Source: Platerodrilus igneus
Lineage: Eukaryota; Arthropoda; Insecta; Coleoptera; Lycidae
Direction of reading: 5' to 3'
Length of the DNA stretch: 64,000 bases
Assembly: GCA_036346225.1 (NCBI GenBank)
Contig: JARFIW010000115.1
Coordinates: forward strand, 2,455,001 to 2,519,000
Positions 1-64,000 of the stretch are shown in pieces. The notes below the pieces were generated by a model. That model did no database searches. It worked only from the letters and a program-made list of their open reading frames with translations, and was not told the origin of the DNA. The translations under genes and the position numbers were made by a program. The first letter of the stretch is position 1; every line of letters starts with the position of its first letter.

Positions 1-4
1 TCAG

Positions 5-1025
5 GTATATTATGCTTATTCCTGTTTATGGTATCGTTTTTTTGGATCAACGTAATGTCCATCGACATCTGGTGGACATTCAGGTATGTATTCGCAAAAA
101 GGAGACGCCGTTATTGATGTACCTACCTTTCAGCGGTCTAAGAGGTCTTACGGGAAGTAGAAGGGAAAAGGAGAGAAAACGGTTTATGATATACAACGGC
201 TACGCTTGGGGTGTTCCCCTTATAATAGCAATAGTGGTGACCTCGTTGACTCTTAGCGAAGATATCGATGGTTATGTGTGGTACAATCCAGGTATAGGAG
301 ATGGTCAGTGTTGGATAACCGGTAAGAGATTACTTTCTAGAACTAACGTTGGTCCTTCGAACCGGATGCTTGTACAAAATAATTACATCTAACTCAACTA
401 TTTTCCAGAGGGATTTCCTACGTTGCTCTACTTCTACGGCCCCATAGCGCTGCTTATAACCTGCAACATCGTTCTATTCGCGACAACTTCATGGAAAATC
501 CGGCAAGTTCAACAGGAGACGGCAGTTTTAAGGAAGGATGACAACAAAAAGCATAATTACGAAAACGACAAGCAACGGTAGGGAAAGCACAGCTTAATAC
601 AGTAACGCCAATTTAGCTTTCAGGTATTATTTGTACCTCAAACTGATGCTAGCGATGGGTACAAACTGGTCGATGGAGATAATTTCGTGGGCGGTTGAGT
701 GGCAAGTCGGGCCAACGCCAGCTGTATGGTATATTACAGATTTCTGTAATGCGTGTTATGGTGTTTTTATATTTTTTATATTTGTTTTTAAGAGAAAGAT
801 TTGGATGCTGTTGAAGCGAAGGTATTTTGTTCGATTTGTGGGTTGGGGAGTTTATTTTTGTTTTGTAGGTACTACACGTTTATGGGTAAACCTCATCTGG
901 CGAGGAGTATGGCTACGCAAGAGTCGAGCTCACCACGTACTACGACAACGGCTTCTACGTTACACTATTCGCGAGCACCTACTGTTCAGTATACTGCGAA
1001 TAACTCGAACGTAACAATTGATTAG
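5..1025 (+). CDS. methuselah-like GPCR, 3' part (5 coding exons)
   Basis: Seven-transmembrane receptor of the methuselah (Mth) secretin-like family; only the C-terminal part is in the window. Exons inferred from splice sites and phase: 5-83, 134-321, 409-577, 624-821, 869-1025. The first preserves ...FFWINVMSIDIWWTFS, a membrane helix. The second has RREKERKRFMIYNGYAWGVP, typical of the Mth third intracellular loop into the next helix, followed by PGIGDGQCWIT. The third has LLYFYGPIALLITCNIVLF and the charged KIRQVQQETAVLRKDDNKKH. The fourth carries LMLAMGTNWSMEIISW and WYITDFCNACYGVFIFFIFV, the last helices. The last encodes a Ser/Thr-rich cytoplasmic tail ending NSNVTID and a TAG stop. Introns are 46-87 bp and every junction keeps frame. 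Family assignment rests on known Mth motifs; the exact paralogue is not decided. The upstream exons and the ectodomain lie left of the window. Confidence 0.88.
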
Positions 1026-1098
1026 CTTTTTACTAACAGCAAGCTCTCACGCTTTATTTTTATTAGATCTAAATTTGTACTTAATAGGATTTTGTCAC

Positions 1099-1104
1099 AA
1101 TAAA
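1099..1104 (+). terminator. AATAAA polyadenylation signal of the Mth-like gene
   Basis: A canonical AATAAA lies about 75 bp after the TAG stop of the GPCR, in AT-rich DNA just before the satellite begins, so the 3' UTR is probably short. Position and motif are seen; use is inferred. Confidence 0.5.
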
Positions 1105-1587
1105 ATTAGTTACTGTTATATATAATCTTTACTTCTTCAAATACTGTGTTTGCTGGAAATTTCCAAAAGAATAATTAATGAGCCATTTTGCAAAACGTAG
1201 TCTTTAAATCAAAAGATTTCAATAGTGGAAATTTAGAAATGGGGAATTTTGAAATGGATTTAAAAAAAGAAATTTTAAAAACGTTTCATTTGTGGAAATT
1301 TAAAAAATTTAAAATTTTAAAATCGGAAGGTTTGAAGCGTGGGAATTTTAGAAATTTAGAAAGTTGGAAATTTTAAGAGTTGCAAATTTTTAAATCAATT
1401 GTGGAAATTTGGAAAACGGAATTGAAAACGGATTAAAAATGTGGAAATTTTAAAATCGGAAGTTTTCGAGTGGAAATTTTAAAAACTTAGCACAATGAAA
1501 ATTATGAAAGAAGTAAATTTTTAAATCTAAGTTATGAATGGTGGAAATTTAGAAAATTTTGAAAATAGAAGACGGATTTTAAAAAAT

Positions 1588-2176
1588 GGAAATTTTGAAG
1601 AGTGGAAATATAGAAAATTAAGAAAGATCGAAATTACAAAAGTCGTAATTTTTTAAATAGAAATTTTTCAATAGCGGACGGATGAATGATAAATTTTTAA
1701 TTCAAACGTTTTGAATTGTGGAAAATTAGAAAACGAGGAATTTTGAAAATAAAAAGCGATTAATAAAAATCGGAAATTTTGAAGTGTGGGAATATTGAAA
1801 ATTTAGAAACACGGGAGTTTTAATGGTAGTAAATTTTTAAATAAAAAGGTTTCAATAATGGAAATTTGGGAGAAATGAAATTCCCAAATTTCCATTATTG
1901 AAACCTTTTTATTTAAAAATTTACTACCATTAAAACTCCCGTGTTTCTAAATTTTCAATATTCCCACACTTCAAAATTTCCGATTTTTATTAATCGCTTT
2001 TTATTTTCAAAATTCCTCGTTTTCTAATTTTCCACAAGTTAAAACGTTTGAATTAAAAATTTATCATTCAAAAATTCCCATCCATCCACTATTGAAAAAT
2101 TTTTATTTAAAAATTTACGACTTCTGTAATTTCGATCTTTCTAAATTTTCTATATTTCTACTCTTCAAAATTTCCA
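1588..2176. repeat. long near-perfect palindrome in the satellite
   Basis: Left arm about 1588-1871, right arm about 1882-2176, spacer 1872-1881 (GAAATGAAAT). The inner part of each arm, about 150 bp, matches base for base on reading; the outer 130 bp has a few substitutions and indels. Given how diverged ordinary neighbouring units are, this arm identity implies a recent inverted duplication or an assembly fold-back. Confidence 0.85.
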
Positions 2177-4770
2177 GTGGAATTTTAAAAATTGAAAATG
2201 CATTTTAAAAATAAGAAATTTTGAAAAGTGGGAATATTGAACGTAGTACATTTTTAAACCAAGTTTTCAATAGTGGAAATATTGAAAATTGAAAACATTT
2301 AAAAAATCAAAAATTTTGAAATCGGAAATTGTAGAGAGGGGAAATTTTGTAAATGGAAATGAAAAATGTAAAAGTTTTAAAATTTTTAAATCAAAAGTTT
2401 CCAAAAGTGGAAATTTAGAAAACGCAGATTTTGAAAATTAAAAGTCAATTAGTAAAAAGATTAAAAATTTTGAAATCACATTTTGAAAAATGGGAATTTG
2501 AAAAATTTAGAAAGATAAAAAATTTTAAAAGTTGTAAATTATTAAATCAAGAGCTTTCAATAGTGGAAATTTAGAAAATGGAGTTTGAAAGTTGAAAGCC
2601 GATTAATAAAAATTAGAAACTTTAAAATAGGAAGCATGGAAGAGTGGGAATTTAAAAAATTTAGAAGAATCGGAATTTTAAAAGTTGTACATTTTTAAAT
2701 CAAAAGTTTTCAATAGTGGAAATTTAGAAAACGGAAATATTGAAAAGGATTGAAAAAATTGGAAATTTTGATCTCGGAAGTTTTGCAGAATAGGAATTTA
2801 AAAAATTTAGAAACATGGAAATTTTAAGTTGTACAATAGTGGCAATTTATAAAACGAATTTTGAAAATTGAAAAAATATAAAAAATTGAAATTTTTAAAA
2901 TCAGAAGATTTGAAGAGTGAGAATTTTAGAAATTTAAAAAATTGAGAATTTTAAAAGTTGCAAATTTTTAAATCAAAAGTTACCAATTGTGGAAATTTAG
3001 AAAACGGAATTGATTGAAGACGGATTAAAAAGTTGGAACTTTTGAAATCGTAAGTTATAAACAGCAGGCATTTAAAAAATTTAAAAAGATTGAAATTTTA
3101 AAAATTGTAAATTTTTAAATCAAGTTTTCAATAGTGGAAACGTAGAAAACAGGAAGTTTTGAAAATTGGAAACAAAAAATAAGAAATTGGAAATTTTGAA
3201 ATATGACGTGGGAAATTTAAGTAGTAAGATTGAAATTTTAATAGTTGCAAATATTTAAATCAAAATTTACCAATTGTGGAAATTTAAAAAAAGTGGAGGG
3301 TTAAAAATTTAGAAAACGGGAAGTTTTGAAAATCGAAAACCAAATAAAAATTGGAAACTGAAGTCTAAAGCTTAAAGGGCGGCAATTTAAAATTTTTTAG
3401 AAAGATGGAAATTCTAAAAGTTGTAAATTTTATATCAAAAGTTTTCAAAATTTTGAAAATTGAAAGCCGATTAATAAAAAAATTGGGGATTTTGAAATCG
3501 AAAAATGTGAAGTGGGAATTTAATAATTAACAAACTTGGAAATTTTATAAATCGAAAGTTTTCAATAGTGGAAAATTAGAAAACGGGCAATTTTGAAAAT
3601 TGAAAACCGATTAATAAAAACTAGAAAAATTTGAAATCGGACGTGAGAGTGGGAATTATAAAAATTTAGAAGGATGTAAATTTTAAAACTTGTTAATTCT
3701 TAAATCAAAAGTTTTAAGTAGTGGAAATTTAAAAAACGGAAAATTTTGAAAATTGAAACAAGATTTAAAAAATTGTAAATTTTGAAATAAGAAGTTTGAG
3801 TGAGAATTTAAAAAATTTAGAAAGATGGAAATTTTAAAAGTTTTAAATTATTAAAGAGTTTCCAATAATGGAAATTCAGAAAGCAGAAATTATGAAACTT
3901 CAAAGCCGATTAATAAAAAAATTGGAAATTGTGAAATTAAAAGTGTTGAAGAGTGGGAATTTCAAAAATTTACAAACTTGGAAATTTTATAAGTTGTAAA
4001 TTATTAAATCAAATGTTTTCATAATGGAAATTTAGAAAACGGAAAATTTTGAAAATTGAAAACGGATTTAAACAATTGGAAATTTTGAAATCGGAAGTAT
4101 TAAAAAGTGGAAATTAAAAAAATTTAGAAAGATGAAATTTTAAAAGTTGTACACTTCTTAATCAAAAACTTTCAGTAGTGGAAATTTAAACAATGGGGAA
4201 TTTTGAAAATTGAAAACAGATTTAAAAATTAAAAATGTTGATCAAAAGTTTTCATTAGTGGAAATTTAGAAAACGGAAATACTGGAAATTGAAAAGGATT
4301 AAAAAATTGGAAATTTTGAATTCGGAAGTTTTGAAGAGTAGGAATTTTAAAAATATAGAACAATGGAAATTTAAAGTTGTATAAGTGGAAATTTATAAAA
4401 CGAAGAATTTTGAAAATTGAAAATTTTGAAATCGGAATATTTGAAACATGGGAATTTTAGAAATTTAGAAAGTTGGGAATTTTAAAAGTTGCAAATTTTT
4501 AAATCAATTGTGGAAAATTTAGAAAACGGAATTGAAGACGGATTAAAAAGATGGAAATTATGAAATCGGAAGTTTTAAACAGTGGGCATTTTAAAAATTA
4601 AAAAAAATTGAAATTTTAAAAATTGTAAATTTTTAACAATAATAAAAATTATAAAAAATGAAAATTTCGAAAATTGAAAAACAGCTTTAAAAAATTTGAA
4701 ATTTTGAAATCTGAAGCTTTCGAGTGGAAATTTTACAAACTTAGGACGATGGAAAGTATGAAAGTAGTAA

Positions 4771-5175
4771 ATTCAATACTTCCGATTTCAAAATTTCCAA
4801 TTTTTTATTAATCGACTTTCAAGTTTTTCAATGTTCAAGATTCCTCGTTTCCTAAATTTCCATTATTGAAAATTTCCTGTGTAATAATTCACAACTTTTA
4901 AAATTCCCATCCTTCTAAATTTTCACTCCTCATAACTTCCGATTTCTAAATTTACAATTTTTTATCTTTTTTTCAATTTTCAAAATTTTCCGTTTTATAA
5001 ATTTCACTAATGAAAACATGATTTAATAATTCACAAGTTTTAAAATTTCCATCTTTGTTAATTTTTTAATAACGGCGCTTTCAATTTTCAAAATCTTCGT
5101 TTTCTAAATTTCCACTATTGAGAACTTTTGATTTTATAATTTACAACTTTTAAAATTCTCATCTTTCTCAATTTC
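4771..5175 (-). repeat. satellite block in reverse orientation
   Basis: The satellite words appear reverse-complemented here (for example CATTATTGAAAATTTCCTGT and TCACAACTTTTAAAATTCCC). The block is the inverse of copies around 7500-7620 and 8270-8400, which share the rare TTACACAG variant. It flips back to the main orientation near 5175. Confidence 0.7.
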
Positions 5176-8100
5176 AAAAGTGGAAATTTAGAAAACAGAA
5201 AATTTTGAAATTGAAAGCCGAGATTAATAAAAAAATTGGAGATTTTAAAATCGGAGCTTTTGAAGAGTGGGAATTAAAAAATTTACATATTAAATCAAAA
5301 GTTTTCAATAGTGGAAATGTAGAAAACGGGCAATTTGAAAATTGAAGAAAAAATTAAAAAAATTGTAAATTTTGAAATCGGAAGTTTTGAGGAGTGAGAA
5401 TTTTAAAAAAAAAAGAAAGATGAAAATTTTCAAGAGTGGAAATTTAGAAAACGGGGAATCTTAAAAATTGAAAATTTTGAAATTAGACGTTTTGAAAAGA
5501 GAGAATTTAAAAAATTAGAAAGATGAAAATTTTAAAAGTTTTAAATTATTAAATAAAAAGTTTCGAATAATGGAAATTTAGAAAACAGAAATTTTGAAAC
5601 TTGAAAGTCGATTAATAAAAAATTGGAAATTTTGAAATCAAAAGTTTTGAGAAGTGGGAATTTAAAAATTTTTTCAATAGTGGAAATTTTAAAAAAGGAA
5701 AATTTTGTAAATTGAAAATGGATGTAAACAATTGGAAATTTTGAAATCGGAAGTTTCGGTTGTAAAATATTATAAAAATAAGAATTTTAAAAGTGGTAAA
5801 TATTTAAATCAAAAGTTTTCAGTAGTGGAGGTTTAGAAAACGAAGATTTTGAAAACTGAAGGTCGATTTATAAATAATTAAAAATTTTGAAATGAAGTTT
5901 TGAAAAGTGGGCATTTGAAAAATTTAAAAAGATGGAAATTATAAAAGTTGTAAATTATTAAATCAAAAGTTTTCAATAGTGGAAATTTAACAAAGATTTG
6001 GAGAATTGAAAGCCGATTAATAAAAACGTGCAAATTTTGAAATCAAGTTTTGAATAGTGGGAATTTGAAAAATTGAGAAAGATGGAAATTTTAAGTTGTA
6101 AATTAAAAATTTTTTAATAGTGGAAATTTAGAAAATAGATTTTGAAAACTAAAGGCCGATTAATAATTAAAAATTTTGAAATCAAGTTTTGAAGAGTGGG
6201 TATATGACAAATTTAAAAAGATGGAAATTTTAAAAACTGTAAATTAAAAAGTTTTCAATAGTGAAAATTTAGAAAACGGGGATTTTGAAAATTAAAAGTC
6301 GATTAATAAAAAAATTAGAAATTTAGAAATCAAATTTTGAAGAGTGGACTTTGAAAATTTAGAAAGATAGAAAATTTAAAAGTTGTCAATTATTAAATAA
6401 AAAGTTTTCAGTAGTGGAAATTTAGAAAACGGAATTTTGAGAATTGAAAGCCGATTAATAAAAAAGTGGAAAATTCGAAATCAGGTTTTAAATAGTTGGA
6501 ATTTTAAAAATTGAAAAAGATAGAAATTTTAGAAGTTGTAAATTATTAAATCAAAAAGTTCCAATAGTGGAAATTTAGAAAGGAGATTTTAAAAATTGAA
6601 AACGATTAATAAAAAAATTGGAGATTTTGAAATCCGAAGTTTTGAAGAGTGGGTATTTGAAAAATTTAGAAAGATGGAAATTTTAAAAGTTGTAAATTAA
6701 AAAGTTTTCAATAGTGGAAATCTAGAAAACAAATATTTTGAAAATTGAAAGCCGATTAATGAAAACGTGGAAATTTTGAAAGCAAGTTTTAAACGGTGGG
6801 AATTTTAAAAATTGAGAAAGATGGAAATTTTAAAAGTTGTAAATTATAAAATCAAAAGTTCTCAATAGTGGAAATTTAGAAAACGAAGATTTTGAATATT
6901 GAAAGCGGCGTTATTAAGCGAATTACAAAAATTAAAAAGATACGAATTTTAAATTTGTAAATTTTTAAATCAAAAGTTTTCAACAGTGGAAATTTAAAAA
7001 ACGGAAACTTTAGAAAATTGAAAGCCGATTAATAACAAAATTGGAGATTTTGATATTCGAAGGTTTGAAGAGTGGGAATTTGACAAATTTAGAAAGATGA
7101 AAATTTTAAAAGTTTGTAAATTTGTACAAAATTTTCAATAGTGGAAATTTAGAAAACGAAGATTTTGAAAATTGAAAGCCGATTAATAAAAACGTGGAAT
7201 TATTGAAATCAAGTCTTAAACAATGGGAATTTTAAAAATTGAGAAAGATGGAAATTTTAAAAGTTGTAAATTATAAAATCAAAAGTTCTCAATAGTGGAA
7301 ATTTAAAAAACGAAGATTTTGAAAATTGAAAGCGGCGATACAAAGAAATTTAGAAAGATGGAAATTTTAAAACTTGTGAAGTATTAAATCATGTTTTCAT
7401 TAGTATAAATTTAGAAAACGTAAAATTTTGAATATTGAAAAAAGATAAAAAATTGTAGTTTTTTAAATCGGAAGCTTTGAGGAGTGAAAATTTAGAAGAA
7501 TGGGAATTTTAAAAGTTGTGAATTATTACACAGGAAATTTTCAATAATGGAAATTTAGAAAACGAGGAATCTTGAGCATTAAAAATCTTTAAAGTCAATG
7601 AAGAAAAAATTGGAAATTTTAAAATCAAAAGTTTTGAAGAGTGAAAATTTTAAAAATCTACAAACTTGGAAATTATTTAAGTTGTAAATTATGAAATCAA
7701 ATGTTTTCATAAGTGGAAATTTAGAAAAAGGAAAATTTTGCAAAATTGAAAACGGATTTAAACAATTGGAAATTTTGAAATCGGAAGTTTTAAAGAGTGG
7801 GAATTACAAAAATTAAAAAGATACGAATTTTAAAGTTGTAAATTTTTAAATCAAAAGTTTTCAAGTGGAAATTTAAAAAACGGAAATTTTTGAAAATTGA
7901 AAACCGATTAATAACAAAATTGAAGATTTTGAAATACGAAGTTTTGAAGAGTGGGAATTTGAAAAATTTAGAAAGATGGAAATTTTAAAAGTTATAAATT
8001 TTAAATCAAAAGTTTTCAATTGTGGAAATTTAGAAAACGAAGATTTTGAAAATTGAAAGCCGATTAATAAGGACGTGGAAATTTTGAAATCAAGTTTTAA

Positions 8101-8465
8101 ATGGAGGGAATTTTAAAAAGTGTGAAAGATGGAAATTTTAAAAGTTGTAAATTATTAAATCAAAAGTTCTCAATAGTGGAAATTTAGAAAACAAAGATTT
8201 TGAAAATTGAAAAAAGATAAAAAATTGTAAATTCTGAAATCGAAAGATTTAAAGAGTGAAAATTGAGAGGGATGGGAATTTTAAAAGTTGTGAATTATTA
8301 CACAGAAAATTTTCAATAATGGAAATTTAGAAAACGAGGAATCTTGAGCATTGAAAAACTTGAAAGTCGATGAAGAAAAAATTGGAAATTTTGAAATTAA
8401 AAATTTTGAAGAGTGGGAATTTTAAAAATTTACAAACTTTAAAACGTTATAAGTTGCAATCTTTT

Positions 8466-10530
8466 AAAATTAAAACGACAATGGAATTATATCGTCTAAA
8501 AACTGCATCACATTCAGTACTAAACTTCGTGTTTAATAACAGAGTCCGTATGTTCGGGTAGCCACCTCTTTTACTATAAAAAGTGTTATAGAGTCCAGAA
8601 ACAACAACGAGGTGACAACGTCAAATCAAAGTGCCAGGTAAAAACCCTAAACGCCAAATAATTTACTCAAATGTCTTTATTTCTTAATACCTTCATACGA
8701 GTGATTTTTCACAACCTATATTAGAATATTTAAAACTACAACAGCAACAAGAGTAAACGATTATTGCAATTATTCAAGAACGTATGAATATAAAAATATA
8801 ATAATAATCCATACGTTTGAATAACAAAAGATCAATAAGGTATCACAATAGTTAACGCTAGATATATCTAAACTGAAACTCTACGTTACCTAAATTTATA
8901 TAATTTTATATATTTATGCACTATTTGTATATTATATACTGTACAGGAATGTATGGCGCTTATAAAAATATATAACAAATTAATAACCGAGTTATGAAAA
9001 TATTTTCTTTGGCGTACAACATACAAAAAGCCATTTTATACATAGTTTATGATTGATTGTACAGTGACGTAATACTGGAAATATAAAAATACTAAGAGAA
9101 AGCGCTGTCGTTTTCTGACAAACAAGTGCAGGCGCTGAGTTCCCCGAAGTGGAAGCCGTATAACCTTCATAACATTTTAGAAAAATATAGTTATTCTAAT
9201 TAATATCAAACTAATCGAGTAACTTCATAAAATTTCTTTGATTAACAATTAACGCGAGATAATAAACAACCTTAAATGTTTGTTACAACAACGTGTAGGT
9301 TCATCCTATCCTCGTTCACGGAGTCGTACTTGACATCGAAACATGATTTCCAATTGTAGCGAGTGTAGGGCGTGGTAACTGGCACCTTCGTAAGCTTAAG
9401 GAACGTTCTAGTAACCCTCCTTCGCTTGTAATGGGAAAAGTTTGCGTTGGTTTTGAAGTCTTGCTGCTGTAATTGATAAGATGTATCAGTATCGATTTAT
9501 CTAGTCGCTAAAAGCAATAAGAATCGTGTTAAGGATGTGCAAGGATGATGTTACTTGAGATGATATCGAAAATTATACTGTAAAATCCTGGGTGAATATG
9601 GATTGATTGCGATCTCACTTATGTAAGGGAGTTGTTCGGTTCTACCGCTAAAAAACAACCCTTGGGTTGCTTAAACTAAAAGTAGACAGTTTGAGTATTA
9701 TTAAGTAGATTAAGTTAGTATAAGATTTTTGCGTAACTCGTGAATTTTGACCAAAAAGTCTGCTGATCATCCACACTAAGGAGACTTTAAATTATCCATC
9801 TTTGTCTTAACGAAAATTTTGTGACACACACGTATGAAACGTTCGGAATTTTCTAATTATTAACAAGGATTAGGTGAAGATTGTATTAACATACTTGATG
9901 AAATGTTTCTTTCTAAACGTACGTAAGCTTTCAGTAAATTTCTTAGATGTGTGTAGGAGAAAGATGTGTTTAAATGTATCGAGCAACGTTCGTACATAAC
10001 TTGAACGTTGAGATTTCTTTCTTTCATTTCTTCGTATAGTCGGCAGCATATTTATCGTTGAGCTGGCAAGAGAAAACGTGCATATTCAGGTAAGAACTTT
10101 CATACGACTTCCAACAAGGGCGCAAATTTTCTATATTGAGGCATGTACATATATATATTATAGCGTATGAAGTTATGTAAGCTTTATTTGAATCTAAAAA
10201 TGGGATATTTTATGGTCAAAGTAAAACAGATACAAAAATCATTTTTTACATACTTGTTTCATCGTTAAAAGAATAAATATAAGTATTATCCTTTCGTAGA
10301 AACAAGATTTATATAGCCAATCGATCAAAATATGCCACCCTGTATGTGAAAAGTCTTTTGTTGCCGTCATTTGTATGTATATGTAAGGAGAAGCACACGA
10401 GGTTGATTTATGTCATGCTAGAAACCACAAAAGCTTGACGAAAGTAGTAAAAAAAAAACCAAGAAAAGCTTCGTTGCAATAAAGAAGATGTTTTGGACAC
10501 ATACAAATTTGTAACGATGACGTTGAACAG
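8466..10530. other. non-repetitive intergenic island, no gene recognised
   Basis: About 2 kb of ordinary-complexity DNA between satellite blocks. No reading frame over about 60 codons and no family match. A TATAAA-like box (ACTATAAAAAGTG, near 8573) is followed about 65 bp later by a donor-like CCAGGTAAAA (about 8635), and another donor-like CAGGTAAGAA occurs near 10090. These could mark non-coding first exons of a + strand transcript, but nothing downstream in the window confirms that. Confidence 0.4.
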
Positions 10531-12718
10531 ATAGATGGGAATTTTAAGAGATAAATTTTTAAATCAAACGTTTTCAATTGTGGAAATTTAGAAAACGAGG
10601 AATTTTGAAAATTGAAAACCGATTAATAAAAACTGGAAATGTTGAAGAGTGGGAATATTGAAAATTTAAAAACCAGGGAATTTTAATAGTTGTAAATTTT
10701 TAAATAAAAAGGTTTCAATAATGGAAATTTGAAAAGTGGAATTTTGAAAATTGAAAACAAGACTTAAAAAATTGGAAATTTTGATATCTAACATTTTGAA
10801 GAATGGGAATTTTAAAAAATTAGGAAAATGGGAATTTTAAGTGATAAATTTTTAAATCAAACGTTTTCAATTGTGGAAATTTTTAAAACGTATAATTTTG
10901 AAAATTGAAAACCGATTAGTAAAAATTAGAGTGGGAATATTGAAAATTTAGAAACGCGGGAATTTTAAAAATTGTAAATTTATAAATAAAAAAGTTTCAA
11001 TAATGGAAATTTGAAAAGTGTAATTTTTGGGAATTGAAGACCGATTTAAAAAATTTGAAATTTTGAAATCGTACGTTTTGAAAAATAGATATTCTAGAAA
11101 AATGAAAATAATAAGTGATAAATTTTTAAATCAAACGTTTTCAATTGTGGAAATTTAAAAAATGAAAAATTTTGAAAATTGAAAACCGAATAATAAAAAT
11201 TGCAGGTATTGAAGAGTGGAAATATTGAAAATTTAGAAACACGGGATTTTTAATAATTGTAAATTTTTAAATAAAAAGGTATCAGTAATGGAAATTTGAA
11301 GTGGAATTTTGAAAATTGAAAACAAGACTTAAAAAATTTGAAATTTTGATATCTCACATTTTGAAAAATGGAAATTTTAAAAATTAGGAAAATGGAAATT
11401 TTAAGTGATAAATTTTTAAATCAAACGTTTTCAATTGTGGAAATTTTTAAAACAAATAATTTTGAAAATTGAAAACCGATTAATAAAAATTAGAGTGGGA
11501 ATATTGAAAATTTAGAAACACGGGAATTTTAAAAATTGTAAATTTATAAATAAAAAAGTTTCAATAATGGAAATTTGAAAAGTGTAATTTTTGGGAATTG
11601 AAAACCGATTTAAAAAATTTGAAATTTTGAAATCGTAAGTTTTGAAAAATAGATATTCTAGAAAAATGAGAATAATAAGTGATAAATTTTTAAATCAAAC
11701 GTTTTCAATTGTGGAAATTTAGAAAATGAAAAATTTTGAAAATTGAAAACCGAATAATAAAAATTGCAGGTATTGAAGAGTGGAAATATTAAAAATTTAG
11801 AAACACGAGAATTTTAATAATTGTAAATTTTTAAATAAAAAGGTTACAGTAATGGAAATTTGAAAAGTGGAATTTTGAAAATTGAAAACAAGACTTAAAA
11901 AATTTGAAATTTTGATCTCACATTTTGACAAATGGAAATTTTAAAAAATTAGGAAAATGGAAATTTTAAGTGATAAATTTTTAAATCAAAGGTTTTCAAT
12001 TGTGGAAATTTTTAAAACAAATAATTTTGAAAATTGAAAGCCGATTAATAAAAATTAGAGTGGGAATATTGAAAATTTAGAAACACGGGAATTTTAAAAT
12101 TGTAAATTTTTAAATAAAAAAGTTTCAATAATGGAAATTTGAAAAGTGTAATTTTTGGGAATTGAAGACCGATTTAAAAAATTTGAAATTTAAAAAACGC
12201 AAGTTTTGAAAAATGGAAATTTTAGAAAAATGAGAATAAGTGATAAATTTTCAAATCAAACGTTTTTAATTGTGGAAATTTAGAAAATGAGAAATTTTTA
12301 AAACTGAAAACCGAATAATAAAAATTGCAGGTATTGAAGAGTGGAAACATTGAAAATTTAGAAACACGGGAATTTTAATAATTGTAAATTTTTAATTAAA
12401 AAGTTTTCAATAATGAAAATTTGAAAAGTGGAATTTTGAAAATTGAAGACAGATTTTAAAAATTGAAAATTTTGAAATCGAAGGTTTTTTGAGAATGGGA
12501 ATTTTAAAAATGTAGAAAGATGGGAATTTTAAGTGATAATTTTTTAAATAAAACGTTTTCAATAGTGGAAATTTAAAAAAACAGGAAATTTTGAAAATTG
12601 AAAACGGATTTAACAAATCGAAAACTTTGCAATCGGAAGTTTTGAAGAGAGGGAATTCTAAGAATTTAGAAAGATGGGAATTTTAAAAGTTGTAAATTTA
12701 GAAACAGAAGTTTTCAAT
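10531..12718. repeat. AT-rich satellite block 2, about 562-bp higher-order period
   Basis: Same word set as block 1, but organised into a longer repeat. The marker TGCAGGTATTGAAGAGTGG starts at 11201, 11765 and 12325, and the TAATAAAAATTAGAGTGGG-type marker occurs near 10915, 11482 and 12045, giving periods of about 560-564 bp. Copies of this larger unit are much more alike than the basic units within them. The block ends at the BEL element, whose target duplication is cut from it. Confidence 0.85.
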
Positions 12719-12723
12719 AGTGG
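12719..12723. repeat. left target-site duplication AGTGG
   Basis: AGTGG immediately precedes the left LTR and recurs at 19270-19274 just after the right LTR. Five bases is the size expected for BEL/Pao integrases. The rejoined flanks rebuild a normal satellite word (CAATAGTGGAAATTT), confirming insertion into the satellite. Confidence 0.95.
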
Positions 12724-13114
12724 TGTAGGGATAAAGGGATGAACCAATGATATGGAATTCACCTACCTTTAATGACTGCGATCTTGATTCAACGCTGGTC
12801 GATCAATGTAACGAAACTATTAATTGATTGCGGACTGTAGTAATGTTAATTAGCACACGAACCGATTGTACGGCACTAATTACTGCAAAATAACCACGAC
12901 AACATATTGCGTACATGTGACGCTTGCTACGACTTTCGAAGCACTGAAATTTCTGTCCTTTCTCACCATTTAGTCCCTTTTCTTGTAGGTAGGTAGTGGA
13001 TAGAACCGGATTATAGGAAGGGGTTAAGTACTGTTAGGTTAAAGGATAAGCGACATTAATTAATATCTATAAGCTTAAGGTAAAACGTGTAAATAGGGTA
13101 AATAAGCCTAAACA
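12724..13114 (-). repeat. BEL/Pao LTR, 3' LTR in element orientation
   Basis: 391 bp, TG...CA ends, matching 18880-19269 along its whole length. The + strand reading starts TGTAGGGATAAAGGGATGAA and ends AATAAGCCTAAACA. Extra G in the GGG run relative to the other LTR. Confidence 0.95.
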
Positions 13115-13130
13115 TACCGCCCACCAAAAT
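13115..13130 (-). promoter_or_regulatory. polypurine-tract candidate
   Basis: On the minus strand the bases just before the 3' LTR read TTTTGGTGGGCGGTA, G/purine-rich and directly abutting the LTR as a plus-strand primer should. Assigned by position. Confidence 0.6.
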
Positions 13131-13270
13131 AAGTGTGAAGCAACTTATTTTAAAAGTAAACGGCAACAAATACTTATACGTATACACTTACGAAAAATAC
13201 TAAAACTATTTTTACAAAGGAAGAGGACATAGTTTAACAAGTGGTCTTTTGAGAAAACCTTGCATTGTTT

Positions 13271-13597
13271 TCACACCTGCCACGCGCTAATGTTGTCTGA
13301 ACCAACATACAGTTTTTCTATGCGCCCTACTTTCCAATGTAAAGGTGCGACTTGATTGTCATGAATTAAGACTAACGTTCCAATTTTCGCCTCAGAAGTA
13401 GGGGTAAACCATTTTGCCTTCTGTTGCAAAGAATGCAGATATTCATTACGCCAACGCTTCCAAAATGATTGTTGGATGCGTTGAATAAGTTGCCAACGAT
13501 CTAATTTTGATATTTCCAACTCAAGGAGAACTGAACCGGGTATGACAAAAACAGGCTCTATATTCAAAAATGGGACGGACTTAAAATGAAAAATCAT
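13271..13597 (-). pseudogene. BEL/Pao polyprotein C-terminus (DUF5641-type)
   Basis: 109-codon open stretch ending ISAWQV. It holds RWQLIQRIQQSFWKRWRNEY, then KIGTLVLIHDN and PLHWKVGRIEKLYVG, the conserved core of the domain that follows the integrase in BEL/Pao elements. It is separated from the integrase core by frame changes and a stop-containing stretch (13598-13708). The domain is known as a family marker; its biochemical role is unclear. Confidence 0.85.
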
Positions 13598-13708
13598 TCG
13601 GATCTGAGCTCATGGGGCACAGAGGCCTTGAATTTAAAATGGCTTCAACCTGAATTAAAACCGTGTTTAATTCCTCGTATGATAAGATCTGGTCGCCAAT
13701 CACTCTTT

Positions 13709-14415
13709 TTAAATGTGTCTTGACAGACTTAATTCCAGCCTCCCACAACCCTCCAAAATGAGGAGCTGAGGAGGATTGAACACGAATTCAATTCCTTCAG
13801 CATGCGCTGATTGAGTCATCAGTTGCGAGATTTCGTTCGATGCTCCAACAAAATTGGTACCGCAATCGGAATAGAGTTTTAGGCATTTACCCGGCGGGCT
13901 ATAAAGCGTCGTAACGCGGCTATAAAAGCATCCGCCGACAAACTTGACACAAGCTCTAAATGAAGAGCCTTTGTGCTGAAGCAAACAAATAAACAAATGT
14001 AAGCCTTTAGTGACCTTACACCTCGATTACGGCTCATGAGAATACAGAAAGGACCTCCAAAATCAACTCCCGTGTGTAGGAAGGCCTTTACAGAGGTAAA
14101 CCTTGATGCAGGCAAATCACCCATCGGAAAACAATAAGCAATTGGTTTCACTCTAAAACATCGAATACAAGATTTTAAACACTGACGATGACTCTTTTGC
14201 TGACAAAATCCAATAATTTTGGGTTAGTAAAATTGTGTGGCTTTAAGACCAGGGTGTAAGTATGTTTTATGGCAGTCCAAGATGATTAATTCTGTTAATC
14301 TGTGAGTGCGAGGAAGTACCAATGGAAATTTTGTTTCATATGGTAATTCCGAGTTTCTGAGCCGACCGCCCACCCTCAACAAACCACATGAGTCGATAAA
14401 AGGGTAAGAGGTCAA
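13709..14415 (-). pseudogene. BEL/Pao integrase, frameshifted
   Basis: The integrase catalyses insertion of the element cDNA. Reading toward lower coordinates: PFIDSCGLLRVGGRL and LPRTHRLTELIILDCH precede LHPGLKATQFY; a zinc-binding stretch with paired cysteines (about 14220-14150); then the catalytic core with GVDFGGPFCI (first Asp), KLYSDCGTNFVGA (second Asp) and a FNPP...GG region carrying the Glu, which is out of frame. At least three frames are needed to read it (14415-14224, 14151-13879, 13996-13709), so this copy cannot make intact integrase as written. Confidence 0.85.
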
Positions 14416-14642
14416 GATGTTTACTAATTACCTTACCCGTTTAATATTTTCTATATCCTGACCAAATGATTCTTGCTGAATTCTCTTAATCAATAATTCC
14501 ATAGCGTGTTGCTGAGACACAGACACGTTATCCAAATTCTCACCAACTGCCTGTCTAGCAAATTGTAACTTACGAACAAACTGGTAAACATATGAAACAA
14601 TTCTACATATTTTTGTAGATTTGAAAATCTCTAGTAATGAAT

Positions 14643-15378
14643 CTAAAAATTATCTGTCACAACAACATTTAATACCAATGTACGTTTCTCCACATCTATT
14701 GGAGATGTATCGATTAACTTTGGCATGTGGGTAACCGCCAATTTTCTTCTGGAAGTGACAACCATGGAGGGCCTGTCCACCATAACTGATGATTGACTAA
14801 ATCTGATGCTAACATCCTCTACAGGCGCAGTCTGCGGGTTATCATGTGACCGAACATGGTTCCAAGATGCAGGAGGAACGCGATCCTGAATATGCAAAAT
14901 CCGATTACTTATAAAAGTTTTCCAGTTATAAGATGACGATCGAATCCAACACAGAGCGACTGTAGAATCGGACCAAGCAACTATACGATCTAACGACAGA
15001 CGAGTTTTATATGTATTTTGGACAAATGCCACTACATCAGACAATAACACAGCACCGCACACCGAGTCTTGGCAACGATATGCGCTTTGTGGGCGCAAGT
15101 CTAGATTTTGCACATACTAAGGCAACCTTTATATCACCCTGTATGTCAACAGTACGAAAGTAAATCACAGTAGCATACCCTGCCTCTGAAGCGTCACAGA
15201 ACGCATGCAGCTGTAGATCTTGAACATCATCAGAAATAATCCACCGAGGAATTTTAAGGTCTGATAATTGCGACATTTGTTGCAAATAAATTTTCCACTT
15301 TGAACTTATGGTCAACGGGGGACTTTCATCCCATTCAAATCCTAAAATCCATAACGATTGTATTAAATGCTTTGCCAA
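14643..15378 (-). pseudogene. BEL/Pao RNase H region, frameshifted
   Basis: Contains LQLHAFCDASEAGYATVIYF, the Pao-type start of the RNase H domain with the first acidic residue, then VALVCAKSRLAPTKRISLPR, and in a second frame RIVAWSDSTVALCWIRSSS with the next catalytic Asp. RILHIQDRVPPASWNHV follows. The typical asparagine-proline ...CASRG segment after it is shifted out of frame near 14830. Frame change near 15070. Confidence 0.88.
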
Positions 15379-15667
15379 AAATACTAAAGGCGCTAATAGC
15401 CCTAACGGATCAAAGATCCTTGCTACTGGACAACATATTTCTTTTAGTACATGGTCTGTCTATGATATTTGTATCATAGAAGAATTGATCGCGACGGTTG
15501 CCAACGCAAACCTAATACCTTTTGGGTAACATTGTTAGATTCCTCGAAGGAAACAGCTTGTTGATAACGATAAGATTCTGGTAAATCATCAATGATACTA
15601 GCAATGTTACTATTCCATTTTCTCAATGTAAAACCTCCAGCCTCACAAATCTGATTTAATTCAGAAA

Positions 15668-16393
15668 CTAGACGTTTAGCTTCATCAGGTGAACTGCACC
15701 GGTAATCACATCATCGACATAAACATCCGACAACAAAACCTTGGCAGCGTTTGGATATTTAGGTGCTTCAGTATTCGCAAGCTCTTTAATAACACGCATT
15801 GCCAAGAACGGTGATGAAGTAACTCCGTAGGTAACAGTATTCAATTGATACTCGACTATTGACTCTGATGACGTTGGTCTCCAAAGTATTTTTGATAAGC
15901 CCGATGATTCGAGCAACAAAAATCTGCCTGTACATCTGTTTAATATCGGCAGTTAATACAATGGGATATAAACGAAAATCCAACAACAAAGCAAAATATC
16001 TTTCTGAAGCGGAGGTCCTGGCATCAAATGTTCATTCAATGAACCACCACTGGGACAAACCGCGGATGCGTCAAACACCACTCGAATTTGTGTAGTAGTG
16101 CTTTCCGGTTTCATAACCGCATGGTGCGGAATATAATAGTCCGGAGATGGAATATTGCTACTAATTGAAGCATTTACTGGTGTCATATGCCCACTGTCGG
16201 AATAATCTTGCATAAATTGTTTATACAAAGTGTATAATTCCTGATTCTTTTCAAGCGACGTTCTAATAATAAAACCGATTAAGTGCGACATCCCGAGACC
16301 CAACAAACAAGGGTTCAGGACCACTAAACGGCAACGATACAACGAAACGACCTGTTTTGTCTCTCGAATAATTGCTACGAAAGTGTTTTTCAC
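15668..16393 (-). pseudogene. BEL/Pao reverse transcriptase, frameshifted
   Basis: RNA-dependent DNA polymerase of the element. Visible motifs in order: PDYYIPHHAVMKPES, IRVVFDASAVCPSGGSLNEH (finger motif), VLTADIKQMYRQI (first catalytic Asp, motif A), TYGVTSSPFLAMRVI (motif B) and DVYVDDVITGA (YVDD, motif C, both Asp present). The motifs fall in three frames (16393-15953, 15989-15786, 15919-15668). The catalytic residues themselves are kept. Confidence 0.93.
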
Positions 16394-17229
16394 AAATTTC
16401 CTCTTGTGGGGATAACTTGTGTGTTGGAATGTCTGGAATGTTTTCCAGTTCCCAGAATCTAGTGATCCTAGACTCTAAGGGTTCTACGAATGCACACAAT
16501 GACGTGCCACTTGTCACTGGAGACACACATTTGCCTGTCAGTAACCAACCAAATGAAGTGCGAATTGCAACTGGTTCATCAGGTGAACCCGAACGAGTTT
16601 CATTACCCAAAGTGCGGGCAAAAATATCTGCTCCCAACAACAAGTCTATATTACCTGGTTTATCAAACGAGGGATCGGCTAAGTCTAAACCTTTTAATGT
16701 ATCCAATTTTTCGAGGAGATTGGAGCCGTTGGTAACTTTCCACAAATTTCTGGCAATACAAATGCTTGAACTGAATATTCTGGCATTGTGTGTCCAACGG
16801 GTTTAATTTTACAAACTACCTTTCCGGTAATATGAGATGACGCTAACCCCAACCCTTCTACCTTTAATGCAACCTTTGATTTATTTAATCCAAGCCGTTG
16901 ACGGCATTTTTCCGTTATAAAGATTCCATACTTCCACAATCCAATAATGCTCTTACGATTTGCGCTTGTCCAAATTCATTGCGAATAGAAACTTGAACTG
17001 TTGATAACAATGTAGAAGCACTTGACAATTTCGACGAGAACAATGTACTACAATTTGAAGTAGAGGCAACATTTGAAACATCTGCAGCAGCAGGTTTTGT
17101 TTCAACAACAGCAGCAGAATTTTCAAAATGAAGGAGGGTATTGTGACCCTTTTTGTGACATTTTTTACATACCGATTTTGAAGGGCATGTTGCAATTTTA
17201 TATGTATCTTGAAGACAATTGATACACAA
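16263..17229 (-). pseudogene. BEL/Pao zinc knuckle and aspartic protease, frameshifted
   Basis: Begins with a Cys/His cluster (MCINCLQDTYKIATCP and VCKKCHKKGHNTLLH), the gag nucleocapsid-like knuckle. The protease active site reads ALLDCGSM where the family has D-S/T-G-S, so the second active-site residue is Cys. Downstream come FITEKCRQRLGL, a second frame with VQAFVLPEICGKLP, and a third with GNIDLLLGADIF and FGWLLTGK, all standard for the Pao peptidase region. Frame changes near 16920 and 16720. Confidence 0.85.
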
Positions 17230-18367
17230 ATTTTTATCCTTTGCAGTATTATACCTTTCTTAAGGAACCTTATCCAAAAAAATTTGACAACGATAAATCT
17301 GATGAATACCATTGCAAACCAAACATTTTACCGCGTTTGAAGTTGTAAGTAATGAGGTTTTAACATATGACTTCGGATTAAAAGAAAAACGCTTTTCCTT
17401 AATGTTTGTATTCAATGTGTGTTTTGAACTTGACTTCGATGGTTCGGACGAAATCATACTACTAATTTCCAAAGCTTTACACTGTTTTTCAAGAAATGAT
17501 TTCAATAGCTCGTATGTAGGTATTTCTTCATTATTTTCAACCTCAAATGCCTTTAAGAGGTCAGCATCAACCTTTTTGCTCAACAAATTAAACAATATTA
17601 AATTAAGTAAATCGATTTTTATTTGACGTAAACCTGACAAATTCTCTGTAAAACAATTCAACAAATCCCTAAGTTCTGTATGTGATTTTGCTTTCACCTT
17701 AGGACAATTTTCAAGAGCTGACCAATATATATTGACAATCAAACGACGTGAGTCATAGCGTTGTACTATAACGGAGTATGCAATTTCATAATTGTCATTA
17801 TTTATTGGTAGATGACGAATTAAATTTCTGGAATCTACATCCAACGCTTCAGTAAGAAATAAAAACTTTTCGATTGGTAATAACTGTGTATTTAAATGAA
17901 TGAGATTTTATACAAACTATGAAACGATTCCCAATGCTCTATGCGTCCAGAAAAGCTCCCAATTGCGACCTTTGGAAGTTTTAAATTACTGGTGATACCT
18001 ATACCAGCGGTATCATACGACGATCTACTTGTAGAAAACGGTTTCGCTTCCTGCTTACTTTCAACCAAACTAACAAATTTTGCCCCAATAACTTTAATTG
18101 ATATTAAAGTTTTATCCAATTCAATTCTGATTGCTGTAATTTGACTCAAACTGTCCGAATCATCCTCGTCTAACACACACCTTTGTAGGATGCATCAAAT
18201 TCTTCCTTTATCTCTACAGCTGACGGTACCATCATCGAAGCGATTGCTTGGTTTTCAAGATTATATTCCAACTTTGAAATACTTTCAAACAAATTTTCTA
18301 TTCTATCCAAACACCCTTTTCCATCTACTATAAGACGGTCCATAAGCATCTGAGTCATTTCGAACAA
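17230..18367 (-). pseudogene. BEL/Pao gag, frameshifted
   Basis: The most upstream Met of the element (MFEMTQMLMDRLIV) starts here, about 510 bp inside the 5' LTR. Frames: 18367-18170, 18176-17892 and 17844-17260. The middle carries LPKVAIGSFSGRIEHWESF, the BEL-type LPK...FSG...W..F capsid signature. The last carries RNLIRHLPINNDNYEIAY and LRQIKIDLLNLILFNLLSKK, then VKCLVCNGIHQIYRC, the first knuckle cysteines. Frame changes lie near 18175 and 17900. Confidence 0.87.
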
Positions 18368-18860
18368 AATAGCTATTCCCTAAACACGAGTACCCTTGTC
18401 ACAAAAATAACAAATCTTAAAGATGTAGACCCAAACTAATGATGAACATGTAACTACTCTACCAATTTTCAGAAACTAGCAATTATGTCGCTAATCCTGA
18501 GTGACACTTTAATTTAACGTTAAAATGAGACTTGTGTTGACCACAACCCTTAAGATACCTCGAGGAATAACGGTTCTTTAAGCTCTCACCAAAATAGATT
18601 AGTGCAGCTTCAGGTATACAATGCAAGTTCTTAGAACAGGGTATCGCAATGATGTTTTTCCTATTTGTATACGCTTAATTTAAATTAACTGCCTTTTTTA
18701 ATGCACTTAAATTTTAAGAAGTAACTTTTTAAAATGCAACGGCATGCACAAATATTATGAAATAAGCCTAACTGCAATTACTATTAATGTGTAAAACTGA
18801 CCTGATTACTCTAATTGTTTGATTAGATAATCAATTTTTATATGCAAATATTAATTAATG

Positions 18861-18876
18861 CGGTCGAAAGGAACCA
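18861..18876 (-). promoter_or_regulatory. primer-binding-site candidate of the BEL/Pao element
   Basis: On the minus strand, 3 nt inside the 5' LTR, the sequence reads TGGTTCCTTTCGACCG. The leading TGG (pairing with tRNA CCA) and the position fit a PBS. I did not match the rest to a particular tRNA. Confidence 0.55.
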
Positions 18877-18879
18877 AAA

Positions 18880-19269
18880 TGTAGGGATAAAGGATGAACC
18901 AATGATATGGAATTCACCTACCTTTAATCACTGCGATCTTGATTCAACGCTGGTCGATCAATGTAACGAAACTATTAATTGATTGCGGACTGTAGTAATG
19001 TTAATTAGCACACGAACCGATTGTACGGCACTAATTACTGCAAAACAACCACGACAACATATTGCATACATGTGACGCTTGCTACGACTTTCGAAGCACT
19101 GGTATTTCTGTCTTTTCTCACCATTTAGTCCCTTTTCTTGTAAGTAGGTAGTGGATAGAACCGGATTATAGGAAGGGGTTAAGTACTGTTAGGTTAAAGG
19201 ATAAGCGACATTAATTAATATCTATAAGCTTAAGGTAAAACGTGTAAATAGGGTAAATAAGCCTAAACA
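18880..19269 (-). repeat. BEL/Pao LTR, 5' LTR in element orientation
   Basis: 390 bp, TG...CA, about 98% identical to 12724-13114. Differences seen include GG for GGG at the start, C for G in TTTAATCACTG, and GCACTGGTATTT for GCACTGAAATTT. Confidence 0.95.
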
Positions 19270-19274
19270 AGTGG

Positions 19275-22200
19275 AAATTTAAAAAACAGGGAATTTAAAA
19301 AATTAGACACCAATAATAAAAAAATTGGAAATTTTGAAATCGGAAGATTAGAAGAGTGAAAATTTAAAAAATTTAGAAAGGTGGAAATATTAAAACTTGT
19401 AAAATTTTAAATCAAAAGTTTTCAATAGCGGAAATTTCGAAAACTGGAAATTTTGAAAGACGTTTTGAAGAGTGGGAATTTTCAAAATTAGAAACTGATT
19501 AATAAAAGAATAGAAAATTTTGAAATCGGACGTTTTTAAGACTGGGAATTTTAAAAATTTTGAAAACGAGGATTCTGAAAATTGGAAACGAATCTAAAAA
19601 ATTGGAAATTTTGAAGAGTGAGAATTTTAAAATCTTAGAAAGATGAGAATTATGAAAGTAATAAATTTTTAAATCAAAAGTTTTTCAATGGCAGAAATTT
19701 AGGACACGCGGACTTTTGAAAATTGAAAACGACTATAAAATAAAACAATGGAAATTTTGAAATCGAAAGATTTGAAGAGTGGAAATTTAAAAAACTTAGA
19801 AGATGGAAATATTAAAACTTGTGAATTTCTAAATCAAAGTTTTCAATAGTGGAAATTTCGAAAACAGGAAATTTTGAAAAATGAAAGCTTTTAATAAAAA
19901 ATTGTAAATTTTTAAATACGTTTTGAAGAGTAGGAATTTTAAAAATTTAAAAAGATGGGAATTTTAAGTGATAAATTTTTTAATCAGAAGTTTTCAATAG
20001 TGGAAATTTAGAAAACGGGGAAGTTGGAAAATTGGAAACCGATTAATAAAAAATTGAAAATTTTGAAATCAGACATATTAAAGAGTGGAATTTTAAAAAT
20101 TTAAAACACAGATAATGAAAACTGGAAACGAATTTTAAAAATTGGAAATTTTGAAATAGGAGTTTTGAAGAGTGGGAATTTTAAAATCATAGAAAGATGG
20201 GGATTATGAAAGTAGTAAATTTTTAAATCAAAAGTCTTTGCACTAGCAGAAACTCAGAAAACGAGGAATTTTGAAAATTGGAAACCGATTAATAAAAAAA
20301 TTAGAAATTTTGAAATCAGTCGTTATGGATAATGGGAATTTTAAAAAATTTAATATAAAAATTTTAAGAATTATAAATTCTTAAATCAAAAGTTTTCGGT
20401 TGTAAAAATTTTGAAAACTGGAAAATTGAAAACGCATTTAAAAATTAAATATTTAGAAATCGGAAGTTTTCGAGTGGAAATTTTAAAAATTTAAAAAGGT
20501 GGAAATTTAGAAAATGGGAAATTTTGAAAATTGAAAATGGATTTGAACAAATTGGAAATTTTGAAAAATAGTAATATTGAAAATTTAGAAAGATGGGAAT
20601 TATAGTCGTAAATTTCTAAATAAAATTTTTTCAATAGTGGAAATATAAAAACAAATTTTGAAAATTGAAAACGAATTTAGCAAATCGAAAACTTTGAAAT
20701 CGGAAGTTTTGAAAAGTGGAAATTCTAAGAATTTAGAAAGATGCGAATTTTAGAAGTTGTAAAATTTTAAATCAGAAGTTTTCAATAATGGAAGTTTAAA
20801 AAGTGGAATTTTGAAATTTGGAAACCAATTAATAAAAAAATCGAAATTTTGAAATCATTCGTTCTGAAGAACGGGAATTTTAAAAATTTGGTATAGAAAT
20901 TGTAGGAGTTTTAAATTCTTAAATCAAAAGTTTTCCATTGTGGAAATATTGAAAACTGAGATTTTGAAAATTGAAAACGCACTTCAAAATTAGATATTTT
21001 AAAATCGGAAGTTTTAAAGTGGGAATTTAAAAAATTTTGAAAGAAGGAAGTATAGAAAATGAGAAAATTTGAAAATTGAAAACGGATTTCAAATTGGAAA
21101 TTTTGAAAAGTAGTAATATTGAAAATTTAGAGAGATGAGAATTATAATAGTCTTAAATTTCTAAATTAAAGTTTTTCAATAGTGGAAATTTAGAAAAAGG
21201 GTAATTTAGAAAATTGAAAATAGATTTAACAAATAAAAAACTTTGAAATCGGAGGTTTTGAAGATTGAAAATTCTAAGACTTTAGAAAGATGGGAATTTT
21301 AAAAGTTGCAAATTTCTAAATAAAAAATTTTCCATAGTGGAAATTTAGAAAACGGGAAATTTTAAAAATTGGAAACCGATTAATAAAAAAATTGGAAATT
21401 TTGAAATCAGTCGTTTTGAAGAATGGGAATTTTAAAAATTTAATATGAAAATTTTTTAAGTTGTAAATTCTTAAATCAAAAGTTTTCGATAGTGGAAATT
21501 TTGAAAACCGAGATTTTGAAAATTGAAAACGTATATAAAAGATTAGATATTTTGAAATCGGAAGTTTTCTAAAGGGAATTTAAAAAATTTAGAAAGATGG
21601 AAATATAGAAAATGGGAAACTGAAAATTTAGAAAGAAAGGAATAGTATTGAAAACGGATTTAACAAATCGAAAACTTTGAAATCGGAAGTATTGAAGAGT
21701 GGGAATTCTAAGGATTTACAAAGATGGGAATTTTAAAAATTGTAAATTTTTAAATCAGAAGTTTTCAATAGTGGAAATTTCGAAAACGGGGAATTTTGAA
21801 AATTGGACAACGATTAATAAAAATTGGAAATTTTTAAATCAGACGTTTTGAAGTGTGGGAATTTTAAAAATTTAGAAAAAGGAAATTCTGAAAATTGGAA
21901 ACAATTTTTAAGAATTGAAATTTCGAAATAGGAGTTTTGAAGAGTGGGAATTTTAAAATCTTAGAAAAATGGGAATTAAGGAAGTAGTAAATTTTTAGAT
22001 CAAAAGTTTTGCGATCGCAGAAATTTAGAAAACGAGAAATTTCGAAAATTGAAAGCGAATATAAAAAATGTGAAATTTTGAAATCGGAAGATTTGAAAAG
22101 TGGTAATTAAAAAAAATTAGAAAAATGGGAATATTAAAACTTGTAAATTTTTTAACCAAAGTTCTCAATAGTGGAAATTTCGAAAACATGCAATTTTGAA

Positions 22201-22350
22201 AATTGAAAGCCTTTAATAAAAAATTGGAAATTTTGAAAGACGTTTTGAAGAGAGAGAATTTTAAACATTTAAAAAGATGGGAATTTTAAAAGATGTAAAT
22301 TTTATAATCAGAAGTTTTCAATAGTGGAAATTTAGAAAACGTAATATTTG
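19275..22350. repeat. AT-rich satellite block 3
   Basis: Continuation of the satellite interrupted by the BEL element, with the same words (TTTTCAATAGTGGAAATTT, GAAATCGGAAGTTTTGAAGA) in the main orientation. No genes. Confidence 0.88.
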
Positions 22351-24060
22351 AAAATTGGAAATCTAAAAATTGCAAAACTTTGAAAATTTAAATTTTGAAA
22401 ACTGGAAATGTTGAATATTGGAAATTTTGAAATTTGAAAATTTTGAAAATTGCAAATTTTGAAAATTATCAATTTTAGTAGCAGAAAGTTTTAGAAAGTA
22501 AAAGAGTTAGATCATCTAATCAAAATAGGTCATAAATAAAATTGGAAGTTACAAAACATGGAATTATGAAAATTAAAAATTTTTAGAATTTCAAAATATG
22601 AAAGTTGGAAATTTCAAAAGAAATTTAAAAATGCAATTTTTCGAATTGGAAGCTTTGGGAGTAGGTTTTCAGATTATAATTTTGGGAATCAAAAATTTTA
22701 ATAGCGAACAGTTTTGGAAAATGTAAAGTTTAGGAATTGGAAATGTTAAAAATTTAAATTTTGAAAATCAGGAATTTTATTAAATGGAAAATTTCGAAAA
22801 TAGAAATTTGGAATTTTGAAGGTTTTGAGAATTGAAGAATTTGATAGTTGGGGATTTTAATTGAAGTTTTGGCGATGGGAGGATTTTGAGAATTGGGAGA
22901 TTTAGGAATTGGAATTTTTGAGAATTGGGAATGTTAATATCTATTTCTAAGAATTTAAAACTTGTAAGTTGTAAGTTTTAATGGAAATTTTGAAAGTGCA
23001 AATTTTAAAAGTTGGAAATTTTAAGAGTAGGTTTTGAGAACCGGAAATTTTAAGACATGATCATTTCAATTTTGGGAATTTTGATAACTGGGATTTTAAA
23101 ATTTTAAAACTTGTTTGAAATATTGGCAGAATTGGTACTAAATCGTATTGGAAATTATAAAATATGTAATTTTAAAAATTGAAAATTTTATGAATTCCAG
23201 AATTTAAAATTCTTTAAAATTAGGGAATTAAAAGTTGGAAATTTCGATGAAAGAAAAAGATTTTGAAAAATTTAATTTTTGAGACCCGAAAATTTTAAGA
23301 ACTGCAAGTCAAACGATTAGAAATTTCGAGAATTTTAAACCTTCATAATTTCAATTTTTCAGAATTTAGAATTTAGAATAACAGGAAAATTTCAAATTTT
23401 TTAGAAAAGATGTGAAAATTTAAGCAATAAACATTAAAGGAGATTTTATTTGGCGATTTTGAAAATTGGATATACTTTAAATTGGAAAATTTTAAATTTA
23501 GCGATTTCAGAAAAAGATTTTGAGAAACTTAGAAATTGGAAGTTTTGGTAATTGTAGAGTTCAAGAATTAGGCGCTTAAACGTAATTTTTAAGAAATTTG
23601 AAATTTTAGGAGTTGGTAATTTTGAAAATTGGGTAGACTTTGAATTAGAAAATTTGAAAATTAGCGCTTTTGAGCAGCAGATTTTGAGAAATTATGAAAA
23701 TTGGAAATTTTGATAATTGTAAACTTTAAGAATTGGTCATTTCAGCAATAAATATTTAAGGAATTGGAAGTTTTAGGAGTTTGTAACCTTAAAGCTGGAT
23801 ACTTTAAATTGGCAAATTTGAAAATTAGCTCTTTTGAAAAAAAGAGAAACCTTCAAAATTGGAAGTTTTGTTAATTAAAGAATTGGGCACTCGTGCAATA
23901 AATATTTAAAAATTTGTTAATTTTGGGAGTTTTTAATTTTGAATATAGGATATACCTTAAATTGGCAATGTTGAAAATTAGCGATTTTGAGAATAAAAGA
24001 TTTTCAGAAACTTTGAAAATGGAAACTCTGGTAATTGTAAACTTCAAGAATTGAGCATTT
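22351..24060. repeat. degenerate edge of the satellite
   Basis: The long unit dissolves into irregular runs of AAATTTTGAAAATTGG-like 12-20 bp words (GGAATTTTGAGAATTGGG, TTTTAGGAGTTGG). This looks like an older, unhomogenised array margin facing the 3' end of rdgB. No genes. Confidence 0.75.
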
Positions 24061-24363
24061 ATGCGAATCCCATTAAACCCATCTTCTTCGGCAAACATTC
24101 TCACATAGAAAAAAATCTTTAGTTTAAACGCACATGCAAATTATTCTCATTTGTATTCAAATTGTTCCAGTGGCCGTTGAATTATACTGCAGCATTTCCG
24201 AGACCCCTTCGTATTCCTTTTCCGGCCGTTCTTATTATGGTGAAAATGCCAGTACGAAGCAGATGGCACAACATGCACAAATTTAAATACAATGAAAGAC
24301 AATGCAATTACCTATTAATAAACAAAGAGCTTATCTTTAATTAAGTCGTAGCTTATGGCAGGT

Positions 24364-24689
24364 TTAATGCTGGCATCTACATATGAAATCCCGAAGTTTG
24401 TTTTTCTTCAAACTCCTCATAATGAAGTCGACTGTTGGACCTACAACTTCAGGGAGTACAAGAGATTGAGGTAATTTGGAAGGTAAAGGAATTTGTGGAT
24501 AAATTTCACTCTATTTCACACAAGTGTTCAGGTTGATACGGTAAGATAACATCGTGAAAATGCCCGCTTACACGCACTTGTCACTATCCCCACCAACCAC
24601 AAAGTGTTTTCATTGGGCATTGCAATAATCACACATTCTTCAAGCGGCAAATTACTTTCCTCTCTCCGGCTAGAAATCCCTAGCCTGGC
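24364..24689 (-). other. candidate terminal coding exon(s) of rdgB, unresolved
   Basis: After the last well-supported rdgB exon (25151-25205) a final exon is needed unless that exon reads through. Two phase-0 open stretches on the minus strand fit: 24689-24528 (acceptor TTTGTCGCAG, begins ARLGISSRREES, ends TGA) and 24510-24364 (weak acceptor GAAATAG, begins SEIYPQIPLPSKLPQS, ends TAA). A third option is read-through of exon 25151-25205 to a TAG about 20 bases on. I recognise neither peptide. Confidence 0.3.
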
Positions 24690-25150
24690 CTGCGACAAAC
24701 AACGACTCCAATTTCATGTAAAAATACAAACTTCTGAAACCGTAAAATCTGACATACAAACTACAACTTCTTTTACGTTATCGTAACGTTAAACTATACA
24801 TTACATGAATATCAAAGGAACCTTGTGACGTAACGTTTAATCAAAACATATAACTTCCTTTGCCGTATTTTTCTTCCTCTAATGGAACACCTCTAAATAC
24901 GTATTTCGACCATTCACTGGTCACCATCGGTAGAAAACTAACATTCAAACTACTTAAAGCTTGTTTCAGGGGATATTCGCCTCACCGATTAGACGGAAGT
25001 GAAATTTAACACGACAAAGGGAGTTATACTTTTCGATTACAAATTACATGGATTACAGTATAATTTCATCATCGTCAAGTAACGATAGTGCAATAAGTTA
25101 GCAATTAATTACCATAACTAATAGCACAACTACACGTGACTTATGTAAAC

Positions 25151-25205
25151 CTTGCGCTTGAGAAAGCCACTGCTTCGGGCTGGTGACGACATGCCCGTAT
25201 CATTA
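25151..25205 (-). CDS. rdgB: rdgB exon, C-terminal tail
   Basis: A 55-bp exon giving [19 protein letters not shown] after the RRR of the previous exon. Acceptor TGTGTTTCAG, 84-bp intron, phase 2 correct. Donor GTTTAC is weak, so the reading may instead run on to a TAG about 20 bases downstream and end the protein here. Confidence 0.65.
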
Positions 25206-28200
25206 CTGAAACACATTTTTATTTCTACAAATCTGGGGGGTTAAACAGCTTAACTTAATGTGATTAGATAAAAAGTAAGGTGAACCTACCTGCGTCTGCG
25301 TGAGTAGCCTTGTCCAGGCAGACCAAAGTAGCCACGTGGTATAACCATACGTGCATTCCCTTGCGCTGGTCTTGAGCCTCCATGAGTCATTAATAGAGCT
25401 AAATGAGCTGCATATCCTTCTGTTAGAACGGTGGCTTGATTTTGAGATTTCTTACTGACTTTACCGACTATGTAGATTTGTTTGGGTTTAAGGGATATCG
25501 ATGTATAAACGCCTATGTCTTTACTGCTGCCATAGGCTGAGTGGATGATAACGCCATGATTCTAAAATAAAAATATCAATGGAACGAATAGTTCTAACTT
25601 GATCAAAGCAATAACATTTTTTTAATATGATAATCATGTAAATTTATCTAAGATTTGTTACATGCCGAAAATCGGCATTTAAACATTTCTATAAGTTCCT
25701 AATTTGTAAGTGATTTCGCGCCAATAATTTAAAAGACTTGTGCGTGCATTTCCGTCACTTTAGTGAGTTGCGTCGGCGCTCGTGATTGCGCAGACGCTGA
25801 GAGGAACAGAAGTGGTGATTTCCGTCACGTCGGGACTAGTCAGCGAGACGTTGAGCCTAGTGGTTATCTTTGTGCTGTTATCTAGTCTTCTTTTTCCGGT
25901 TATGTAGGTTTCCTTTGTCGTGTCTCTACCTGATATCGTACCTTTACCTGTATTCCTGTCGTCCCTCTACACAAGGAAGAAGAAGACACATTAATTTGGA
26001 CTCAACCGGGGGCAAAAGGATGACCCACGCCCACAATGCTCAACGACGCCCAGCTGCCGCCAAAATAGCCGTACGGCTGTGAGGAGTCCTACAGTTTACG
26101 TGAGTACCTTTGGTTTTCTCTTACAATTAAAATAAACATTTTTGTATGTGATAATAATTTGATCATAAGTATGACGTAACCGCTCATTGCACTACATTTT
26201 GCAAATATCTTTTGTGTTACCAACTGTCGTAGTGGCTCTCATACATTACCCGCCGGGACTTTAAAAAGTATACCTTAGGGTTTAGACCTAAAGTGTAACA
26301 GATTATATTCCCTCAGTTCGTCAAAATACACAAATTATAAAACAAAAACCTACACTGTGGATATCATGAGTTTATGGGTTCTGTGGTGGATGTTTCTTTG
26401 ATCGACGTCTGATGGTGTTCGTCGACGAAGTCAAGATAAGGTAGATATAGGAAAAGATAACAGTGAAGAGATCAATTCACCGACACAAACTTCGTCCATG
26501 CACTGTTATATGCCAAAATTGGCAGTGTACAATTTTAGATTTAGTTATAATTTATAAGGTATTCCCGCGTATTTTTTAAATTAAAAACGCCAAATTCTGT
26601 AGTCCTTGAGTCGCGTCTGCGCAAAGCGATGCGGAGTGCGCGCGTGATGGAAAAAGACACCATTAAGTTACGAGCCCTCGACAAAGCAACATCTACCTGT
26701 GGGGGTGTGCGTTTTCTCTTTAGGTATGTAAGTTCCTTTTACCTGCCGGCTACCTTGTCAAAATCACTCCAAGGAGTCGATCGGATCAAGATCACTTCGC
26801 CTAGTAGATCTTGTCGAAATCACTTCGGGGAGGCAATCGGATCAAGATCACTTCGCTCTAGTATATCTTGTCGAAAACACTTCAGGGAGTCAATCGGATC
26901 AAGATCACTTCGCCCTAGTAAACTTTGACGAAATTACTTAGAGGAGTTGATCGGATCAAGATCACTTCGCCCTAGTACACTTTGTCGTAATCACTTAGAG
27001 GGAGTCTATCGGATCAAGACTACTTCGTCCTAATAGACTTTGTCAAAATCGCTTTGGGGAGTCGATCGGATCAAGATCACTTCGCTCTGGTAAACTTTGT
27101 CGAAATCACTTCGGGAAGTCCATCGTATCAAGACCACTTCGCCTTAGTAGACTGCTGAAATCATTTCGGGAAGTCGATCGGATTAAGATCACTTCGCTCT
27201 AGTAGACTGTCAAAATCACTTCGGGGAGTTGATGGGATCAGGACCACTTCGCCCTAGTAGACTTTGTCGAAATCACTCCGAGGAGTCGATCGGATCAAGA
27301 TCACTTCGCCCTAGTAGACTTTGTCAAAATCACTCCGAGGAGTCAATCGGATCAAGATCAAGATCACTTCGCCCTAGTAGACTTTGTCAAAATCACTTCG
27401 GGGAGTCGATCGGATCAAGATCAAGATCACTTCGCCCTAGTAGACTTTGTCAAAATCACTTTGGGGAGTCGATCGGATCAAGACTGTCAAAATCACTTCG
27501 GGGAGTTGATGGGATCAGGACCACTTCGCCCTAGTAGACTTTGTCGAAATCACTCCGAGGAGTCGATCGGATCAAGATCACTTCGCCCTAGTAGACTTTG
27601 TCAAAATCACTCGAGGAGTCAATCGGATCAAGATCAAGATCACTTCGCCCTAGTAGACTTTGTCAAAATCACTTCGGGGAGTCGATCGGATCAAGATCAA
27701 GATCACTTCGCCCTAGTAGACTTTGTCAAAATCACTTTGGGGAGTCGATCGGATCAAGATCAAGATCACTTCGCCCTAGTAGACTTTGTCGAAATCACTT
27801 CGGGGAGTCGATCGGATCAAGATCACTTCGCCCTAGTACACTTTGTCGAAATCACTTCGAAAAGTTCATCGTATCAAGACCACTTCGCCTTAGTAGACTG
27901 CTGAAATCATTTCGGGAAGTCGATCGGATTAAGATCACTTCGCTCTGGTAGACTGTCGAAATCACTTCGGGGAATTGATCGGATCAGGACCACTTCGCCC
28001 TAGTAGACTTTGTCGAAATCACTCCGGGGAGTCGATCGGGCCAAGATAAGTCGCCCTAATAGACTTCGTCGAAATCATTTCAGGGAGTCGATCTGGGGTC
28101 AAGATCACTTCGTCCTAGTAGACTTTGTCGAATTCACCGCGGGGAGTCGATCGGATCAAGATCACTCCGTCCTAGAAGACTTTGTGAAAATCACTTAGAG

Positions 28201-31200
28201 GGAGTCGATCTGATCAAGATCGCTTCGTCCTAGTAGTCTGTCGAAATCACTTCGGGGAGTCGATCGGGTCAAGATCGCTTTGCCCTAGTAGACTTTGTCG
28301 AAATCACTTCGGGGGGAGTCGATCGGATCAAGATCACTTTGCCCTAATAGACTTTGTCGAAATCACTTCAGGGGGAGTCGATCAGATCAAGATCAAGATA
28401 AAAATAAAGATAAAGATAAAGATAAAGCTTAAGATCAAGATCAAGATCAAGATTAAGTTCGCCCTAGTAGACCTCGTCAAAATCATTTCAAGGAGTCGAT
28501 CGAGGTCAAGATCACTTCGCCCTAGTAGACTTTGTTGAAATCATTTCAAGAAGTCGATCGGGGGTCAAGATCACTTCGCCCTAGTAGACTTTCTCGAAAT
28601 CACCGCGGGGAGTCGATCAGATCAAAATCACTCCGCCCTAGAAGACTTTGTGAAAATCACTTCGAGGGAGTCGATCTGATCAAGATCGCTTCGTCCTAGT
28701 AGTCTGTCGAAATCACTTCGGGGAGTCGATGGGGTCAAGATCGCTTTGCCCTAGTAGACTTTGTCAAAATCACTTCGGGTAGTCGATTGGATCAAGATCA
28801 CTTTGCCCTAGTAGACTTTGTCAAAATCATTTCAAGGAGTCGATCGGGGGTCAAGATCACTTCGCCCTGGTAGACTTTGTTGAAATCACCGCGGGGAGTC
28901 GATCGGATCAAGATCACTGTCTTAGAAGACTGTCAAAATCACTTAGAGGGAGTAGAACTGATCGCTTCGTCCTAGTAGTCGGTCGAAATCACTTCGGGGA
29001 GTCGATCGGGTCAAGATCGGGTCAAGATCGGGGTCAAGATCGGGTCAATATCAGGGTCAAGATCGGGGTCAAGATCGGGGTCAAGATCGGGTTCAAAATC
29101 GGGTTCAAGATCGGGGTCAAGATCGGGTCAAGATCACTTTGCCCTAGTAGACTTTGTTGAAATTACTTCGGGTAGTCGATCGCATCAAGATCAGTTCGCC
29201 CAAGTAGACTTTGTCGAAATCACCTCGAAGGAGTCGATCGGATTAAGACCACTTTGCCCTAGCAAACTTCAAAAAAAGGTTGCCGGCTATGTAAACATTT
29301 CTGGTTTTAGTTTTAAAATATGTGACTAAAACTGCGCCAATATTTCAAAAAATAGACTTGTGCGTGCATTTCCGTCACTTTAGACAGTTGCGTCGGCGCC
29401 AGAGAATGCGCAGACGCGGAGTGCGGAAGAAAGTGGGCATTTTTCCGTCACGTTATGGACTAGTCAACGAAACGTCGAACAGTGACGTTTATCTGTGTCG
29501 TCCTTTTATCTTGTCTTCTCTTTCACATATGTAGGTTTCCTGTCTCGTACCTGTTATCGCTGCCTACCTTATTCCTTTCGTATCGCTACAACAAGAAGAG
29601 GGAAGACAGAAAATCTGACTTCAACGGGGGCGAAGGCCGAACCACGCTAACTAACGCCAAGATCCTACAGCTGCCATGTTGTGAAGAGCTCCGCCTTTTA
29701 CGTGAGTACATTTTATCTATTTCCTTTAGGCGCCTCCGTTATCACGATAATATTTTTGTATGTGATAACAATTTGAGACGCAAGAATGACGTAATACCTT
29801 GTTGCGCAATATTATGAACGTGTTTATTGTTACCAACTGTCGTAGTGGCTCTTATCAATTACGCGCGGGACTTTAACAGTATACCTTAGACTAGAACAGG
29901 GGGAAAGTATAACATATCTTGTATCGAACCTGGTACCTTAATTCCTGTCACTCCCCTATGAGTACAGAAGTTACAGGAAGGACGGATGGTAATTTGATTC
30001 AGCATGACGTAGCTAAACCCAACCTTACAAAGCACCGAGGGACCCTGAGATGAATTTCCGAGATGCCACCACGTAAGTAATTTGGTTTTATTGAAATTGT
30101 GCTTGCAAATTGACTTAAAAACAGGTTGCATCCCCCTAAAAACGTGGTGGGTATGTTACAATATGGCGAATAAATTTGCAGCATAATTATGCGTTAAATT
30201 ATAACAATTGCGCAATAGTATAACAGTTGCCCGCAATAGTATAACCATGACGTGTGGTTATTCAGCAGTATAACAATGGCGCCCAACGCGCTGCGCCATT
30301 GTTATACTCCCGAATAACAACACGTCATAGTATAACAATTGACCGCAATAGTATAACAATGACGTGTAGTTCGTGAGTATAACAGCACGTCCATATTCGA
30401 TCTGGGTCGGTAAGAAAATCCTGTTCCTTTCAACGCTTCGTTCGCGCAAACTATCGTCCCCTCTACGATTTTTCACGTTCACATGCTAATAACCGGTAGA
30501 CGCAGTTGCATTTTCGTAGCTTGAAATGCATCGATTGTGGTTTTCACACCACGACCAAAAGGCGTGAAAAACGTTCTGGGATTTACACGTGAAGCTTAAA
30601 TTAAAAATGATAAAAAGAAACTTTCCTATGCCGGGTTTAAAAATCCCTAAAATTAAATACGAAATTAAAAAAGTGAAGCTTAGCCATGCGACTTGCATTT
30701 GGTAAAGAATTTTTGCATACCAACCTTGGCAATGTGACACGCTTGGTTTGTAATTTCTGCATACCGAACCTTGGCCATGTAATGTGCTCGGTTTGGAATT
30801 TTTGCATACCAAACAGTGTCCATGTGACCAACTCAATTTGGAATTTTTGCAAACCAACCTTGGCCATGTGTTTTGTACTCGAATTGGAATGACATACCGA
30901 ACCATGGCAACGTGACACGCAGTGTTTGTAATTTTTGCATACCAAAGTTTTGTAAAAATAACTTGAGCGTGGATTGAAGTTTTTACATACCAAACCTGGG
31001 CCTGAGATTGCACTCAGTTTGAAATTTTTACATAGCAACGTTGACCATGTGACACACTCGGTTTGAAATATCTACATACCAAACCCTAGCGATGTGACAC
31101 GCGCAGTTTCGAACTTTTGCATACCTTGGCCATGAAGCGCTCGGTTTGGAATTTTTGCATACCAAACAGTGTTCATGTGACTCGCTCGATTTGAAACTTT

Positions 31201-34200
31201 TGCAAACCAAACCTTGGCAATGTCACGTGCAGGGTTGCAATTTCGGTTGTTACATGCCAAAAATCGGCATGTAAACTTTCCTAATTTTAGTTTTTGAATT
31301 TGTAAGTGAATTCGTGCCAATAAATTTAAAAGACTTGTGCGTGCATTTCCGTCACTTTAGATAGTTGCGTTAGCGCTCGAGATTGCGCAGATGCAGAGTA
31401 GAAAGAAAATGGTGATTTCCGTCACGTCGGGACTAGTCAAGAAAACGTCGAACCGAGTGGTTATCTGTGTGCCGTTATCTTGTCTTCTCTTTCAGATATG
31501 TAGGTTTCCTGCCTTGTACCTGTTATCGTACCTCTACCTGTATTCCTTTACAGTACCTCTACACAGAAGAGAGAAGACAAATTTAAATTGACTTCGACGA
31601 GGGGGCAAAGGTCGACCACGCCCACAACGCTCAACCAACGCGGAGAGCCTAACGCGAGAATAGCTGCCATGTGTTACGTGCCGAAATCGGCACTAAACCT
31701 TCTTAATTAAGTTTTAATTTGTAAGGATTTCGCGCCAATGAATTTAAAAAGACTTGTGCGCGTATTTCCGTCACTTCAGATAGTGCGTTGCGCGAGATTT
31801 GCGCCGACGCGGGGTGTCAAGAAGGGAAGGGTGATTTCCGGCACACGTGTTGGGACTAGCCTCCGAGACGTAAACACGTGTAGTTGGCTTGTATCGTATC
31901 GTGTCTTTTTCCGGATATGTAGGTTTCCTGTGATTCCAAATTTATCGTACCTTTACCTGTCTCCCTTACCTTATTTTTGTCTACATATAGGAAGAAGACA
32001 AATTAAATTTGCATTCAACCGGGCTCAAGAATTACCACGCCCAAAAGATCAGCGAAGCAGTCGATGCCCGAAAGACTAGCGAAGCCGCCGCCGACATCAT
32101 GGAGTAATTCTGCAAGAAGCCCTACATGTTAACGTGAGTACCCCATTGGGGTTTTCTTTAAAATTCGGTTTGGAATTTTTGCATACCAAACAGTTTCCAT
32201 GTGACCCGCTCGATTTGGAACTTTTGCAAACCGAACCCTGGCAATGTCACGTGCAGGTTTGTATTAGCCACATAACTTGAACACGGATTGGAATTTTTGC
32301 ATACAGAACCTTAGCCATGTGATTTGCGCTAAATTTGGAATTTTTGAATACAATCTTGGGCATGTGACGTGTTTGGTTTGGAACTTTTGCATACGAAACC
32401 TTCACAATGTGATACGCACTGTTTGGATTTTTGCATATTAAATTTTGGTCATGTGACTTGTATTCGGTATGGAATTTTTGCATACCAAACCTTGGCCATG
32501 TGATTTGCACTCGGTTTGGAATTATGACATATCGAACCATGGCAATGTGACACGCACTGTTTCTGCATACCGACGTTTGGATAAATAACTCAAATGCAGA
32601 TTGAAATTTTTACATACCAAACATTGGCCATGTGACTTGCGCTCAGTTTGGAATTTTTGCATACCGCACTGTGTCCATGTGACCAGCTTGATTTGGAATT
32701 TTTGCATACCAAACTTTGACCATGTGACGTGCTCGGTTTAGAATTTTTGCATACCGAACCCTGGCGATGTGGTGTGTGCATTTTCGAATTTTTGCATACC
32801 GAAACTTGGCCATGTGAAGTGCTCGATTTGGAATTTTTGCATACCGAACTTTAGACATGTGACATGTTTGGTTTGGAATTTTTGCATGTGATGTGCACGG
32901 TTAGGAATTTTTGTATACCGAATCTTGGTCATGTGACTTGTATTCGTTATGGAATTTTTGCTTCCCGAACCTTGGCCATGTGTTTTGTACTTCCTTTGGA
33001 ACCTTGGGAATGTGACGTGCACTGTTTGTAATTTCTGCATACTGGAGATCGGCAAAAATTACTTAAGCACTGATTGGAATTTTTACATACCAAACCTGGA
33101 CCGTGTGATTGCGCTGTTTGAAATTTTTATACAGCAAATTTTGGCCATGTGACATGCTCAGTTTGGAATTTTTGCATACCAAAATTTTGGTCATGTGACT
33201 TGTATTTGGATGGAATTTTTGCATACCCAACCTGACTATGTGATTTGCGCTCGGTTTGGAATTTTTGCATACTGAACCTTGGCCAGGTCACGTGCTTAAT
33301 TTTGGAATACAAAACCCTAACAATGTGACACGATCGCTTCAAACTTTTACATACCAAACGTTGGCCATGTAGCGCTCGATTTGGAATTTTTGTATAACGA
33401 ACAGTGTACATGCTCTATTTGGAAATTTTACAAACCGAACCCTGGCAATGTCATGTGCAGGTTTGTAATTTCTGTATACCGAAGTTTGGCCATGTAACTT
33501 GAGCGCCGATTGGAATTTTTGCATAATGAACCTTGGCCATGTGACACGCTGTTACGTGCCAATAAATTGGCACTTAAACATGTTTTAGTTTAATTTTGAT
33601 GTGCGGAAGTTTCGCGCCATAAATTCAAAAGACTCGGTGCGCGAATCTCCGTTACGTCACAGTGCGTTTGCGCCAGATCGCGCGACGCGAGTGGAGTAGG
33701 GACAAAGTGGGGGAAAGTTTCCGTTAGACGCTTTAACGTGGCTTTTTTGCCTGAACCTTCGAGTGGAGTGGACGTTTTTAGGTATCGTATCGTGCCTTAT
33801 CTTTATTTATGTAGATATCCTTGCCTGATTGTCTTTGTTTGTCGCCCTTTACCATGTTCCCGTCTTTCCCTGCATAGGTAGAGATAATTTGCAGCCGTTG
33901 GCGAACCGTACTGCACGACCCTGGATGAACGAGCCCATGACTGCCGGAGCTGGTCCAAGCGCTTTGGAAGAGCGTTCGGCGTACCACCTTTAACTACCTA
34001 AAAAGGGCCCTCCGTAGCCCTGATGGATTTCAACAGAAGCCAACTTTAAACCAGGGACATATTCATCTGAGTAATTGCTGTATAACCTATTGTCTTAACT
34101 TTATATATTTTTCCGATATTGCGTAATATAATTTGTGCATTGGTGACGTCATTGATAGATGGGCGCGCCAAATCTGTATAAGATTAGCGCTACCAACTGC

Positions 34201-37200
34201 CGGTAGCGTCGCTTTTTCATCGCGCTTGCGCGATGTATTTATCGATTTTTTAAACTGTAAGAATTGCGTTTTTAAGCTGTAAGAATTTGGTTTTAAATCG
34301 TAAGAACGCTCGGTTTGGAATATCAGCATACCGAACCCCAGCAATGTGACATATTCGGTTTCGTACTTTTGCATACCAAACCTAGGCCATGAAACGCTCG
34401 ATTTGGAATTTTTGCAAACCGAACCTCGGCAATGTTATGTGCAGGTTTGTCCCGGCTCCATAACTTGAGCGTGGATTGGAATTTTTGTAAAATGAACCTT
34501 GGCTAAGTGTCTTGCGCTCGGTTTGGAATTTTTACATACAGAACCTTGGCCATGTGATTTACACTCGGTGTGGAACAATGACATTATGAACCATGGCAAT
34601 GTGACGTGCACTGTTTGTAATTTCTGCATACCGACGTTTGACTGTATAAATCGAGTGCAGATTGGAATTTTTACATACCAAAGTTGGCCATGTGACACGC
34701 TCGGTTTGGAATATCTGCATACCGAACCTTGGCCATGTGTCTTGTGCTCGGTTTAGAATTTTTGCATACAGAACCTTGGCCATATGATTTGTGCTAAGTT
34801 TGTAATTTTTGTATACCGAATCTTCACAATGTGATGTGCACGGTTTGGAATTTTTGCATACCAAATTTTGGCTACATAACTTGAGCATAGATTGGAATTT
34901 TTACATACCAAACCTTGGACGTGTGGCACGCTCTGTTTGGAATATCTTAATGCCGAACCTTGTGCACGAGACTTGTGCACGGTTTGGAATTTTTGCATAC
35001 CAAAATTTTGGTCATGTAGCTTGTATTCGGTATGGAATTTTTTGTATACCAAACCTTGAACATGTGATTTGCGCTCGGTTTGGAATTTTTCAATACAAAA
35101 TCTTGACCATGTAACGCGACGCGTTGGGTTTGGAATTTTTGCATACTGAACCTTGTGTTATGTGCTTCATTTTTGAATTTTTGCATACCAAACGATGGCC
35201 TCATGACAGCTTGGTTTAGAATTTCTGCATAACAAACCTTAGACATGTGACGTGTGTGGTTTGCAATTTTTTTATACACAACTTTAGACGTGTGACATGC
35301 TCGGTTTGGAATTTATGCATCCCAAAGCTTGGACTGTGACATACTCAGTTTGGAGTTTCTGCAAACCAAACCTTAGCCATATGATATACTCGGTTTAGAA
35401 TTTTTGCATACCAGACCTTGGTCATGTGATGCACTCGGTTTGGAATTTCTGAACAACGAACCTTGGCTGTAACTTGCATTAGATTTGGAATTTCTAAATA
35501 CCAAACCAATGTGACGAGCTTGGTTTAAAATTTTTGCATACTGAACTATGGCCATGCAACGCACTCGGTTTGGAATTTTTGCAAACCGAACCTCGATTGT
35601 GGTTTGCGTTCAGTTTGGAAATGTTGCATACCAAACCTTGGCTATGTGACACTTGGAATTTCTGCATACCACACGTTGGCCATGTGACAGGCTTGGTTTA
35701 GAATTTTTACATATCAGACCTTGGTAGTGTGATGTGCTCGGTTGGGAATTTCTGCACAATAAACCTCAGATGCAAATTGCGTTCGGTGTGGAATTTCTGC
35801 ATACCAAACCTTGGCTATGTGACGCATTCCGTTGGGAATGTCTGCATACCGAATGTTGGCCATGTGACAGGCTTAGTTTAGAATTTTTGCATACCAGACC
35901 TTGGTCATGTGATGCGCTTGGTTTGTAAATTCTGCACAAAGAACCTTGGCTGTGAGTTGCATTAGATTTGGATTTTCTAAATACCAAATCTGTTACGAGC
36001 TTGGTTTGAAATTTTTGCATACTGAACTTTGGCCATGCGATGCACTCGATCTGGAATTTTTGCATACAGAACCTCGGCTGTGACTTGCGTTCGGTTTGAA
36101 ATTTCTGCATACCAAACGTAGGCCATGTGACAGCTTGGTTTAGAATTTTTGAATACCAGACCTTGGTCAGGTGATGCGCTCGTTTTGGAATTTCTACATA
36201 ACAAACCTTGGCTGTGACTTCCATTAGGATTGGAATTTCTAAATACCAAAACCTATGTGACGAGCTTGGTTTGGAATTTTTGCATACTGAACTTTAGCCA
36301 TGCAAAGCACTCGGTTTGGAATTTCTTCATACCAAATGTTGGCCATGTGACAGCTTGGTTTACAATTTTTGCATACCAGGCCTTGGTCATGTGATGCGCT
36401 CGATTTGAAATTTCTAAATACATAATTTAATGGACGAATAAATGAATGATTGAATGAATAAATAAATAAATGAATGATGGAATGGATGAATGGATAATTG
36501 AATGAATGAATACTTGAACACGAATAAGTAATTAATATATACATTAATGAATGAATGAATGTAAGGATGAGTGAATGAATGAATGAATAAATATATAAAT
36601 AAATGAATGAATTAAAGAACGAATGCATGAATTAATGGATGAATGAATAATTACAGAATAAATGGATACATAAATAATAAATAAATAAATGAATGATCGA
36701 ATGAATTAATACATAAATATTTAAATGAATAAATAAATGCATAAATGAATGAATGAATGATAACATCAATGAGCGAATAAATACATAAAAAACGAAGGAA
36801 TGAACAAATCGATGAGAAATGCATTAATGATCGAATGTATGAATTAAGGAATGCAAACATAATTAAACACATAGATGAATGAATTAATTAAAGATTGAAT
36901 GAATGAATACATAAATAGAATGAAAAATAAATACATGAACGAATGAATAAATGGCTGAAAGGAGGAATACCTAAATAAATATATGAATAATTACATACAT
37001 AAACAAATGAACGAATAAATGATTGAATGAATCAATGAATGATTTAATGAGTGAATGAAGGAATGAATCAATGGCTGAATGAATGAGTAAATAAATAATA
37101 AGTGAAAGAATAAAGAAATACATACATAAATAAATGAATGAATAGATGAATAAATGATTACATAAATAAGTAAATGGTAGAATGAATAAGTGAATACATA

Positions 37201-40200
37201 AATAAATGAATAACTCGATGAATGATTGAATAATTGAGTGATAAAATGAATGGCTGAATGAGTGAACGATTGAAAGAATGAATAAGTAAATAAATGAATG
37301 AATAAATGCATAAGTATATAAATTGAAAACGTAAATAAATAAGTAATTGACTGAATAAATAATTATTTATTTATTTACACAAATAAATGAGTGCATGAAT
37401 CAATGAATAAATGGAATGAGTGAATAACTATGTTCGGTCTCTTTGTCGCATGTTTGCGTGGTTAATTTTAAGTTACTTTAAATTCGTAGTTGTAAATCTA
37501 ATTGTAAAACTGTCATCCCTTGTTCCCTTATATCCTGCCGTAAAAATTCCTTGTGCATGTGTGAATAAGTTGGACTAAGAGTAGTGAACAAACACTCTCT
37601 TATGGATATCGAAGCAGAACAGTCGGTTTTTCGTTCGGTAACGTAAGTTAGTCATAGTGCAGCGGAATGTGAATTTATTTGTTAAACCCCTAAAAAACAC
37701 AGTGCAAGTGCAACGTAACACGGACTAAATCTCGCATACAGTCCACTTAGTTGAAGGAATAGGAACTGCAGCTTAGAACAACAAAACAACGCGGAGGTAA
37801 GTCGATATACAAATTTATAAAACCTCTGCGCAATAAACAAACTAAATGAATGAATAAATAAATGGATACATAAATAAAAATAAATCTATGAATATGTAAA
37901 TAAATACTTAAATAAATGAATGAATACATAAATAAATAACAAATGAGCGAATACATAAATAAATAAATACTTAGACGAATGAATGGGTGAATGAATGAAA
38001 ATGCCATTAAATAAATCAATGAATGAATCAACCAATGAATGAATGGGTGGGTGAATGAATGATTGAATAAAGAAATACATAAACAAATGAATGAATATTA
38101 AAATAAATACATAAATGAATGAATGAGTGAATCAAAATAAATACATAAATAGATAAATGAATGAATAATAAATAAATGCATAAATGATTGACTGGATGAA
38201 TGGTTGAATGAATTAGTGGACCACTGAATGCATCAATGAATGGAGTGACTGAGTGAATAAATACATAAATAGATAAACAAATGATTAAATAAATAAATAA
38301 ATAATTTAATGAATGAATAAATGAACGATTGAATGAATGAATAAATAAATAAATAGATATGCACAAATAAATCGACAATGGATTAATGATTGAATGACTG
38401 AGTAAATAAATAAAAACACAAATACAAATGAAGATTGAATAAATCAATGTATGAATGAATGAATGGATTGGAATAATGAATGAGTCATTAAAATGGATGA
38501 ATATATAAATAAATGGATGAATAAATATATGAAAACGAATACATAAATAAATGAATGATGGAATCAAAGAATAAATTGGTGAATGATAGAATGAATAAAT
38601 ATATAAATAAATGAACGAATAAGTGAATGAATGAATGGATGAATGAATGATTAAATGAATGAATGATTATATGGATAAATACACAAATAGAAAATGATTG
38701 AATAAATAAATATTTACATAAATAAATGAATGAAAATGATGAACGAATGAATGGAAGAATGATGAACGATTAATTGCAGAATAACTATGTACATAAATAA
38801 ATGATTGTATGTATGAATGAATGACTGAATGAATGAATACATAAATAAATAATTGAATGAATAAATAAATGAATGAATGAATCAGTGAATGGATGGATGA
38901 ATACATAAATAACTAAATAAATGAACGAATTCATAATTAAATACGTAATCTTGACAATATGATACACTCGGTTTGAAATTTTTGCATACCGAACCTAGGT
39001 TGTGACGTGCGTTCGGTTTGGAATTTCTGCATACCAAACCTTGGCTCTGACACATTCGGTTTGGAATTTCTGGATACCAAACCTTGGTCATGTGACCGGC
39101 TCAATTTAGAATTTTTGCATACCAGACGTGGGCCATGTGACGTGTCGGTTTGCAATTTCTGCACAACAAATCTTGTTCGGTTTGGAATTTCTGCATACCA
39201 AACCTTGGCTATGTGACACATTCTGCTTGGAATGTCTGCATACCAAATGTTGACCATGTGACAGGCTTGGTTTTGAATTTTTGCATACCAGACCTTGGTC
39301 ATGTGATGCGCTCGGTTTGGAATTTTTGCATAACAAACCTTGGCTGTGACTTGCAATAGATTTCGAATTTCTACATACCAAACCTGTGTGACGAGCTTGG
39401 TTTGAAATTTTTGAACTATGGTCATGCAACGCACTCAGTTTGAAATTTTTGCATACCGACCCTCGGCTGTAACTTGCGTTCGGTTTGAAATTTCTGCATA
39501 CCGAACCTTGGCTATGTGATGCACTCAGTTTAGAATTTTTGCATATCAATCTTGACAATGTGGCGTGCTCAGTTTGGACTTTTTGCATACCGAATGTTGG
39601 ATTTGTGCGAGCTCAATTTGGAATTTTTGCATACCTAATCTTGACAATAAGATACACTCGGTTTGAAATTTCTGGAGACCGAACCTTGGCCATAAGATGC
39701 ACTCGGTTTGGAATTTTTGCATACCGAACCTCGGCTGTGACTTGAATTCAGTTTGGAATTTGTGCATACCTAACCCTGGCCATGCGACGCACTCGGTTTG
39801 GAATTTTTACATATCGAACCTCGGCTGTGACTTGCGTTCGGTTTAGAATTTTTGCATACCGAACCCTGGTCATGTGATGTACTTGGTTTGGAATTTTCGC
39901 ATATCATTCTTGACAGTGTGGCGTGCTCGTTTTGAAGTTTTTGCATACCGAATGTTGGCTTTGTGCAAGCTCAGTTTGGAATTTTTGTATACTGAACTTT
40001 GGCTATGTGATGCACTCGGTTTGGATTTTTCGCATATCAATCTTGACAATGTGGCGTGCTCGGTTTGGACTTTTTGCATACGGAATGTTGACTTTATGCG
40101 AGTTTTTGCATACCTAATTTTTGAGATATGATGCACTCCGTTTGAAAATTTTGGAGACCAAACCTTGGCCATGTGACGTGCTCGGTTTGGAATTTTTGAT

Positions 40201-43200
40201 AATTGATCATTACAAACATCTTAAAAATAATTACAAAAGCGTGTTTGTCGTAATCTTGTTACATGCCGAAAATCGGCTATGTAAACATTTTTGATTTTAG
40301 TTTAAATATGTGACTGAAATCGCGCCAATATTTTAAAAATAAACTTGTGCGTGCATTTCCGTCACTTCAGACAGTTGCGTCGGCGCCAGAGAATGCGCAG
40401 AGTGGAGTGTGGAAGGAAGTGCGGTTTTTTTTGACACAACGGGACTAGTCAACGAGACGTCTAACAGTGAGGTTGATCTGTGTCGTCTTTTTATCTTGTC
40501 TTCTCTTTCAGCTAATGTAGGTTTCCTGTATCGTACCTTTTATCACTCCCTACCTTATTCCTATCGTATCGCCACAACAAAAGAATATGGAAGTCAAATA
40601 AATCTGGGTTCAACAAGAGCGAAGGCCGACCCACGCCCAACTAACGCCGAGATCCTGCCGCCATGTCGTGAAGAGCTCCACATTTTACGTGAGTACATTT
40701 TATCTTTTTCTTTTGTATGTGATACAAATTGGAGACGCAATAATGACGTAATACCTTGTTGCGCAGTATTATGCACGTGTTTATTATGTTGCCAACTTAT
40801 ATCTTTTCTATTTAAAAGTTATTGAACAATTAAATAATTATTTTTTATTATTATTTGAGTGAATAAGACATAATTATGACAGATATATTCAAAACTAATA
40901 CCTTATAAGATACACAAGAGGTGAAAACAAATTTGTCAACAAATAACGTTCAGGCGCCACTGTTATCGTTTACGCCTGTTATAGTTCAAGGTATAACCGT
41001 TAAAGTCCCGCGCGTAATTGATAAGAGCCACTACGACAGTTGGCAACATAATAAACACGTGCATAATATTGCGCAACAAGGTATTACGTCATTATTGCGT
41101 CTCAAATTTGTATCACATACAAAAGAAAAAGATAAAATGTACTCACGTAAAATGTGGAGCTCTTCACGACATGGCGGCTATTCTGGCGGCAGGATCTCGG
41201 CGTTAGTTGGGCGTGGGTCGGCCTTCGCCCTCGTTGAACCCAGATTTATTTGACTTCCCTTTTCTTTTGTTGTAGCGATACGATAGGAATAAGGTAGAGA
41301 GTGATAAAAGGTACGATACAGGAAACCTACATTATCTGAAAGAGAAGACAAGATAAAAAGACGACACAGATCAACCTCACTGTTCGACGTCTCGTCGACT
41401 AGTCCCGTTGTGTCGGAAAAAACCGCACTTCCTTCCACACTCCACGTCTGCGCATTCTCTGGCGCCGACGCAACTGTCGGAAGTGACGGAAATGCACGCA
41501 CAAGTCTATTTTTAAAATATTGGCGCGATTTCAGTCATATTTAAACTAAAATCAAAAATGTTTACATAGCCGATTTTCGGCATGTAACAATCTATAAAAA
41601 TCGACCCACATTACCTGAACAAGGTCATTCAAATATGCAGCCTTGTGTCCCAACGGGTCAGTCGACAAACCATCGGCAAACGAAACCAAACCATGTGGAA
41701 AATTATGCTGCGAGAGCCATGAAACAACTTTTTGTTGCTGCATATCCGGTCGTCCCGTTATGTATATAATTAAAAAACCTAATTCTTGCCAGTGCCTAAA
41801 ATGCCAAATTACTAAAACAATAAAGCTTAAGATTCCACCTACCTTACGATATCCACAGCGCCTGCACGTACTTTGGGATCTCGCCCGGTCACCGACATGC
41901 TTGCGGTAAACGATCCGTCGATACTAAATACAACACACTCAGTCTTAGGCGGTACGACAGCTAGAAAGAAGTCGACCGATGTATGATCACCTCGTACAAC
42001 CATCTTAAAATATTTTTAGTAAGTGAGTGTTAGTACGAAGGGTCTTACCTTAATGGGGTACAATCCGTAGCTCAACGATTTATCGTCTGGAATTGTGTAG
42101 GTTATACGACCTGTTTTGTCTGTTACTTCCGTGGCGATTAACGACCATTCGCCTGCAGGTGTATCGCGCATTATATGAATGTCGACCTTCTCCCCGGCTA
42201 ACGTTATCATATCCAAAGGTCCATACATAAACCTTGCGATTAGAGTTTCAGGAGCGCCTTCACGAACGATAACGTCATTCGCACGATGATTCGCTGCAAC
42301 GTTCTAAAACATTTTAATAAAAGCAAAGACGGTACAGCGGGTTGTAAGACCTTTAGCTTCACTGATGTTCGCTTCCTGATCCACTTCTCGCGCGGCTGAC
42401 CTGGTTTAAAGCACAGCTCACGGTCGTCGCTTCCTGTAATTGGTACAAGTTCTTGTCGGGCGACTTGTCGTAGTATAAACGCAATAACATCGTAGCTCTC
42501 CCAATAGCTAGCGTGGAATAGATGTGGAAGTGCATTCGTAGGAAAGTTCGAAAGACCTTCCGGACAGTACAGGGCGTAATCCAAGCGTTTTCCACCCCAC
42601 CATTTTTGTTGCACTAAAGAAAAAAGATGTAAGAACGCTGTCGATTGTTAAACGTTTGCATTAGTAGGAGAAGCGGAAGTTGCAGTTGCAGCAGTAGCGT
42701 AAGCATAGTACTTACAAGCATTCACAGTCTGAAGTGGAATGCTATCGATAATTCCGGAAATAGTGCTCTGAATTGATACGTCTGACAAACGTCTGGGCTG
42801 AACGCCCAAACTGTCATTAAACATCTGAGGGTTACTCTGAAGAATCTCGACTAGAAGAGTTTAAAAGGTTAGGGAAGAAGAGGTTAGTAAGCTAGATGTA
42901 GGGGTTGTGTACTTACACAAGTGGTACGGCTGTCCATCGCCCAGTGGATACTTAGCGTATCGAGCTACGTTCATAGGTGGTACCATTGAAAAACGTGCTG
43001 ATAGTAGAGGTTCTAGACGGGCTGCGACTGGGTCCGTTGGGTGAAACAAATTGTAGACTTGGTGGCAGTTCGGTCGTTTAATTGTATCTGGAAAAATACA
43101 TGAGATGTTTACGTACCAACAATTGTTACATGCCGAAAATCGGCATTTAAACATTTCTGTAAGTTTTTAATTTGCAAGTGAATTCGCGCCAATATTTTAA

Positions 43201-46200
43201 AAGACTTGTGCGTGCATTTCCGTCCCTTTAGATAGTTGCGTCGGCGCCCGGGATTGCGCAGACGCGGAGTGTGCAAGAAGTGGTGATTTCCGTCACGTCA
43301 GGACTAGTCAACTTACTTCCACACTCCGCGTCTGCGCACTCTCGGGCGCCGACGCAACTATCTGAAGTGACGGATATGCACACACAAGTCTTTTAAAATA
43401 TTGGCGCGAATTCACTTACAAATTAGAAACTTACAGAAATGTTTAAATGCCGATTTTCGGCATGTAACACAACTTACTACTTTTATCGTCGCTGGAAGAA
43501 ACCTTGCGGTACGCAAGCACGAGCGCTAAAGGACTCCCGAACATAAAAAAATCAGAGACTTCGAAGTCCAACTTCGGGTTCACTGTGGGCTCGCTTGTCG
43601 ATGACGAACGACGACGTGGAGCAGGCGCTACCAAATATCCTGTTTCGTTTACTTGCACATCGTCTACAAAACACAACATCTGTCGACCCGTGCAACTTAT
43701 GCAATACATACCTTTATTAATATTAAAATCAGTATCGAGGATGCTATTTTCACTTCCATGCCGTTGATGGTAGCGCGATATTTTACACAAGGCATCGTAA
43801 GCTAGTATCGATCCAACGGAATCAGCAACGATACAAACTTGTCCGGCAAATCCAGAACCCTCTTCGCTCTTTAAAAACTCTACAAAAACAGTTTAAAATG
43901 AGTCGTGTAGTGAAACGAACAAACCTTGATACACGATGTTTGCACTACTAATGGTACGTGTGACGCAGTCTTGGTAATCAGGCGTTGAACATGCTAGAAG
44001 TGGAATGGCACCAATTGGAATTGAATCGTGTGTAACGTGAGGAGCGACGGTGCTTGACGGTGATACGTCGAAACTATACGGGCTTAAGCTGCAATATTTT
44101 AAATTAGTAAAGTCATTTAACAATTACTTCTTAAAACTACGCTTCAAGCTTAGCACTTCGGTTGCACCTTCGCTTACACGAACCTTCTCAATCATTGGAT
44201 AACCGGTTTCCATTTCGTACATTAATTAAATTTATGAAATTTAGCATAAAAGTAGCGATTCATTTCGTTTCCTGAATCAGGCTCTTGTTACTTTATAAAT
44301 TATTATTTGTTGTAAGAATAGAACGGTTTTAATATGCAAAAAATGTTTTTTTATCGCTCTAGGTGTTACATGCCGAAAATCGGCATTTAAACATTTCTAA
44401 TTTTAGTTCTGAATTTGTAAGTGAATTCGCGCCAATAATTTAAAAGACTTGTGCGTGCATTTCCGTCACTTTAGATAGTTGCGTTGGCGCTCGAGATTGC
44501 GCAGACACAGAGTGGAAAGAAAGTGGTGATTTCCGTCACGTCGAGACTGGTCAACTTAACGTCGAACCGAGTGGTTATGTGTGCCGTTATCTTGTCTTCT
44601 CTTTCAGATATGTAGGTATCCTGTCTCGTACCTGATTATCGTACCTCTACCTGTATTCCTTTACCGTACCGCTTGTTACGTGTCGAAAATCGGCCGTAAA
44701 CATTTTCAATTTTACTTTTAATTTGTAAATGATTTCGCGCCATTAATTAAAAAAGACGTGCGTGTATTTCCGTCACTTCAAATAGTGGCATTTGCGCAAA
44801 GGATTGCGCCGACGCGGAGTGTGGAAGAATGTGGGTGATTTCCGACACGTCGGGACTAGTCAGCCAGACGTCGAGGCTAGTGGTTTATCTTTGTGCCGTG
44901 TCTTGTCTTCTTTTTCAGGTAATGTAGGTTTCCTTTGTCTTTTGTACCTGTTATCGCTCCTACCTGTATTCCTGTCGTATCGCTACAAAGAAGAAGAAGA
45001 CAAATTTAAATTTGGATTCAACCGGAGGCAGACGGATTACCCACGCCCTCAATGCTCCCCGATGCCAGCTGCCGCCATAATAGCGTAATCCTGTAAGGAG
45101 TCCTACACCTTTATAGTTTTTTTGCATGTGATGTAGTAATTTAAAACATTTATATGACGTAATACCTTATTTGCGCGTCATTTTGCAAATATCTTTTGTG
45201 TTGCCAACTGACGTAGTGGCTCTCGTACCTTACCGCCGGGAGTATAATAGTGGCGCCCAACGTGGGGCTCGATTCTATTTATTATATTAGTGATATCGTC
45301 GAGGGATTGTCTATTTCAAAGGTATTTTGAGCTAGATCTGAGACAAGGACTCGCGCAATAGGTGAACCTTTAGCTTCTAGAGCTAGTATAGCTTCAAGTT
45401 GCAAACGTCTCTCATTTTGGTTGGATACTGCTTGGATATTCCTAGATTGAATTTCGTAAATTAATTCCGATGACTTGAAATGAACGATGTTCATTGTAAG
45501 ATAGTGTTTAAGGGAACAGGTATAACAAAATTACGTTACTATAACGTTTTTAGAAGGTAAAAGATATGCTAAAAAAATCAGTTAGTTGCGTTAGCTGTAT
45601 TTGAAAGCTAAGTTTTCTTTAAAAAGAATTTGTAGGTTATAGTTAATTGTTTAAATTACTAAGAAAACACTTTTAAGATGATATCAGAGTAAGATAATCT
45701 ATACATTATTTAAGAAACACTTTTAAAAGTTAAACAAAAAAACAGGTATATAATTAATTTACGAAATTCAATCTAGAAATATTCAAGCAGCATCCAACCA
45801 AAATGACAGACGTTTGCAACTTAAAGCTATACTAGCTCAAGAAGCTAAAGGTTCACCTATTGCGCGAGTCCTCGTCTCAGATCTAGCTCAAAAAACCTTT
45901 GAAATTAAACAATCCCTTGACGATATCACTAATATAGTAAATAGAATCGAGCCCCACGTTGGGCGCCACTATTATACTCCCGGCAGTAAGGTACGAGAGC
46001 CACTACGTCAGTTGGCAACACAAAAGATATTATTTGCAAAATGACGCGCAAATAAGGTATTACGTCATATAAATGTTTTAAATTACTACATCACATGCAA
46101 AAAAAAACGATAAAACTACTCATGTAACTGTAGGACTCCTTACAGCATTACGCTATTATGGCGGCAGCTGGCCTCGGGGAGCATTGAGGACGTGGGTCTG

Positions 46201-49200
46201 CCCCCGGTTGAATCCAAATTAAAATTTGTCTTCTTCTTCGTAGCGATACGACAGGAATACAGGTAGGAGCGATAACAGGTACAAAAGACAAAGGAAACCT
46301 ACATTAGCGTAAAAAGAAGACAAGACACGGCACAAAGATAAACCACTAGCCTCTATTATCTCCCCGTGAACTCGATATACGCGACACAATGGCAGTTGGT
46401 AGCGCCAATCTTTATACAGATTTTGGCGCGCCCATCTGTCAATGACGTCACACACTAAGCACATTTAATTGCGCAATTACGGAATAAATATAAATGTTCG
46501 AAATGCAGTATAAACAAATAAGGTACTTACGTAAATAGGTCCAGCTTCCCACGAAGTACGCCAAGGATGGCGTCCTTCAGGATGGCTGGAGCCCCCTTTT
46601 TAGATAATTGACGGAGGGTACGCCCAGCGTCCCTCCAAAGCGCTCCGACTAGCTACGGCAGTCATGGACTCGTTCGTCTAGGTTCGTGGACTCCGGTTCG
46701 CCCTGGGCTGCTTACAAATTACCTGTACCTATGCAGGGAACGAATAAGGAAACAGGTATAAGGGGCGACAATCAGATAAGGCAAGGAAATCTACATAAAT
46801 AAAAATAAAGGCACGATACGATACCTAACACGACCACTCTTCTGGAAGTCCCAGGCAAAATAGCCACGTTACAGAGTCCCCCGGAAACTTCCCCACTCTT
46901 GTTCTCACGGCACTCGCGTCGCGCGATCTGGCGCAGACGCACTCTGACGTGTTGGAAATACACGCCAAGTCTTCTGAATTTATGGCGCGAACTCACGCAC
47001 AGCAAAATTAAGCTAAGGAGTGTTTAGTGCCAATTTGGCACGTAACACCTCGACGTCTGGCTGACTAGTCCCGACGTGTCGGAAATCGCCCACTTTCTTC
47101 CACACTCCGCGTTGGCGCCACTATTTGAAGGGACGGAAATACGCGCACGTCTTTTTAAATTAATGGCGCGAAATCACTTACAAATTAAAACTAAAATTGA
47201 AAATGTTTACGGCCGATTTTCGGCACGTAACACGCTACAGAAGAGAGAAGACAAATTAATCTGGTTACGACGAGGGGGCAAAAAGACGACCCACGCCCAC
47301 GACGCTCCACCAACGCGGAGAGCCTGACGCGAGAATAGCTGTGAAGAGTTCCACAGTTTACGTGAATACCTTTTATCTTCTACTATAATCCAAATAAACA
47401 TTTTTTGCATGTGATATAGTAATTTGAAACATTTATATGACGTAACACCTTATTGCGCAACATTATGTATGTATTTATTATTGTTACCAACTGTCGTAGT
47501 AGCTCTTATACAGTACGCGCTGAGACTTTAAAAGTATACCTTAGAGTAGAGAACCATCAAGTATAACCGTGGCGCCCAACGTGGGCTCGACTGTTATACT
47601 TCAGTTCTCTACTCTAAGGTATACTTTTAAAATCCCGGCGCGTAATGTATAAGAGCCACTACGACAGTTGGTAACAATAATAAATACATGCATAAGGTTG
47701 CGCAATAAGGTGTTACGTCATATAAATGTTACAAATTACTATATCACATGCAAAAAATGTTTATTTTGATTATAGTAGAAGACAAAAGGTACACACGTAA
47801 ACTGTGAAACTCTTCACAACATTGCCGCTATTCTCGCGTCAGGCTCTCCGCGTTGGAACGTTGTGGGCTGTTACATGGCAAAAATTCGGCATATAAACAT
47901 TTCTATAAGTTTTAATTTGTAAGTATTTCGCGCCAATAATTTAAAAAGACTTGTGCGCGTATTTCCGTCACTTCAGACAGTGCGTTCGCGCGAGATTGCG
48001 CCGACGCGGAGTGCGAAGAATGGTGGTGGTGAATTTCCGGACACGTCGGGACTAGTGAGCCAGACGTGGACGAATCTAGTTATCTTTGTGTCTTATCGTG
48101 TCATCTTTTTCTTGATATGTAGGTTCCCTGCCTTATATCTGATTATCGTTCATCCTTACCTGTATCCCTGTGTTCCGCTACGGAAAAGAAGACAAATTTG
48201 AATTTGGATTCAACCGGGGGCCCAACGAATCACCCACGCCCAAACTGCTCAGCGAAGCCCAGCTGCCGCCATAATGGAGTAATGCTGTGAGAAGTCCTAC
48301 AGTTTACGTAAGTACTTTTCAGGTTTTTTGTGATGTAGTAATTTTAAATAATTATGAACGTAATATCTTATTTGCGTATCATTTTTGCAATTATTTATCA
48401 TTCCTACCAACTTACTGTAGTGGCTCGCGTACCTCACCAACGGGGGTATAATAGGGCGTGGGTCGTCCCTTTGCCCCCTCGTCGGAACCAGATTAAAATT
48501 TGTGTTCTCTCTTCTGTGTAGAGGTACGGTAAAGCAATACAGGTAGTGGTACGATATCAGGTAGAGATGAAAGGAAACCTACATATCTGAAAAAAGAAAA
48601 AGGCACACAGACAACCGCTCGGTTCGACGTTTAGTTGACTAGTCCTGACGTGACGGAAATCACCACCCTTTTTTCACTCTGCGTCTGCGCAATCTCGAGC
48701 GCCAGCGCCACTATCTAAAGTGACAAAAATGCACGCACAAGTCTTTTAAATTATTGGCGCGAATTCACTTACAAATTCAAAACTAAAATTAGAAATGTTC
48801 ACATGCCGATTTTCGGCATGTAATATAGGATGTGAGAGCGTTCTTCAAGTGACTGCATACCGTCAGGAATTTTTATCGCTCTTGGGGAATGTAACGTGAA
48901 CACGCGTTGTTAAAGTGATGACCGTCGTTCTGATTGGTTGTAAGACGGCCGATTTGAATAAGTTAATCCAGGAAGTGACGAACAGGGGCAACGGCATACC
49001 GGAGTTCACTGGACAAGACTTCGAAGTAGTGCTAGAAGTTCTCGCTACCTTTCCTTTACGGCATTACAGCTGTTATTGGCAAGCAACGCCATTAATTTTG
49101 CCAACACCCGAACTAGCAAAACCCTGAGAGTTGGTTTCGCTGCAGGTAGCCACTGATTTTACACAATTAAATTTTGTTAATTAACTAAGAGTCGGGAACC

Positions 49201-52200
49201 GTTTCGATATTGTAGTTAAATTCTGTTCTTACTTTGTTTTCGCACGCCTTTAGAAACAAAACAACAGAAACTACACGTTTTACTTCGTTCCGCTTGTAAG
49301 GGTTCGACCGAGTCAGCAGTTCCTTTTTCGTTTTTAAGATTTCATCGAATTTGAACGGGTATGGGATTTAACCCGAGGGCTTCGTTAGTAGCTTCAAATC
49401 CTGTAGTTGATTTATGATCGTTATGTTTGCTTGTAACATGCCGAAAATTCGGCCTGTAAATATTTCTATAAGTTCCTAATTTGTAAGTGATTTCGCGCCA
49501 ATAATTTGAAAGACTTGTGCGTGTATTTCCGTCCCTTGAGATAGTTGCGTTTGCGCAAAGGATTGCGCAGACGCGGAGTGTGCAGGAAGTGGTGATTTCC
49601 GTCACGTCATGAACTAGTCAACGAAACGTCGAACCGTGTGGTAATCTGTGTGCATTTGTCTTCATATTTCAGGTAATGTAGGTTCCTTGTCGTATCTCTG
49701 CCCTGTATCGTTCGTCACCTTATTCCTTTACCGCACCTCTACATAAAAAGAGAGAAGACAGAAAATCTGGTTTCGACGAGGGAGCAAAGGACGACCCACG
49801 CCCAACAACGCTCAACCCACGCCAAGAGCGTGACGCGAGAATCACTGCCATGTTGTGAAGAGTTCCACAGTTTACGTGAGTACATTTATCGCATGTGATA
49901 ATATTGAATCATAAATGACGCAACCGCTATTGCGCATATGCACGTATTTAGTTACCAACTGTCAGTGGCTCTTATAATTACGCGCCGGGACTTTAAAATA
50001 TACCTTAAAGTATAGAACCCTAAAGTATAACAGTGGCGCCTCACGTTGGGCGCCACTGTTATACTTTAAGATTCTCTACTCTAAGGTATACTGTTAAAGT
50101 CCCGGCGCGTGATGTATAAGAGCCACTACGACAGTTGGTAACAATAAATACGTGCGTAATATTGCGCATAAGCGGTTACGTCATATTTATGATTCAAATT
50201 ATTATCACATGCAAAAAAAGATAAATGTACTCACGTAAACTGTGGAACTTTTCACAACATGGCAGCTATTCTCGTGTCAGGCTTTTGGCGTGTGTTGAGC
50301 GTTGTTGGGCGTGAGTCGTCCTTTGCTCCCTCGTCGAAACCAGATTTTCTGTCTACTCTCTTCTTATGTAGAGGTACGGTAAAGGAATAAGGTGAGGAAC
50401 GATACAGGGCAGAGATACGACAAGGAACCTACATTACCTGAAAAAAGAAGACAAAGGCACACAGATAACCACACGGTTCGACGTTTCGTTGACTAGTACC
50501 GACGTGACGGAAATCACCACTTCTTGCACACTCCGCGTCTACGCAATCCCGGGCGCCGACGCAACTATCTAAAGGGATGGAAATGCACGCACAAGTCTTT
50601 TAGAATATTGGCGCGAATTCACTTGCAAATTAGAAACTAAAATTAGAAATGTTTACATGCCGATTTTCGGCATGTAACAAAATCCTGTAGTCAATGTTTA
50701 GTTAGCTATGGGATGAGTTGGGTTCACTGTGCCTACCGGATCGCTAAGAGTTGCTACCCGGTTCAACTTATACAAAGCTTGCATTCCACAAACAAAAGCA
50801 AACAATAAAAAATCAACATTGCAACATTTAAAAAGCATTACCTGGACAAAATTCCCAGCCCTTCCGTACATATAGACGGACAAGACACCAATTTAACAGC
50901 GACATGTCCTACTAGCGTAGGGTAATGTTGCCGCATGACAGATTCAAAAGCTCCTCGAAACGTAGTAATATCAGATTTCTTAGCGGTAATATCAACATTT
51001 GCATCTGTCGAACATATTTTCGTAAATATTCCGATGAGTTTTAGGAAATAAAAACCTACCGAGAACACTTCCAGCATGTAATACTAAAACTAAAACAGTC
51101 GTGCTGCAAGGTAAATGTGCCGGTGAAGCACACGGAGAATCAGGACATGATGTATCCAACGAGCTTCCTTTGCCACGTTGGAACATTTTACGATTGCTGC
51201 GTTCACTTGCAACTCGTTGTAGAAATGATGGTGAAAATATACTATCATCTGCAAATATTTATGAAATGTTTGGTTATGTACGTACAGAAGCTAGCTACCT
51301 CCTAGTTTATCGATAAATACGTTAGGCGAAATGGCATCGTGGTCCTCTTCCGTCAACAATTCTAGCGAACTCCACTTTGCAAGCGATGACGATGCGCTCA
51401 TATCTAAATTGTTAAGAATAGAAAAGGCGACAGTAATCGATCAACTTACCCATGCAATCAAAAAACTCCTCATCCGATGCTGATTCAGAGTCCCTACCTA
51501 AACTTTCAATCCTCCAATTTGCTACTTGTAAATCGAAGCTTTTAATCGACGACGAACCAGGTGAATGTGCACCACGCTGTTTCCAGCTGTCATCAGTCCT
51601 AAAAACAAATCGGTAATACAATTGTGTAACCGTAACCCGATAATATAAGTAAAGGTTTTGTTCATACAGGCAAGCATCCTTGGGGAGCAGCCATCGGTGG
51701 GCAACCGTAGAATTCCTTAGTTTATTGTTAAAGGCATTATCTAGCAAGGGAAAGCTTTTGTATTATGCTAGAGCCTGTATAAAAATAATTGTTTATTTAT
51801 TTATTTATTGATGCGTTCATTAATTCATTCATCATCCATCCATCCATTCATTCATTTATTTACGTATTTATTATGTATTCACTCATTTATTTAGTTATTT
51901 ATGTATTCATTCATTAATGCATTTACAGATTCATTCATTCTTTATTTATGCATTTATTTATTCATTCAATTATTTATTTATGTAATCATTCATTCATACA
52001 TACAATCATTTATTTATGTACCTATTTATTCAGTCAATCAATCGTTCTTCATTCTTCCATTCATCCTTTTACCATTTTCATTCATTTATTTATGTATATA
52101 TTTATTTATTTATTCAATCATTTTTTATTTGTGTATTTATCCATACAATCATTCATTCGTCCATTCATTCATTCACTTATTCGTTCATTTATTTATATAT

Positions 52201-55200
52201 TTATTCATTCTATCATTCACCACTTCATTCTTTGATTCCATCATTCATTTATTTATGTATTCGTTTTCATATATTTATTCATCCATTTTAATGACTCATT
52301 CATTAATCCATCCTTTCAATCATCCATACATTGATTTATTGAATCTTCTTTCATATTTGTGTTTTTATTTATTTATTTAGTCATTCAATCATTTATTCAT
52401 TCCTTCATTCATCGTTGATTTATTTATGTGCCTATTTATTTATTTATTTATTCATTCGTTTAATCGTTCATTTGTTCATTCTTTAATCATTAATTGATTT
52501 ATTTATTTATGTAATCGTTTGTTTATTTATTTATGTATTCATTCACTCAATCACTCATTCATTAATGCATTCAGTGGTCCACTAATTCATTCATTCATTT
52601 ATGTATGTACTTATTCATTCATTTATTTATTTAATTATTCATTCAATCATTCATCCAATCAATCATTTATTTATTATTCCTTCATTTATTTATTCATGTA
52701 TTCATTTATTCTTTCATTTTAATTTACTCATTCATTCATTCATGTATTTATTTTAATATTCATTCATTTATTTATTTATGTATTCCTTCATTCAATCGTT
52801 TTCACCCATCCACTCATACATTTACTGATTCATTTATTTATTTAATTACGATTCTATTCATTCATTCATTCATTTAAGTATTTATTTACGTATTCGCTCA
52901 TTTGTTATTTATTTATGATTTCATTAATCATTTATTCAAGTATTTATTTACGTATTCACAAATTTATTTTTTATTTATGTATTAATTTATTCATTCATTC
53001 ATTTAGTTATTCACTCATTCCATTCATTCATTTATTTATTTGTGTAAATAAACAAATAATTATTTATTCAGTCAATTATTTATTTATTTGTTTTCAATCA
53101 TTCATTCCTTCAATCATTTATTTATATACTTAGGCATTTATTCATTTATTTATTTATTTATTCATTTGTTCAATCGTTCATTCATTCATTTTATCACTCA
53201 TTGATTCAATCAATCATTGAATTATTCATTTATTTATGTATTTGCTTATTCATTCTACCATTTATTTATTTATATAATCATTCATTCTTTCATTTATTTA
53301 TTTACTCATATATTCATCCACTGATTCATTATTTCATTCATTCATTAATCATTCATTGATTCACTCAATCATTCATTCGTTTATGTATGTAATTATTCAT
53401 TCATTTATTCATATATTTATTTAGGTATTCTTTCTTTTCGCCATTTATTCATTCATTCATGTATGTATTTTTCATTCTATTTATGTATCCATTCATTCAA
53501 TCTTTGATTAATTCATTCATCTACGTGTTTATTTATTTTGCATTCTTTTATTCATACATTCGATCATTAATGCATTCCTCATTGATTTGTTCAATCCTTC
53601 GTTTTTTTATGTATTTAATCGCTCATTGATGTTTTCATTCATTCATTCATTTATGCATTATTTAATTATTTATTTATTCATTTAAGTATTTATGTATTAA
53701 TTCATTCGATCATTCATTTATTTATTATTTATATATCCATTTATTCCGTAATTATTCATTTATTCATTAACTCATGCGTTCGTTCTTTAATTCATTCATT
53801 TATTTATATATTTATTTATTCATTCATTCAATCATTCACTCATCCTTACATTCATTCATCCATTAATGTATATATTAATTACTTATTTGTGTTCAAGTAT
53901 TCATTCATTCAATTATCCATTCATCCATTCGTTTGTTCCATCATACATTCATTTATCTATTCATTTATTCATACATTTATTCATTCAATCATTCATCTAT
54001 TCATCCATTAATTTATGTATTTATTTATTCATACGTTTATTTATGTATTCATGCATTCAATTATTCATTTATTCGTTCGTTCATAGATTCATTCATTTAT
54101 TTATTCATCTGTTTATTAATTTAGTTACATATTCAATCATATGTTAAGTATTTATTTACGGATTCACTCATTTGTTTTTATTTATGTATTCATTCATTCG
54201 ATTATTAAATCATTCATTCAGTGATTCCTCATTCAGCTATATATTTATTTGTTTTCAATCATTCAATCATTTATACATTTATTTATTCATTTGATTCTAT
54301 CATTCATTAATTAATTTATGCATTTATTTATTTATTCATTGATTTATTTATTTATGTATCAGTTAATTTGATCATTCATTTATTCACTCATTGAATCATT
54401 TATTATTGGCATTTTTATTCACTTATTTATGTATTCATTCATCCATCCATTCATTCATTTATTTATGTATACATTAGTTATTTATTCATTTATTTATGTA
54501 TTCATTCGCTCAGTCATTCTTTGCATTCATTGATTCACTTGTTCGTTCATTTATTCATGTATGTATCTAATCATTCATTTATTTAAGTATTAATTTCAAC
54601 CATTCATTTATTATTCATTCATTTATCTATTTGTATTCCTTGATTCATTCACTCATGTATTTATTTATATTATTCATCCAATCAATCATTCATCCATCTA
54701 TTCATTCATTTATTTATTTACGTTTTCATTTATTCAATTATTCATTCATTCAGCCATTCATTCATTTATTTAAGTATTATTAATGTATTCACTCCTTTAT
54801 TTTTTATTGTTTTATTTATGTATTCATTAATTCAATCGTTCACTCATTCATCCACTCATTCATTTACTTATGCATTTATTTATCTATTCATTCATTTATA
54901 CATTTATTTATTTATTTATGTAGTCATCCATTCAATTTATTCATTAACCCATTCACTTAACCGGCCATTCATTTATACATTTATTTACATTCATTCACTT
55001 ATTTATTTATGTAATCATTCATTGAATGATTCATTCATTCTTCCATGCATTCATTCATTCATTCATTTATTTCTTTATTCATTCATCCATTAATAAATTC
55101 TTTCATCCATTAATTCATTAAAACATTCATTTATTCATATATGTACTTATTTATTTTTTCATTCATTCAATCCCTCATTCATTCAATTCATTAAATTATA

Positions 55201-58200
55201 TATCTATTTAATTAAACATTTATTTATTCCTTCATTCAATTATTCATTCATTCATTCAAATATTCCTTAATTCATTCATTCCTTAATTTATTAATATATT
55301 TAAGTATTTATTGATTTCGTCATTCATCAATCCTTCACTCATTCTTTCATTTATTCATTCATTTATTTATGAATATATTAGTTATTTAGTCATTTATTTA
55401 CATAATCATTCAATTATTCATTCATTCATTCATCTATTCATTCATTCAATCATTCATTTATTTATGTATTCATTTGTTCATTTATTCATTTATTTATGTA
55501 TCTATTTATTTCATCATTTATCTATTTATTTGTTTATTCATTCAATCATTTATTTATTAATTCATTTACTGGCTCTTTTTTCAGTGATTTATTCATATAT
55601 TCACCCATTAATTTATGTATCTATTTATTCATCCATTTATTTATTTAATTACATATTCATTCATTTATTAAGTATTTATTTACGTATTCGCTCATTTACT
55701 TTTATTGATGTATTCATTCATTCAATCATTCATTCATTTTTAAGTATTTATTTATTTATTCAGTTATTTATTCATTTATTTATGTATTCATTCAATTATT
55801 CATTCATTCATTCAATCATTCATTTATTTGTTTTATTTATTCATTCATTCATTTAGTGAGTATCTATTTATTTCGTCATTTATCTATTTATTTATAATTC
55901 GGTTATTTATTTATGTATTTATTCATTCAATCATTCATACATACATTCATTCATTGATTCATTTATTTATTTATGTATATATTAGTTTATTATTCATTGA
56001 TTTAGGTATACATTCATTCAATTGTTCGTTCATTCATCCATTCGTACAGCAAATCGAAAACTCAAAGCAACCTTAAAGCAAGGTGCATATCGTTCGCAGC
56101 TTCATCTGGCGATATATCAATATCTGAACCGCCATCAGTATGAACGACTGGAATTTTATTAATCGTCACCATCGCAGGACTTTCTTCGTTCTTTTCAATA
56201 CTTCCAAACGTTGCAACTAACGAATCATTCGTCGAAGGAGGTTGTAAAACATTTCCTTCGTCATCTAAATAGACCATGTTAGAAATAGTTAATAAAAACA
56301 AAAGTATACCTAGCTCTTCGCCGTTCGCTTGTGCCATTTTTCTTCTAAGTGCAAGTTGAGTTTGTCGTTCTATTTCACGTATGTCTTCCATTGTAAGCCC
56401 GTGCCATTCGTCTTGCCATGCCCATGCTTGTCTGTGAGCACGTACCATTGTTTTCCGAAGTGCTGTGTCGTGTATAAAACGTTCTATTTTGGTTTGCATT
56501 CCCCAGTAACGGAATTCGACGCGACATAACTTGTAGGCACACATGAGTGCTTTTCCGTTAGTGAGCGGTTGGTCTTTTCCTTGTAGCTGTAACAAACCTA
56601 AGGTAGGTTGCGGTTAGTTTGAGTTGTATTTACCTCGCGGGTGTAGTCTTCGAGCCATGTGTCTTCTAGAGGACCTCGTCCGGATTTTTCAGATTCAAAG
56701 AGTTTGGGATCTTCGTCTTTTTGATAATCAGTACCCGTAAGCTGATCTCTAACGATATCGATTATGTCTGTAACAAAAATTAAAAATTAACAATTGAAAT
56801 AATTATTTATTATAGTTGATACCGTGGCTTACCGTGATTGTACTGGATATCCAAGTTTCGTCTCATATCTATTAAATCTATTGTATTTCGTATAAAAGTA
56901 TGTTTCCTAAATTCAGCCTTGGATATTTCATATTGTAAGTATACAATGGTTTTGACATGTATAAATACGTTACAATACCCGTGGGGATTTTTATCACTCT
57001 GTGACGAAAGATATGAACACACGCTCTTTGAGTGACGACGTTCTCTATTCTACTTGGATGTAGGACAATCCCACGAAGGACGAAAAACTTTGGGATAATG
57101 GACAGTTTAGTGTGAAATGACTTCACGGACGTAGCTGTTTTTCTGAGAGTGCAGTTACAGTGTATTTCGAATTTCTCGTTACTTTCTTTAGGGCATCCCA
57201 GCGCTCATTGGCTAGGTAACAATGTTATAAATTTTGGAAAGAGAGAATCATCACGATCCTGAGAAGAGCCCCGTCGCAGGAAGCCATGAACCCTAAGTGT
57301 TTTGTTTTTAACTTAATGACTTGCTAGAAAGTACCAAAATTTGCACGAACAAACCTTAATAATTAATTAAGAGGGTCAAGCAATTGAGTGTAACAAAGGT
57401 TACGATTTTAATGCTTTAACGTACATCATTTTCTAGAATTTATTAAACGTTACGATTGTTAAAACGTTAAGGTATGTCTGTTTCTGAAATTTATTAAACT
57501 TTAACATTCGTAAAGCTTTAAGGAACATCATTTTCTGAAATTTACTAAAGTTTAAGATTCTTCACGCTTCAAGCTGTATCATTTTACAAAACTTATTAAT
57601 CATTCTGGTTCTTAAAGCTTTGACCATTTTTTAAATCTGCGTCCTTAAATTCATCAATTCCTGTGAGTCTTAGGTTACAATCAATCGTCTTATTAGATGG
57701 CAACTTATCCAACGACCTCGATACATTATTTATTAGAATATTTAAATTCTTTACAGCAGTGGCTAACGCAATAGAATTGGGTTTGTTAGGCTGGTAGGAA
57801 TATCACTTCCTTCTTTCGTTGTGCCATTGGCAGAATCTCTACCCAAACCCTCTCAAACTCTTACTTAGTCAATTTTATAATTCAGGCAAGCACATTTCTA
57901 TATGAGAGCTATAACAGATTATCCTCCTGTAGCGGAGTCGATTCCTCAGGTTCTCGTGGTCCAATTTTCAACATAATTACGACGAATGTTAAAACAATAA
58001 CAAACGGTAGAATCCTGAGTTATATAACGCCTGCAGACTCATATACAAATACATTCGTACCTTATTAATAAAAAAATAAAGTCATTGAACAAAGAATACC
58101 CACCTACTAATCTATTACGCAGATCACTTCCAGTTAACTGAAACACATTTTCTTGGTGTCCGCCATCGTTAAAATAATAAGTTTCAATTTCTAAGTAAAA

Positions 58201-58307
58201 TTTTTCTACGAAATGACACGTGTATCTTGTCTTAGTGTAAGGATATGCATTCCAAGCTTCTTCGTGTATCATCAGTGCTGTTTTAGGAAGAATTCCCTTA
58301 ATCCACC
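25151..58307 (-). CDS. rdgB: retinal degeneration B (PITPNM family), 19 exons visible, N-terminus missing
   Basis: Membrane-associated phosphatidylinositol transfer protein. The family moves PI and phosphatidic acid between ER and plasma membrane at contact sites and in flies supports phototransduction. Nineteen exons (listed separately) total 3425 nt, about 1141 codons, and all splice phases agree. Domains in order: C-terminal two thirds of the PITP domain, acidic linker with an FFAT-type EFFDCMD motif, DDHD domain, LNS2 domain, basic tail. The family is usually about 1250 residues, so roughly 80-100 N-terminal residues are missing; their exons lie beyond 58.4 kb and not within the visible heptamer array. 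Thirteen introns are 45-102 bp. The large ones (16053, 6753, 4473 and 390 bp) are filled by repeats or transposons. No frameshift or premature stop is seen, so the gene looks functional. Confidence 0.95.
25290..25561 (-). CDS. rdgB: rdgB exon, LNS2 domain end, isolated by a 16-kb intron
   Basis: Encodes [20 protein letters not shown], then [40 protein letters not shown] and [20 protein letters not shown]. This continues the LNS2 domain without gap from ...AYLNDLVQ at 41615, both junctions in phase 0 (acceptor TTTATTTTAG). Ends in a basic RRR run, donor GTAGGT, phase 2. Confidence 0.96.
25656..26300 (+). mobile_element. solo LTR (TGTTACATGCCG family), TSD GATT
   Basis: 645 bp from TGTTACATGCCG to AGTGTAACA, flanked by GATT at 25652-25655 and 26301-26304. 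The ends form the short inverted repeat TGTTAC/GTAACA and the 4-bp duplication fits a Ty3/Gypsy-type integrase. No internal region, so it is a solo LTR. It lies about 90 bp upstream (in gene direction) of rdgB exon 25290-25561. Confidence 0.92.
26305..26503. other. unique spacer in the large rdgB intron
   Basis: About 200 bp of non-repetitive DNA between the solo LTR and a second LTR fragment. No splice-supported coding sequence seen. Confidence 0.5.
26504..26756 (+). mobile_element. LTR fragment, third related family
   Basis: Starts TGTTATATGCCAAAATTGGC, a diverged version of the family U3 end, followed by the recognisable CGCGTCTGCGCAAAGCGATG core. It stops where the 57-bp minisatellite begins. 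The block after the minisatellite and next LTR (about 29915-30280) may be its continuation. Confidence 0.65.
26757..29275. repeat. 57-bp minisatellite
   Basis: About 2.5 kb of tandem copies of a 57-bp unit. One unit runs GACTTTGTCGAAATCACTTC, then GGGGAGTCGATCGGATCAAG, then ATCACTTCGCCCTAGTA. Copies near 27230-27800 are almost identical; the edges are more diverged. Some units carry extra AGATCA copies, expanding to short (AAGATC)n or (GATAAA)n runs at about 28385-28460 and (GGGTCAAGATC)n at about 29010-29130. Because 57 is a multiple of 3, long 19-residue-periodic open frames arise; they are not taken as genes. Confidence 0.95.
29281..29914 (+). mobile_element. LTR copy, 5' end missing
   Basis: Begins at TGCCGGCTATGTAAACATTT, lacking the first about 15 bases of the LTR, and runs to the GTATAACA end at 29914. 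Closest to the arms of the 40257-41589 palindrome (shared GGCTATGTAAAC and CTAACGCC variants). The missing terminus coincides with the minisatellite border. Confidence 0.8.
29915..30185 (+). mobile_element. LTR-related remnant
   Basis: Non-coding stretch with LTR-like landmarks (ATTCCTGTC, CCACGTAAGT) in the order seen in the LTR families, leading to repeated ATAACA ends. Possibly the distal half of the family that starts at 26504. Tentative. Confidence 0.4.
30186..30400. repeat. palindromic LTR-end/PBS junction cluster
   Basis: Holds several copies of AGTATAACA and a palindrome GTATAACAATGGCGCCCAAC / GCGCCATTGTTATAC centred near 30283. The left part reads LTR end, then TGGCGCCCAACG, the same primer-binding site as other copies; the right part is its inverse. 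GACGTGT and TTGCGCAATAGTATAACA words recur at both sides. Confidence 0.75.
30401..30689. other. short unique spacer
   Basis: Non-repetitive DNA between the LTR junction cluster and the 45-bp minisatellite. No gene recognised. Confidence 0.5.
30690..31247. repeat. 45-bp minisatellite, block 1
   Basis: Copies of a 44-46-bp unit made of CTCGGTTTGGAATTTTTGCA, TACCGAACCTTGGCCATGTG and ACGTG. Interrupted on the right by LTR sequences. Fifteen-residue-periodic open frames on both strands are a result of the unit length. Confidence 0.93.
31248..31671 (+). mobile_element. LTR copy truncated by a second LTR
   Basis: Starts TGTTACATGCCAAAAATCGG and runs through the CTCTTTCAGATATGTAGG and ACAGAAGAGAGAAGAC landmarks as far as GCGAGAATAGCTGCCATG, where another LTR begins. 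The last third is not found after it. Confidence 0.82.
31672..32162 (+). mobile_element. LTR copy, 3' truncated
   Basis: Starts TGTTACGTGCCGAAATCGGC (U3 hairpin stem GTGCCGA/TCGGCAC) and follows the family to about GTTAACGTGAGTACC, then passes into the 45-bp minisatellite. No target duplication found. Confidence 0.78.
32163..33549. repeat. 45-bp minisatellite, block 2
   Basis: About 30 diverged copies of the TTTGGAATTTTTGCATACC unit between two LTR insertions. Same orientation as block 1, so the LTRs seem to have landed in a pre-existing array. Confidence 0.93.
33550..34225 (+). mobile_element. LTR of the second family, 3' end unclear
   Basis: Starts TGTTACGTGCCAATAAATTG. It matches in inverse the complete solo LTR at 46354-47047: shared TATCGTATCGTGCCTTAT, TTTATGTAGAT, GAACGAGCCCATGACTGCCG, GATGGGCGCGCCAAATCTG and GCGCTACCAACTGCC. 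The end after 34200 is not clean. Confidence 0.8.
34308..36418. repeat. 45-bp minisatellite, block 3
   Basis: Largest block, about 2.1 kb. From about 35400 the units shift to a subtype with GAATTTCTGCATAACAAACC and TGTGACTTGCATTAGATTTG. That subtype recurs in block 4, indicating larger-scale duplication. Confidence 0.93.
36420..37425. repeat. ATGAATGA/AATAAATGA short tandem repeat, left part
   Basis: Imperfect tetranucleotide-based repeats (GAAT, AAAT, ACAT). The reverse complement matches 53000-54100 in order, including rare words, so this is one arm of a very large inverted repeat. Contains Ile/His/Ser/Phe-type frames on the minus strand that are not genes. Confidence 0.93.
37431..37839. 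mobile_element. solo LTR, 409 bp, TSD AACTA, with empty site in the window
   Basis: Begins TGTTCGGTCTC and ends GCAATAAACA, flanked by AACTA at 37426-37430 and 37840-37844. The inverted copy of the surrounding repeat (about 52990-53030, TTTAGTTATTCACTCATTCC) has a single AACTA and no insert, so the ends are confirmed by an unfilled allele-like site. The 5-bp duplication and size resemble BEL/Pao LTRs, but it is a different sequence from the LTR at 12724. Confidence 0.9.
37845..38940. repeat. ATGAATGA/AATAAATGA short tandem repeat, right part
   Basis: Continuation of 36420-37425 beyond the solo LTR. Matches in inverse 51800-53000: both contain the rare reading [16 protein letters not shown] and [10 protein letters not shown] when translated in the corresponding frame. 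Confidence 0.93.
38943..40198. repeat. 45-bp minisatellite, block 4
   Basis: Same unit and subtype as block 3, same orientation. The tetranucleotide repeat between blocks 3 and 4 thus interrupts a single minisatellite array. Confidence 0.93.
40257..41589. mobile_element. head-to-head LTR palindrome, TSD ATCT
   Basis: Left LTR 40257 to about 40800 in + orientation (its last about 80 bp missing), spacer of about 150 bp of AT-rich DNA, remnant PBS inverse GGCGCCA at 40953-40959, then the complete inverted LTR 40961-41589. Outer ends are TGTTACATGCCG and CGGCATGTAACA. ATCT at 40253-40256 and again at 41590-41593. The unit ends 25 bp before the donor side of rdgB exon 41615-41795. Confidence 0.92.
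41615..41795 (-). CDS. rdgB: rdgB exon, LNS2 domain middle
   Basis: Encodes [40 protein letters not shown] and [28 protein letters not shown]...[13 protein letters not shown] is a hallmark of LNS2. Donor GTAATG, phase 0. The next coding exon is 16 kb away. Confidence 0.96.
41843..42003 (-). CDS. rdgB: rdgB exon, LNS2 domain start
   Basis: Encodes [40 protein letters not shown] and [14 protein letters not shown]. The [13 protein letters not shown] segment is the lipin-like DxDGT-related start of LNS2, which in Nir proteins senses phosphatidic acid. The donor used is AAG|GTAGGT, which restores HWQEL in the next exon; an upstream GTAAGG at 41847 would break frame. Confidence 0.95.
42049..42303 (-). 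CDS. rdgB: rdgB exon, linker to LNS2
   Basis: Eighty-five codons: [59 protein letters not shown] and [20 protein letters not shown]. Phase 0 at both ends; introns of 47 and 45 bp on either side. Confidence 0.95.
42351..42613 (-). CDS. rdgB: rdgB exon, DDHD C-terminal part
   Basis: Encodes [40 protein letters not shown] and [20 protein letters not shown], ending [18 protein letters not shown] and LFHASYWES...DV supply the D-D/H-D metal-site residues that name the domain. Donor GTCTTA is non-optimal, but the phase-0 join to [10 protein letters not shown] is the expected family sequence. Confidence 0.95.
42716..42850 (-). CDS. rdgB: rdgB exon, between DDHD parts
   Basis: Encodes [20 protein letters not shown] then [20 protein letters not shown]. 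The [19 protein letters not shown] stretch is highly conserved in RdgB/Nir proteins. Acceptor CTCTTCTAG, donor GTAAGT, 102-bp intron next. Confidence 0.95.
42917..43087 (-). CDS. rdgB: rdgB exon, DDHD domain
   Basis: Encodes [40 protein letters not shown] and [11 protein letters not shown]. The [16 protein letters not shown] stretch holds the H-P-x-D-P of the DDHD catalytic-like site. Acceptor TTTTTCCAG, donor GTAAGT. Confidence 0.96.
43124..43469. mobile_element. short LTR palindrome inside a small rdgB intron
   Basis: 346 bp. The left arm starts TGTTACATGCCGAAAATCGG, and the right arm is its inverse, ending GCATGTAACA. Arms of about 155-185 bp meet near 43311 and contain only the U3-side part of the LTR. 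Flanks CAAT and CAAC look like a 4-bp target duplication with one change. It makes up nearly all of the 390-bp intron 43088-43477. Without it and one duplication copy, the intron would be about 40 bp. Confidence 0.9.
43478..43663 (-). CDS. rdgB: rdgB exon, DDHD domain
   Basis: Encodes [40 protein letters not shown] and [20 protein letters not shown]. The [13 protein letters not shown] segment is a DDHD-domain signature. Donor GTAAGT at 43477, only 8 bp from an inserted LTR palindrome. Confidence 0.95.
43712..43879 (-). CDS. rdgB: rdgB exon, lipase-like serine motif
   Basis: Encodes [37 protein letters not shown] and [16 protein letters not shown]. The [12 protein letters not shown] segment corresponds to the GxSxG-like elbow of the DDHD fold. 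Acceptor TTTTTGTAG, donor GTATGT; next intron 48 bp. Confidence 0.93.
43925..44088 (-). CDS. rdgB: rdgB exon, DDHD region
   Basis: Encodes [40 protein letters not shown] and [14 protein letters not shown]. It joins exactly in phase 2 to GILS on the far side of the 6.75-kb intron (acceptor ATATTGCAG), so the gene is continuous across the transposon cluster. Donor GTTTGT. Confidence 0.94.
45251..45272 (+). promoter_or_regulatory. primer-binding site, tRNA-Lys(CUU) type
   Basis: TGGCGCCCAACGTGGGGC followed by TCGA, one base after the LTR end. From memory of insect tRNA sequences this is complementary to the 3' end of tRNA-Lys(CUU), through the T-arm. It shows that the repeated 600-bp unit is an LTR and sets its orientation. 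Confidence 0.85.
45282..45494 (-). pseudogene. unrecognised reading frame in the inner arm (copy 1)
   Basis: Open stretch on the minus strand reading toward the PBS, containing [20 protein letters not shown] and [19 protein letters not shown]. Copy 2 lies inverted at about 45772-45968. Copies agree in protein over about 50 residues, with a 1-base deletion here near 45316. Charged, coiled-coil-like. I do not recognise it. It runs antisense to the LTR, which is odd for gag. Confidence 0.45.
45772..46044 (+). pseudogene. unrecognised reading frame in the inner arm (copy 2)
   Basis: Contains [20 protein letters not shown] and [20 protein letters not shown], then continues through the inverse PBS and into the inverted LTR before stopping at 46044. 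Inverse of copy 1. The spacer between the copies (about 45495-45771) is AT-rich and shows no gene. Confidence 0.45.
45947..45968 (-). promoter_or_regulatory. inverse primer-binding site of the same palindrome
   Basis: Exact inverse of 45251-45272 followed after one base by the inverted LTR end (TATTATAC). Confidence 0.85.
46354..47047 (-). mobile_element. solo LTR of the second family, TSD CCTC
   Basis: 694 bp in minus orientation: TGTTACGTGCCAAATTGGCA at 47047 down to GGGGAGATAATA at 46354. CCTC at 46350-46353 and 47048-47051. Third level of nesting: it sits in the right arm of the 44674-47232 palindrome, which sits in 44364-48825. Same family as 33550-34225. Confidence 0.92.
47570..47590 (+). 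promoter_or_regulatory. primer-binding site at the palindrome centre
   Basis: TGGCGCCCAACGTGGGCTCG with a single PBS copy between the two head-to-head LTR ends. The inverted LTR begins after one further base (C, then TGTTATAC). One G fewer in the run than at 45251. Confidence 0.8.
47869..48453 (+). mobile_element. nested solo LTR, TSD GGGC
   Basis: 585 bp from TGTTACATGGCAAAAATTCG to GGGTATAATA, GGGC at 47865-47868 and 48454-48457. Inserted into the right arm of 44364-48825. Removing it restores the conserved TTGTGGGCGTGGGTCG of the arm. Confidence 0.92.
48830..49431. other. unique intron DNA with an unrecognised 70-codon frame
   Basis: Non-repetitive stretch between two LTR palindromes. 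A + strand frame at 48915-49127 (starts [20 protein letters not shown]) has ordinary composition, but I see no family match or splice context. It may be part of an old transposon or chance. Antisense to rdgB. Confidence 0.35.
49432..50679. mobile_element. head-to-head LTR palindrome, no clear TSD
   Basis: Left LTR 49432-50032 (601 bp), 24-bp fused PBS centre, inverted LTR 50057-50679 (623 bp). Outer ends TGTAACATGCCG and CGGCATGTAACA. The left terminus has A for T at its fourth base. Flanks TGCT and AAAT do not match, so one end may have been altered. Sits 160 bp from rdgB exon 50842-51004. Confidence 0.88.
50034..50055. promoter_or_regulatory. fused head-to-head primer-binding sites
   Basis: TGGCGCC, then TCACGTT, then GGGCGCCA: two incomplete, opposed PBS copies joined at their GGCGCC core, flanked by GTATAACAG and CTGTTATAC. 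Only 24 bp separate the two LTRs. Confidence 0.85.
50680..50841. other. remaining unique part of the 6.75-kb rdgB intron
   Basis: Short non-repetitive stretch ending at the donor of exon 50842-51004. No coding sequence supported. Confidence 0.5.
50842..51004 (-). CDS. rdgB: rdgB exon, DDHD region
   Basis: Encodes [37 protein letters not shown] and [13 protein letters not shown]. Acceptor TTCGACAG, donor GTAATG, phase 2. The following intron is 6753 bp and consists largely of LTR palindromes. Confidence 0.94.
51060..51248 (-). CDS. rdgB: rdgB exon, start of the DDHD region
   Basis: Encodes [40 protein letters not shown] and [14 protein letters not shown], the conserved entry to the DDHD lipase-like fold. 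Acceptor ATTTGCAG, donor GTAGGT. Confidence 0.94.
51299..51403 (-). CDS. rdgB: rdgB exon, linker
   Basis: Encodes [20 protein letters not shown] then [14 protein letters not shown]. The KWSSLELL motif is typical of the linker after the FFAT in RdgB proteins. Acceptor CAATTTAG, donor GTAGCT, intron of 46 bp before and 50 bp after, phase consistent on both sides. Confidence 0.9.
51450..51598 (-). CDS. rdgB: rdgB exon, linker with FFAT-type motif
   Basis: Encodes [40 protein letters not shown] and SDEEFFDCM, completed to EFFDCMD across the splice. E-F-F-D-x preceded by acidic residues is the FFAT core that binds ER VAP proteins and anchors RdgB at contact sites. Acceptor TTGTTTTTAG, donor GTAAGT. 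Confidence 0.93.
51770..56045. repeat. TTCATTTATT-type short tandem repeat filling an rdgB intron
   Basis: About 4.3 kb of imperfect tetranucleotide-based repeats (ATTC, ATTT, TTTATGTA) on the + strand, inside the intron 51599-56071. The first about 2.2 kb matches in reverse order and orientation the repeat at 36420-38940, as shown by shared rare variants. The long open frames, rich in Ile-His-Ser-Phe, are a by-product of stop-poor repeats and not genes. Confidence 0.93.
56072..56264 (-). CDS. rdgB: rdgB exon, acidic linker
   Basis: Encodes a less conserved linker, [20 protein letters not shown] followed by [20 protein letters not shown] and [19 protein letters not shown]. Acceptor CTATTTAG, donor GTTGCT, phase 2. 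Both flanking junctions keep frame. The next intron holds the 4.2-kb TTCATTTATT repeat. Confidence 0.82.
56310..56586 (-). CDS. rdgB: rdgB exon, PITP domain C-terminus
   Basis: Encodes [60 protein letters not shown] and [11 protein letters not shown], the C-terminal helix region of class II PITPs. Ends after NGEEL in phase 1; donor GTATAC. Confidence 0.96.
56634..56767 (-). CDS. rdgB: rdgB exon, PITP domain
   Basis: Encodes [20 protein letters not shown], then [13 protein letters not shown] and [11 protein letters not shown], the PITP loop that is characteristic of the RdgB class. Acceptor TTGTTACAG, donor GTAAAT, phase 0 at the end. Followed by a 47-bp intron. Confidence 0.95.
56768..58103 (-). 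other. rdgB intron, 1336 bp, unique sequence
   Basis: Intron between the two most upstream visible exons. Ordinary AT-rich, non-repetitive DNA; I see no second gene or transposon in it. Short minus-strand open stretches near 56810-57126 lack splice support and family resemblance. Confidence 0.6.
58104..58307 (-). CDS. rdgB: rdgB exon, PITP domain middle
   Basis: Encodes [20 protein letters not shown], then [36 protein letters not shown] and GSDLRNRLV. This is the strongly conserved PITP segment around the lipid-binding pocket. Acceptor is a T-run plus AG, donor GTGGGT, ending in phase 1. First rdgB exon visible in the window. Confidence 0.95.
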
Positions 58308-58389
58308 CTAAAAAAAGTTAAAAATTAGCACCACAACAATTACAATCGTGTATTTCTACAAGTCGCTTACACTCTTGGCATCATAATTT

Positions 58390-61300
58390 AAGCAATGACA
58401 ATGATCAATGGTCGAGGGTCCGAATCAACAAGTGTCTAGGATTGAGGATCGAAGGTTGAAGTTCGAAGGTCAACGATTGAAGATCGAAAGATTGAAGATT
58501 GATGATTGAAGGTTGAAGATTAAAAGTTGATGACCGAAAATTGAAGATTAAAGATCCAAGATTCGAGATTCGAAATTAAGAAACAAGATTCTAAATTCAA
58601 AATTCAACATTTAAGATTTAGGATTCGAGATCGCGATTAGAAATTCTAAGTTCGAGATGGAAGTTTCGAGAATCGTGATCACATTGAAAATTCAAGATAT
58701 AAGCAACATGGCTCAAGTTTCAAAATTCAAGATTCGAGTTTCGAGATTCAAGTTTCAAGTTTCGACTTTAGTGATATGATATTCGAAATTCGAATTTCAC
58801 GAGTCAAAATTTCAGATTCAAAATTCAAGGTCCAAGATTCGCGATTTAAAATCCAAAATTCACGATCCAGGATTCAAATTCAAGATCCAGCATTCAAGAT
58901 TCGAGAGTCAAGTTACAAGATACAAGATCAAAATCCCAAACCACGGTTCAAAGTTCAAGATTCAAGGTTAAAGATCGGAGATGCAATATTCAAGTTGCAA
59001 GTTTCAAAAAGCAAAGTTCAAGTATCAAGTTTCAAGTTTGAAGATTCAAGATTCAAGATTCAGGATTCAGGATTCAGGATTCAAAATTCAGGATTCAGGA
59101 TTCCGGATTCAGGTTTCCGGATTAGAGATTAGAGATTAGAGATTAGGGATTAGGGATTAGGGATTAGAGATTAGAGATTAGAGATTAGAGATTAGAGATT
59201 AGAGATTAGAGATTAGAGATTAGAGATTAGAGATTAGAGATTAAAGATTAAAGATTAAAGATTAAAGATTAAAGATTAAAGATTAAAGATTAAAGATTAA
59301 AGATTAAAGATTAAAGATTAAAAATTAAAGATTAAAGATTAAAGATTAAAGATTAAAGATTAAAGATTAAAGATTAAAGATTAAAGATTAAAGATTAAAG
59401 ATTAAAGATTAAAGATTAAAGATTAAAGATTAAAGATTAAAGATTAAAGATTAAAGATTAAAGATTAAAGATTAAAGATTAAAGATTAAAGATTAAAGAT
59501 TAAAGATTAAAGATTAAAGATTAAAGATTAAAGATTAAAGATTAAAGATTAAAGATTAAAGATTAAAGATTAAAGATTAAAGATTAAAGATTAAAGATTA
59601 AAGATTAAAGATTAAAGATTAAAGATTAAAGATTAAAGATTAAAGATTAAAGATTAAAGATTAAAGATTAAAGATTAAAGATTAAAGATTAAAGATTAAA
59701 GATTAAAGATTAAAGATTAAAGATTAAAGATTAAAGATTAAAGATTAAAGATTAAAGATTAAAGATTAAAGATTAAAGATTAAAGATTAAAGATTAAAGA
59801 TTAAAGATTAAAGATTAAAGATTAAAGATTAAAGATTAAAGATTAAAGATTAAAGATTAAAGATTAAAGATTAAAGATTAAAGATTAAAGATTAAAGATT
59901 AAAGATTAAAGATTTAAGTTTCAAAATCAAGTTTAAAGTTTCGAGTCTCCAGTTTCAAGTTTCAAGTTTCGACTTTCAAGATTCAACATTCAACGTTCTA
60001 GATGCAAAATCCGAGGTCCAAGGTTCAGGGTTCAAGATTTAGGTTTCAAGCTTCAAGGTTCAAGATGAAAATTTAGGCTTCAAGATTAAAAATCCAGCAT
60101 TCAAAATTCAAGATCCAAACTCTTAGGTTTAGGGTTCAAGGTTCAAAATTAAAGATTCAAGTTTCAAGATTAAAGATTCAGGATTCAAATTTTGAGATCC
60201 AAAATCCAACATCCAAGATTTAAGATTCAAGATCCAAGATTCAAGGTTTAAGATCAAACAATCAAGTGTCAAAATTCAATATTCAAGATCCAAAATCCAA
60301 AACCCAAAGTTCAAGATTCAAGATCGAATATTGAAGATTCAATACTCAAGTTTCAAGATTCAAGTATCAAGACTCAAGTTTCAAGTTACAAGTTTTAGGA
60401 TTAAAGATTCAAGTTTCAAGTTTCAAGTTTCAAGTTTCAAGTTTCAAGTTTCAAGTTTCAAGATCCCAAGTTTCAAGAATCAAGTTTCAAGAATCAAGTT
60501 TAAAGTTTCGAGTTTCAAGTCTCCAGCTTCAAATTTCAAGTTTCAAGTTTCAACTTTCAAGATTCAACATTCAAGATCCAAAATCCGAGGTTCAAGGTTC
60601 GAGATTTAGGTTTCAAGATTCATGGTTCAAGATGAAGATTCGGGCTTCAGGATTCACGATTCAAGATTAAAGATTCAGTATTCAAAATTCAAGATCCAAA
60701 CTCTAAGGTTTCAAGTTAAAAATTCAAGATCCAAGACTCAAAGTTCAAAATTGAGGATTCAAGTTTCAAGATTCAATATTTAAAATTCGGGATTGAAAAT
60801 TCAAGATTCAAAATTCAAGGTTCAAAATTCAAAGTTCAAGATTCAAGGTTCAAGATACAAGATTTAAGATCCAAGATTCAAGTTTCAAGACTGAATATTC
60901 AATATTCAATATTAAGGATTCAAAATCCAAACTCCAAAATCCAAGGTTAAAGATCAAAAATCCGAGGTATGAGGTTTAAGGTTCACTATTCAAGATTTCA
61001 AGATCTAAGATTGAAGATACAATAATTCAAGATTCAAGGTTAAAGATCCAAGACTCAAAGTTCAAGATTGAAGATTCAAGTTTAAAGATTCAATATTTAA
61101 GATTCGGGGTTCAAAATTCACGATGCAAAATCCGAGGTTCAAGATTCAAAGTTCAAGATTCAAGATTTAAAAACCAAGATTCAAGATTCAGCATTTAAAA
61201 TTCAAGCTTCAAGGTTCGAGATTCAAGATTAAAAATTCAATATCAAAGGTTCAAGATTGAAGATTCAAGATTCAATATTTAAGATTCGGGGGTTCAAAAT

Positions 61301-64000
61301 CCAAGGTTCAAGATTCAAAATTTCAGCTTCAAAGTTCATGATTCAAGGTTCAAAATTCAAGTTTCAAAATTGATTATCCAAAATCCAATATCCAAGATTT
61401 GAAGGTTCTGCATTGAAGATTCAAGTTTCAAGATTAAAAATCCAAAATCCAAGGTACAAGATTGAAAGTTTAACATTCAAGGTTCAGGATTGAAGATTCA
61501 AGTTTCAAGACTGAAGATTCAGGATTCAAAATTCGAGATTTAAAATCTAACATCCAATATTCAAGTATTAAGATTCAAGACTTAAGGTTCAAGATTCAAG
61601 ATCGAAGATTCAAGGTTTAAGATCGAACAATCAAGTGTGAAGATTCAATACTCAAGATCCAAAATCCAAAGTTCAAGATTCAAAATCCAATATTGAAGAT
61701 TCAAGATTCAAGTTTCAAGATTAAATGTACAAGATCCAAAATCCGAGGTTCAAGATTTAAGGTCCAATATTGAAGATTCGAGGGTCAAGCTTCAACGTTC
61801 AAGATCCAAAGGCCAAGATCAAAGTTTCAAAATTCAAGATTCAAAGTTCAAGAATCAAGATCCAATATTGAAGCTTCAAGTCTTCAAAGTCCAGGTCAAA
61901 GGTTCAAGAATGAAGATCCAAAATACAGACCCAAAAGTTAAAGGTTCAAGACTCAAGCTTCGAGATCCACGATTCAAGTTTTAAGATTGAAGATTCAAGT
62001 TTCAAGATTGAAGATTCAGGATTCAAAATTGGAGATCTAAATTCCAACATCCAAGATTTAAAGTTCAAGATTCAAGATCCAAGGTTTAAGATCAAACAGT
62101 CAAGTGTGAAGATTCAATATTCAAGATCCAAAATCCATGATTCAAAGTTCAAGAATCAAGTTCCAATATTCAAGATTCAAAGTCCACGATCAAAGATTCA
62201 AGATTCAGGATTCAAGATTCAAAAATGAATATCCAAAATCAAAGGTTTAAGGTTCAAGTCTCAAAGTTCAAGATTGAAGATTAAAGATTGAAGACTGAAG
62301 ATCAAATATTAAAGATTGGCTATTGAATATTGACGATTGAAGATTGAAGGTTGAAGATTAAAGTTTGAAGATTGAAGATTAAAGATTGAAGATTGGAGAA
62401 TAAAGATTGAAGATTAAAGATTGAATATTAAAAACTGAAGATTGAAGAGTAGCGATTGAAGGTTGCAGGTTGAAGATTTAAGATTAGCGATTGAAGGTTG
62501 AAGAGTGAATTTTTCCAATTGATCTAAACCTCGTCGGTTCTAATTATAATCGAAATTCAAATTCAAGATTAAACGTTAAATACAAAATTAAAGGTTAAAG
62601 ATTAAAGGCCAAAGATTGAAGATTGAAAATTGAGTATTGAATATTGAGAATTAGCGATTAAAGATTGAAGACTAGCACTTGAGAGTTAAACGTTGAAGAT
62701 TAAAAATTAAACTCGAAGATTGAAGTTTGGCGTTTGTGGATTAGCGACTGAAAATTGAAGGTTGCAGATTGAAGATGAAAATTGAAGATTGAATATTGAA
62801 GATTAAAAGTTCGAGATACAAAGTTCGATATTCAAGAGAGAATATTCTAAATTCAAGATTCAACATTTAAAATTTGGGGTTCGAGTCACGATTCGAAATT
62901 CAAATTTCGAGACAAGATTCAAAATTCAAGATATAAACATCAAGACTCAAGTTTCAAAATTCAAGATTCGTGTTTCGAGTTTCGAGATATGATAATCAAA
63001 GTTCCTGCTTCGAGAGTCAAAATTAGAGATCCAAAATACAAGATTCAAAATTTAAGCTTCAAGATCCAATGTTCAAGATTCCAAATCCGAGATTCAAGGT
63101 TCAAGATTGAAAATTCAAGATCAAAATACAAAACCCAAGGTTCGAGGTTCAAGATCCAAGATCAAGATTAAAGATTGAAAATCCAAGATTAAAATTTCAA
63201 GATTCAAATATTAATATTCAAATTTCGAGATTCAAGGCTCAAGTTTCAAGATACAAATATCAAGATTCGAGTTTCAAAATTCAAGTTTCAAGATTCAATA
63301 CTCAGGATTCCAAATTTAAGATTCAAGATCCAAACTCGAAGATCCAAGGTTCAAAGTACAAGAATAAATGTTCAAGGTTCAGGATTGAAAATTCGGATTC
63401 AAGTTTCAAGATTCAAAATTCAGGATTCAAGCTCCAATATTGAAGATCCAAGATTCAAGTTTCAAGATTCTATATTTAAGATCCAATGTCCAAGGTTCAA
63501 AATTCAAGATTCAAGTTCCAAAGGATAAGATTCCACTTTCAACATTCAAGATTCAAAGTTCGAGATCAAAGGTTCAAGATTCAAGATCTAAGATTCAAGG
63601 TTCAGGATTCAAGATTCAAAAACGAAGATCCAAAATCCAAGGTTTAAGGTTCAAGATTAAAAATTCATGTTTCAAGATTAAAGATTCAGGATTCAAAATT
63701 GGAGATCTAAATTCCGACGTCCAAGATTCAATATTCAGGATTCAAAATTTAAGATTCAATATCCAAAATCGAAGCTCCAAGGTTCAAGGTTCAAAATTAA
63801 AGATTCGAGATTCGAGGAATCAAGATTCAAAATTCTAGGTTCAAGATTCAAGTTTTAAGATTCAAATTTCAGGATTCAAGGTTTTAGTTTCAAGATAAGA
63901 ATGTCAAGACTCGAGTTTCAAGATTCAATACTCAAGATTTAAAATTTAAGATTCAAGATCCAAAATCGAAGCTCCAAGGTTCAAGGTTCAAAGTTGGGGA
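58390..64000. repeat. heptanucleotide array (AAGATTC type) in the upstream rdgB intron
   Basis: At least 5.6 kb, reaching the window edge, of 7-bp units: GATTCAA, GTTTCAA, GATCCAA, GGTTCAA, GATTGAA and others, with occasional phase slips. It is a degenerate array around one homogeneous core. Seven-residue-periodic frames rich in Lys-Ile-Gln-Asp-Ser are by-products. No rdgB exon was found in it. Confidence 0.93.
59121..59913. repeat. homogeneous (ATTAAAG)n core of the heptamer array
   Basis: The left margin passes from GATTCAG through ATTAGAG, ATTAGGG and back to ATTAGAG. From about 59241 to 59913 it is nearly pure ATTAAAG, about 96 copies with a single variant near 59317. The right margin changes abruptly to TTTCAAG-type units. 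Confidence 0.95.

Follow-up and report, generated by a model that had tools for sequence, protein, structure and literature searches.

The 64,000-nt window analysed here (contig JARFIW010000115.1 of GCA_036346225.1, positions 2,455,001-2,519,000, forward strand) belongs to the 2.71-Gb genome of Platerodrilus igneus. It contains five head-to-head units, each made of two LTRs in opposite orientation with the U3 termini (TGTTAC or near) outermost, and all five lie where an earlier note on this DNA had placed them. Units C, D and F are flanked by the DDHD part of an rdgB/PITPNM-like gene on one side and by its IP_trans part on the other. The features of the window are listed below; several truncated LTRs are also present.

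25656-26300, + strand: intact solo LTR of the same family, GATT on either side
30277-30298, + strand: sixth PBS-PBS' centre, in a truncated unit of a different LTR subfamily; three changes relative to PBS18+GCCA
40257-41589, unit A: + strand LTR (40257-40797) without its U5 end, leader antisense on the + strand (40798-40952), then PBS' and a - strand LTR to 41589; target duplication (TSD) ATCT/ATCT
43124-43469, unit B: a pair of arms consisting of U3 only (43124-43312 and 43320-43469), PBS absent; CAAT/CAAC
44364-48825, unit C: + strand LTR (44364-44673 and 47237-47569), centre, - strand LTR (47591-47868 and 48458-48825); TSD TAGG/TAGG
44674-47232, unit D, inside C: LTR, PBS, antisense gag/leader, turn, gag, PBS', LTR'; TSD CGCT/CGCT
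45251-45272, + strand: left PBS of D, a 22-nt copy of the tRNA-Lys(CUU) 3' end
45285-45530, - strand: open frame of D with a gag N-terminal fragment, antisense to the adjoining LTR
45754-46041, + strand: frame of the second, inverted gag copy of D, continuing into PBS' and U5'
45947-45968, - strand: right PBS of D, the identical 22-nt tRNA-Lys(CUU) 3'-end copy
46354-47047, - strand: solo LTR inside the right arm of D, TSD CCTC
47570-47590, + strand: centre of C, PBS and TCGA followed by LTR', i.e. the joint of locus L039 minus one base
47869-48453, + strand: solo LTR inside the right arm of C, TSD GGGC
49432-50679, unit F: + strand LTR (49432-50033), centre, - strand LTR (50056-50679); no 4-bp TSD
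50034-50055, - strand: centre of F, one change away from PBS18+GCCA; identical sequence at three further places in the genome

A PBS or its remnant had been claimed for the centre of every unit, but unit B consists of U3 only, with its GGCGCC located within U3, and unit A has a PBS in its right arm only. Arm-to-arm identity is 97.0% in A, 94.7% in B, 90.0% in C, 95.6% in D and 90.3% in F, whose arms diverge most in U3. Unit D interrupts the left arm of C, and the right arm of C is unbroken at the corresponding place.

Locus L046 is a pol-bearing relative, which has the same LTR and PBS but is damaged. It matches protease, RVT_1, RT_RNaseH, Integrase_H2C2 and rve, with the gypsy-type RT-RH-IN order, and is the likely autonomous relative. 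The spacer of unit A aligns with the L046 leader at 80% identity, and the two gag copies of D align by blastn with positions 1028-564 and 835-1028 of the L046 internal region. The gag frame of D had no Pfam match, and no homologue scored among 12 candidates.

Target duplications and lineages of the arms

The earlier note reported 4-bp duplications around whole units. These are exact for A, C and D, whereas in B only three of four bases agree, or all four once both boundaries are shifted by one base. Unit F, for which the note had listed none, is flanked by TGCT and AAAT. We examined 27 head-to-head pairs, the five window units and 22 others from the genome, in which TGTTACATGCCG occurs at 3779 places. 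Seventeen of them have an exact whole-unit duplication (chance expectation per pair 0.0048, ~0.5%), which supports the proposal that the inverted dimer was itself the integration substrate. Three bases match in three pairs (B, L023 and L040; expectation for at least three of four, 0.056), and the duplication is absent in seven (F, C599, C1516, L034, L035, L037 and L054). Arms flanked separately, or units lacking the whole-unit duplication, had been named as signs of independent insertions, and part of the six blind head-to-head pairs show them: L035 consists of two separate insertions, its first LTR bearing its own AAAG/AAAG; L034, with unrelated arms and no duplication, is probably two insertions as well; and in L037 no duplication was found.

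The same note envisaged a single proliferating dimer form, which the phylogeny of the arms contradicts. Neither the left (or right) arms nor units with the same centre form clades in AU tests: a clade of all left arms is rejected for four window units (p 1e-94) and for twelve units (p 1e-15), as are clades of all window dimers (p 5e-5), of units with the F-type centre (p 4e-60) and of the gag-joint units L041, L056 and L057 (p 2e-5). The gag joint of these last three is used across LTR lineages that form no clade. The exception is C1652 and L043, for which dimer copying is possible because their right arms group (98/82), as copying predicts. Arms may also differ within a unit: C1264 has a whole-unit TSD, yet its two arms belong to different lineages (p 0.011 against a sister pair), and the arms of C830 are ~80% alike.

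Centres and antisense joints

The PBS begins one base 3' of the LTR (ACA-G-TGGCGCCCAACGTGGGGC), and ARAGORN recognised tRNA-Lys(CTT) both in a typed tRNA sequence and in locus L050. As the earlier note had anticipated, the PBS end of LTR DNA sits at many joints. Joining through the self-complementary GGCGCC of the PBS, which it also proposed, finds no match, with AACAGTGGCGCCACTGTT present at 0 places in the genome, and a symmetrical ACGT joint was rejected, being present in 0 of 11 centres. The pattern by which these 11 centres were found permitted 14-44 nt; all of them are 20-22 nt long and consist of the PBS end and GCCA, or of shorter or changed forms. Exactly PBS18+GCCA is seen in two of the 11; the exact cases are C599, C1516, L043 and L049, the last two of which came from the survey of PBS sites. 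At the C/L039 joint PBS22 is followed by LTR', at L055 PBS18 is followed by ACTG, and L036 has a different joint. Shuffling the PBS gives comparable dimers fairly often: of 3000 shuffles, 141 are just as stable and have pairing at both 3' ends.

At 20 exact PBS sites the sequence turns antisense at the PBS in 13 and within 0.4 kb in three more, a biased share because the exact 24-mer search used here enriches fresh tRNA copies. Eight of the 20 pass straight into PBS'/LTR', with L054 a ninth after a repeated piece of U5, and five pass straight into antisense gag, pol or the host gene SDA1. Antisense gag is joined at the PBS in L041, L056, L057 and unit D, and antisense pol in L059. In L044 and L050, 0.2-0.3 kb separates the PBS from recognisable antisense pol; L050 consists of LTR, G and a whole tRNA-Lys(CTT) copy including CCA, with the antisense pol ~0.25 kb beyond.

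In L040 the PBS is joined to antisense SDA1. The SDA1 sequence at the joint is GCCGCACGTT and the tRNA end is GCCCCACGTT, with nine of ten bases in agreement; this is the sole site matching the tRNA end in at least 8 of 10 bases among 3,497 positions of the SDA1 locus strand. Because the match begins at most 2 nt from an apparent exon boundary and the intron is missing, SDA1 appears to have been captured from an RNA template. The gag joint of L041, L056 and L057 is likewise tRNA-like (0.5-0.9% of positions). At the D and L059 joints likeness to the tRNA was not above chance, and a pseudo-acceptor common to every joint fails there. Two further candidates were discarded: mispriming by the tRNA at gag, where the site, judged by its orientation, resembles the tRNA and not its complement, and splicing as the source of the truncated arm of L041, where the LTR reads through the donor-like site.

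Origin of the units

Most probably, a tRNA-Lys(CUU)-primed Ty3/gypsy-type element gave rise to the units as aberrant cDNAs, through misdirected second-strand transfer. In the normal course, plus-strand strong-stop DNA (U3-R-U5-PBS) anneals to the PBS complement with which minus-strand DNA ends. In the proposed mechanism its 3' end, which would copy that of tRNA-Lys, would prime on plus-sense templates, namely the PBS of its own or a partner strand, gag, pol or host mRNA, and at the best-resolved joints the putative landing templates resemble the PBS complement. Extension would yield antisense DNA that crosses U5' and R' in reverse until it reaches a second U3 end, or else snaps back, and integrase would insert the resulting linear product, with U3 at either terminus, using its usual 4-bp stagger. 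The outer U3 ends, the whole-unit duplications, the centres, the antisense gag, pol and SDA1 at the PBS and the several origins are read from the DNA itself; the strand and order of events, the action of the element's own integrase and the choice between single- and two-molecule priming are what we infer. Self-priming does not predict the C/L039 and L055 joints, for which ligation or another step is required, and the 20- and 21-nt centres require a shorter end or a subsequent deletion.

The whole-unit TSDs would fit equally well if the U3 ends of two cDNAs had been inserted together in a concerted integration and their free PBS or internal ends end-joined later. Such a course would also suit C1264 and C830 with their dissimilar arms, and the C/L039 and L055 joints do resemble ends put together. 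We nevertheless consider it improbable, in view of the narrow length range of all 11 centres despite the permissive search pattern, and it leaves unexplained both the start of antisense gag and SDA1 at PBS-complementary sites and the tRNA copy and downstream antisense pol of L050. Weaker still is the idea of a foldback DNA transposon or of proliferation through dimer copying: solo LTRs survive intact, ending in U3 on one side and in U5 on the other and flanked by 4-bp TSDs, the PBS matches tRNA-Lys, L046 bears pol, and founder trees are rejected, with neither F-centre nor gag-joint units forming clades. The long inverted repeats and constant TSD length would agree with it, as would the occurrence of the F-type centre at four genome places and the grouping of the C1652 and L043 right arms.

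Least credible of all are assembly errors, insertions that occurred independently in opposite orientation, or rearrangement of ordinary elements after they had inserted. Independent insertion does hold for L035 and probably for L034, and F has no TSD and arms most different in U3, but the exact TSDs of 17 of the 27 pairs and the clean cut that D makes in C argue against this origin for the units, and the arms are not foldback reads because they have diverged by about 3-22%.

Relation to known elements and biological meaning

The units share with Ty3/gypsy LTR retrotransposons the TGTTA..TAACA LTR, the PBS one base past it, the pol matches of L046 and the 4-bp TSD. Their LTRs have the TG..CA ends and, right after the LTR, the tRNA PBS of an LTR retrotransposon derivative; what they lack is a direct LTR pair that exposes U3 at one outer end and U5 at the other. 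Because two U3 ends lie outside, the units are a Ty3/gypsy-type derivative and not an ordinary member, and they differ further in turning antisense at the PBS and in coding for nothing. Both solo LTRs and TRIM-type non-autonomous elements have the same LTRs and are likewise small and non-coding, but their LTRs are single or direct and not inverted. DIRS-1 and other retroelements with inverted ends also have inverted terminal repeats; DIRS elements use a tyrosine recombinase and are not known to leave a TSD, whereas the present units have a 4-bp TSD and a PBS, and the integrase of L046 is of the rve type. Template-switching capture joins host mRNA to LTR cDNA, whereas the SDA1 case is antisense, starts at the PBS 3' end and lies within an inverted dimer. 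The term for such LTR-mediated capture occurs in PMC5408686. Foldback (FB) and Mutator/Foldback transposons such as Tm1 (PMC3169594) share the long inverted repeats and asymmetric loop; the present units differ in their PBS, solo LTRs, retroelement interior and 4-bp TSD. Retroviral DNAs that stay unintegrated can be inverted or palindromic as well; one example, cited in PMC12789967, is the circle with an inverted segment of Shoemaker et al. 1980. These too are aberrant inverted cDNAs, but unintegrated circles, whereas the units here are integrated linear U3-U3 forms. The phrase 'LTRs in opposite orientations' occurs in PMC2151762; among the papers listed by searches of the open literature, one of which addressed LTR-mediated capture of host mRNA, no title or abstract beginning reported integrated head-to-head LTR units, and an exact-pattern search in collections of viral contigs and genome contigs gave 0 matches.

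We lean slightly towards the view that misdirected transfer persists as a productive side path of this retrotransposon, with U3-U3 cDNAs as a major insertion class and antisense host-mRNA capture at tRNA-end-like sites, which would amount to a new LTR-derived class and a new gene-capture route. Under this side-path reading, the output of U3-U3 cDNAs would continue because the tRNA-Lys copy is self-complementary and able to pair with plus-sense RNA. If misdirected transfer is indeed the source, integrase would accept linear DNA with two U3 ends in vivo, failed second-strand transfer would leave a heritable, readable record of the strong-stop end and its landing site, and host mRNA would be captured through complementarity to the copy of the primer tRNA. 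The dimers also place long palindromes close to genes.

Head-to-head units and their target duplications

All five head-to-head LTR units that an earlier note had described in the window (A, B, C, D and F, with D nested in the left arm of C) were found to be present. Of the four 4-bp target duplications (TSDs) that it placed around whole units, those of A, C and D are exact and that of B matches in three of four bases; F has none. D inserted cleanly, as the corresponding site in C's other arm is uninterrupted. The arms of C are 90.0% identical, versus 95.6% for the younger D, as expected if arms were identical at birth and drifted later. The arms of F diverge most in the U3 head, and the 12-mer AAATCCTGTAGT is found 36 bp to its left and immediately to its right. 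The spacer of A is ordinary leader (80% identity), so A turned back from leader. Features of the window are as follows:

12724–19269, reverse strand: damaged BEL/Pao element (DUF1759, Peptidase_A17, DUF5641)
26755–29269, 30707–40085, 51792–56043 and 58540–63991: large minisatellite or short-unit arrays (57-bp, 45-bp, TTCA, ATTCAAG)
33550–34222 and 46354–47047: another LTR subfamily, diverged, that shares the U3 terminus but has a different U5 end
43446–56613, reverse strand: rdgB/PITPNM-like host gene with IP_trans and DDHD domains (Pfam); named matches are animal rdgB/PITPNM-type proteins, which identifies the host as an animal
49396–49431 and 50680–50707: near-duplicate flanks of F, which carry AAATCCTGTAGT where a 4-bp TSD would be expected

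By eye, B lies within a very short intron of the host gene, and the BEL/Pao terminal repeats (391 bp, 98% alike) appear unrelated to the LTRs of the head-to-head units.

In the 2.71-Gb assembly (window, G000:C115:2455001-2519000), TGTTACATGCCG has 3779 exact places and its reversed control 84. Among the first 100 places, inspection by eye revealed six plus-to-minus pairs within 2.1 kb and two minus-to-plus pairs within 3 kb. The expectation that inverted pairs elsewhere would carry whole-unit TSDs held for part of the six, all of which were checked: TSDs are exact in L033 and L036 and match in three of four bases in L023, but none was found in L037 or L034, and L035 is two separate insertions, not a single unit. 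Among the loci identified by their centres (see below), C830, C843, C1264, C1406, C1473 and C1652 have exact TSDs, none was found in C599 or C1516, and C1253 has lost its right arm. Across the 27 pairs readable at both ends (22 plus L040, L043, L054, L055 and L056), 17 have an exact whole-unit TSD, B, L023 and L040 match in three of four bases, and the remaining seven fail; the tally leaves out the second C830 copy and six loci with one unreadable end (C1253, L049, L052, L053, L057, L059). Two U3 ends were thus integrated as a unit. The five loci added to the 22 read:

L040: flanks GGTT/GTTT
L043: TSD AGTT
L054: no TSD
L055: TSD ACAA, left terminus taken as TC
L056: TSD TATA

Joints at the primer-binding site

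The pattern AACAGTGGCGCCN{0,30}GGCGCCACTGTT, which allows centres of 14–44 nt, matched 11 places in the genome, or nine insertions when F is set aside and the C830 pair, segmental copies that share their flanks, is counted once. All 11 centres measure 20–22 nt: TGGCGCCCAACGTGGGGCGCCA (two), a GTGAGG form (four), GTAGGG (one), and others of 21 nt (two) and 20 nt (two). The joint through GGCGCC proposed in the earlier note occurs at no place in the genome. In L036, which has the exact TSD TGTT, the PBS is apparently joined to a GGCGCC within the other arm's U3 (L036:743), a different joint.

The TGGCGCCCAACGTGGGGCGCCA centre comprises the complete 18-nt PBS plus GCCA. This is the product expected when a 3' end GGGC anneals to GCCC, in the same PBS or a second one, and is then extended. 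At -15.0 kcal/mol, the best PBS dimer predicted by ViennaRNA is this 14-nt pairing, which engages both 3' ends, though 141 of 3000 shuffles match it. The centre of C is that of L039 (PBS22, then inverted LTR) minus one base, and a grouping of the two units was rejected (p 0.010).

What follows the PBS was read at 20 sites found by an exact 24-mer, which is biased towards fresh tRNA copies. Eight pass directly into inverted PBS and LTR (L039, L042, which is C599, L043, L045, L049, L053, L055 and C1516), and in L054 a repeated piece of U5 precedes a centre of this kind. Five pass directly into antisense sequence: gag in L041, L056 and L057, pol in L059 and the host gene SDA1 in L040. Antisense pol lies further along in two more, beginning 0.19 kb away in L044 and, behind a tRNA copy, 0.31 kb away in L050. 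Ordinary leader follows in L038, L051 and L052, the last with an inverted LTR further along; L058, the remaining site, was placed in none of these classes. Many units are joined through the PBS end.

Antisense templates

The L038 site runs into L046, a damaged copy and a pol-bearing relative of the kind that the earlier note had proposed to look for. Its Pfam matches are to protease-like, reverse transcriptase, RNase H and integrase domains; two, both protease, lie below the Pfam cut-off. Mapped on L046 gag and leader, the centre of D runs antisense 1028–564, turns, and continues sense 835–1028; L041 runs antisense 1083–564, and L056 antisense 1074–24, followed by an inverted PBS remnant and LTR. 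L041, L056 and L057 share a joint at a tRNA-like gag site and do not form a clade (rejected, p 1.8e-5), so this site was apparently used more than once.

SDA1 (PF08158, E 9e-64) lies in L040, whose inverted repeat spans at least 859 nt (94%). The only other full-length close match among 150 scored candidates is the host locus L064, 96.7% identical to L040 over 419 nt; the joint reads GATGGCCGCACGTTCACTC in the host gene and GATGGCCCCACGTTGGGCGCCA in L040. The match starts at most 2 nt from an apparent exon start (..TTTGCTTTGCAG|GAATGG, judged by eye), upstream of which pol sequence replaces the intron in L040. From these sequences, an RNA template is favoured for the SDA1 segment. At L040:800-1090 antisense SDA1 passes into pol sequence known from many other genome places. 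Here the template changed a second time, ahead of the turn. Antisense templates thus include the element's own genes and one host gene.

Origins and mechanism

In a 66-row tree with 23 two-armed pairs, sister arms have starred support in 11 (A, D, F, C1473, L033, L040, L041, L045, L054, L055 and L056). They were rejected for L034 (p 9e-6) and C1264 (p 0.011); with its whole-unit TSD and PBS centre, the latter is a candidate heterodimer. The units have multiple origins.

Misdirected second-strand transfer of plus-strand strong-stop DNA is the probable main explanation. The strong-stop DNA would serve as primer, and the integrase of this family would insert the product. Because CCA is absent from nuclear tRNA genes, the strongest single pointer to such a primer is L050, where the LTR is followed by a complete tRNA copy with CCA and, from 0.31 kb, by antisense pol. 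That the units are a foldback DNA transposon, or that the dimer itself is copied and proliferates, we regard as very improbable. The single proliferating form envisaged in the earlier note is contradicted by the trees, which reject the left arms as one clade, but C1652 and L043 have right arms that cluster (98/82), as dimer copying would predict for that pair. In view of this cluster and of a revised tally of PBS sites, we weight copying slightly higher, and misdirected transfer slightly lower, than at first; the latter remains the preferred explanation.
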